A stretch of DNA of 64,000 nucleotides, taken from contig RPFO01000080.1 in NCBI GenBank assembly GCA_009746045.1, forward strand, positions 92,550-156,549, in the 5' to 3' direction. The stretch is from Mesostigma viride (lineage: Eukaryota > Streptophyta > Mesostigmatophyceae > Mesostigmatales > Mesostigmataceae). This document shows positions 1 through 64,000 of this stretch, in pieces. The translations under genes and the position numbers were made by a program. Position 1 is the stretch's first letter, and the number at the start of each line of letters is the position of its first letter. The notes below the pieces were generated by a model. It did no database searches, had not been told where the DNA came from, and worked only from the letters and a program-made list of their open reading frames with translations.

Positions 1-2680
1 CATCATCGTGAGGGTGGGTGCATGCACGAAGAAGCAGCAGGGCAAAGCAGTGGATGGATCTGCTGAGCTGTCGACGTGATGCGTTAGCCCCTAAATGGTC
101 TTGCTGCCGATTTTCCGCCAAAAATCGAGTTCCAGCCGATGCATCGGCCCCTTCTCGGGGGACCAGATGCCGCGAAATCTATTGAGAATTAGGAAACGTT
201 TAGCTGAGAAGATCGAAAGTTTATAAATTCTTCACAGCATGGTACTAGGGTTTGCATACTTTTGACAAAGTTATAGAGGTGTTCTGGCCGGTCAAAGTAC
301 AAGGGGTCAGGGTACTTTTTCACGTACAACGTGCATTCCGGAAAACGACGACCTGGCCATGGCGGCTTGCGCCCACGCATGGCATTTACGTTTGCGTTCG
401 AATTTTCTGTCCAAACTTAGGATATTGATTTTAAACGTCCTAAAGATCATACAGGCCAATTTTTGGTTCGCGGGAATGCCATTTGATAGGTGTCGGCAGC
501 GTTCTTGCTGGAAAAAACTGCGATCAGGCCGGACGATAGAAACGTTGACAGCAATACCTTTCCGGCGTATTTTAAAGGATATATTGGTTTCTTTGTACTT
601 TTTATGATACATAGTAGTCGTAAACGTGCAAGGGTGGCCAGAAATCGCCGAATCCAGCGACCATGCTGCACAGCTTTGGTGTGCCGAAATGCGCCATTTT
701 GCGGCCACCGCCTGGGCCAAGGTAACGCCATCCATGCCTGGTAAAGCTTAAGCATAGTTTTCCTATCGATGTTTGACGTTTATATATACGTTCTAGCTTG
801 TGTAGCACATTCTTTTTGCACTATTCATGCTCTTTCTTGACCCTGGCCTGGCCCCTTTCTAAAACACCCTTCTTAGATGCTTCCCTCAGTCAGTTGACCT
901 GCCACAGGGTGATGGTGATAAGTTTTAAAGGCTGTATGGGTTTGAATACCTCCATATATGTTTGTTATACATTTCCCATACACATATTGCATGAGTGTGA
1001 GGCAGTTGGCTGGTCTCTGTGGCATCATCAAGCACGTAACTGGTGAGTAAAAGCTTCCCATTGACACCATGTGCCACCAGGTGTGCTGGCCATCACCTGG
1101 CAAGCTATAGCAGCTTAGGCCTAGTTTATCCTTGCTAGGGCAGGCTGAATTAGGCTCAACACCACTAGTTTGTTGGTGGCTGCCTCCTAGAATGCATGCC
1201 TTGCGTAGGGTGTCCGTACCACGTTACCTACGTGCATGGACAAGGTGGCACCTGCACATAGGTGCCATGTAAGGGCAGTGTGACGACGCAGTTATGTTTC
1301 CCCATCATTGTGGAAGGGAAATGTATTGTTTGGCATGGTTGGTGGCCATATGAGGAGGTAGTATGCCCACCCCTACTCCCTTGGTTGCTTTTTACCAACG
1401 GTACCCCTATGGGCTGTACTGGGTGTAACTGCTGGTATACCCACCCAAATGATGACCCCAATGGCTCAAACTGTTCAGCAACTAATTGTTTATCATCCCT
1501 GAAGTGGTAGGTGCCTAGGTCTTATAACATAATTCAAAATGCACATTCTACCAAAAATGAAAACGCGCGTCTTGACCCCCCTGACTTTGACGGCAGTTAA
1601 ACATGGCCTACCCTGCATATATGTGAGGTTGTGATATACCAACCCGAAGGGCAACTCATGGACATGCTTGGCCCCCAAGGACAGCCATTGGATATGGGTA
1701 GGTTGGATGGCATCTGGTTTGCAAAATTGTGAAGATCCAGCCGATTTATCGGCAGGATCTCAGACCATTTAGGGGTTAGAGTATGTTAATGTCGTCAAAT
1801 CAGCGTGCTGCAAAGGCTCAAGAAAGCGCTAAAAACATGTTCATTTATGGACTTTTGATCGCCAGAAGAGTACCTCGGTACATAAAAGCTTCTTGGTTTA
1901 CCGAGTTCCTTGTCCTTTATATGTTCATAATGTGGAGGCCTTGCTGACCCCTGAACATTCGCCCATCATGTCTTGATGCCACTGGTTTTGCAAGCTTGTG
2001 CTTCATTCAGTTGTCCATTAGGCCCAGCTGATGCCACTGGCCTCTTGGATCAATCTTGGCGACATGAACCGCATTCTTAAGTTAAGCTGGCCCTTAGCAT
2101 TAGCCATATGACACTTGTTGTGTATACAATGTGGTGCCGTATATACAGTCGTGTATACATGCCGTATATGCGGTGTGTATATTGTAGACAGTTAGTGCCG
2201 TATATGCAGTCAAACCATGGCATGATTGCCATCGTGTAGTGATTAGCAACAGTAAACAGTAACAACCGGACATGCGAGCTGCAGCGACTGGAAAGATGAG
2301 TAAAGTTACCGGTTAGCAAATCAAAGCAAGCACAAGGGGTCGCACTTGGCTAAGGACCATTGACAGAAATTAGCAACCCGCGTTCCTACCAACAGTGTGG
2401 TAAGCGCTGAAACAACAACCACATCACAACCCCTTCCAATCTGTACAACGATGCTTTATTTAGGTGCGACAGCATACGGTAACCACGCTACCTGTGATTT
2501 CACCCCTGCTGTCAATGTTATGTCCCGTCCTTAGGCTGGGCTGCGGTAGCTGCTGGCCACGCAACCTGATACCGGCACGCCCCCCTTGCTGCATGCATTC
2601 CGCTCACTGGTTTGTTTTAGCACCTGTCACACCACATGTGTGTGCTTCTCCTGTTTCTGATTTGCAATGCTCCACTGCAG
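1..2680. other. Non-coding left edge, probably intron of the deubiquitinase gene
   Basis: No exon is recognised here. The first visible exon of the plus-strand deubiquitinase begins at 2681 straight after a pyrimidine-rich AG acceptor and is internal to the protein, so this stretch should be intron, possibly with unseen exons further left. It contains a possible inverted-repeat element (84-1779) and short reiterated TGTATA/CCGTATATG motifs at about 2110-2210. Small open frames show no family resemblance or exon-like base composition. Confidence 0.5.
84..1779. mobile_element. Possible DNA element bounded by imperfect inverted repeats
   Basis: The plus strand at 84-101 (TTAGCCCCTAAATGGTCT) recurs inverted at 1762-1779 with about one mismatch. 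On both sides the similarity resumes a few bases inward with CTGCCGAT and a nearby CAGCCGAT/ATCGGCTGG motif. This could be the terminal inverted repeats of a ~1.7-kb non-autonomous element. No target-site duplication or transposase frame was found. The pair may instead be two inverted copies of a short repeat. Confidence 0.35.
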
Positions 2681-5600
2681 GTGGCCACCGAGGAAGACCT
2701 GCGCGACCAGATCGGCACGAGCCGCCACTTCGACCTGGTGGACTTTGACCAGGTGAAGACCTTCCGTATGGAAAAGTCCCTGCACCTCACCGAGTTTCGC
2801 AAGGAGGTGAGTGGCCTGGATCTTCTGCCATTGCTGACTGCAAACGCCCGAAAAGGCATCACAAAGAAAGAGCGGATGCTGATAGATGCTGTTCTTGGCA
2901 TGCACAGAGGAAAGAAGCCATGGAGGAACGGAATAATGCGGCATGGGGCGCTTCATGGAAGAGTGTGTTAGACGCGACGACTGTCCTTCAATCTGGTCTC
3001 ATTACTTACTTGGTTCCTTTTTCTCTTGTCATGTTTCACTGAGTCCTTTGGGGGGGTTTGCTCCGTGAGTCCATTTTATTTTGTGTCTGGAGTCCCTTGG
3101 ACACCCCCTTGAACTGCTTTCACAGGAACGGTGCGGTTCTAATTTCATCATATTCAATACAATAGCTTTTGTCTTGCCATGCCGGGATCCTGCGGCTGTG
3201 GCTGTGACAGGTGGCGGCAATGTGGGGCGTGCCGGAGGGCCAGCAGCACTACTGGACGTTTGCCCGGCGGCAGAACGGAAGCTACCGTCCCCACCAGTGT
3301 TACAACCCCGGTGACAACAAGCCGCTGGTGGGTATCTGCAGTATGTGCCAACCAAATGCAGGTATATTTTACATCGGGTCGATGGATGTGGGGGCTTGGG
3401 GCTACGTTTCACGAGGGTGACCCAATTGCCCCCGCGTTTGCTGTCGGCCCTCTCTCGGCCCGCGTGCCGCGTGGGGCTGTTGGGGGTGTTGGGGGTGTTG
3501 GGGCTGTTGGGGTTGTTGGGGTTCTTGGGGTTGTTGGGGCTATTGGGGTTATTGGGGTTGTTGGGGTTATTGGGGTTATTGGGGTTATTGGGGTTATTGG
3601 GGTTATTGGGGTTATTGGGGTTATTGGGCAGTGTTTTTTTTAAGGTTTTCGTTACTAGTGGCGCTAGGCCACTTGTGGCGTTTCGAACTATGAAAACTTC
3701 AGTTTACTCGGCCAATGTGTGGCTTTAAGCCAATTAAAATTGGGCTTGGCACGGCCACGTGTGGCGGGCTGGCTTTTTGGTGCAGCAAATGACCCTACCG
3801 GCAGCGGGGTCAGCGCGGCGCGGCGCCGTACTGGCATTCCAAGTTCAAAGTAGTTCAGAACAGTATGTTTAATTATCTTAAGTTCAAACTAGTAGAATTT
3901 ATTAGAATCATTCACGCCTTAAGTTGGGTTCACGCCTGAAGTTGGGTTGACCAAAAACCTCGAACCCAACTTAAGGCGTGAATGCCTGTACACAAGGCGG
4001 GCGAGCGTCTCCGTCTCAGGCATCGGCGCCGGGCGTACTTGGTAAATTAACAACAACGATTACCACTACAGCCACTGCTTAACAAAACGATTACTGAAGT
4101 GCCGAAAGTCGAAACACATAGTCAATGCAATGCAGTACAGTACTGTATGGCTGGCGAGTGACTGGAACTGAGGCGCCAGCCGCCAGGCCGCCAGCCAGCT
4201 GAAGCCAGAAAATGCACACAAGCTGCAGTCTGCACAGTGCACTCTGGTCTCTGGCAGCGGGCCACTTGCCACTTGGCACTTGGCCGGGCTCTACGTACAT
4301 GCACTATGCAGTCAGTAAGTCAGTCAGTCATAGTAATACTCATAGTAGTTCTAGTACTAGGGAGGCTTGTGGCGGAACGCCGGCCGGAAGACCGGCTGAC
4401 ACCGCCAATTGTGGCGTAGCCTGTACTAGAGTGAACTTCAGGCACGGCCACCCTGTGGCGAAACGAAACTACAAAGTAGAACAGCACGGCCAAATTGTGG
4501 CTTCTTGGGTGCCCTGTCCAAGTGGGTGGCACCGCCACATTTTGCCAAAAAAAGTGCCACACCGCCACATTTGGCGGTGTATCGCCACTAAAAAAAACAC
4601 TGTTATTGGGGTTATTGGGGTTATTGGGGTTATGGGGGTTATTGGGGTTATTGGGGCTATTGGGGTTGTTGGGGTTATTGGGGTTATGGGGGTTATTGGG
4701 GTTGTTGGGGTTATTGGGGCTATTGGGGTTATTGGGGTTATTGGGGGTATTGGGGTTGTTGGGGTTGTTGGGTCGGTCCGTTTGGTCCGCTGGGCCGTCG
4801 GTCGGGGGCGGAGTGACGGGGCGGGCGGGGGAGGGGGGCTGGGCGGGGGAGGGGCGGTGGGGCGGTGGGGGTTGGGGGCACACGCGTAGGAAACGTTACT
4901 AGGACACTAGCATGACCGTTTCTAGATCAATATAAGTGGCTTATACCTATTGCAATGAATGAATACATGATATAAGTGTCACTTACATGGCAAAAATTCG
5001 AATTTGAGCTAAGTTTCTCACAAAGGGGTGACCAAACTCGACTTCTGAGGCGTGCTAGGGGTCAAATATCGTTGGAAAGGTAGTACAACTATCAAATAAT
5101 TAGTACAATTGCTATAGAAGTAGTACAAATATCTCGGTAGTACAAATGTCAGTCCTCTAGTACAGATCTCGGTTCGGCAGAATTAGCGTGCCGGACTTAG
5201 CGCACGATGCATGGGTGCGTGAATTTAATGCATATAATGCGCTATTTTTATGTAAAATGCAATTGTTGAGTGCATAAAGGCTTGCACAACACTTGAAATG
5301 GTTGTTAGTGAGTGAAAGAGAGCGATTGCAAGCAAGCGAGTGAAATCAAGCGATTGAACGCGGCGTTCTGCACCGATTCGCCCTCATTTTCTGGATCTGG
5401 AACGATAAATGAAACGCCACGAAGACGAAGCGGGCGATAAGGTGTGTCCTTAGCTAGCTTACATCAAAGCCGCCATCAATCGTGATTTTCTTTGCGTTTC
5501 TAGCTAGCTTACATCAAAGCCGGCATCAATCGTGATTTTCTTTGCGTTTCTAGCTAGCTTACATCAAAGCCGGCATCCATCGTGATTTTCTTTGCGTTTC

Positions 5601-8600
5601 TAGCTAGCTTACATCAAAGCCGGCACCAATCGTGATTTTCTTTGCGTTTCTAGCTAGCTTACATCAAAGCCGGCATCAATCGTGATTTTCTTTGCGTTTC
5701 TAGCTAGCTTACATCAAAGCCGGCATCATTCGTGATTTTCTTTGCGTTTCTAGCTAGCTTACATCAAAGCCGGCATCCATCGTGATTTTCTTTGCGTTTC
5801 TAGCTAGCTTGCATCAATGCCGGCATCATTCGTGATTTTCATTGCGTTTCTAGCTAGCTTACATCAAAGCCGGCACCAATCGTGATTTTCTTTGCGTTTC
5901 TAGCTAGAAACGCAAAGAAAATCACGATGGATGCCGGCTTTGATGTAAGCTAGCTAGAAACGCAAAGAAAATCACGATTGGTGCCGGCTTTGATGTAAGC
6001 TAGCTTGAAACGCAAAGAAAATCACGATGGATGCCGGCTTTGATGTAAGCTAGCTAGAAACGCAAAGAAAATCACAATTGGTGCCGGCTTTGATGTAAGC
6101 TAGCTAGAAACGCAAAGAAAATCACGATTGATGCCGGCTTTGATGTAAGCTAGCTAGAAACGCAAAGAAAATCACGATTGGTGCCGGCTTTGATGTAAGC
6201 TAGCTAGAAACGCAAAGAAAATCACGATGGATGCCGGCTTTGATGTAAGCTAGCTAGAAACGCAAAGAAAATCACGATTGATGCCGGCTTTGATGTAAGC
6301 TAGCTAGAAACGCAAAGAAAATCACGATTGATGGCGGCTTTGATGTAAGCTAGCTAAGGACACACCTTATCGCCCGCTTCGTCTTCGTGGCGTTTCATTT
6401 ATCGTTCCAGATCCAGAAAATGAGGGCGAATCGGTGCAGAACGCCGCGTTCAATCGCTTGATTTCACTCGCTTGCTTGCAATCGCTCTCTTTCACTCACT
6501 AACAACCATTTCAAGTGTTGTGCAAGCCTTTATGCACTCAACAATTGCATTTTACATAAAAATAGCGCATTATATGCATTAAATTCACGCACCCATGCAT
6601 CGTGCGCTAAGTCCGGCACGCTAATTCTGCCGAACCGAGATCTGTACTAGAGGATTGACATTTGTACTACTTCCGAGATATTTGTACTACTTCTATAGCA
6701 ATTGTACTAATTATTTGATAGTTGTACTACCTTTCCAACGATATTTGACCCCTAGCATGCCTCAGAAGTCGAGTTTGGTCACCCGTTTGTGAGAAACTTA
6801 GCTCAAATTCGAATTTTTGCCATGTAGGTGACACTTATATCATGTATTCATTCATTGTAATAGGTATAAGCCACTTATATTGATCTAGAAACGGTCATGC
6901 TAGTGTCCTAGTAACGTTTCCTACGCGTGTGCCCCCAACCCCCACCGCCCCACCGCCCCTCCCCCGCCCAGCCCCCCTCCCCCGCCCGCCCCGTCACTCC
7001 GCCCCCGACCGACGGCCCAGCGGACCAAACGGACCGACCCAACAACCCCAACAACCCCAATAGCCCCAATAACCCCAATAACCCCAATAGCCCCAATAAC
7101 CCCAACAACCCCAATAACCCCCATAACCCCAATAACCCCAACAACCCCAATAGCCCCAATAACCCCCATAACCCCAATAACCCCAATAACCCCAATAACC
7201 CCAATAACCCCAATAACCCCAATAACCCCCATAACCCCAATAACCCCAATAACCCCAATAGCCCCAACAACCCCAACAACCCCAACAACCCCAACAGCCC
7301 CAACACCCCCAACACCCCCAACAGCCCCACGCGGCACGCGGGCCGAGAGAGGGCCGACAGCAAACGCGGGGGCAATGGGGTCACCCTCGTGAAACGTAGA
7401 GGAGACGGTATAAGGGAATACAACGCAAACTAGTACAGTTGGCATTATTCAAGTTTTTGTAGACCCCCAAAACTCGCTTTTTTTCAGGAACAGCTTTTTA
7501 GGAACAGGCAAAAACGCTTTGGGCCAATCAGAATGCAGGGATTTGTTTCCTTTTGACCTTCTGGCCAATCAGAATGCAGGGATTCCCCTTTGCCTGTTCC
7601 TGGCCCCTTTGAAAAAGGTGGTCATGCTGGAACAGGCCGGCCACGGGCCGACCAGCCACGGGTGCTGCCACGGGCCGCAACGACCCCGCTTGACCGCCGC
7701 GGAAGCTAGCATTAGGCGGAGCCTATGGGGTCAGCTTGCTTGGGCGTAGGGAAGGATCTCTTTCAATGTGGAAGTGCTTCGACAGACATAGAAGGGAGGC
7801 GGGGGGTGTGTGCCTTTAAACATCTTCCACGTCTTCAGCCGCTGTGCTCTCCATAGTTACACCATCCCCTGTCAAGAAAGTTAATTAACTCTTCGCAGAT
7901 AAGACCAGTGGCCTTGCCCGCTGCCAGGCCAATCCACCCTATAATCACAACCCTCTTCTGGTTGCCTTAAACACAGAATGAGGGTTTTCTCATAAGTTCT
8001 TGGTGGTTTATTGCTTCCGGCGGGAGTGCGTATGGGGAACAGGGTTCCATGGAGTTGGATGTTCCATGTGTAAAAAGCAATGTGCCTTTGCGTGTGCCGC
8101 AGGCGATTTGGGTGGGTGGGTGTGAATGTGAGTGGGAAGCTGGGGAAAACGGCCAGGCCTAAACATGATGGAAGGGCCCATGTGTTTCTTATTTAGCCAT
8201 GTTATTTGCAATGCAGGAATGCTGATTTATGGATCGTGCGTCTGAGCTATCTTTCATGTCATCTGGGGCAAACTGAGCTTAGCTGATCATGGTTGCCGTG
8301 TCGCTTATAAGTACTCTAACTCGATAGTTAATGCTGGCAGGGATACGGTCTGCGTCAGCTGCAAAAGCTGGCTCCGGCAGAGTGATTCCTAAGCAGCAAG
8401 GGAAGCGCCTTGTTCTTGTTGCTGCCTCCCAGCCCAACCTAGATGAGTCAGATTCTGTAGTTTGAAAGCTGAGGGATCCCAGGCATGCCAGACGTGCTTA
8501 AACAATATCTTACCCGTGCTGTAAACAAGGGGGTCGACGCATTATGCGTGTGATCTCACATTGTGGATAATGCTTTACTGGGTGAAGTTTAGCTTGTCGC

Positions 8601-11600
8601 GCCGCCTACAGAACAGAGACAAATAAGACACGCACTACGGCATGCTACGTGACAGAAACCAACTTGGGTATCAGACAAATAGGACACGCACTACGGCATG
8701 CTACGTGACAGAAACCAACTTGGGTATCAGACAAATAGGACACGCACTACGGCATGCTACGTGACAGAAACCAACTTGGGTATCGGGTGAGTTGGCGTCG
8801 GTTGTGGTCTGACGGGTGCTTGGCATGTTGGGACAACTCATCCCTCTTCCCCCCCCAGGAGTCCATCCCCAGGAGTCCATCCATGGCGGACGCCATCCCT
8901 GAGCAACGAATGACGCTCGACCTGCTCTTGGTAAGCTTCAGGGCGTCACTTGGCAAATCCAACTGTGTGTTGGGACCTGGTGTGCAGGGACCTGGTGTGT
9001 AGGGACCGGTTAAGGTATTTCCCACCAATGACGATGATTTAAAAGACGCTCAGGGGACAGCTGGGTCACAAACCTGGCCAGAAAAATAGGCATGTCACCC
9101 CCAACACTCACCCAAATCAAACCGCAGTGACCTCATTTTTGGTATCACGCCAAGCTCAGTCTAGGTGTAAATGGCTTTTTCTCCATATTCTCAGCTTGCA
9201 GAACGACAAAGCGTGCAAGATAAAGATTTGACTGTCGATAGGAGATATAAATGTTGTATACTTTGTTGCTTTTCTCTTGCATTTAACATACTAACCTGGG
9301 AAGTTGCAGGCTGCCGGGTGGGTAGGGTTGGAAGAGTTGGAAGAGTTGGAAGAGTTGGAAGAGTTGGAAGAGTTGGAAGAGTTGGAAAGAGTTGGAAGAG
9401 TTGGAAGAGTTGGAAGAGTTGGAAGAGTTGGAAGAGTTGGAAGAGTTGGAAAGAGTTGGAAAGAGTTGGAAGAGTTGGAAGAGTTGGAAGAGTTGGAAGA
9501 GTTGGAAGAGTTGGAAGAGTTGGAAGAGTTGGAAGAGTTGGAAGAGTTGGAAGAGTTGGAAGAGTTGGAAGAGTTGGAAGAGTTGGAAGAGTTGGAAGAG
9601 TTGGAAGAGTTGGAAAGAGTTGGAAAGAGTTGGAAAGAGTTGGAAGAGTTGGAAGAGTTGGAAGAGTTGGAAGAGTTGGAAGAGTTGGAAGAGTTGGAAG
9701 AGTTGGAAGAGTTGGAAGGGTTGGAAGGGTTGGAAGGGTTGGAAGGGTTGGAAGGGTTGGAAGAGTGGAAATGTGTGTGGGAGGGGGGGGGGCGGGTAAG
9801 GGGGAAGAGAAGGGCAGTTTCTGTTTGGTGGGGTATCCACCACTAACTGAGTTACTTTGGTGTTTCGTGACAAGCCTGTAACGTCCAACATATCTTCTTG
9901 CCACTAACCTCGTGCTTTTTTGGTGCGCTTCAATCTGAATTTCAATGCACTGGAAGTAATTACACCATCCAATGTCTGGATTACTCCGTCGTCCTCCAGG
10001 TACCTGCCAGCACATTATCCATCAAATAATGTTGTGGCTGCATACACGCTCTTTAACATGGTGTTCATGTCAACTGCTGAGTCTATTGTGAGCCCCAACG
10101 CCACCCGATCTTGTTGCGCTGTATTTGTTCTGTCTGTCAGACCAAGTCAGGTGTGCCCACACGTTATACCAATAAGGGCTCCCTGCTCTTCTTGAAGTTG
10201 TACGACCCGCTGGAGGAGAGGATGACCTATGCGGGTCACATTTTGGTCAAGAGCGCGGCCAAGCTGCGAGATGTTCTTCCACGTGTGCGCCTCATCGCAG
10301 GGTACCTTCCCCTGCAAGACCTGCAGGTGTATGAGGAGATTTGGCAGAATCCGAAACCAGTGTGTCGCCTTATGGACGACGAGCTGACGGCGGCAGAGAG
10401 CGAGGTAAACTCTCGCAACAGCCATTTTTTTTGTGAGTAAATGTGAGTTCCAGCATCGAGCAGTATACACACTAGGGAGGGCTCGGTGATCTTCAAGAGC
10501 ATACGGAGGCGACGCGTGTACAGTTTCTTGTCTGCGAAAGGTTTGCCTCGGCAAACTTGCCATGTATAAGTTCTGGATGAATGGTTGGGGTGGACAGGTG
10601 GGGCGGGCGGGGGGAAAGGAAGAGGGGACTTAACGGGGAATCACGGGGTTGTGTGTGCGATTGGTACACTTTGTACTGTGCTGTGCTGGGGGTGGTTTCT
10701 AGGGTGCTCGCTTATGAACCTGTTTCACGTATACAAAATTCAGGCTTCTCCTGGTCTCTAATTCAGCAAGGTATAGGTGACTCACAGAGCATCTGCTTGT
10801 AATGCGGTGGATGCGGTGACCTAACCTTGGCACGCAAACAATCCTGCTCGTCACCGCGGTATATATATGCATGTATGTCGTGGTTCGATGTCCATCGAAG
10901 CTGCGTGCCGAGCCATGGCTTTCCCTCATCACGCCACTAATGTTATTACTGCAGTACATGTGCGTCAATTTAACTTTGCCTTCGTATAGAAGCACCATAA
11001 GCAACCGCCTTGTACAGTTTCCTGAGCGCAATCCAAGCACAGTCAAGTCTTGCTGTGAAATTAGCGTATTGAGAGAAACGCATGACGGCATAGTTGGACT
11101 ATCTGCCACCCATAATATGCCACTTTTTCCTCACATGGTAGGTCGCTGGCCCTGGGCATAAGGGCCGCCCTGCATGGAGGTTCCGCGATAGGCTAGTAAT
11201 AAGGACGTATGATATAAACTACCCGGCATCGGGGTATAGTGTTGAAGCCAGATCGTTGATCATCTGGGGTTAGAATAACCATAGGCAGTGATGCAGGCCG
11301 AGACCCCCCACTGGGCGCTATCCGAGCGAGTTCCGCGGTACCATTGCAATACATCAGGTCAGCCATTCGCCGTATTCGTTGGTCATTTGAAAGAATCCGA
11401 TTTCTCTGAAAATAGTTCATTAAACAGAATGCGGGAAAGAAAGAGCCGCCACAACCTTGTGGCTGTACATGCAGAAAGGCTTGTTAGACGAACGGGGACG
11501 GCTTGTTGTTTACCGGGGAATCCTACTGGCAACTAGCTTTGCCTTTTGTAAGTCAAGCACCCGTTTGTTTGAACGGCCGGCCATGTGTGGAATGCTGACG

Positions 11601-14600
11601 GCAATTGCGTCAAAAAGCTGTAATAAAATCTGATGTAACTAGCACTCACCAATTGATTGGTGTGCTGCTTGGTTGGGTAGTGTGTTCAGGTTTGCATGCG
11701 TATAGTACACATGGCCTGACAGCTCAGGCGTGTGACAGATGAGCTGGCTGGCTGAATTATTAAATTGTCAGCGTTAGGATATTTCTGGTTTTGCCGTTTT
11801 CCATTTTGACGGTAGGCTTGATAAGCATGGTCGGCGGGTTGTGACCCGTAATTGTTTCTTTCCACCCATCCCACCCTTGGGGGCCTCTTGCTCCTGCATG
11901 TGAGGGAGACGAGATGACTACTTAAACCTGCCTTTGGCAGGGGCTCTACTCATTGTTCTCAATCAAATGCTGGTTTTCTTGGAAGCTCAAGTGTCATAAG
12001 ATAAATCGTAAAGATGCCGGGCAGGCCACGACCGCCAACCAGTGGGGGCCCCGCTCTCTACGCAGTATAGCCGCAACCGAGTGATGGGTCAGGGGGGCTA
12101 CACTTGGCGGAGAGGTTTTCTGCATTGTACTTCACTAATCACTACCGTTGTCTCTGCCACTGAGCTTTTATGCTACATAGCGTAATGTCGCGATGCCTAA
12201 CTTAATGGATCGTATAATCATTTGCGATGCCGGACCATGCCCTCCTTTACTGTGTCCTGCAGCTTGAGACGGGGGACATCCTCTGTGTCCAAAAGGCGCT
12301 ATCCCCTGCTGTGGCCGCCAGGTGTCGCTTCCCCGACGTGCCGTCGTTCTTGGAGCATGTCCAGAACCTGCGGCGCGTCCGATTCAGCCAGCTGTCCAAT
12401 CCTGACAGGGTCACCTTTATCCTGGAGCTGTAAGTGGTCTCTTGCTGGAGGAAAGGCTAGGTGTGGCGGCTAGGTTGTATGTTCAGTGCCCTTGGTGGAA
12501 CAGTGAAGCAGATTTCACGGTTTATATATGATGCATGTAGATTTTCAGTCTGTAGTGGAAGTTGCCCCAGCTGTGCCCAGGAGCCCACAACGGGTCAGCG
12601 TGTTCGTATGGCAGCGTAGAATGCATAGCAGTGGTAGATCCTGGACATGTGCTCCTTGTCGTCATGTGGTGGTGCTTGCTGCAATTGACGTGTGCATGCA
12701 TATTGCCTTGGTGTGCTGGCCGGATTCTGGTGTCATGCAGGTCCAGCTGCGACGAGTACAATCATGTGGTGTCGAAGGTGGCACTGCAGCTGCCGAAGGA
12801 GGTTGCCAATGCCCAAACTTGCAACCCTTCGAAGGTCCGGCTCACCGCACACGACTGCGCCCAGAATGCGCCCAGGTGGCGGCCCATCCGCAGTGAGAAG
12901 AATGGCCGAGGAGTGCTTGTAATGGACATGCTGGCCCACGGCGCCCAGACGTCTGACATCCTGTACTATGAAGTAGTGGAAACCCCCCAGCCAGCGGCCG
13001 CGTGGATGAGAACCGCCATGGTGTCCGTGCATGACCAGCGTACAGAACAGGTGCGTGCATTTCGACATTTGTGATTTCGCCCCCTTGAATAATTACATGG
13101 ATTGTTATGATGAGATGTGGGATGCTATCGTATATAGCCTGGTAGGTAGGAGGGTATAGCTTGACTAGCTCAAAACGAACCTTAGCGTTTCCTCCGCCAT
13201 GAGCCACACCTCCTGCGCAGTTATCTTCATGTGACGGAAAGGCCTCCGGAGTTAAACACACCCTCCCTGCTTACCCTCTGAACTAGGCGTAGGTACCAGC
13301 ATCGTGCGACAACCAATGGCAGTTACCAATAACAGTACCAGCACTGAATTGGAGAGCACCTTGTTACAGTCAGATCCATCCCTAATTGTTTTCTGCTGTG
13401 TACCCTCTTCCATCCTTCACAGAGCCATCCTTCACTTGCCATTGCCTGCATGAATGGCACATGCAGGTGGCATGCTTCCGCGTTGAACTGTCGCAAGGTA
13501 GCACGGCCGGTGACGTGCTCAAGCTGGTGAAGGCCGAGCCCGCGTGTGCCCATTTGTCGGAGCTCTGCCTGACCAACATACGCGACAGCCGCATCCACAA
13601 GGTGTTCTCGCCGACCGAGGTCATGGACGACGTGGATGCTGCCTACTGGACCTTGCAGGTGAACGGATGAGTGGGTGGCAGCTAGTTTAAGGGCATGATG
13701 TTGACCCAGCAGGTCTGAATGTTCCGCGCATCATCCGCGTTTTGCCAGCAACGATACGCGAATTTTAAGGGGACGCCACACACCTAACGTGCACTTTCCT
13801 GGAAACCATACCCTATGCATGTGATAAAAATCAATTGATGATTGTGGGGACCATAAATATGATTTTGAAAAAATATCCAACCATTTGGTGGGGGTAGTAC
13901 CCCCCACTAGTTGCCCATTATGAGCTAAAAATAGAAAAACACTCTATTTTTTGCCTATTTTTCATAGGGAACCCCACACACACACTATTTTCACCCGACA
14001 TGATGTTTTCCTAAAATTGCAACCCTTTCCAAAAATTCCAGCTAGTTTGCAGCTCAGAATGAGCACATTTAGACACATTGATGGGGTTTCGCGAAAAACA
14101 CGTATTTTGGGGGTCCTTAAGAAAGTAAATCAAAGCATAGACGCATGCCATGGGGTCAGACTAGATGTTTTTACCTTTGGCATGGTTATAATTACACAGC
14201 CCCAAGTTTTCGGCTCATTCTGATCACGTTTACTCATGTTGATGGGTGTAAACATGCCAAAAAAAAGATAACAGGAAAAACCTGTTATTAGCACAAACAC
14301 CACTCCAATGACACACTTGCCCATCACAAACTGGGCCAATACTAGTTCAATTCATCAATTTATTATGTCAATAAGCTTGCAATTCAACCCCAGGTCATTC
14401 TGAGCTTGTTTGCTAATGTCACTTGGTCATCCCCGCTGTCCCCCTGCATGCCTGATAAAGCATGGCGTGCGGGTATCCATAAGCACAATCACAAACCTGC
14501 CCCCTGCACAAATAGGCAAAACCACGTAAAACAAGTGCAAGGTGGAAGCTGTAACCAAGGGTCACACCATTCTGGGCAGATTTGACCGGGTTGGGGAGTC

Positions 14601-17600
14601 ATTCACAACTTGCACGCAGTCATGATGCTAAATGATAAAACAGGCACCCTTCAAGGTCATAAGCACTATTGTTGCCATCCAGAAAGCTCAAGCTATGTTA
14701 AATGGAAGCAAAACAGGTGGGGGGGGGATCAGTAGCTCACAAATGCTCACCTTACCTAGACCCCACCACTTTTGCAACACAGCACATGCTAAGAAGGCTG
14801 GTAACGTAAATGCACAAATGGCATAAGTTATTCTTTGTTCAGTGTCTGGCGTATCAACCTCATGCAAGTACCCCAAGCACCATAACACAAGAGCTACCTT
14901 AAGAACCCTATCTACAATGCCTTTAAAACAAGTATTATAGACGTCAATAAACGAAGCAGGTGTGTAGCAGAAAATGGTTACATGCAGCCACATAAGCATG
15001 GCTAGCTCCCTTGCTAATACATGAGTGATGCCTATCATCTGATTGTAGGAGTTGAGTAATAAAACACATGCATATATATCAATGAGACCACATGCATATA
15101 TAGCCAAATGCACCGTATAAGGTATGTCCAGAATGGTGTGCAAGGTTACCTTGTTTTCCAGGACGCTGAGGACCCTAGAGGCGTTCATGAGCTCGTCAGC
15201 TCCTTGCGACGGTGATGTCGCTCCCAGGCAGCTAGGGTTGTTGACTACGCAATATAGATTGTCTACGACGGTAAGCCTTCCACCCATCAAGCATAGCAAA
15301 ATCCCGATATCTCGCCGACCGATTCTGGGTAATATCAAGGAGCGCGTCGTACGCAGCATAAGCCATACCATTGAAAGCTGCGGAAAATCTGACAACGCAA
15401 CTGCAACATGCGGCGAACATAATAACAAGATCATACCGGAAACGACTCTTAAGAGTTCACCGTCACGGACTCTTATAACGCAAAGGGATGTAGGGGGAAT
15501 ATGGGGCAAACGAAAGTACCATGGTCTGCATTCTTACCTACCTAGGCTGGCAAATAAAGCCCATCGTCCATGAAGGCTTGGGCACGGATCGCACAGGCCC
15601 GAACAATATCTTGCCAGAAATGATGGGAAATGGCTGCATATCAGAGCCGCTAAGGTTGTACTCACTGCCGCCATTATTAAACGGTTAGTACAGGATCAAT
15701 ATAACGCACGAAACTTGCCTGTTACCATCGCAGGCATGCATTCTAAATTATTCATCGCGGCCAGATTTTCATATTAGACCCCCGTGCAAATGTTCATCAA
15801 GTAAGGCATCGATTTTTCAAATAGCTCAGATTTGGCTATGAAAAGTCATACTAGAACATCAATGATTAGCATCGGCATAATTTTTTCGCTTGTCGCTTGC
15901 CCGACTAGTCAAGTTTTTACGGAACCACGTCGCCATGGCCACCTCCGCACGAGGTGCGCGCATTGTGCACCACAATTTCTCGGTCCGGAGGTACCGTCGG
16001 TACCGGCGTGAATTTTTTGCGTGACAAATTCCTGGGTGTCGCGTTCCCTTATATAAGCATGCAGAAACAGTATCTATCCGAAGCATTGATGTGCATTCGG
16101 TCTGTTATTGATTAACACAGCGCACTCGGTTCCCACGTGTGACGGAGGGCTCCCATGGTAGTGCCTGCATGAGTCCCAGCTGGTGACAAGCTGGGCTCTA
16201 AAAAGAGGTCTGCAGCCTGCCTTTTTGTTGGGTATTGTAGAGCAAGATGCACCGTGGCCCTAGATTGTTTTGCTCGGAGTCAAGAGGCTCTGGGTCAAAA
16301 GATCTGGTGCCATCAAAATGATCGCTGTGCAAAGCTCGGCGTCCACCTCAAATGGACTTTCTCCAGCGGTATGATGGACTGTCAGTGGAAGGTCCGTATT
16401 TCGCCAGCATGAGCATCGGTTTCAGCCACGTACACTACCACGTTAGTGCAAGTTACCATGGCTATGGTCTTTGCGGCTTTGCTAGTATGCTCCCCATGTT
16501 CTTCCCGCAACACATCCCGCGTCTATGTGTAAGTTATTCCCGGAAACTCCCCATTTTTGCGTCAATCACGTTCGAAAGTTGTCACTGATATGTTGTTTTG
16601 CTCACAGGCTATGGAGACAGGAACGCACCCTGGGCCAGAGGGCAGGCTTATCCCTGTCTGCCACGTGCGGAGAGTCGAGACGGATGGCAACAACAAAGTG
16701 GTGAGCATCTCATCCCCTTGCCCATTCCCTGGCCATCCTCGGCCCTTCTCTTGCCTGCTAATAATCCTGCCTCGATACTCGGTTCTAGATTGATGATAGT
16801 CTTTTTATGGGGGGGTAGAAACCATTTGTCCCGAGAGCACTTCCCACTTTGACCATACAGCTCGTTTGGAATGTGCATCTAAGATCATGGCTGTGCGTAA
16901 GAAAAGTCACTGTTAGTAAAGGTCTGGCTTTTGAACTACCAGTAATGATGTGGCAAAACACGTGTAAGGAAAACTGCAACATACGTCCAGGTGTCATTCA
17001 ATCCAGCATGAGGCTTTTCCAGGGTGTAGAACGATTAGTGCCTGGAAAAATCTAGAATTTAGGATTACCAGCGTTCCAGCTTGGCGGATAGGTTTGTCTA
17101 ATCAAGATGAAATGAGTCACATTCTGGCCACTTCTTTTGTGCCTTCCAAAAGTGCAACTGATATTGTCGCTATGGTATCTGTTTGAGTCGGCACTAGAGT
17201 GAGCATAAATCTTGAAACAACAAACGATGCAAGAGAGAACTACCTTCTTGGTAACGAAACCCTAACCGGCCATTTTTGTCAATGGTGTGCCTCGCACAGC
17301 ATGGACTCATCCCTTAGCTGTTGGTATCGTTGACTTGGGTACCAGATGTCAGCCCCATGCAGCAACATGTTGTTAGAGACCCTATCCACACTTGTTGATC
17401 ATGGTTGGGCTGGTGATGATCGCAGGCCTTGGGCTGCATGCAAACCTCTAGCTCATGCCATGTAAGTCATCCTTACTCGGCCCCACCGTTCATCTTATCC
17501 AAACTTATCGTAGTCCCTTTCGACCGCATGGCAACGCCAAGTAAGGGACAGCCACGCTTCGGAAAAAATCGTTTGACTTAAGAAACCAGAATATGGTTGT

Positions 17601-18888
17601 CTGGAAAATAATGTTGCCGAAGTGACTTGCAGCTATGGACATGGAGCTGGAAACACGAACAAGCAAGTTCCATTCAGTTCCGATGCCAGCTCATCACGGC
17701 TGCATTATGAAGAAAATCGCCTATTTTGCTGCAGCGCTACTGGTGACGTTGATGGGGCTTTTTATTACCTCTTTCCTATCCGTTGGGTGAACATTTTTGA
17801 CCACTTGAACGTGTTGACCCTGACGTGTGCATTACTGCCCCCCCCCCTCCCCCACCGACGTATTCTTTGCTGCCTCCTCCTGACTTGTGCTTTACCGGCC
17901 CCTTCTCCCGGTTAATCGGTTGATACTTTGATAATTGGATGATTGATGAAACTACTTGGAATGCATCCCTCCACCCAGATGGCTGCGTTCAGCCACCCCT
18001 TCCTGCTTGCAGTGGGCGAACAAGAGACTCTGGCATCCGTCAAGGCACGCATCCAGGCCAAGCTGGGGGTGACCAGAAAGGAGTTCGCCAAGTGGAAGTT
18101 TGCCATCATGGGCGAAGGCATTCCGGTTCAGCTCAAAGACAACGACGTGGTGGCACTGCGGTACCAGGTAGGGTTGGCCTTCTGAATGACCCTGGGCCCG
18201 CGTTGACTATCTATACATACACCCCAGGACAGATCTCCTGGCACCTTCCCATATACTACTATACACCTGTATATTGACCATGGTAAATTACAGGCGTGAG
18301 AGCGGTAGCACAAGTAGAGCGGGAGAACAGGAAGAATGCAAGCCAAGCAATAACGGCTCCCCGTCAATCTGTGCCGCACTAGCAAGGCTTCCAACGAAGT
18401 CCAGCCATGATGGGTCCCCAGATAAGCGAGGCATCCTGGAATTTTGTGGCAATAGTGAGCACTCTCCCGTACTGCTGCCCGGCCTTTTTCATTTGTGCCA
18501 GCGCAAGCCTCGCTGGCAATTCTTGTGGGACAGAGTGCGGGCGTGAACTGCATGAGTAGCTGTAAATGGAATGCAACAGGTGAATTGCTGACAATCATCT
18601 TGCAGCTGTTTGTGGCAGCCGCACCAGCCCATGGAGTGTGGACCCTAACCAACCGGTTTTCTGCTTTGGTGTCTACTGTGTCCAAGTTCCTCCAGAAAAT
18701 GCCCCTGATCTTTAATGACATGTGCCTGTGCTGCCTTTGGCCGCTACCAGGAGTTGCGGATCGGGCGGTGGGACACCTCACTGGGTATTGAGCATCCAGC
18801 GAAGCCGGTGACCACCCCAAAGCCGCACACAGAGGACTCCACATTATCCGAAACTGGAGCAGCAGTAGCAGCAGAAAGGTGCGAGTAG
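2681..18888 (+). CDS. USP7/UBP12-type ubiquitin C-terminal hydrolase, C-terminal half (10 exons, 5' end outside window)
   Basis: Predicted exons: 2681-2806, 3211-3327, 8859-8930, 10141-10404, 12263-12429, 12741-13050, 13467-13658, 16608-16700, 17979-18167 and 18751-18888 (TAG). All junctions are GT-AG and phases agree, giving about 555 residues. The peptide follows plant UBP12/13 and animal USP7 in order: [35 protein letters not shown] then [52 protein letters not shown] and LGIEHPAKP. In the family this half forms ubiquitin-like domains that bind substrates and activate the upstream cysteine protease domain, which removes ubiquitin in nucleus and cytosol. The catalytic domain and MATH domain are not in this window. 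The 72-nt third exon is the weakest call. The downstream kinase gene begins within about 0.5 kb. Family assignment is confident; exact paralogue is not. Confidence 0.9.
3480..3628 (+). repeat. GGGGTTATT-type 9-bp microsatellite, outer part of left palindrome arm
   Basis: Mostly 9-bp units of the form TTATTGGGG with TTGTTGGGG and TGTTGGGGG variants at the outer edge. Runs of four Gs with 5-base spacers make it a canonical G-quadruplex candidate on the coding strand. It is interrupted at 3629 by the hAT-like element and resumes in phase at 4603. Confidence 0.95.
3629..4602. mobile_element. hAT-like non-autonomous DNA transposon (974 bp)
   Basis: The element starts CAGTGTTTTTTTTA and ends in the reverse complement TAAAAAAAACACTG. 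It is flanked on both sides by TTATTGGG (3621-3628 and 4603-4610). Removing the element plus one flank restores the 9-bp phase of the surrounding array, as expected for an 8-bp target duplication, the hAT hallmark. Near the ends are several short palindromic motifs of the type GGCCAC-nn-GTGGC (for example about 3670, 3757, 4445, 4487, 4530 and 4561), resembling the subterminal transposase-binding repeats of hAT elements. A hairpin at about 3912-3985 contains AACCCAACTTAAGGCGTGAA and its complement. No transposase is encoded. The insertion post-dates the palindrome, because the other arm lacks it. Confidence 0.82.
4603..4773 (+). repeat. GGGGTTATT 9-bp microsatellite, inner part of left arm
   Basis: Continuation of the left-arm array after the hAT-like insertion, with TTATGGGGG, CTATTGGGG and TTGTTGGGG variants, followed by a very G-rich tail to about 4880. 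The variant order is mirrored in the right arm at about 7034-7200. Confidence 0.95.
5451..6356. repeat. 18 tandem 50-bp repeats, nine in each orientation, at the palindrome centre
   Basis: The unit begins TAGCTAGCTTACATCAAAGC and has exactly 50 bp. Nine copies run forward (5451-5900) and nine run as reverse complement (5901-6350), meeting at TTTCTAG/CTAGAAA with no spacer. Copies differ only at a few bases (CATCAAT, CATCCAT, CACCAAT, CATCATT variants). The variants are not perfectly mirrored between the arms, so some copies have changed or converted since the palindrome formed. It is not a CRISPR array: there are no spacers and orientation flips in the middle. Confidence 0.97.
7034..7333 (-). 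repeat. CCCCAATAA microsatellite of right palindrome arm
   Basis: Reverse complement of the left-arm array, uninterrupted, in 9-bp units. It is longer than the sum of the inner left array and shows how the left arm looked before the 974-bp insertion. Its 3' side continues into the mirrored outer end GTCACCCTCGTGAAACGTA. Confidence 0.95.
7400..8616 (+). other. Intron sequence without a recognised gene
   Basis: Between the palindrome and the next tandem repeat. Two direct copies of GGCCAATCAGAATGCAGGGA lie near 7523 and 7562, flanked by inverted copies of GGAACAGGCAAA (about 7500 and 7588), which suggests a small degraded hairpin element. Nothing else is recognised. Confidence 0.5.
8617..8784 (+). 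repeat. Three tandem 56-bp repeats just upstream of a deubiquitinase exon
   Basis: Copies begin AGACAAATA at 8617, 8673 and 8729 and are nearly identical (one AAG/AGG difference). The array ends about 75 bp before the acceptor of the 72-nt exon at 8859. Confidence 0.95.
9317..9768 (+). repeat. GAGTTGGAA 9-bp microsatellite (~450 bp) in intron
   Basis: About 50 copies of GAGTTGGAA with occasional 10-bp units (extra A), closing with GGGTTGGAA variants and a poly-G stretch at 9780-9795. The 9-bp period keeps every frame open, which produces long spurious frames on both strands. It lies in the intron between exons 8859-8930 and 10141-10404. Confidence 0.97.
10405..12262 (+). other. Intron sequence without a recognised gene
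   Basis: Donor GTAAAC at 10405 and acceptor TGTCCTGCAG ending at 12262. The flanking exons join in phase and match contiguous USP7-family sequence (LTAAESE then [11 protein letters not shown]), so nothing coding is missing here. No repeat or element is recognised. Confidence 0.7.
14688..15643 (-). other. Possible nested minus-strand coding remnant (uncertain)
   Basis: The minus strand stays open for 273 codons at 14688-15509 with several hydrophobic stretches. Two short frames look protein-like next to splice-like sites. One reads [19 protein letters not shown] (about 15560-15630). The other reads [19 protein letters not shown] (about 15320-15400), after a GTTGCAG acceptor, and the segment ends near a donor ENK|GTAACC at about 15150. 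The pieces do not join in one frame: TAG stops intervene. I do not recognise the family. It may be a decayed gene or element copy, or a chance open frame. Confidence 0.2.
15908..16032 (+). repeat. Dispersed repeat, copy 1 (inverted relative to copy at 63525-63640)
   Basis: Shares ACGTCGCCATGGCCA, CTCCG, GGTGCGCGC, GTGCACCAC, GGTACCG and GAATTTTTT in the same order with the reverse complement of 63525-63640. Conservation of order across about 110 bp shows a common origin. Function and element type are unknown. Confidence 0.6.
16701..17978 (+). other. Intron sequence without a recognised gene
   Basis: Donor GTGAGC at 16701 and acceptor CCACCCAG ending at 17978. Exons on both sides join in phase. 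No repeat, element or nested gene is recognised. Confidence 0.6.
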
Positions 18889-19385
18889 TCTGTTTGAATG
18901 TCTACAAATCTTGTGATTTTGAGCTTGCAGCCAAAATCGTGCTGCTGTGATGTTAGCCAGCACTTTTCTACTTCCGGCTAGAAACATGGGTTCTTGGTTG
19001 CCCATGGGTTGCAACCTAATGCTTAGTTAGTGGGATATTCCTCTTGGTGGTTTTTTCCCACAGGCAATCTTTGTGTGGCTTCATTTGTTGGTAATTGGCC
19101 ACCTGTCCTTTTCTTCTTGTGGCTTCATATGGGGAAGTTGCTGAGCTTTTCTTACCAAACTGTCTCACAGGAATTTTCCTTATATGCCGTTGTGGCTGCT
19201 GTTTCCGTCACTTATCGCAATACACCAAAGCTCTTGAAAAAAACCGAAAAAAAAAATTCAACAAATGAATTATGTTCAAGAGTGTACGACGGAATCGTAC
19301 GAGGAGATATGTTGTGGAAATGCCATGATCCTGGTAATAAAGTATAAATAGCTTAGTCATGGGCGCAAGTTGTTGTGTGTTGCAG
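18889..19385 (+). promoter_or_regulatory. Short gap between the deubiquitinase stop and the first supported kinase-gene exon
   Basis: About 500 bp that must hold the 3' UTR of the deubiquitinase and, unless its first exons lie elsewhere, the promoter and start of the kinase gene. No clear start exon or promoter motif was found. Splicing the last deubiquitinase exon (via an AG|GTGCGA donor at 18880) to the exon at 19386 would run into a TAA, so a fused transcript is not supported. Confidence 0.4.
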
Positions 19386-22300
19386 CCAGCGTTCTTGCTC
19401 CATACTGCATTTTGCCGGTGGAAGCCGGACTCACTTGGGCTAACGCAGCAACTGATCAAGGACCTCTCGACTTCGCTGTGAATTGCTTGATGGGTGGTGG
19501 GTAGAGGGAAACTTGGCTGGTTGGATGGGCGGGCGGGCGGGCGGGCGGGCGGGCGGGCGGGCGGGCGGCGGCGCGGCGGGCGGGCGGCGGGCGGGCGGGC
19601 GGCGCGGGCGGGCGGGCGGGCGGGCGGGCGGGCGCGGCGGGCGGGCGGCGGGCGGGCGGGCGGCGGGCGGGCGGCGGGCGGGCGGGCGGGCGGGCGGGCG
19701 GGCGGGCGGGCGGGCGGCGGGCGGGCGGGCGGGCGGGCGGGTGGGTGGGTGGGTGGGTGGGTGGGTGGGTGGGTGGGTGGGTGGGTGGGTGGGTGGGTGG
19801 GTGGGTGGGTGGGTGGGTGGGTGGGTCGCTAGTGGGTGGGTGGGAGTCAGAGGGGGGGGAGGGGGGAGGGGGATGGTGGAGGTGTGTGTTGGCAATTGTC
19901 CACCTGCAGGGAGGAGCCCAGGCTGCTGCGGGGCCTCAACAGAAAACGCAAGTTCTTCTCGCAAACCTTCGAAGAGACATCGCAGCTGCCCCCGCAAGAC
20001 ACCCCCGCGCATTTGGCGGAGGCGCTGGCAAGTCTCGCGGATTATTGTCGCCCATCGGATGTGTGGCAGCTGGCGCAGACCACCCAGAACATCGGCCGCG
20101 CGCTGTGGGCGTCCGTGCTTGAAGTTGCCACCATGCGCACCGGCCTGAGGGCGACGGATGAGGAGGTGCAGAAACTGGCCGAGACCTGCCTGCAGAAAGA
20201 GGAGGTGCTGATGGAAGCCGTTGCGAGGGCTAAGGAAAAACCCCTGGATAAAACAGCGCTATCTGCCAGGGACCAGGCGCTGGAGGACCACCTGGCATCC
20301 TTGCGGCAGCTGGAGGAGAGCTACACCAGGAAGGCGGCGTTGGCCGGGGAGAGGGTGCGGCAAAAGCGGAGGGTGGAGGAGCTGTCTGGCCTGAGCACAG
20401 CCGTGGGGGGGGGCGCCGGGCCTGAATCCTTGAATGAGGCGCAAGGCCTCCAGGTGGATGATGTTCACGAAGCGTTGGTGTTGGCTGGGAGTGCTCTCGA
20501 GGAGTGCGAGGAGCAGCTGGCGCCAGCAGCGGCGGCGACGCGTGCAGCGATGGAGCAGCTGGCAAAGTGCCTGGAACGCCAGCGGGTAGTGACGGAGGGC
20601 GTGCGGGAGAAACTGGGCAAGGCTCGTGATGCGGGCGCGCGGGTCGTGGGCGCTGCCGTCAAGATGATGGAGGGGGAGACGCCGGAGGAGGACGCGGAGC
20701 ATGCGCGCGTGCTGCAAGGGCTTGTGGATACGAAGAAGAAGGAGCTAAGGGATGCGATGGCGGCGCGGCAAGGGCTGCGCCCGACCGAGGTGCGTTTGGG
20801 GCTGCTGCAACGTGACCTGCTGGAGGTTCGCAAGCAGAAAACGCTGGCAAAGGCCCACCTGGAAATTGCTGAGTTTTCAGAAAAGGCCAAGGAAGCGAAG
20901 GCGCTGCGGGCACAGCTGGACGCCCTGGAAGGCCGGCAGAGGGAGATCGATGCCAGTATAGGGAAGCTGACAATGGAGGCACAGGAAGCCGCACAAAAGC
21001 TGGCGCAATACTACCCCGAGGCGGCCGTGTTGCCAGAACGGGCCAACCGGCTAAGCAAGGCGCTCCCTGGTAGTGCCGGCAAGGGCAGCGATGACATCAT
21101 CGACCCTGACTGGTCCCTGGCGTGTTTCCGCGACAGCATGGGGCAGCCGTTGGGCAGTTCCAAGGTTAGGGTGGTGGAGGACCGGGAGGGGTGCACGTGG
21201 GTAATCAAGGAGCTGTGTCAAGAGAGGGAGCTGAGACGGGAGGGCGGGCGGTTGCAGGCGCTGCAGCACCCGCTGGTGATCCGGCTAGAGCGGATTTTCT
21301 TCGACCGAGGCCTGGCCTATCTGCAGATGCCTTACTGCAAGAACGGGAGCCTGCGCGCCTGGTTCGAACGCATCAAGGCGAGGACCCTGGATGGTCTACC
21401 ACTGGGCTTGGAGGAGCGCCAGCAGGTGTGGGCGACGATGCGGCAGGTCTTCCAGGCGGTCGCGTTCATCCACCGCAAGGGTGTGGTCCACCGAGACCTG
21501 AAACCGGAGAACATTCTTCTGCAAGACGATGGCCAAATCGCGCTGTGTGACTTTGGCGTCAGCCACGACGTCAGTAGGGCCTTACAGACCACCCTGGCCA
21601 CCCAGCTTGGCGGCTTTACAGTGGCCTATGCCGCCCCAGAGGTGCTCACTTCCCAGCCGTCGGCCAAGCAGTGGCCCTTTGCGCAGGACATGTGGTCCCT
21701 GGGCGTGATGCTGCTGGAGATCCAGACAGGGTCCCTGCCGCTCTGGAACGTTGTCGCCGGCCGCCTGGAGGATGCCCAGGGCAGGCCGGTGGCCGTGGAT
21801 GCCAGCTCGACGGGCGGCCCATCCCAGGGTGATCCCTGGACAATTGCGTTGCGGGGTGTGGCATCCAGCCTGCTTCAGGTGGACCCTGCCGGCCGGCCGT
21901 CTGCCGAGGACGCTCTTAGTGACCCGCACGGTTTCCTTGCACGGGACCTGACGCAGGTGGCAGTGGAGCAGCAGCGGCGCATGCATGCGCTTAGCAGCTT
22001 TCTGGAGAGCCTGCGGCGCTGCCCCGTGCGTGTTGCGGGGCGAGCGCACCTGCTGAAGGTGACCGATCTCGCCAACCGGCCGCAGCTGGTGCAGGAGGTG
22101 CTGGAAGCGTTTCAGGCTGATGGGCTCGACCTCCGGGTGGTGTTCTCGGTGGAGTGCGGCGGCATAAGGGTCCCCTTGTCCGAGGTGCTGGACCGGTTCT
22201 TCCAAGCCATGGTGCTGCCAGAGGTGGGGCTGTTTGAGCAAGGGCGGGAGGGGCGGGAGGACGTTTTGCCCCCTTCTCAACTGCAGGAAGGCGTGGCGTT

Positions 22301-23408
22301 TCTGCCCAAGAAGGCGCCACAGCATGCCCAGGCCAACGAGCAGCACATGAAGAAGCTGAGGGCAATGGGCAAGGCCCTCGCAAAGGCCATCCTCGAGTGC
22401 CTGCACGTCCCTGTCATGTTCGCGACCGCCCTCTGCTGCTTCCTGGTGGGGGACGAACAGCTGGCGGACGCCACATCCTCGCGTTGCCTGGAGCTGATGG
22501 CGGAGTTTGACCCGGTTGTGGCTGGACAGATGCGTGTCATGCTGGCAATCACCCACGGCAGTGGCCAGGAGCATGCCATGATGGCGTCCATGCTGACGCG
22601 TTGTGCGGCCAAGGACGATTTTGCGATCACCGACGCGAACAAGGGGGCGGTGGTCCGGCAGGCGGTGCAACTGCGCCTGTTCGCGGACCGCAGGGAGGAG
22701 CTGTGCGCCCTGCGCGAGGGGTTCCAGTCCCTGGACGACCTGATGGCGGACCACCTCAAGCTCATGACGGGCGAGGTCTTGGTCACCCTGTTCTTCGGCC
22801 AGGACTACTTGGACGTAGATACGGCGCTGAACGCGTTTGTGTTCCCAGAGGAGTATTGGGGCGGAGCCGCGAACAAGGGGCCGCCTGCTGTCAAGGGATG
22901 GCTGCAGCGCTTCATCCGGGAGGTCTCGGAGACAGGGCTGCGGTTGCTGTGCCTGCGGGCACTGGGCAGCGTCAATGCCTTGCAATCCGGCCACAAGTGC
23001 TCGGTGCTGCCCGGTGGGAAGGAGCGGGAGCTTCCTGCGTTTGAGAGGGAGACGGGCTGCATGTACATGCCGGAGGGGTGCTCGGACTTCAATGCTTTCC
23101 AAGCGAGGATGCACCGCGCGCTGCGGGCGGGGGAGTATGGCGTCCGCACCGGTGCCCAGCAGGAGGAGAGGCTGGCCAGGGAGGAGATGGATGCGGTGGT
23201 GGGTGCCATGAGGGGGCAGGTGCGGGCGGGAGGGTGGTATCGCTGCCCCAACGGTCACCCGTATGCCATCGGGGATTGTGGTGGCGCCATGGTGGAGGCC
23301 AGGTGCCCAGTCTGCGGGGCAGGTATTGGCGGCCAGCAGCACCGGCTTCGAGATGACAACCAGAACGCTCTGGACATTGATGATGCTGCTGCACCTGCCT
23401 GGAACTGA
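19386..23408 (+). CDS. Protein kinase - HECT-like - RZ zinc-finger fusion protein
   Basis: Main exon 19910-23408 (TGA). A probable preceding exon, 19386-19477, joins it in phase 2 (CT|G); its own start is unknown. Residue numbers count from the in-frame ATG at 19836. Residues ~110-400 are charged and heptad-like, probably coiled coil. A kinase domain spans ~440-690: VIKEL Lys458, HRDLKPEN 552-559, DFG 572-574, APE 600-602; the glycine loop is weak (GQPLGSSKV). Residues ~725-1105 resemble HECT ligases: LRVVFSVECGG, VGLFEQ, MGKALAKAI, DANKGAVV, FQSL, then TGCMYMPEG, with Cys1075 where the catalytic cysteine lies. The C-terminus has an RZ finger as in RNF213/ZNFX1: CPNGH 1137-1141, CG 1148, CPVC 1157-1160, IGG and His1169. 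Inference: a ubiquitin ligase carrying its own kinase. Kinase and RZ calls are firm; HECT is by eye. The intron between the exons is a GGGC/GGGT microsatellite. Confidence 0.87.
19527..19830 (+). repeat. GGGC then GGGT tetranucleotide microsatellite in the kinase-gene intron
   Basis: About 215 bp of GGGC units with some GGC slips, switching at about 19740 to about 85 bp of GGGT. It fills most of the 432-bp intron 19478-19909. The coding strand is G-rich and should form stable G-quadruplexes. Long frames of Gly/Arg/Ala/Trp/Val or Pro/Thr/His across it are artefacts. Confidence 0.97.
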
Positions 23409-23950
23409 CACACTTGGTTGCTACTGCTTGACTCACGGAGTTCAGTTGCCAGCTTTTTTTTGCCGCGTGATTATTTACTTGGCAGTGAAGGCATGTGCTG
23501 CATTTTGCAGGCTATAGTTGGTTTACTGTGTGATATGCATGGTGCTATCCCATTCCATTAATGTTATTATCCCATTCCATAATTCCCATATCCTGCTGAG
23601 GACTTGTGCTCAAGTGACGCAGTCTACGTCTAATACATACAAATATATAAATAAATGTTATTATCTGCAATGACAATCCCGGTATGGGGCACGTCGTGTG
23701 TTCAAACTCGATCCATTATGCTTTCATGTGATCCTTGATCCGGCCCTAGTGTAGCCAGAACCTATATGCACCCCATCCCATTCCCATCCTCTGAGGACTT
23801 CTGCTCACGTGACGCAGTCAACATGTAAACTAACCAATTAAAATTGCTTTCTTGGATTGTTTGAGTCAATTGACCGTTTTGTACTGATTCTGTAATGAAA
23901 TTCGCAGCGTGCGTGGGAGCGCTTTCATTCTTTTATGACGGCTCAGCAGA
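23409..23950 (+). other. 3' flank of the kinase-HECT-RZ gene
   Basis: AT-rich and without a gene. AATAAA at about 23650 and TGTAA at about 23891 are possible polyadenylation signals of animal/plant and chlorophyte type respectively; which is used cannot be told. Two copies of TTATTATCCCATTCCAT lie at 23540-23580. Confidence 0.5.
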
Positions 23951-25489
23951 TTAATTAATTATTTATTTAACACGTAACAGCGTTACGCGAGCATAAGTCC
24001 TCAGTACAGCCGAGATCGAGGGGGATGGGATGGGATGGGATGGGATGGGATGGGATGGGATGGGATGGGATGGGATGGGATGGGATGGGATGGGATGGGA
24101 TGGGATGGGATGGGATGGGATGGGATGGGATGGGATGGGATGGGATGGGATGGGATGGGATGGGATGGGATGGGATGGGATGGGATGGGATGGGAGGATC
24201 GAGGGAGCTCTAGCTATCTAAGACCTAGTTACGGGGTTGTGGACACCATGGCCCGAATCACTGTGAATGCCATACTTGGTCACACGCGGCCGGAGCCCCC
24301 ACGGACTTGGGGTTGGACTCCTTCATGACTACCTGCCACCTATCCTTGCAAACCATCTTCCTCCAGATGACAGACATGCCAGGGGCCGGGCTGCCCTGGC
24401 GGGAGCCCATTGCGATGTGGGTAACACATGCCTAGCCTATCCCGGAAGGTTCTCGGGTGGCGCGCCCCGGCCGCGCGCTCGGCCCGGGGCGCGCCATGTG
24501 AGAACAAGACGCCCAGGTTGAGCGGGTTTGGTGCCTGCTGAGCTATCCATCGTGTCGAACTGATCGAGGTGCCCGGCTAGGCCCAGGCGCCTGTGCTTTA
24601 TAACATGGGAACTGCATATGGTAAATCAGCATACAAATCCTTATGGCTTATGTGCAGGCTAAATGGAATATTGAGCGCATTACGCAGCATCTTAGTGACC
24701 GCGCCGTCGAGTTGCTGCTCCAGCTCAGTCCTGCGCGATCAGCGTTCACGTCTTTGCTCCATAGGTCAGGGTCGTCAGGACGACGACGTTGAAGAGGTCG
24801 CATTTGACAGTCCGGGGCAGGGCGGGGTTGCTCCACCAGCCGGACGGTGCTCGTGGAGCTGTGCCCAGGCCATACCAATCTGGGTCGTCACGTCGTCCTC
24901 GCAGTTGGGGAGCCAGCTGCCGAGCAGCTTGAAGCGACCGGAAGTGGGGAAGGGCACTGGGGTGTCGTGTAATTAACAGGCGGAGCTCAGGGGGGGGGGC
25001 GGCCATGCAGGCTGAGCTCATGGCTTCCCTCGGGCCATGGCTTTCGTCCTGGGGCTGATTTCGATCGAGACCAATAGCCCGGGCCTCGAGCCGGAGCCAG
25101 GCAGTCCAACCACAGTTGGGCAGAATCCGGCTGCGCAGCGAGCGTGATGTCGTCACCATAAATGAGCTCAGCGAGTAAATTCCGCTTGTTAGTTGGCCCC
25201 CCTTCCCCGGGATCGTTCTGAATCTCGAGGCCAGGGGCACGGCCAGCAATGCTAGCAAAGCGGGCACGTGCTTGGCGCACACGCAACATAATCCACTACA
25301 ATAATGAACAGGTATCGTGACACTGACGCAGCCCTGCCAGATGCCTGTCTGCAGCTTGGACATGGTGGTGCATTGCCGTCAACCAGCTAAGGTGCGGACA
25401 TAGGCCAGGGGAAGATCATCATGGCTAAACAATGGCTAGGGCATGGAGTCTCAGCAGAGAGTAGCTCTCTGCATTGGCGATGCTAAGCT
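23951..25489 (-). mobile_element. Decayed LINE copy A, 3' part
   Basis: Minus strand. The 3' tail ATTAATTAATTA is at 23951-23965. A 3' UTR shared with the other copies follows (AGCATAAGTCCTCAGT, GGCCCGAATC, TGCCATACTTGGTCACACG). Reverse-transcriptase remnants then include LTYGAKTWAL and TGIWQGC, broken by frameshifts. About 25370-25480 resembles the 3' region of a second LINE family, with the hairpin CTCAGCAGAGAG/CTCTCTGC, and interrupts the RT where the YADD-side and N-terminal parts should join. Dead element. Confidence 0.75.
24021..24195 (+). repeat. GGGAT pentanucleotide microsatellite inside a LINE 3' UTR
   Basis: About 34 perfect copies of GGGAT. The corresponding place in sibling LINE copies reads ACATGGGATGGAATGGATGG (about 26272) or its complement (about 51205), so the array grew from a GGGATGG seed within the element. 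Confidence 0.97.
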
Positions 25490-26206
25490 TAATTCTTAAG
25501 GATCATGCGCATGAACAACTTGAGCGCGGCGCTCTGGATGCAGACTCCTCGGTAGTTGGCGAGGTTGGCAGGAGAACCTTTGTTTTTGTAGAGCATCATC
25601 CGGAAGCTGTGTTGCCATTCAGGGATAGGCAGGGCATCAGCCAGCAGAAGCCGGTTGCAGACGTCGAGCAGAAACTGCGTGAGCGGCGCCGGTGCGGGGA
25701 GCTGGTCGGGACCAACGGCAGCGTAGAAGCGGAGCTGGCAGGCGGCGGTGCATAACTCGGGCTCCGTGAACAGCTGCAGCTCATCAGGGGCGGCCTGGGT
25801 CTCCGAAAGAGGGGCCGGGACACCCGACGCGGGCGCCGGACGGGCGGGGCCCGCCAACGGGCGGGGGGGGCTGGGGGGCACCAAGCAACCGCGCGAGCTA
25901 GACTGGGAGGAGTACCAAATTGAGGTACGTCCAGCTGTTGTTGTGGCGAACGCAGCAGCGTCCGGCGCGCTGATTGTGCGCCACGGGCGGGTCATTGGGC
26001 GTGGCGCAGGGGAAACCGGCCCAAGCATACTTGCCGTGTTGGTCGTCGAGGTGGGCAAAGTACTCGCGGATGTGGAGGTCCTCCCGTTCAGCAGATGAAT
26101 CGATCAATCAATTGATTCTGGAAAGACACGTACAACTGCCTCACATGAGCATAAATCCTGAATTGAATGCGTGCATGGGCGAACGGAGCCTGCACCTATC
26201 TCACTA
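25490..26206 (-). pseudogene. LINE RT N-terminal fragment, duplicated unit 1 (left part)
   Basis: Minus-strand frame 25489-26058 reads RFYAAVGPDQLPAP, NRLLLADALPIPEWQHS, MLYKNKGSP, NYRGVCIQSAALKLFMRMI, the start of an L1-like RT domain. Its upstream part is Pro/Ser-rich linker. It is nearly identical to 27184-27940. Interrupted by insertion B at 26207 and continued at 27094. Confidence 0.8.
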
Positions 26207-27082
26207 ATTAATTAATTAATAGACACGTACGTGACTGCGTCACGTGAGCATAAGTCCTCAGTGAGAGGGGAACATGGGATGGAATGGATGGTATAAGCTA
26301 TCTAGGTCCTAGTTACAGGGGTGTGGGCATCGCGGCCCGAATCGCTATGAATGCCATACTTGGTCACACGCGGAGCCCCCACAGGCTTGGGGGTGGTCTC
26401 CTTCATTACTACTTGCCATCTAGCCTTGCGCACCATCTGGCTCCATATTACAGACAAACTGGAGGAGGCTGCCCGGGGGTGAACCCGTCACGTCTAGTGT
26501 AGCACATGTCCATGCCGAGTCTATCACGAAATGTCCACGGGTGGCGGCGCCCTGCCGCGCGGTGGCCGGGGGCACGCCAGGTTAGGACATATCGCCCAGG
26601 CTGGGCGGGCTTGGTGCCAGCTAGTCTATCTGAGGTATCTATCTATCTGATCTGTGCGGGCCAGGTGCCCGGCTAGGCCCAGGCGCCTGTGCCTAATAAT
26701 GTGGGAAACATAGGGCAAATCAGCGTACAAATCCTCATTACTAATGTGCAAACCAAAAGGGATGTTAAGGGCCTGGCGCAGCATCTTGGTGACGGCGCCG
26801 TCGAGTCGTTGCTCCAGCTCCTGCGTCAGTGCCCACGTCTCGGCGCCGTAGGTCAGGATCGTCAGAATGACGACCTTGAAGAGGTCACGCTTGACGATCC
26901 GGGGTAGGGCGGGGTTGCTCCACCAGCGGCGGTGGTCATGGAGGTGCGCCCACGCCATGCCGATCCGTGTCGTCATGTCGTCCTCGCAGTCGGGAAGCCA
27001 ACTGCCGAGCAGCTTGAAGCGGCCTGAAGGAGGGTAGTTGACCTCGGCATCGTCTAAGAGGCGGAGTGTGGGTGGGGGGTAA
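26207..27082 (-). mobile_element. 5'-truncated LINE insertion B with 11-bp target-site duplication
   Basis: Minus strand, 876 bp. CTATCTCACTA occurs immediately before the TTAA-rich tail (26196-26206) and again immediately after the truncated 5' end (27083-27093). Content: tail, the shared 3' UTR, then the C-terminal part of the RT ORF (frame 26626-26976, with LTYGAETWALTQELEQRLDG and HISNEDLYADLPYVSHIIR). Nearly identical to the C-terminal part of the copy at 49468-51292, so a recent insertion. Truncation plus short TSD fits target-primed reverse transcription. Confidence 0.93.
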
Positions 27083-28035
27083 CTATCTCACTAGTCGGGG
27101 TAAAATTGGCTTCTTTTTGTCAATTGTCACATTGTCAGAGGGCGGGGGCCGAGATTAATTAAGAGGTGCCTTGAAATCAAATAAGACATGAACAACTTGA
27201 GCGCGGGGCTCTGGATGCAGACTCCTCGGTAGTTGGCGAGGTTGGCAGGAGAACCTTTGTTTTTGTAGAGCATCATCCGGAATTAAGCTGTGTTGCCATT
27301 CAGGGATAGGCAGGGCATCAGCCAGCAGAAGCCGGTTGCAGACGTCGAGCAGAAACTGCGTGAGCGGCGCCGGTGCGGGGAGCTGGTCGGGACCAACGGC
27401 AGCGTAGAAGCGGAGCTGGCGGGCGGCGGTGCATAACTCGGGCTCCGTGAACAGCTGCAGCTCATCAGGGGCGGCCTGGGTCTCCGAAAGAGGGGCCGGG
27501 GTACGTGGAGTCCTCGGGACTCGGCGGCGGGTAGCGTGGGCGGGGCCGGGACACCCGACGCGGGCGCCGGACGGGCGGGGCCCGCCAATTACGGGCGGGG
27601 GGGGGCTGGGGGGCACCAAGCAACCGCGCGAGCTAGACTGGGAGGAGTACCAAATTGAGGTACGTCCAGCTGTTGTTGTGGCGAACGCAGCAGCGTCCGG
27701 CGCGCTGATTGTGCGCCACGGGCGGGTCGTTGGGCGTGGCGCAGGGGAAACCGGCCCAAGCATACTTGCCGTGTTGGTCGTCGAGGTGGGCAAAGTACTC
27801 GCGGATGTGGAGGTCCTCCCGTTCAGCAGATGAATCGATCAATCAATTGATTCTCGAAAGACACGTACAACTGCCTCACATGAGCATAAATCCTGAATTG
27901 AATGCGTGCATGGGCGAACGGAGCCTGTACCTATCTCACTAGTCGGGGTAAAATTGGCTTCTTTTTGTCAATTGTCACATTGTCAGAGGGCGGGGGGCGA
28001 GATTAATAAAGAGGTACGTCTTGAAATTAAATAAG
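27083..28035 (-). pseudogene. End of duplicated unit 1 and duplicated unit 2 of a LINE RT fragment
   Basis: 27094-27180 completes unit 1 and matches 27942-28035 (GTCGGGGTAAAATTGGCTTC, TTGTCACATTGTCAGAGGGC). 27184-27940 repeats 25490-26206. Thus a ~0.8-kb block is tandemly duplicated. Unit 2 carries an extra ~50 bp near 27505-27550 (GTCCTCGGGACTCGG) and a few extra bases, and the RT frame is broken. The duplication came before insertion B, which is only in unit 1. Confidence 0.82.
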
Positions 28036-28600
28036 AGGCAGACCTCTATATCGACATATATTATTGGAGGCGAGTTTCTATTGGCGTAAATGTGTAGTAT
28101 TGTACGACAACATGGCAAGGGTGACTGAAAGTACTGAAGTCGCGGAAACGTTTCTAGGTCGATCAGTGCGCATGTTCGACGGCAGAGAAGCGATTGATTG
28201 GTAGTTCTGTATGACCGTGTTGGACGGAATTTCAGGTCAGCGTTGCGGACTTTGCATCTCACGAACGTTGTACATGGAAAAGAGCCGTTGCGTTTCGCTG
28301 TGCTGTGGCGCACTTATTCTCCGCCGTCGGATTGCACCGTCGATGAGCGTCGATGCTCGTCGATGAACCCAATGCAAGCCATGTATGAAAAGAAGTAGAA
28401 AATGGCGCGGCGGCAATGGGATGCGAATTTGGTAAGTTACAAAACTTGTAGCCCGGCGACACCGCGTCAAGCAGTCCGCAGGTAGTCCGTAAGATAGGGC
28501 TCGCGGCCCTTACGTTAATTAAGTGACAATTTTGACCATTTGACAATTTGAGAACTGGGGACAACCTAGACGGGATTAAGTTGGCTTGTCTAACGGGACA
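28036..28600. other. No gene recognised
   Basis: Intermediate composition, small open frames only. TTAATTAA at about 28515 and ATTAATTACTTAA at about 28608 resemble LINE tails, so this is probably old element debris. Confidence 0.4.
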
Positions 28601-29200
28601 CCCATTCATTAATTACTTAAGAAAACACGTGCTCCCGTTGGGGAGTCACGGGGTAGTACCCCAATGGATGGATGGATAAATGGATGGATGAACAAACAAT
28701 CCTACCGGTCTATTGTATCTATGTAATGCCTGGTTAACAGTCCCAGGGACATGCCACCTAGTGGGTAGTGCCTAGTTCTAGAGGTCAATCCGGGCGTTCT
28801 TCCCACAGTGGCCTCTTCCCCACTGGGGGGGGATCATTGTCGCGGGACAACCATGGACGCTGAGGCCCCGAATCGCCATGTCTACCATGTACCGCGCCAG
28901 ACGCAGGTCCCCCACGAAAGTGGGGTTTGTATCCTTCATAGTTCCTCTGCCATTTCTCTTTGCAACTCATCAGCCCCAAGATCACAGTTACATAGCCAGG
29001 AGGCTGCTCCAGCATTAATTCAGCCTATAGGATAGCACATGTAGCCTATAGGATAGCACTACCTATCCTATTGCGAAAAAGTCCATGGTTGACCACCTAG
29101 CCGCACACGGCCAGGGGCTGTCCAGGTGAGGACAAAACACCGTGGCTGGGCGGGCTTGGGGCAGGGCTGCCTCATTGTCTAGGCTGCTTCGTTGTCCACG
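28601..29200 (-). mobile_element. Diverged LINE 3' end (minus strand)
   Basis: Starts at a TTAA-type tail followed by CGTGCTCCCGTTGGGGAGTC, the 3' terminal hairpin-like motif seen at 54105, 55170 and 55560. Further in it follows the order of the better LINE 3' UTRs: GGCCCCGAATCGCCATG, GGTCCCCCACGAAAGTGGGG, a Cys/Ser-type stretch, then GGACAAAACACCGTGGCTGG and CGGGCTTGGGGC. No intact ORF remains. Confidence 0.6.
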
Positions 29201-29849
29201 CTGCAATTATGGGACATCGAGATAGAGTGAGCCAGCAAAGCCTTCTCACGGGTGCTGACATCGGATGCCAGGCCACCCTTACATGCATTCCCCGCACAAG
29301 CCATGCTCGCTGGAGCGCCCTGCCATGCATAAATATGGCTTTCGCAAAAGCAGCCGACCGCGCCTTGCGGCCATGGCCGAATCCATGGCAGCGCTTCGAG
29401 CCATTATAATGCCCCCCCATGGTCCCCCACAGACAACCTTCCAAGGGGCCTGGAACCGCCCGTACCAACACCTCTAGAGGCCACCATCATATCAACACAC
29501 ATGGTCACCATAACTCCTGGGATGCCTACCCCACGCTTCCATCGTCATATCTTGAGCCCCTGACGCGCAGCCAGATGAGCGAGATGAACCCACATACAGC
29601 CACGTTTGCCTGACTGAACCAAAAAGAGCTCCCTCAGCCTCCAACACGACGCCTCGGGCTCATGGGTCTGGACCGCCGGGCTCATGCGTCGGCCTCATGC
29701 GTATCAAATGGTCCAGCTGTCCAGAACTGGGTGATGGCATCGGTACCTATGTCGGCAGGGCGAAGCAAACGCCGTCATCGCTCCAGCCGCTCGCAAGGTC
29801 CAATACTCCCACGTATTCTCCTGCAGACGTGGCCCTTCACCCTGCCCCC
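29201..29849. other. No gene recognised
   Basis: Mixed-composition sequence with short open frames lacking family resemblance. It grades into the CT-rich repeat array downstream of the uL22m gene. Confidence 0.4.
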
Positions 29850-30617
29850 CCATCACGCCTCACCCAGAGTCCAGCACCCCACGATGCCTTCTTGTGCCAG
29901 GCCCTGTCACGTCTCCCTCCACTAAGATTATTGTTATTATTATTACACCCCATCAAGCACAGTACGCGCCTTAGCACCCATCACGCCTCGTCCAGCGATC
30001 GGGCCGCAGTCCAGTGCCTCATAATGCCTTCCCCCGCCAGGCCCCATGTTCCCTCCCCCCGCCCCAATCATCATTCCGCCGCAACAGCTCCTTCCCCCCA
30101 CCACGCTCCACGTTTCCATCATCATGTTGCACCCTCCAATCGCCCCCTTCATGCCTTCTCCAGCGTGCGATCCAGCGTGCGATCGATACATACTTCTTTC
30201 ACACCCCACACCTCCATTCTCGCCCCCCCGTCCCGTGCTGTCCCCCCACCATGGTCCGCTCCCCCCCACGCCTTGTTGGGCGTGCGGATGAAAGAATACA
30301 GCTGGGTGTGGGTAACTGTAACTGCTCCATGATGTCTGCTCCCTGCCCAACAGACTGTTTTCTGCCCCCCTCACGACTTCTCCGGGGTCTGCATCGGTAC
30401 CCGATCAAACCTTCCCCAGGCACGACCCATAGTCCCTCCCCCCCCCCCCCCCCTTCACGCCTCGTCCAGCGCACATCCCATTGCCACATCCGACCGCCCC
30501 ATGTTCCCATCCCGCCTCACGCCTTCTGCACACCCACCCATTCCATCGACTTGTGCATTTCGGCCCCCCTCACGCCTTCTCCAGCGCACGTCCATCGCCC
30601 CATACTTCCACCCCCCA
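29850..30617 (-). repeat. Degenerate tandem array resembling the uL22m stop-codon region
   Basis: Read on the minus strand, the last codons and stop of the uL22m gene are GCGCTGGAGAAGGCGTGA followed by G-runs. Similar blocks recur downstream of the stop near 30570 (GCTGGAGAAGGCGTGAGG), 30517, 30454 (GCTGGACGAGGCGTGAAGG), 30370, 30266, 30146, 29983 (GCTGGACGAGGCGTGATGG) and 29858, spaced roughly 50-120 bp. Each is followed by a G-run. The array probably arose by repeated duplication of the gene end and forms 3' UTR or flank. Confidence 0.65.
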
Positions 30618-31658
30618 TCACGCCTTCTCCAGCGCCCGGTTCTTGACGCGATCCGTCACAAACTTGGGCGCCCCGCGCCACTTGAACGGGCGCGCGGGCC
30701 CATTGGGCCAAAAATTGGCGTCCATGCTCACCGGCCACGGCTGCGCCGCGAGCTTCTTGGCATTCTCCGCCGCCGCGAGATTCCCTTTTTGGAGGTGGAT
30801 CTCCTGCCACTTAGCGAAGAGATGGTCCAGCCGCTGGCGCCGGAAGCTGGCCTGGTCATCGAGCCACTTCCGTACCTTGTCCATTTGATGGATGGTTGGG
30901 TGGACGCTGAGTGGGCGGGCATCCGCGGGGGCATCTGGCGCTATTTTCGGAACGGAGAGCTTGAGGAAGAGGTGCGACTGGTAGATGCGGCGGATGCCGC
31001 TGCGGCCCTTGGCGTGGATCGTGATGCGCTTTAGATAGCGGCCCTTGCCCACGTAGGCCTCGGCAACGTAGAGGAGCTTGGGGTCGATCCCAAAGTTGTG
31101 AACCGCGTCGGATTCTGCCGTCCGCAACAGCTTGTACGTGAACGCACACACGCGCTTGGAGTTGAGCTGGCACTGCGACTTGGCCTCCTGGAGGGTCAGC
31201 CCGCGGATGAGCTTGCAGGCCAGGTTGAGCTTCTTCGGCGGCGCCGGGATGCGCTTGAGGGACACCCGGAATTCGGTCCGTGGCGCGGCGGCACCGGCGG
31301 CGGCGGGCTCTTTCCCGGCCTCCTCGCCCTTACGAGACTTGGGGGTGAGTGGGCCGGGGGTCATCATGAGCGGGTTCACGGTGGGTTCCCCGGACGACGG
31401 CCCGGCCGCAGCGGCCGCGGTATGCATTCCATGGACAGCGCAAATAGATGCCCGGAGGGAAGATGGAGGCAGGTTGCTGGACACGCTCGACCTGCTTAAG
31501 GGAGCGGATGCCCCAGGAATACCATGCACATCTCGTACCAAAGCTAAAGCTGGAGGCTGGCAGGTTAGCTGTGCTGGCTGACGTGAACGTTCTAATAACT
31601 GTGTCACCCGCGATGCAGTTCGCCCAGATAGCAATCTTCTGAACTGCCGCGTCGCCAT
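30618..31658 (-). CDS. Mitochondrial large-subunit ribosomal protein uL22 (L22m)
   Basis: Single-exon frame of 346 residues. The N-terminus (MATRQFRRLLSGRTASRV) is rich in Arg/Ser and free of acidic residues, as expected for a mitochondrial targeting peptide, followed by ~90 residues of low-complexity Ala/Pro/Ser linker. The uL22 domain spans about 130-235: PPKKLNLACKLIRGLTLQEA, KLLRTAESDAVHNFGID and AEAYVGKGRYLKRITIHAKG, the family's conserved blocks that contact 23S-type rRNA and line the exit tunnel. A ~110-residue basic C-terminal extension, absent from bacterial L22, ends NRALEKA. The gene is divergent from the NEF1-like gene. An organellar rather than cytosolic protein is inferred from the bacterial-type sequence and the presequence. 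Confidence 0.9.
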   Translation of the reverse strand: MATRQFRRLLSGRTASRVTQLLERSRQPAQLTCQPPALALVRDVHGIPGASAPLSRSSVSSNLPPSSLRASICAVHGMHTAAAAAGPSSGEPTVNPLMMTPGPLTPKSRKGEEAGKEPAAAGAAAPRTEFRVSLKRIPAPPKKLNLACKLIRGLTLQEAKSQCQLNSKRVCAFTYKLLRTAESDAVHNFGIDPKLLYVAEAYVGKGRYLKRITIHAKGRSGIRRIYQSHLFLKLSVPKIAPDAPADARPLSVHPTIHQMDKVRKWLDDQASFRRQRLDHLFAKWQEIHLQKGNLAAAENAKKLAAQPWPVSMDANFWPNGPARPFKWRGAPKFVTDRVKNRALEKA

Positions 31659-32743
31659 TGGTGATAGATGGGCGTCTTTAAGCCTTGCTAAGGTGCGAAT
31701 GCGGCATCATATAACGTTCCCTCCAAGTCAGGTTGCACCTCGCCACAGGCTTGGCAATTCATGGCTCACCGGCCCCCATTTTTCGCTGCTAGGCGCTGCA
31801 CGCGGGTCGTATGCGGTGCACAAAAGCGGAGATTGCCACAGCAGCAGCACACTTTAATGCGAAGGCGGCGAATTAAAACGCAACGCGGTAGCCTTGAAAA
31901 GCTACGACAGGCCTGTGCAGGCGAATGGCCGTCACCAGTATGCCGACTTTGTTGCATCTGGCACTCATATGATTCCCGGTCGCCATGGTCCTTCGTGACT
32001 CGTGAGCTCCAACCTGGACAGTGGACGCCCACCACACTGCGCAGGATACTGCATCATAGTGATCTGACTTCCATTATAGAAGTGTCCAGTTACTGCTTGG
32101 ATATACTTAAGTCGTGATTCTTGCACATGTCAAAAGTACGGACCCCGCGTACGCACTGCAGTACAGTACTGTAGTGACTGAATTCGCGACAACCCTGCGC
32201 TTGGTGCGAATCAGGGAGTGCAACGTGAATGAGCGGTCCTTTCAAAGGGGCGGTATCAAGTGGAGCAGGGACCCATCCCCCTGGCATGGCATGCGCGGGC
32301 AACGCCCCCAACTGCCCGCAAGCTTGATGAAGTCACATTTCACAACCAAGGTGCCATGGAAAAAAGCTGGAGCCCGACGACTTCATATGTGCACACTTCT
32401 CTGGGGTTGAAGCTGCCTTGGAAGAAGTTTGTTACAAGAGGCTGCCTCTAGTTCTGCAGACCCTCACTGTATTGGTATGCAAAAAGCTTGGCATGGCTGC
32501 CTTGCCGCCAGGTCTTTAGCGTACGGATTTCCCATGGTGCAAAGCACAGAGTACAAACAATGATGGGCCGCACCCATGGAGTCGGGTTTGCGTGAATGCA
32601 TCTGCAGAGCATCCGTTGCCACAGGTTAACCAACGTAGCCTTTCAGTAGGGTAGCTTAGTTGGCAGTCGGCAATTGCGCTTGTGCGACTGTTCATGGCTT
32701 ACACTTGAGTTTAACAGACTAAAGGTGCACAGAGGTTGGTCCC
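31659..32743. promoter_or_regulatory. Shared upstream region of divergent uL22m and NEF1-like genes
   Basis: 1.1 kb between two divergent start codons; it should hold both promoters and 5' UTRs. ACTGCAGTACAGTACTGTAG near 32155 is a short palindromic stretch. No TATA box or known operator can be assigned with confidence. Confidence 0.4.
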
Positions 32744-46466
<13,723 letters not shown>

Positions 46467-49456
46467 GCCGCTCAGAGATATTGGGGACGTCCGATCCCAG
46501 TACGGGCCTTGGCCTAGTGAGGCCCTGCATAGCTAGGTCCTGCCGGCCTTTGCCCACGGGGTTACAGTGAGGTATGCAGTTGACTACGATGCTGATAAGA
46601 TCATCCTGAGGAGCCATCCCGGAGGGGATACGATGAGTCCTGTATCGGGGATGATGCTACAGCTTGGATGCAAGGCACCCATCTTGTCTCAGGGAAGGAT
46701 GTTATAATGGATCGGGGAAGGTTGCTACGGCTTTGCAAGGCACCCCCCTAGTATCCAGCGAGGACGATGAGTCATGTGTCGGGGATGATGCTACAGCTTG
46801 GATGCAAGGCACCCCCCTTGTATCCAGGGAGGACGATGAGTCATGGTGTCGGGGAAGGATGGCCGATGGGCAACCAATCGGAGCCGACCCGGCCCTGGCC
46901 TGTGATCAAACCCAGAGGGACGCAGGAGGGGATGGGAGCGACCGGATGCCAGTACAGCCCGCGGATTTCAGGACGATATGCCCAACATGTTCACAATCCG
47001 CCCATCCGTCCCACTCTGGTGAAGCCGTAGGCTGTCCCCTTTCCTCGGGAAAAAGTATCGATGCATCGCATGCGGTGGGAAGGGAGGCATGGTCCAGAGA
47101 TGTCCCGGCGGAGTGCAAGCGGCTGGTTGGGTGCGTCCGGTCCTATTCGCATCATTCCTATTCCTTTTCTGTATGGGAGTCACGGAATTGGATTTCCTTC
47201 CATGTTCTTGTTCCGTACCAAATGAGATGAGGAAGCTCTGCTAGCGGTCTTCTGGCAGGAAACCGACGTGGAGCCGAGTATCCCTCCCTCGACTACGTGC
47301 TGTTGCTTAACCCCTCCCTCGAGGGCCGGTCGTATAGAGCCAAGGCCGCTGCATTGGGCGGTGCCAATCAAGTCAAGTCCTCGTTCCTACGGAACGCAGT
47401 GCCTTGTGTCACTGGATCCAGCCGACGGCACCCTGTAACCAATAAGTGCAGCACTTGGGCAGGATGGTACCCCAATCGGATGGGCTGGATGGGCTGAATG
47501 GGCTGACATGACAGGGCCGGTGTCCGCCAGTGTGTGCTTTATTGGAGACATCTTGATCGTGTGCCCCTTGGAGACGAGTGGGGGCTGCGATTGGGGAGCA
47601 TGCGCCAGCAGATACGGCCATCGGATGCTGTCCTCCCTGGATGCAAAGCACTCAAAAGCTCTTTTCTCCTTTTCTTAAAAGGTATTCTGCAGGGACTGGT
47701 GGGGTATATTCGACGATGCCATCGCCCTGCCATGTGGAGAGTGTGGACACTTGCAAGCCCACACCGGCAGGAATGAGGCGGAGGAAGAACGGGCACCGGG
47801 AAGTGTGGATGCTCCGCCAGCATGGTTTGGGGGGGGGCAATCCACTGTGCTCTGGTGCATACAACGCTCGTTCGTGAGGAATGTGCTTTGTGCTTTGCTG
47901 GCGCCGAGGGTGAGACCGAGGGTCGTGATCAACCTGGGGATGTCAAGCGCAGCGCGAGGAACCTTGTGGGAAGGAGGGTGCCCTGACCGGCGAATCGTTT
48001 GTTTCCCTTGGTCCTCATGCTGGGTCTTTCTATTTGTTATCCATGTCGGACCGGGGGCAGGGGGGTATCAACGGCGAGGCAAGGCAAGGTCCGTAGGAGA
48101 CCAGCATGAGGGTGCAGGTCTGATCCATGACACGGCGGGTGCACCCGGAGATGAGAGTGATCCGCGGCTGCGATGGGGCCGCTGGCATGCGATCGCACGA
48201 CAGTCGCCTGAAAGGGTGGTGACTGCCAGCACAGTAAGCCCACCTGGGTGCGGTAGGGCCCCACATACCGTTTTCTGTCGCGCGGCCGCGCTCCCTTGTC
48301 CCTCTCCCCCCAGCCGTCGCCCATCGCCTCTCCTCTTTCGCTCTTGGCGATTCTCGTGCCTGCGTGTGGGTTCGGCACGTGAGACGGCGAATGAGAGGGC
48401 ATGTGGGTGTAGTGCCGGAAGACGGCATGCGGTTGCGTCCAGCAGCTTTATGTAGCGGGAACGTCACCGGTCATTTTTGGCACAGGGCACACAGGTTCCC
48501 TGACAGGAGGCCGACGCTTGAAAACAGCCACCTTGTCCAAGTAACAACATGGAGAGCAGCAGCCATTGCTGAACCTGTGCTCTGAACAACAGCATGGGCA
48601 TGCGGCGCCCTGTAGCGAGGCAGTACAGTAGTACAGCACGGCACTCCCTACCAGTCATCAAAGCATGCCTGGCTGCGTAGGCTCCATGGATGTCGTTTGC
48701 TCGTGCTGGGTGCACTTGCTATATATGTGCTGTCGGTGTCCATGGGCTGCAGAGTGCATGTGACACCTGCCCTAGGACAGCCTAGAACGGGGGTTCCGTG
48801 GGAAGCGGTCGACGGTCGCTGCGAGTTGCCTACCTGGTATTTTTACACCTGGTACCTGGAGAGGGGAGGAAGGGGGGGAATATAAATGTGTATCCTGGGA
48901 GTTAGTCGAAATGCTGATCTGCGCATGCTGATGTCAACGTGCTGATCATGATGTCATGGGATGGACTGCCCCACAAGACCATGTCCGCTGTGGCATCGCA
49001 TGTGTGGTTTTACAAATCATGGCCTATCGGTGACTGCTGTGGAAGTAGGGTCAGCATTGCTGGGAGGATAGGGTAGCCCTGATTTGGGGAAAATGAGGGC
49101 AGTTTCTGGCAAGACCATGCACGGGACAGAGGATCTTATAGCCGTAATACATCATTATCATTCCTAGGTATTAAGTGTGACAACTACGTCTCACTAGGTA
49201 TTTATTGTAACTAGTTTTCACTGAAATATTTTTTTCACAGGGGAATAGTGGACAATCATGCCAATGACTTTTTATTTTTCGGTCACGTGCGCAACGCGGC
49301 CCGCCCGCGCATCATGCATTAGAAGTTTTTGCAAAGCTCCCACGTGGTAAGCCTACGGTGCCAATCCCTATTCGCGTGTGCGATCTAGAGCGATGACCTC
49401 CCTTTGTCGGCCAGAGATCACAGTCCTTGCTAGATTCTTCATTTCATGTCTCGATC
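46467..49456. other. 3-kb intergenic region without a recognised gene
   Basis: It follows the NEF1-like stop. 46625-46860 contains three to four imperfect ~60-80 bp repeats (GGGGATGATGCTACAGCTTG, GATGCAAGGCACCC, GAGGACGATGAGTCATG). The longest frame (47751-48455, plus) has no family resemblance and low-complexity content. Nothing else is recognised. Confidence 0.5.
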
Positions 49457-49467
49457 ATGTGAATTAA

Positions 49468-51003
49468 CTGGCCGACCCCAACGAGCTCCCGCCGTTCACC
49501 GAGCTCGAGCTGAGCACCGCCGCCAAGCAACTCCGCTTCTATGCCGCCGTTGGACCTGACCAGCTCCCAGCCCCGGAGATTAAGCTGACGGCGCTCACGG
49601 GGTTCCTGCTTGACGTCTGCAACCGGATCCTGCTTGCCGACGCGCCGCCGATTCCTGAGTGGCAGCACAGCTACCGTATTATGCTGTACAAAAACAAAGG
49701 TTCCCCTGACGACCCCGCCAACTACAGAGGAGTGTGCATCCAGAGCGCCGCACTTAAGTTGTTCATGCGCATGATCCTCAACCGCCTTCGTTCTGCTCTC
49801 GACTGTCACCTTGGGGAAAGTCAAATGGGCTTCCGTCCTGGGCGCAACACCGTCATGGCCATCTTCGTCGCGCGTCGCCTCTTCGAGGAAATCGCTCTCC
49901 TGCAACCTGGTGAGTTTCCCGCAATCTTGATCTTCGTCGACTTCATCAAGGCTTTTGATTCTGTCCTCTGGGACGCTCTATGGGCTGTACTTGCTCGCGC
50001 TCGCGTCCCCACTCCCCTGATTACCGTCATCCGCACGCTGTATGAGGGGTCGACCACTTCGGTGCGCACTCAACACGGCATTACCCCACCATGCCCACTG
50101 CAGACCGGCGTCTGGCAGGGTTGCGTCCTGTCGCCGTACCTGTTTATTATTGTAGTGGATTATGTTATGCGCCAGGCACGTGCTCGCTTTGCTAGCATTG
50201 CAGGCCGTGCCCCTGGCCTAGCGATCACGAACGAGCTTGGGGAAGGGGGGCCGACTAACAAGCAGAATTTACTAGCTGACCTCATTTATGCCGACGACAT
50301 CACGCTCATCGAGAAGCCGGAGTCTGCCCAACTTTGGCTGGACTGCCTGGCGCTCGAGGCTCGGGCGGTTGGTCTAGAAATCAGCCCCAAAACGGAGGCC
50401 CTGGCCCTCGGCATGGCAGGGCCCCCACCCACACTCCGCCTCTTAGACGATGCGGAGGTCAACTACCCTCCTTCAGGCCGCTTCAAGCTGCTCGGCAGTT
50501 GGCTTCCCGACTGCGAGGACGACATGACGACACGGATCGGCATGGCGTGGGCGCACCTCCATGACCACCGCCGCTGGTGGAGCAACCCCGCCCTACCCCG
50601 GATCGTCAAGCGTGACCTCTTCAAGGTCGTCATTCTGACGATCCTGACCTACGGCGCCGAGACGTGGGCACTGACGCAGGAGCTGGAGCAACGACTCGAC
50701 GGCGCCGTCACCAAGATGCTGCGCCAGGCCCTTAACATCCCCTTTGGTTTGCACATTAGTAATGAGGATTTGTACGCTGATTTGCCCTATGTTTCCCACA
50801 TTATTAGGCACAGGCGCCTGGGCCTAGCCGGGCACCTGGCCCGCACAGATCAGGTAGATACATCAGATAGACTAGCTGGCACCAAGCCCGCCCAGCCTGG
50901 GCGATATGTCCTCACCTGGCGTGCCCCCGGCCGCGCGCGGCAGGGCCGCCACCCGTGGACTTTTCGTGATAGACTCGGCATGGACATGTGCTACACTAGC
51001 TAG
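49468..51003 (+). CDS. LINE reverse transcriptase (ORF2 C-terminal part)
   Basis: Open from the truncation point at 49468; the first ATG is at 49681, with stop TAG at 51001. The RT fingers/palm motifs are intact: YRIMLYKNKGSP, NYRGVCIQSAALKLFMRMI, GFRPGRNT, motif A FVDFIKAFDSVLW, motif B GVWQGCVLSPYLF, motif C LIYADDITL with the catalytic Asp pair, motif D AVGLEISPKTEA, motif E FKLLGSWLP, then the thumb-like TYGAETWALTQELEQRLDG. The C-terminus reads GRYVLTWRAPGR. Architecture and QG-LSP/YADD spelling fit L1-like non-LTR elements of algae and plants. No apurinic endonuclease domain is present, so the copy cannot move by itself. Confidence 0.9.
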   Translation: MADPNELPPFTELELSTAAKQLRFYAAVGPDQLPAPEIKLTALTGFLLDVCNRILLADAPPIPEWQHSYRIMLYKNKGSPDDPANYRGVCIQSAALKLFMRMILNRLRSALDCHLGESQMGFRPGRNTVMAIFVARRLFEEIALLQPGEFPAILIFVDFIKAFDSVLWDALWAVLARARVPTPLITVIRTLYEGSTTSVRTQHGITPPCPLQTGVWQGCVLSPYLFIIVVDYVMRQARARFASIAGRAPGLAITNELGEGGPTNKQNLLADLIYADDITLIEKPESAQLWLDCLALEARAVGLEISPKTEALALGMAGPPPTLRLLDDAEVNYPPSGRFKLLGSWLPDCEDDMTTRIGMAWAHLHDHRRWWSNPALPRIVKRDLFKVVILTILTYGAETWALTQELEQRLDGAVTKMLRQALNIPFGLHISNEDLYADLPYVSHIIRHRRLGLAGHLARTDQVDTSDRLAGTKPAQPGRYVLTWRAPGRARQGRHPWTFRDRLGMDMCYTS

Positions 51004-51292
51004 ACGTGACGGGCTCACCCCCGGGCAGCCTCCTGGTTTGTCTGTAATATGGAGGCAGATGGTGCGCAAGGATAGATGGCAAGTAGTGATGAAGGAGACC
51101 ACCCCCAAGCCTGTGGCGGGGCTCCGCGTGTGACCAAGTATGGCATTCATAGCGATTCGGGCCGAGGTGCCCACACCCCTGTAACTAGGACCTAGATAGC
51201 TTATACCATCCATTCCATCCCATGTTCCCCTCCCACTGAGGACTTATGCTCACGTGACGCAGTCACGTGTCTATTAATTAATTAATTAATTA
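49468..51292 (+). mobile_element. 5'-truncated LINE with 12-bp target-site duplication
   Basis: ATGTGAATTAAC is present at 49457-49468 and at 51293-51304, flanking the element (the final C may belong to either). The element has the ORF2 RT region, then a ~290-bp 3' UTR with AGGACTTATGCTCACGTGAC, ending in (TTAA)n at 51273-51292. The 5' half, including any endonuclease and ORF1, is missing. Best-preserved copy of its family and the reference for copies A, B and the 197-bp fragment. Confidence 0.93.
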
Positions 51293-51304
51293 ATGTGAAT
51301 TAAC

Positions 51305-51582
51305 ATGTGACTGTGTCTCATGCGTTACAGCAGCTTACCTATGGACCTATTCATAAGTATATGCCCCGCAGGTGGTGGCAAGTGGTGAATCGATCCAGCA
51401 GCTTTATTTCAGATGCATGCATACATCAAAGAGACGACCATTCTCTGATGCATATGACCGTTTCTGCGGAGCTGCACGTGCGCTGCCTCATTCCTGGCAC
51501 TGCTGCAGGCAGCAACGTCACAGATGAGCAGGTCGGCTGGTTTCTCGTCTAGCTTACTAGAGCTTGAAATTATGGCTGGCTG
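51305..51582. other. No gene recognised
   Basis: Sequence between two LINE insertions; small frames only. Confidence 0.5.
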
Positions 51583-51592
51583 TTGTTCAGAG

Positions 51593-51789
51593 ACCACCCC
51601 CAAGTCTGTGGGGGCTCCGCGTGTGACCGCGTATGGCATTCATAGCGATTCGGGCCGAGGTGCCCACACCCCTGTAACTAGGACCTAGATAGCTTACAAC
51701 CTCCATAATCCATTCCATCCCATTTTCCCCTCCAACTGAGGACTTATGCTCACGTGACACAGTCACGTGTCTATTAATTCATTAATTAT
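51593..51789 (+). mobile_element. 197-bp 5'-truncated LINE 3' end with 10-bp target-site duplication
   Basis: TTGTTCAGAG lies at 51583-51592 and 51790-51799. Between them is only the LINE 3' UTR (CACCCCCAAGTCTGTGGGGG, GGCATTCATAGCGATTCGGG, AGGACTTATGCTCACGTGAC) and a TTAA-type tail, nearly identical to the end of the element at 49468-51292. SINE-sized by truncation. Confidence 0.92.
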
Positions 51790-51799
51790 TTGTTCAGAG

Positions 51800-52756
51800 C
51801 ATGCCAAAACACGAGCCACGAGGTAGCCATGGCTGACGGCGGAGCTCATACTTTCGATCACGTTTGGGCACCAAATTCGGCCGTGAATATCACAATCGCT
51901 TCGTCTTTCTAGGATGCACACGCTGATATATTTTTCCGAAGCTATCACACATGCAATACTATGACGAGCAAACGCTCCTCGACGCAGCGCAGCCTGGCGG
52001 CTGCGCTACGCCCTGAAAATCCGTCTGCAGCTCAGCCCTCCGGCATTGACGTACGGCAGCGGCGTCACTCGTCAAGCATTAGGGGTTGCCTTGGCTCTCC
52101 CTGCCGGGCTCGCCTCGCTATCGGCCTCGCCCGAGCCCAATTAAATGCAGCCGCCCCGCGGAATCGATCGCCCCCTGCAGAGCCGAGCTAGAAAGGAATC
52201 GCCTTTTACGTCCTGACTCCCCTGGCTACTGGAACCGACAACCCTATCCTTCATGGAAGATGTGTTGTTCGGCACGCACGCCTCGCTTCTTGAACTGTGC
52301 GCGCACTTCATCTGCCAGAGCCGAGGCCGGCATATGCCAAACGGCTCCCCGCTTTGCTACACTGTCGACGAATATTGCCACGCATGCACTCCTCTCTAAT
52401 TATAGTCATGTACATGTGTGCCCATGACGCGCCCCACACCAGATGATGCCTAGCTTTACTATTTAGTTATGCTGTGACTACGCAGAGAGCCACTCTCTGC
52501 TGAGAAGCCATGCCTTAGCTTTTGTATAGCCATGCTGAGCTTCCCTCCCCGTGACAGGCTCCCCTTAGCTGGGTTGAGCTTGATGGATCGTGGGGGTACG
52601 GCAGGTGCCCTGACCAGTGCACCTCGAGCAAGTGTCGTTTACATTCCCACCCTTGCAGGAAGTAGCTTAGAATGTATTAAAAGCCATATGCCCCTTCTCC
52701 GGGATATGTGCTACATTTACTCGCAACGGAGTTATGTTCCTAATTAATTAATTAAT
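51800..52756 (+). mobile_element. Element remnant ending in a LINE-type TTAA tail
   Basis: The right end reads GGATATGTGCTACATTTACT, then CGCAACGGAGTTATGTTC and (TTAA)n at 52740-52756, the 3' end of a second LINE family. Upstream at 52436-52505 are CACACCAGATGATGC and the hairpin GCAGAGAGCCACTCTCTGC, shared with 53993-54075 and, inverted, with about 25450-25475. The left boundary is not visible and no intact ORF is present. Confidence 0.6.
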
Positions 52757-54084
52757 GCACTCCTCGCCACATCTGCACTGCCATGCACCTCCACCCGGCT
52801 CCTCGACTCCACATCCACCGCCACCACCTCCACCACCGACGCGCCATCACCGCCCAGCTCTGTGACATCGACAAGCGCCTCCAGGACAACGGGCATCGCC
52901 ATCGAGTGCCTGCAAAACACAGCAGGCCTCACCGCCCAGGTGGTGAAGGACGTTGCCGCCAAGCCAGCCCCCGCTGGCCCAGCAGGCGATGCTTTTCCCC
53001 CCCAGGCCCAGACCTGGGCCGCCGTGCTGCTGAACCACACCGGCCAGAGTAAAAAGATTCGGGTATTTGGATTCAGGTTTCACTTAGGTTGTGGACCAAA
53101 TAACAGGCACTAAGCGGCCATGATATAAGGCCATTATTCGGTCTTTATTCGGTTATTATTCGGATTTGGAAGAGGCCAAAAACCAAATCTTTAGACTATT
53201 CGGAAAACATTATTATAGTAAAATCTTTGCACACTGAACTACACCACCACTGCCGCCACCACCACCGCCGCCACCACCACCTCCGCCATCGCCGCACAGC
53301 GGAAGCAACAGACTCTCGCCCCTCCGTGAGGAGGCCAATCTCGACAAGCGCAGCCTTAACCTCATCGTCATGAACTTTTGACCTTGTGGAAGGTGAGAAT
53401 TCCGAGAAGCTTGCAGAGGCGTTTGCGGTCAAAATCCTTGCCCTCGATCATGGGCCTCAATGGTGAGCTCAAGCTGGAGGCCCCGGCTCCGCCTTCCCCG
53501 CTCGCGGGATAATTAATTCGGGGCCGCCTCCACTGCTGCTCATCTTTGGCCGGCACTGATGGCGGACAAGATTTAGTTCCTCAGATGCCGCAAGCGGCTT
53601 GCAAGCTAGAGGTACACGTCCCCTACACTCTGGACAACGACCTGACCCTGGCGCAGCAACAACGGCAACGGGAGCTATGGCAGCCTAAATCCAGCTCAGG
53701 CAGACAGCGGCGGCCGGAAGTAGCCGGTATACTCGGTCTCGGGAAGGGGGCCGGGCGGTCATCTACGTCGACCACAAGCCCAGGCACTGGCGACCCCCGC
53801 AGACCGCAGCCCCAGCACCCTCAGCAACTGAACCCCAGCCTAGGGGCCCTATATAGCAGTAGTGTAGAATAGTAAGGCTTAGCCAACACGTGGCCATGTA
53901 CAACATGTATGATATGGGCTCCACTAACACCAGCTGATGCATTTAACCATTAATTATTTAGCCATGTACCCGTGTATGCCTATGATGGGCTCCACACCAG
54001 ATGATGCATTAGCATTATTTAGTCATGCTTTGCCCAACATCATTGCAGCATTGCAGAGACTGTTGCTCTCTGCTGAGATGTCAT
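52757..54084 (+). pseudogene. Decayed LINE ORF1-like element (second family), left part
   Basis: Follows the previous tail. Frames carry degraded gag-like pieces: a Ser/Thr-rich stretch then IAIECLQNTAGLTAQVVKDV (52856-52950), EANLDKRSLNLIVMNFDLVE (about 53325-53390, like the RRM-type core of LINE ORF1) and YTLDNDLTLAQQQRQRELW (about 53625-53685), followed by VIYVDHKPRHW in another frame. It runs straight into a 3' UTR (53880-54084) with no RT, so the element looks ORF1-only (half-LINE). Frameshifts and stops show decay. It continues at 54964 after a minus-strand insertion. Confidence 0.6.
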
Positions 54085-54954
54085 ATTAATTAATTAAACT
54101 CGTGCTCCTGTTGGGGAGTCACGGAGCACCGAAGTGCTTTTAATCCCTGCATGTGCACAACAGGAAGAAAGGGCAGAGACCTCCTTTCTCCTTCATGCCA
54201 GAGGCATGCCACAGCTGCAATCGGACACGCCATAGACGATCCGGCAAGTGCTGTACGTACGTGGGTGCAATAAGACCCATGTGAGCATATCATCAGTAAC
54301 AAGTAGCGTGGGCAAGTAATCTGATCATAGCCAGGACGTAGCATGGCTGTACAAGGGCTAAGCTGATGCTATGGCTAGCTGCATGGTTGTGTACCGTGTG
54401 TTAGCGGTGCACGTGACTAGGTATGCATGCATGGTGGCACAGCTAGGCAAACAATGATTCTAGGCATGGCTGCCATGGCGGCAGTGACTACCAATGGATA
54501 CAAGCTATTCTAGCCCGCAGGGGGCGTCCACATCTAGTTGTGGTTAATCATCAGGTCCCGGCCGCCCCTCAGTCCAGTACACCTTGGGCTTCTGGGGCGG
54601 TCCTGCTTGTGGCGGAGGTATTCCGGCCACAGGTCGCGTCGCTGCTGCTGCTGAGCGGGGGTCAGGTCGTCGTCCAGCGTCCAGGTGAGTGAGGTCGTGC
54701 AACCTCTTGCCCGACGAGAAAGGAATTAACCGCCGCTTGTCCTCAGGGGAGGGGAAGCTGAGCAGGACTGGTGGGGGAGCCGCCTTGTCCCGTGAGTGGG
54801 GAAGGCGGTGGCACCCGCGCAGTTCTATACCTCACCTCCCAGGCCCATGCATCAGGGTAAGAAGCTGGTCCTTGAGCTCGTCGGCAAGGGTGGCCGACGT
54901 CTCACCTGGCTTCTGCATGATGGGGGAAACGGCGCAGCACCACTCGGCACTGCC
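54085..54954 (-). mobile_element. LINE insertion (minus, ORF1-type) with 9-bp target-site duplication
   Basis: AGATGTCAT lies at 54076-54084 and 54955-54963. Minus strand: tail (ATTAATTAATTAA), terminal motif CTCGTGCTCCTGTTGGGGAG, 3' UTR, then at about 54540-54690 a frame reading TLDDDLTPAQQQQRRDLWPE, the same ORF1 block as at 53625. Without it, the flanks join to match the undisturbed sequence at 52495-52515 (CTCTCTGCTGAGA-GCCATGCC). Confidence 0.85.
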
Positions 54955-54963
54955 AGATGTCAT

Positions 54964-55139
54964 GCCCTAGCCATTGCCTAGCCACAATCATCTTCCACCC
55001 CATGTCCGCACCTTAGCTGCTGGAATACATGGACGTGCAGGTACACCTAGTGCACCCAGAGTAGGTGGCTGTTTACACCCCCCACCTGCAGGTTGTCGCC
55101 CAGGATGTATTAAAAACCGTAGGCCCGGCCCCGGCCCTT
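54964..55139 (+). mobile_element. Second-family LINE 3' UTR, middle part
   Basis: Continuation of the 52757-54084 element: GCCCTAGCCATTGCCTAGCC, CATGTCCGCACCTTAGCTG, GATGTATTAAAAACC and CCTTCTCGGGGCC. The last matches 52676-52705 (GTATTAAAAGCC, CCTTCTCCGGG). It is interrupted by a minus-strand LINE and resumes at about 58415 with GTGTTACGTATACTCCCAAC. Confidence 0.65.
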
Positions 55140-55529
55140 CTCGGGGCCATTAATTAATTAATGGCTCGTGTCCCCGTTGGGGGACCACGGATCGAGCACT
55201 GAATTCCCCAGTTTAAGATGTAGTGGACGTCTCCCCAAGACGTCAATATGTACACATGTATGTCTACAGCTAGTCTAAAATATGGGCCTCAAGTGAGGCC
55301 TCGCCGGACGCCGAGCTAATCTTGCACGCAAACTATGCCTACCATGCTTTTTATATTTCCTGGTACCCACAGTCGGGGGGTCGTAGTCTTTGACAATGTG
55401 ACTCCGCCCAACGCTGCTTGTCCGCCCTGCATATCCGACCGTAACTGAGTAAGAGGGGTTGATCGAGCGGATGACGCCAACGGCGTCTTTGCTCTGCATG
55501 TCAGCTAAAATCATGGGCACCCGCGGTAT
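55140..55529 (-). mobile_element. Outer nested LINE (minus), 3' part
   Basis: Tail ATTAATTAATTAATGG and terminal motif GTCCCCGTTGGGGGACCAC at 55150-55190, a 3' UTR, then a frame (55275-55518) reading MQSKDAVGVIRSINPSYSV, GYAGRTSSVGRSHIVKDYD, which ends at the stop near 55275. This is the C-terminal end of the ORF2 whose preceding part lies at 57774-57913 on the far side of the inner insertion. Confidence 0.7.
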
Positions 55530-57773
55530 TAAATTAAATTAAATTAAATTATAACATGTCTCCGTTGGGAGATCATGTAGCACATATTCCAGGTTGGGTG
55601 GGTGGTGTGGAGGAAGCCGCGTAATCGAACTAACCTAACTCTAAGCTATATCTAGTCTAGAAAAGCCTATCTACGCTACTCATCAAAACGGCTCCTCCGT
55701 TTGGGGGGAGGCGGCTTGCCCACAGGGGCTGGCGTGTGCGCCTTGACAATCTTCTTCCACCGCGTCTTGTCTTGCATGGCAGTCCAAAGACGGGAGAGAG
55801 AGTGGATGCGGTACTCAAACTGGGCTGGGACCACTAGGTCGTCCAGCAACATCTGGGTATAGGTCATGGCATGTTTCCCTACCTTTTTAGGAATGTTCTT
55901 GGGGCCAGGCCAGGTCAAAATGTGCCGCCCCGGTTGGCCGAGCCGCTGGGGACCGGCCAGACCAAGGGCGGTGTCGACCTGGCTGGTGCGAGCAAGATGT
56001 CCTACAAATGCTATCCTACGCTGTCTAATCTCGTCCGAAATACGCGGCATACCGTGATACAAAGACTCTAAGGACCTACGCTGAGAAAACCCGACATTCA
56101 GGACCTGTCGGAGCATCCGGGTGACCGTGCCGTCTAGCTTGGCTGCCAGGGTTGCCGTGAGTGTCCATGCCTCGGCGCCATACGTGAGCACCGTGAGGAC
56201 GAGGACCTTGAAGAGCATGCGCTTGCGGTGCTCGTCCAGGCCCTTGGAGCGCCAGTAGGTGTTGAGCGAACGGAGCTTGGCCCAGGAAAGGCCGATGCGG
56301 GTGTCCACATCGTCGGCAGTGTCCGGAAGCCAACTCCCCAACAGCTTGAAGCGGTCGCGGAGTGGGACCTCCGTCCCGTCTAGCAGGCGCGGCAGCGGTG
56401 GGCGACTGGAGGCCCCAATCACCATCGCCTCAGTTTTGACACTAATCTCCAACCCCACCGCCCTCGCCTCCAGGCCCAGACAGTCCAGCCAGGTCTGAAT
56501 GTGCTCGGGGCGCGCGATGAGGGTGGTGTCGTCCGCATAAATCAGGTCAGCCAGGCGGTAACCCGTGCTAACCCCGCCGTGCCCACGCTCGTTAAGGATG
56601 TCCAAGCCTGGCTCGAACCCCTTAAGAGCAGTAAAGCGCGCACGTGCCTGGCGCATGACGTGGTCCACGACAATAATGAACAGGTATGGGGACAGGACAC
56701 AACCTTGCCACACCCCGTGGTGAAGGGGGAATGGTGGGGTGGTGCCTTCCGCAGTCCGCACTACTGCCTGTGAGCCCTCATACAGTCGGCGAATGGCAGC
56801 AATAAACGCTGGTGGCACGCGGTCCAGAGCTAGGATGGCCCAAAGAGCCTCCCAGAGGACCGTGTCAAAGGCCTTGATATAGTCAACAAAAATGAGGACC
56901 AGCGGCAAACTGTCAGGGGGAAGGCGACGCACCTCCTCCATCAACCGGCGCGCGACAAACACAGCCATGACAGTGTTACGACCACTACGGAAACCCATCT
57001 GAGACTCACCCAGGTGTGGGTCCAGCGCGGCGCGGAGCCTGTGCAGCATCATGCGCATGAAGACCTTCAGCGCGGCGCTCTGGAGGCAGACACCCCGGTA
57101 GTTACCGGGGTCAGCAGCAGAGCCCTTCTTGTACAGCATGACGCGGATGGCCGTCTGCCACTCAGCAGGCGGAGGCTCGTCAGAGAGCAGGACACGGTTG
57201 CAGAACGCCAGCAGAAGATCCCTAACCGCCAGATCAGGGGTCTTCAGCAGCTCAGCAGAAAGGTGGTCGGCACCGACCGCCGCATCGTACCGCAGGCGAG
57301 CAAGGGCGCCGTCCAATTCCTCCAAAGTGAAGGGGTGGACGACGTCGTTGGTGGCAAGGCAGCCCTCCTTCAAGGCGGGGACTTGGTAGTCCGCGGCCGA
57401 GGAGGGGGGCGCTGGTGGCGGCGGGGGTCCGGCGACCCCGAGGCGGGCGGCCGTCTCGGGGTGAAGCGGCGGGGGGGGGGCGCGAGCCCCACCGGTCAAG
57501 GAAACATTGTGGGCCAACCAGCGGTCAAGGCTTACCGGCGCCGTGCCGTCCCCCGTGTGCTCCACCGGGGTGCGCTGCCGCCGGCCGCCGAGCCGGTCGA
57601 GGTGGTACCACATGTCCTTGCCCTGGTTGCGAGCCTGGCAGGCCTTGGCATCCGCGATGCACTGGGCCGCCTCCGCGTCCTGAGCGTGCTCGTAGGCCTC
57701 CACAAGGGCGGCCTTGAGCAATGGTTTCTGCAGCGGGTCCCGGTTACGCTTGAGGCGGTGCCGGGCGGCCAAG
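55530..57773 (-). mobile_element. Inner nested LINE (minus, 2244 bp) with 11-bp target-site duplication
   Basis: ACCCGCGGTAT occurs at 55519-55529 and again at 57774-57784. The left end has an (AATTA)n tail then the terminal motif CATGTCTCCGTTGGGAGATC. The right end is truncated within ORF2. Inserted into a related LINE in the same orientation. Confidence 0.92.
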
Positions 57774-57913
57774 ACCCGCGGTATGTCCCGATCGAATGTT
57801 GCATGGCCACCGCGTCGCCTAACCCTGGCAGGGCCTGACCACGTAAGAAGATATCTCCTGGGCAGCGGGCCAGTCCGCAAGGAACCATGGCACTGGGCCC
57901 TCATCTTTATCAA
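55676..57913 (-). CDS. LINE reverse transcriptase, 745-codon frame running across an insertion junction
   Basis: Minus-strand frame with intact RT motifs: NYRGVCLQSAALKVFMRMM, GFRSGRNTVMAVFVARRL, motif A FVDYIKAFDTVLW, motif B GVWQGCVLSPYLF, motif C LIYADDTTLIA, motif D AVGLEISVKTEA, motif E FKLLGSWLP, thumb-like TYGAEAWTLTATLAAKLDG and C-terminal GRHILTWPGPK. The first ~46 codons (57774-57913) belong to the C-terminal end of the host LINE (RRYLLTWSGPAR), joined by chance in frame. The inserted part starts in the linker before the RT and lacks endonuclease. The open frame suggests a young insertion. Confidence 0.9.
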   Translation of the reverse strand: MIKMRAQCHGSLRTGPLPRRYLLTWSGPARVRRRGGHATFDRDIPRVLAARHRLKRNRDPLQKPLLKAALVEAYEHAQDAEAAQCIADAKACQARNQGKDMWYHLDRLGGRRQRTPVEHTGDGTAPVSLDRWLAHNVSLTGGARAPPPPLHPETAARLGVAGPPPPPAPPSSAADYQVPALKEGCLATNDVVHPFTLEELDGALARLRYDAAVGADHLSAELLKTPDLAVRDLLLAFCNRVLLSDEPPPAEWQTAIRVMLYKKGSAADPGNYRGVCLQSAALKVFMRMMLHRLRAALDPHLGESQMGFRSGRNTVMAVFVARRLMEEVRRLPPDSLPLVLIFVDYIKAFDTVLWEALWAILALDRVPPAFIAAIRRLYEGSQAVVRTAEGTTPPFPLHHGVWQGCVLSPYLFIIVVDHVMRQARARFTALKGFEPGLDILNERGHGGVSTGYRLADLIYADDTTLIARPEHIQTWLDCLGLEARAVGLEISVKTEAMVIGASSRPPLPRLLDGTEVPLRDRFKLLGSWLPDTADDVDTRIGLSWAKLRSLNTYWRSKGLDEHRKRMLFKVLVLTVLTYGAEAWTLTATLAAKLDGTVTRMLRQVLNVGFSQRRSLESLYHGMPRISDEIRQRRIAFVGHLARTSQVDTALGLAGPQRLGQPGRHILTWPGPKNIPKKVGKHAMTYTQMLLDDLVVPAQFEYRIHSLSRLWTAMQDKTRWKKIVKAHTPAPVGKPPPPKRRSRFDE

Positions 57914-58416
57914 TCTGATTAGTACGGGCTAGATGGCCAGCAAACTAGCGTAGTCTACCGGCTGCCTAATAATATCAGACACACGTGGCATCCCATCATA
58001 CAACTCCGCCAAGTGGCGGTGTTCGCCGTACTTCACCCCCAAGATAAACTTAATTAAGCATCCTAGTAACTGCTCCATTCAATCTGTACTCCAGATAATT
58101 CAGTGAGTGTCCAGGCTTCCGCCCCATAGGTCAGAATAGTAAGAACAAGAACCTTGAAAAGGTCCCGTTTCCGGCCAGCGCCCATGCCGTTGGCGTGCCA
58201 CACTCTGTCTAATTTACGCAAAGCCGTCCATGCAAGACCTATGCGTGTGTCGATGTCACCCTTGGTGCTAGGAAGCCAACTGCCCAAGAGTTTAAAACGC
58301 TCGGTGTAGGGAACTGCTGTGCCGTCCAGGTGTAAAAGCAGTGGGGGGCGACCATCAAGCCCCAAGGCCATCGCTTCAGTACGTCTTCTTGCTTCCAGGC
58401 CAACTGCTCGTGCCAT
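57774..58416 (-). pseudogene. Outer nested LINE (minus), RT C-terminal part
   Basis: Frame 58063-58416 reads RAVGLEARRRTEAMALG, RFKLLGSWLP, RIGLAWTALRKLDRVW, LFKVLVLTILTYGAEAWTL, then decays. 57784-58060 carries a broken stretch matching the region before the C-terminus. Truncated at the 5' side near 58416, where GCCAT is shared with the left boundary (about 55140), a possible short TSD. Confidence 0.75.
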
Positions 58417-58530
58417 GTGTTACGTATACTCCCAACGGAGTTATGTTCTTAATTAATTAATTAATTAATTAATTAATTAATTAATTAATTAATTAATTAA
58501 TTAATTAATTAATTAATTAATTAATGTGAG
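58417..58530 (+). mobile_element. 3' terminus and long (TTAA)n tail of the host second-family LINE
   Basis: GTGTTACGTATACTCCCAAC, GGAGTTATGTTC, then about 19 TTAA units (58450-58525). Matches the terminus at 52700-52756 and completes the element interrupted at about 55140. The TTAA tract is the longest in the window. Confidence 0.75.
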
Positions 58531-58574
58531 CAGAAACCCTCAGCTAAACGGGTGGCAGAGAATAAGGGGCTGGA

Positions 58575-58727
58575 GATGCACCTATCCAAGTGTTACTAGT
58601 AGGACAAGTGCAGGCGCCAAGGCCCGATGCACCTATCCAAGTGTTACCAGTAGGACAAGTGCAGGCGCCAAGGCTCGATGCACCTATCCAAGTGTTACTA
58701 GTAGGACAAGTGCAGGCGCCAAGGCCC
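58575..58727 (+). repeat. Three tandem 51-bp repeats
   Basis: Units begin GATGCACCTATCCAAGTGTT and end GGCGCCAAGGCCC, with single-base differences (ACTAG/ACCAG, GCCC/GCTC). The following sequence (58728-58920) has CCCCCACCCGAGTGG and resembles a diverged LINE 3' UTR. Confidence 0.95.
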
Positions 58728-59159
58728 GAACCACTATGTTTACCATAGCGCGTCCAGGAATAATTGTTTCACAACATCGCGTCACACATGGGTCCCCCAC
58801 CCGAGTGGAATCTGCGTGAAGTGCGCAAGGAGGAGAATATAATCCCAATAACTCTCCAATAGGCCCGCCCAACATACTTCATTGGGGGTTTCATAACAAT
58901 TTCTACACACATGGGATGGCAAAGCCCTACCCCGTTCTACTGCAAAACTTCCTGGGCATCCTTATCCTTTGATTGCTCGTAATCCTGGAACACGCAGTTG
59001 ATCGCAGCCAAGAGCCTCGGCAAGCTGTGGAGTGCCTGCCATGCAACAAACTGGAGCGAAAGAGACGAAGCGGTATGACGGGTGATATAACAGCAACCAA
59101 GGCAGGTACTAGAATAATCCAATTAATTGTCACAGGGTTATCAGTGACAGTAAGAGAAC

Positions 59160-59330
59160 CAGCGCCGGCATGGCCTTGCTAAACTATAGTGACCATGGTA
59201 TCCATGAGACAACCAGCGCAGGCATGGCATTACTACACTATAGTGACCATGGTATCCATGAGACAACCAGCGCCGGCATGGCATTACTATACTGTAGTGA
59301 CCTTGGTTTTATGGAGACAACCGGCCCAAG
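59160..59330 (+). repeat. Three tandem 57-bp repeats
   Basis: Units contain ACTATAGTGACCATGGTATC and CATGAGACAACCAGCGC. The 57-bp period keeps a frame open (MALLNYSDHGIHETTSAG, repeated), but there is no other sign of coding. Confidence 0.93.
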
Positions 59331-59568
59331 CCAGAATCTGGAGAATCCGGACCATGGTAGCTTGAGCCTGCTGATATCTTATTCATTTTTATCACGTCAT
59401 TCAGGATGATAAAGACGGAAGGGGGTAGAAATGTGTTGCCTTGTACGCTATGACTATGGCTGGTTAAAGATCAGAGCGAGACTGAGACGGCTTAGCTAAA
59501 ATTCAAACTTTCATTATTTGGTGCGTTTGTTTCTAGCGGCCAGGAGAGTCCAGTTGTGGGTATCGTTA

Positions 59569-59807
59569 CCCTAAACCCTAAACCCTAAACCCTAAACCCT
59601 AAACCCTAAACCCTTAACCATACACCCTACACCCGAAACCCTAAACCCTAAACCCTAAACCCTAAACCCTAAACCCTAAACCCTAAACCATAAACCCTAA
59701 ACCCTAAACCCTAAACCCTAAACCCTAAACCCTAAACCCTAAACCCTAAACCCTAAACCCTAAACCCTAAACCCTAACCCTTAACCCTTAACCCTAAACC
59801 CTAAACA
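59569..59807 (+). repeat. Interstitial telomere repeat (CCCTAAA)n flanked by a 9-bp direct duplication
   Basis: About 34 units of CCCTAAA, mostly perfect, with variant CCCTTAA/CCATAAA/CACCCGAAA units near both ends. GTATCGTTA lies directly before (59560-59568) and directly after (59808-59816). CCCTAAA/TTTAGGG is the Arabidopsis-type telomere repeat, shared by many green algae. The flanking duplication points to insertion at a staggered double-strand break rather than chromosome-end fusion. Confidence 0.95.
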
Positions 59808-60409
59808 GTATCGTTAAAACAAACAGCCTGCGGCATGACTAGAACAGTATTGTAGCTAACGCAGTCGTGTTACTACTACTATCCAGTATAATAAACCGCC
59901 ACATTCCCACCCTTAGGGCTGAGCCGCTTGCTCACACATGCCGGCTGCTGCCAGTGGTACCCCCGTCCACTAAACAGATAGTTGTAGTAGTACTTGTCTT
60001 GCACTCAAACCAGGCACACAACTTTTCCATTGACAGTCCACTGACAAACGTACAAAACAGGCAGGCGCCATGAAGAAGAAAGAGTTTGTGCATACAAAGG
60101 TTACATTATTCCCGTAAGAGGACTTGTCTTCTTATTGTATTCCTGTTTTCAAAACATTCGGGGTTTCGAAAACACCCAACCCTTGCCTCTAAACCGGCTC
60201 ACCATGCCATCAAACGCCACGCAAACATTGGGAGCTCTGTGCTGGCACTCCTCCAGGTTGACCGCCTGCATGCCAAGGAAACAAGAAGCACATGCAATAA
60301 AACATGTAAAAATAACTATAACTGCCAGGAAATAGAAGTCCTGCATGTTGATAAAATGAGGAGCCATGCTGCATGAAGCACAAATGCATTTCCCCTGGAT
60401 CACTTCTGT

Positions 60410-60535
60410 TTAGAATTTAGGGTTTATGGTTTTGCATTTCTGGTCTAGGGTCTAAACCCTTAACAGCTCCCCAGGTAACTTCCTCTGTTTATTGTTTAGC
60501 GTTTAGGGTTAAGGGCCTAGGGACTAAACAGTTCC
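60410..60535 (-). repeat. Degenerate telomere-like TTTAGGG motifs
   Basis: Scattered AATTTAGGGTTTATGG, GTCTAGGGTCTAAACCC, CGTTTAGGGTTAAGGG and CCTAGGGACTAAAC, in the opposite orientation to the main tract 600 bp to the left. GCTCCCCAGGTAACTTCCTCTG and GTTCCCCAGGGCACATCTCTG suggest a ~65-bp duplication. Confidence 0.6.
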
Positions 60536-61260
60536 CCAGGGCACATCTCTGTGTGCCAGGAGGCAAAAGGGGCCCCGGTTGCGTGGGGTCACGCGATGCA
60601 TGCAAAAATTATCCCGGCATCCGTCACATTGCTTGCCATGTGTGGGCACCCCCACAAGATCACAAACTGGGATTACATGCCCACAAATAAGAGTTCCTTT
60701 GGGACCCGTCACAGGGGTTGGATCACTTGGATTCTGCTTTCCTAGACACAGTACATATTTCCATACTATTCCTGCTATACTGAGTATATTTACACCCACT
60801 GCCGCAAGAGTGACACTTCTTAAACTACTTCATAACTGCTTAACCAGACTCCTCTGGCATGTGTCGATAACAGTTGAAACCATGTGCACTACAACTGTAT
60901 AACAACATATACTACACAGTGTGTAGTACCACAGCGTTGATAACATTTAGAACAGCATGTACCACATATACTAGTATCGGAGCTAGGCAGGTACCGGGTC
61001 AAAGTGGATTGTAACCCGATTACAGGTACGCGATCCATGCTACGGGCACGCTGCCTAAGAAATCACGATGAGGCTTAAGGGGTGCCATATTCGGCAACCT
61101 GGGGCAAACAGGTCCATTACTGGCCAGAGATCCATACCCCTTTTCTGTGCCTCTGCATTCAAAGGGGACCTGCATGGTCATCGCCTCATCACAACGTGGC
61201 ACCGAAAGGTAATGCGGCATTACCTGGGCCCAATACCACTTGGCATTACCACGGACTCCG
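60536..61260. other. No gene recognised
   Basis: Mixed composition, short frames only. Two ACAACATATACTACACAG-like motifs near 60900-60970. Confidence 0.5.
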
Positions 61261-61264
61261 CCGC

Positions 61265-61600
61265 TTAACCTTGGATTATACTTGACCCTTGGGGTATACT
61301 TGAACCTTGGGGTATACTTGAAACCTTGGGGTATATTACGACCTCCGCCACTTCACCCAAACCATCGCCTCCCCCATTACCTTCGGGCTCGTGCATCAAA
61401 TACTTTTACCCTTGAGCTCGTGCATCGATGACTTTTACCCTTGAGCTCGTGCATCGATGACTTTTACCTTTTAGCTCGTGCATCAAAGACTTTTACCTTT
61501 TACCCTTGAGCTCGTGCATTAAAGACTTTCATTTTTGACCTCGTGCATCAAAGACTTCAACCCTAGAGCTTGTGCATCGATGACTTTTACCTTCGGGTAG
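61265..61600 (+). repeat. Short tandem repeats (CTTGGGGTATACTTGAA and a ~33-bp CTCGTGCATC unit)
   Basis: 61272-61336 has three to four ~21-bp units with CCTTGGGGTATACTTGAA. 61385-61595 has about seven units of GAGCTCGTGCATCGATGACT followed by TTTACC-type spacers. Confidence 0.9.
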
Positions 61601-61738
61601 CGCTGGCTGAAGTGGGTGAGGATGGTATGCTGCGCGCGCATACGACTCGCAACAGTCACCGCCTCCTCGATCGTGCTGCCGTGACGAGAACAGCAGACAG
61701 GAGGGGGGGGGGGATGGACAAGCATCACCACCATGAGA

Positions 61739-61845
61739 GGAAGGCAGGGCAGGGCAGGGCAGGGCAGGGCAGGGCAGGGCAGGGCAGGGCAGGGCAGGGC
61801 AGGGCAGGGCAGGGCAGGGCAGGGCAGGGCAGGGCAGGGCAGGGC
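61739..61845 (+). repeat. AGGGC pentanucleotide microsatellite
   Basis: About 21 perfect units of AGGGC; the opposite strand reads GCCCT. The flanks (61700 poly-G, 61857 GCAGGGCAGGG) are also G-rich. Confidence 0.97.
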
Positions 61846-62220
61846 GGGTCGGCGGTGGGCAGGGCAGGGTGGGGAAGGATACACGGTGTGGACAGGTCAC
61901 AACACATGCGAACAACGGCTTCATTGTGACTTGCAGCAGCGGCAGAAGCAACGTCCAACGCAAGCTTGTTGCAACACTAGTGCAGGGTGTAGGTCTGTTT
62001 CTGACGGCTGGAAAGAGGGTTGAAAGGATCGCATACTTCACAGGGTAATCATGGCGCACTGCCCCAACCAGATATGGGCGGGCTACAAATTCACATGATG
62101 GTGCTGTCATCAAATGGACTAGAACGCCTCCTGCTGTGCAAAAAGGGAACGCAACTCGAGAAGACCAAGGGTTGGCTGTTGTGGTGGAGATACTACGTGG
62201 CAAACCTACCGCGTTGCAAC

Positions 62221-62726
62221 CAGGGTTGGGCGTAAAAGGGTTTACGTTTCGTGAACACGTAATTACGTTGATGTAATTCGTGTGTTTTACGTTACACTTT
62301 ACGTGGCAAACATGGGCACGTAATGCCTTTAAGTACGTTGTCCTTTACCTTGCCTTTCTACGTCATTTTACGCGTAAAAACGTAACGTTAAGTGGACGCA
62401 ACGTAAACCTGTGCGGGAATGTCGGCAGATGGCTGCAAGGTGAAGGGCTGTAGTGAGCTCTTGTAGGCCGAATGGCGCCGCGTCGCGCCGCGTCGGCGCG
62501 GCGCCAGGTGGTGCACGCACAGCAGTGTCTAGTTTTTGCATGGAAATGGTGGAAAATATGAGCTTTTGCATGAGCTTTTGTGCGGTTATACGATTTTACA
62601 GTTAAGTTAGGTCATTACGTTTCGCACGTACACATTTACGTCGATTTTACGTTTTACCTCACCCTTTTTTCCATTTTACGTGTTTACGTTACATCAACTC
62701 CCTGACCCCCTTTACGCCCAACCCTG
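62221..62726. mobile_element. hAT-like MITE (506 bp) with 8-bp target-site duplication
   Basis: The ends are CAGGGTTGGGCGTAAA and its exact reverse complement (16 bp), continuing imperfectly. GTTGCAAC lies directly outside both (62213-62220 and 62727-62734); it is itself palindromic. CAGGG ends and an 8-bp TSD are hAT hallmarks. The interior is dense in TTTACGT/ACGTAA motifs on both sides (subterminal repeats) around a GC-rich core GCGCCGCGTCGCGCCGCG. No transposase. Confidence 0.92.
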
Positions 62727-62734
62727 GTTGCAAC

Positions 62735-63285
62735 GCAGCCCCTTTAGACTAGCAGAGCCAGCATTGCACATGCAAACATGGGTTGGAAGACAGCCCCCAT
62801 TCAGTGCCAGGCATCTGTGTGCTATCTTTGCCATCAGTGCCGCAGGACGCGAGAGTAAGTGGGGCTATCCCCTTATAATGGTCAGCGAAGCAGATACCTG
62901 GACCTATAATGGACGGCTAACTACGCAGCCACCTACCTGCGCGGTTTGCTTCCTGCGTTTTGGGCCCCTACCCACCTTTGCCGCTCCCCACCCCCTCCGT
63001 AGGATGGTGTGCTGCGCCCCTCCCCACCCCCTCCCCACCTCCCCAGTACCCTCCCTCCCTTTGGGCCCCTCACCTTTGGGCCCCTGCGTGCAGTGAGCAC
63101 CTCTTCACCTGTGTCGCTTGGCGTGTGTGGTGTGAACCCCGTGCCATTCCTCGTGTGCGCAGGATGGCCCCCCAATCACTGTTCGATCGACTCTGGTTTA
63201 TGTTCACAACTTTCCAAGAGAATTGTGCCTGTGCTGCATGTCGCGGGCAATGTGGGTGCCTCACATGAACCACTTGCTGCGTGCG
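62735..63285. other. No gene recognised
   Basis: CCCCACCCCCTCC-type runs at 62985-63080. Frames lack family resemblance. Confidence 0.5.
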
Positions 63286-63289
63286 TGGT

Positions 63290-63400
63290 GCACCCTTCCG
63301 CATGCTGCCCTCACACATTCTGCCCTTCCCCGTTCTGCCCTTGCGCGTTCTGCCCTTGCGCGTTCTGCCCTTACACAGTCTGCCCTTGCACACTCTGCTT
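63290..63400 (+). repeat. 15-bp tandem repeat TTCTGCCCTTGCGCG
   Basis: About six to seven units with variants (TTCTGCCCTTCCCCG, GTCTGCCCTTGCACA). Confidence 0.9.
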
Positions 63401-63524
63401 GCTGCGTGGCTGGCAGCCCAAAGTACGTGAGCTATGCTCTCACCTGTCTCGCTAGGCGTGTGCTCGTTGAGTGCCGTACCGTTGCCCTTTGACCTCCTTC
63501 CTCTGTGTCACTTAAGGTGACGGT

Positions 63525-63640
63525 CCCGGCGCGAATTTTTTGGCGCCGAAAAAATTCGCGGTACCCGTCCGTACCGTGAAAAAGTGGTGCACGGGGCGCG
63601 CACCCCTACCGGAGCTGGCCATGGCGACGTGCTTTCAGGC
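63525..63640 (-). repeat. Dispersed repeat, copy 2 (inverted relative to 15908-16032)
   Basis: The reverse complement shares ACGTCGCCATGGCCA, CTCCGG, GGTGCGCGC, GTGCACCAC, GGTACCG and GAATTTTTT in order with 15908-16032. A local palindrome GCGAATTTTTTGGCGCC / AAAAAATTCGC is present in this copy. Confidence 0.6.
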
Positions 63641-64000
63641 AGAGTAGAAAAAGATAGCTCGCGGAATGCAGAGAAACTGTGCTAATCTTAAAGACAACAA
63701 GTTTATGATACTACTTCGTAGCGGAGTTCGCGTTTTTTGCAGTGTCGATGATTTTATTGATGACCATCGCCACGGGGGTCCAATCTGAAGTTTTCGTCGA
63801 GAGGAATAAATTAGAATGCACGCTGGCGGCGGTGATTGTCAGGTTTTATGGGCTTTACCTAGCGTCAAGGATGCGTTGAAATTGTTATTGGTAAAGCTTT
63901 AAAAAAATTGCTGGGTTTCGGCAAGATTTCCTTCATGATCGGTAAGACACTCTCCAGGCTCGCGGGATGCGCGTCTTATTATTCCATGGAAGGTTGTTCT
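63641..64000. other. Right edge, no gene recognised
   Basis: AT-rich with short frames only. It may continue a repeat that includes 63525-63640. Confidence 0.4.

Follow-up and report, generated by a model that had tools for sequence, protein, structure and literature searches.

The closest precedents for the locus analysed here are RNF213 and ZNFX1 for the RZ-type zinc finger and TKUL of Leishmania for the union of a kinase and a HECT domain. A HECT domain is usually the end of a protein. In G2E3, a HECT protein, activity is ascribed to other domains; it has RING-like/PHD domains rather than an RZ finger and is not known to have a kinase, whereas the protein described here, P0001, carries both RZ and kinase. 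The title of the original TKUL paper, as cited in PMC13196369, speaks of an allosteric kinase switch. In the excerpt available (PMC13196369), TKUL of Leishmania mexicana combines kinase and HECT in one chain, as P0001 does, but it is described there as a HECT ligase and the excerpt mentions no RZ finger; the comparison is by description only. Kinase and HECT in one chain is thus already precedented by TKUL. RNF213 and ZNFX1, both human immune proteins, are the two for which the available part of the source describes RZ catalysis (PMC12075652). Excerpts on mouse RNF213 give Cys4462 as the nucleophile, based on cross-linking and mutation, and His4483 as the likely general base (PMC12075652; PMC11549300); the authors of the RNF213 study consider that further E3s sharing this Cys/His pair might yet be uncovered (PMC12075652, in excerpt). 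The ZNFX1 'split-site' ligase is covered in a review (PMC13270118, in excerpt).

The window, i.e., the whole 64,000-nt stretch of DNA that was analysed, contains the final exon of a longer gene modelled as P0001 (label Mesvir1, Mesostigma viride; 1,789 aa). The gene begins to the left of the window, and residues 1-71 of P0001 found no match inside the 64,000 nt. An open reading frame spans 19833-23408 of the + strand (ORF translation), and an AG acceptor on the same strand ends at 19909, so that the exon start at 19910 given in the earlier note fits; counting residues from 19833 gives numbers higher by one than those of that note. In the exon mapping, P0001 residues 624-1789 match the window exactly from 19908. 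Domains of the last exon were called with Pfam above curated cut-offs, with 19911-23405 as the query; the parts of the gene are as follows:

2681..18879, + strand: ten upstream exon blocks of P0001 with USP7-type ubiquitin-like domains (exon map; Pfam on P0001, USP7_ICP0_bdg 5e-39 and USP7_C2 2.7e-21)
19910..23408, + strand: last coding exon, with a helical-looking region, kinase, HECT, RZ and stop (exact match to P0001 624-1789; Pfam)
19910..21173, + strand: pre-kinase region, coiled-coil-like by eye, with no significant Pfam domain (best E 0.11)
21174..21926, + strand: protein kinase, P0001 1046-1296 (Pfam Pkinase 6e-40, exon residues 422-672)
22206..22844, + strand: HECT, mainly N-lobe (Pfam 2.6e-9; PDB matches NEDD4, HUWE1, UBR5 and RSP5)
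22845..23153, + strand: putative remainder of HECT, chiefly a divergent C-lobe (A4 profile versus UBR5)
23205..23363, + strand: RZ-type zinc finger, P0001 1723-1775 (Pfam ZnF_RZ-type 9.2e-22, exon residues 1099-1151)

A gathering search of Rfam gave no match, and NCBIfam gave none at cut-off. The kinase, HECT-related and RZ parts, which the earlier note had placed in one polypeptide, do lie in the same uninterrupted exon (Pfam 6e-40, 2.6e-9 and 9e-22). Since all three share one exon, the alternative of separate genes was rejected and the single gene originally proposed stands. The six RZ Cys/His residues of P0001 have the same spacing as in RNF213, but the AAA core and RING of RNF213 found no Pfam match in P0001 at E 0.01, and a kinase, a HECT domain and USP7-type domains are present instead. 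ZNFX1 likewise has the Cys/His pair, in an RZ finger of its C-terminal region (PMC12075652, in excerpt). It is, however, an RNA helicase with NFX1 fingers, and neither an SF1 helicase nor NFX1 fingers gave a Pfam match in P0001 at E 0.01. The one non-Mesostigma protein among the matches listed in one of the protein searches, P0008, is a helicase-domain metagenome protein with an RZ finger. None of the papers listed in literature searches describes a protein with the kinase-HECT-RZ architecture; the earlier note likewise knew of none.

These data raise the question of how widely the same domain order, which the earlier note suggested looking for, occurs in other proteins. Three protein searches yielded at least 12 proteins with the kinase-HECT-RZ core, all of them from Mesostigma viride among the matches listed; each search scored 8000 candidates within length limits, and absence outside Mesostigma is therefore weak evidence. 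The recurrence of these domains in the same order in 12 proteins makes the combination more than a chance finding. No confirmed relatives were found in viral contigs or in prokaryote genome contigs. In the alignment of 12 paralogues (A3), HECT and RZ are present in 12/12 rows, and Pkinase in all 11 that cover the kinase region; it is also present in P0001. The paralogues fall into three deep groups with different N-termini (USP7-type domains in P0001, ankyrins or none elsewhere), and these groups agree on the retained RZ set and on the absence of Cys at the HECT catalytic position as aligned, although such agreement may be inflated by shared ancestry or gene conversion, as all 12 come from one genome. 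The HECT domain is still constrained, to judge from the alignments, because its identity to the two nearest paralogues (414 and 417 of 430) exceeds that of the HUBL part (491/605 and 488/607). The three shortest paralogues are without HUBL, yet have HECT and RZ.

A degenerate ubiquitin enzyme may be present in some copies. P0018 matches USP7 at 7e-49, with His in place of Cys and Arg in place of His at the positions that we take to be catalytic. In an alignment of six USP7-like domains, the Cys column is readable in four and holds Cys in none, while the His column holds Arg, Leu or a gap in five and His in none; one place later than the catalytic column, Cys is found in P0007 and His in P0015 and P0016. 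The USP7-like domain of some paralogues thus appears to be without its catalytic residues.

The kinase motifs listed in the earlier note (Lys, HRDLKPEN, DFG and APE) are all present, and two of them are located as follows:

21207..21209, + strand: catalytic lysine K1057 (K in 12/12 paralogues)
21489..21512, + strand: HRDLKPEN catalytic loop (invariant in 12/12 paralogues)

In the alignment, the VIK lysine, the alphaC Glu, HRD, DFG and APE are each kept in 12/12 paralogues. The glycine loop is unmatched by Pfam because the Pkinase match starts at profile position 19 of 263. The top PDB match for the kinase was 9gmp, 'Map kinase kinase-like protein'.

Another important question is whether the HECT domain retains its own active site. 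A HECT profile match, set beforehand as a test, was found (2.6e-9; score 37.6 bits, cut-off 23.9; exon residues 766-978), spanning only positions 6-205 of the 306 in the profile, and the N-lobe profile is present in 12/12 rows of the paralogue alignment. The C-lobe is the expected seat of the catalytic Cys, and no Pfam match covers the 22845..23153 stretch. Aligned with six UBR5 sequences, profile A4 extended through or into the C-lobe at E 0.0014 to 0.0028, values that include the N-lobe end, whereas in a separate PDB profile search only one of the six UBR5 sequences aligned as far as the active site and NEDD4 and others ended before it. A nanobody at E 1.8 in the A4 search of the PDB was taken as chance. 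The C-lobe profile alone retrieved no HECT from the PDB, only two unrelated weak matches; hhalign, with six canonical C-lobes as targets, gave a probability of 0.4% and a score of 13.3, below the 20.8 reached by the best of 100 column shuffles, and three profiles scored only from -2.6 to 3.0 bits against the UBR5 C-lobe alone. By itself, the C-lobe is thus not significant in sequence comparisons. Local and global hhalign runs gave the same C-lobe register, and the register against verified UBR5 letters has no gap between the LP motif and the later Pro in three profiles, in agreement with the PDB alignment end points and with hhalign. Two positions follow from it:

23049..23051, + strand: Glu at the site that aligns with UBR5 C2768, the catalytic Cys of HECT (profile register)
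23058..23060, + strand: C1674 of P0001, the Cys1075 of the earlier note (C in eight, S in three and Y in one of 12), three residues after the catalytic position

The domain therefore resembles canonical HECT (NEDD4, HUWE1, UBR5) in its N-lobe profile, its PDB matches and the LP-to-P spacing of the active loop, but differs from it in the RZ finger that comes after the C-lobe and in the catalytic position, where the 12 paralogues have Glu (9), Gly (2) or Arg (1) and Cys in none. Thus, it appears to be a HECT domain without the usual active-site cysteine. The HECT-like region with a terminal cysteine described earlier is upheld in its N-lobe and in the presence of Cys1075; that residue is not conserved.

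The RZ finger presents a different picture. A single-sequence PDB search with it returned nine RNF213 sequences (best 2e-7); mitochondrial ribosomal protein S27 at E 0.38 in the same search was taken as chance. The pattern C-x3-H-x6-C-x8-C-x2-C-x8-H, with RNF213 spacing, occurs in 12/12 paralogues and in 5/5 other RZ proteins compared. The complete RNF213-type set, made up of the zinc ligands (three Cys, one His) plus one more Cys and one more His, is present in 12/12, and the last two are proposed as catalytic:

23277..23279, + strand: RZ cysteine C1747, proposed ubiquitin-accepting nucleophile (12/12; mouse RNF213 C4462, human C4516)
23340..23342, + strand: RZ histidine H1768, proposed general base (12/12; mouse RNF213 H4483, human H4537)

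Invariant columns make up 24/41 of the RZ block versus 27/90 of the C-lobe, the RZ share being the highest among the domain blocks counted; in close pairs, the identity of the RZ plus tail is 57/62, less than that of HECT.

Which residue, if any, could accept ubiquitin in this chain? The earlier note proposed a thioester on Cys1075, which does lie close to where the HECT-like region ends here and is Cys in 8/12 paralogues; since it is Ser or Tyr in the other four and three residues past the catalytic pairing, it was rejected as the nucleophile, and we regard a HECT ligase of this kind as very improbable. Two other C-lobe cysteines, C1654 (22998-23000) and C1681 (23079-23081), are each Cys in 12/12 paralogues, and a HECT ligase with its nucleophile relocated to one of them would fit this conservation. 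However, C1654 lies 17 residues before the catalytic position and C1681 10 residues after it, the latter, by the usual HECT topology, presumably at the distal end of the active-site strand, which makes relocation improbable in our view. The chain could also have no ligase activity at all, with HECT and RZ as scaffolds and the kinase as the working enzyme: the HECT without Cys and the USP7-like domain apparently without catalytic residues suggest that the family may keep dead ubiquitin enzymes in such a role. Against this stands the retention, in 12/12 paralogues, of the two RZ residues whose role in RNF213 is catalytic rather than zinc-binding, and we rate pure scaffolding no higher than relocation.

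An active RZ finger would also be compatible with a HECT fold that only binds ubiquitin or substrate, the E2 docking elsewhere, on HUBL or the RZ region. RNF213 receives its E2 on a separate C-terminal domain (PMC12075652, in excerpt), but what is recognised of HECT here is mostly the E2-binding N-lobe, and the three shortest paralogues keep HECT and RZ without HUBL, so that HUBL cannot serve as a general E2 dock; this arrangement seems unlikely, though less so than the preceding ones. An annotation artefact or a decaying gene family, rather than working fusions, might be suspected, as the paralogues are predicted gene models, P0007 and P0019 are relatives without the complete core, and P0018 is without a stretch between kinase and HECT. 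With kinase, HECT and RZ in one uninterrupted exon and the order kept in 12 proteins, such an explanation is hardly credible.

The reading that we prefer, and hold to be narrowly probable on comparative grounds, is a transthiolating ligase of the RZ type, with a cysteine-less HECT that would dock the E2 and a kinase that would regulate the ligase. The anatomy is solid; the mechanism we infer from it. The more likely nucleophile would be the RZ cysteine at 23277-23279: HECT appears to be without its Cys and RZ keeps every RNF213 catalytic residue, which suggests that the active site moved from the former to the latter. In this preferred mechanism, the HECT N-lobe would still dock E2~ubiquitin, ubiquitin would pass to the RZ cysteine instead of the C-lobe, and the RZ histidine would help hand it to the substrate. 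The kinase may switch or guide the transfer, as is reported for TKUL, and the N-terminal module (USP7-type here, ankyrins or none elsewhere) may select targets. A stress or pathogen role of the ligase, as proposed earlier, is conceivable. In its wider form, the proposal is of a hybrid class of E3, with a HECT lacking its own Cys and RZ as the active site, whose N-lobe would hand ubiquitin to a zinc-finger nucleophile under the control of a kinase in that chain, while in some copies a dead USP7 domain would act as a targeting module; judged from sequence, this is possible, falling just short of probable.

A streptophyte alga thus has at least 12 proteins with the RNF213 Cys/His pair beside a HECT domain seemingly unable to use a HECT cysteine. 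If the preferred reading is true, a catalytic centre can shift from one E3 fold to an unrelated one, the green lineage has RZ ligases with a layout other than that of RNF213/ZNFX1, and a single chain allows the kinase control of an E3 to be studied. If the hybrid class is real, RZ catalysis would be a transferable unit that could be fitted to another E3 scaffold.

On the plus strand, an open frame runs uninterrupted from 19833 to 23408, and an AG acceptor ends at 19909; thus, the last exon starts at 19910, where the earlier note had placed it. Its translation (window 19911-23405) gave three Pfam matches above the curated cut-offs, Pkinase (6e-40), HECT (2.6e-9) and ZnF_RZ-type (9.2e-22), which bears out the previously proposed union of kinase, HECT-like and RZ domains in one polypeptide. 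The HECT match spans profile positions 6-205 of 306 and ends at 225-234 in four other members scanned; in none of these sequences did a Pfam match cover the catalytic-cysteine part. A GGGC/GGGT array (19527-19844) lies just 5' of the exon, and a perfect GGGAT array (24022-24195) lies 3' of the gene.

A protein search revealed a 1,789-aa gene model, P0001, that is 100% identical to the C-terminal region used as the query; its label, eukprot jgi/Mesvir1/27199/Mv07045-RA.2, is taken to denote the streptophyte alga Mesostigma viride. Eleven blocks between window positions 2681 and 23405 (+) encode residues 72-1789 exactly, and their borders, with overlaps allowed for, appear by eye compatible with GT..AG. 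Residues 1-71 are presumably encoded to the left of the window, in which exact six-residue seeds did not detect them, barring one chance match, and tblastn gave no match to residues 1-69, the first match beginning at residue 70. The upstream exons encode USP7_ICP0_bdg (5e-39) and USP7_C2 (2.7e-21; Pfam), ubiquitin-like domains of the deubiquitinase USP7. At 5451-6356, within an intron, a 50-bp unit repeated ~9 times is followed directly by a reverse-complement array of this unit (judged by eye), making a ~900-bp palindrome that could fold into a large hairpin or reflect an assembly artefact. The window also contains the following features, identified by Pfam matches unless otherwise stated:

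49468-51000, plus strand: reverse transcriptase ORF (RVT_1, 2.6e-25)
55679-57928, minus strand: reverse transcriptase ORF (RVT_1, 2.5e-23)
about 24200-27940: region related to both reverse transcriptase ORFs by DNA similarity (one ORF scanned, no Pfam match)
30621-31706, minus strand: ribosomal protein L22/L17 domain ORF (2.8e-26)
59568-59806: ~34 copies of ACCCTAA, the plant-type telomere repeat

Three protein searches, with 8000 candidates scored in each, revealed at least 12 proteins with the kinase, HECT and RZ core, all labelled Mesvir1. These were 12 of the 13 matches in one search; the remaining match, P0019, lacks the complete core, as does P0007, and P0008 and four matches of another search possess RZ without HECT. 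In family alignment A3, HECT and RZ are present in all 12 rows and Pkinase in all 11 rows spanning the kinase region, the twelfth being the HECT-RZ piece of the window, whose full model P0001 has the kinase. In a tree built on the last 800 residues, seven N-termini are of the USP7 type, two are ankyrin and three are neither, and a well supported branch sets each of these groups apart (P0017, on a long branch, is of unsure placement); either the core is older than the choice of N-terminus or the N-termini were swapped. The near-consecutive numbers of P0014 (Mv07044, gene 27194) and P0001 (Mv07045, gene 27199), ~95% identical across the last exon, suggest that another copy lies nearby, beyond the window. 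For the ankyrin paralogue P0003, a precomputed Pfam list adds clathrin propeller and linker domains, also found in one A3 row.

The USP catalytic domain (UCH, Pfam) was matched in five members, all predicted gene models, and is absent from P0001. The N-terminus of P0018 matches USP7 at 7e-49, with His and Arg at the positions of the catalytic Cys and His. In an alignment of six members, the Cys column, readable in four, shows no Cys, and in five the His column holds Arg, Leu or a gap. One place later, P0007 has Cys and P0015 and P0016 have His, so the columns may be shifted; judged by these residues, the deubiquitinase domain is apparently dead.

A PDB search with family profile A2 matched RZ to the RZ-type ligase RNF213 (9 sequences) and the remainder to 21 sequences of HECT ligases (30 when extended to E 10). 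Most of the HECT alignments do not reach the active site; among six UBR5 sequences, one was aligned through it (profile 233-382 to chain 2624-2775, LPTANTC being residues 2762-2768), and with profile A4 all six were aligned beyond LPTANTC (E 0.0014 to 0.0028). When three profiles were compared with verified UBR5 C-lobe letters, the LP...LxLP loop of the family paired ungapped with LPTANTCISRLYVP, at only -2.6, 1.3 and 3.0 bits. In this register, the UBR5 Cys faces P0001 residue 1671 (Glu in nine of 12 paralogues, Gly in two, Arg in one), and the UBR5 Arg faces C1674. The latter, Cys1075 of the earlier note, had been proposed as the thioester cysteine; it is Cys in eight paralogues, Ser in three and Tyr in one, and this, with its pairing to Arg and not Cys, argues against that role. 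The C-lobe by itself has no significant HECT likeness: its profile gave no HECT match in the PDB, and hhalign against six C-lobes, five with approximate sequences, gave a probability of 0.4% and a score of 13.3, which did not stand out from those of 100 column shuffles (top 20.8, mean 11.8); both hhalign runs shared one register. Two other C-lobe cysteines, C1654 and C1681, are Cys in 12/12 paralogues and must be kept as candidate alternative nucleophiles.

The RZ finger offers a further cysteine. In mouse RNF213, zinc is bound by Cys4451, His4455, Cys4471 and Cys4474, Cys4462 is described as the nucleophile from cross-linking and mutation, and His4483 is the proposed general base (PMC12075652); with human RNF213 C4516S, neither bacteria nor the T. 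gondii vacuole are reported to become ubiquitylated (PMC11549300). The pattern C-x3-H-x6-C-x8-C-x2-C-x8-H is present in 12/12 paralogues and in all five other RZ proteins fetched. Among the domain blocks counted, invariant columns make up the greatest fraction in RZ (24/41), compared with the kinase (94/251), the C-lobe (27/90) and the HECT N-lobe (58/245, a count lowered by a deletion in P0018). When P0001 is compared with the two paralogues closest to it, identity is 414/430 and 417/430 in HECT and 273/280 in both for the kinase, so HECT and the kinase are conserved to a similar degree; the same pattern could arise by gene conversion of the long last exon. The corresponding values are 57/62 in both for RZ plus tail, 353/388 and 355/388 for the pre-kinase region, and 491/605 and 488/607 for the USP7-type ubiquitin-like part.

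Most likely, as far as sequence comparison indicates, the HECT N-lobe would dock the E2, the RZ cysteine would accept ubiquitin, and the kinase would regulate the ligase or act on its partners. For the kinase, the analogy is with TKUL, a HECT ligase of Leishmania mexicana reported to contain an integrated regulatory kinase (PMC13196369). Kinase-HECT proteins and RZ catalysis are each already known; searches of open-licence PMC papers showed no description of a protein uniting kinase, HECT and RZ, in agreement with the earlier note, whose author knew of no described protein with this domain order. What appears new is this combination together with the apparent loss of the HECT cysteine, and RZ catalysis from a HECT scaffold, if proven, would constitute a new E3 subclass.
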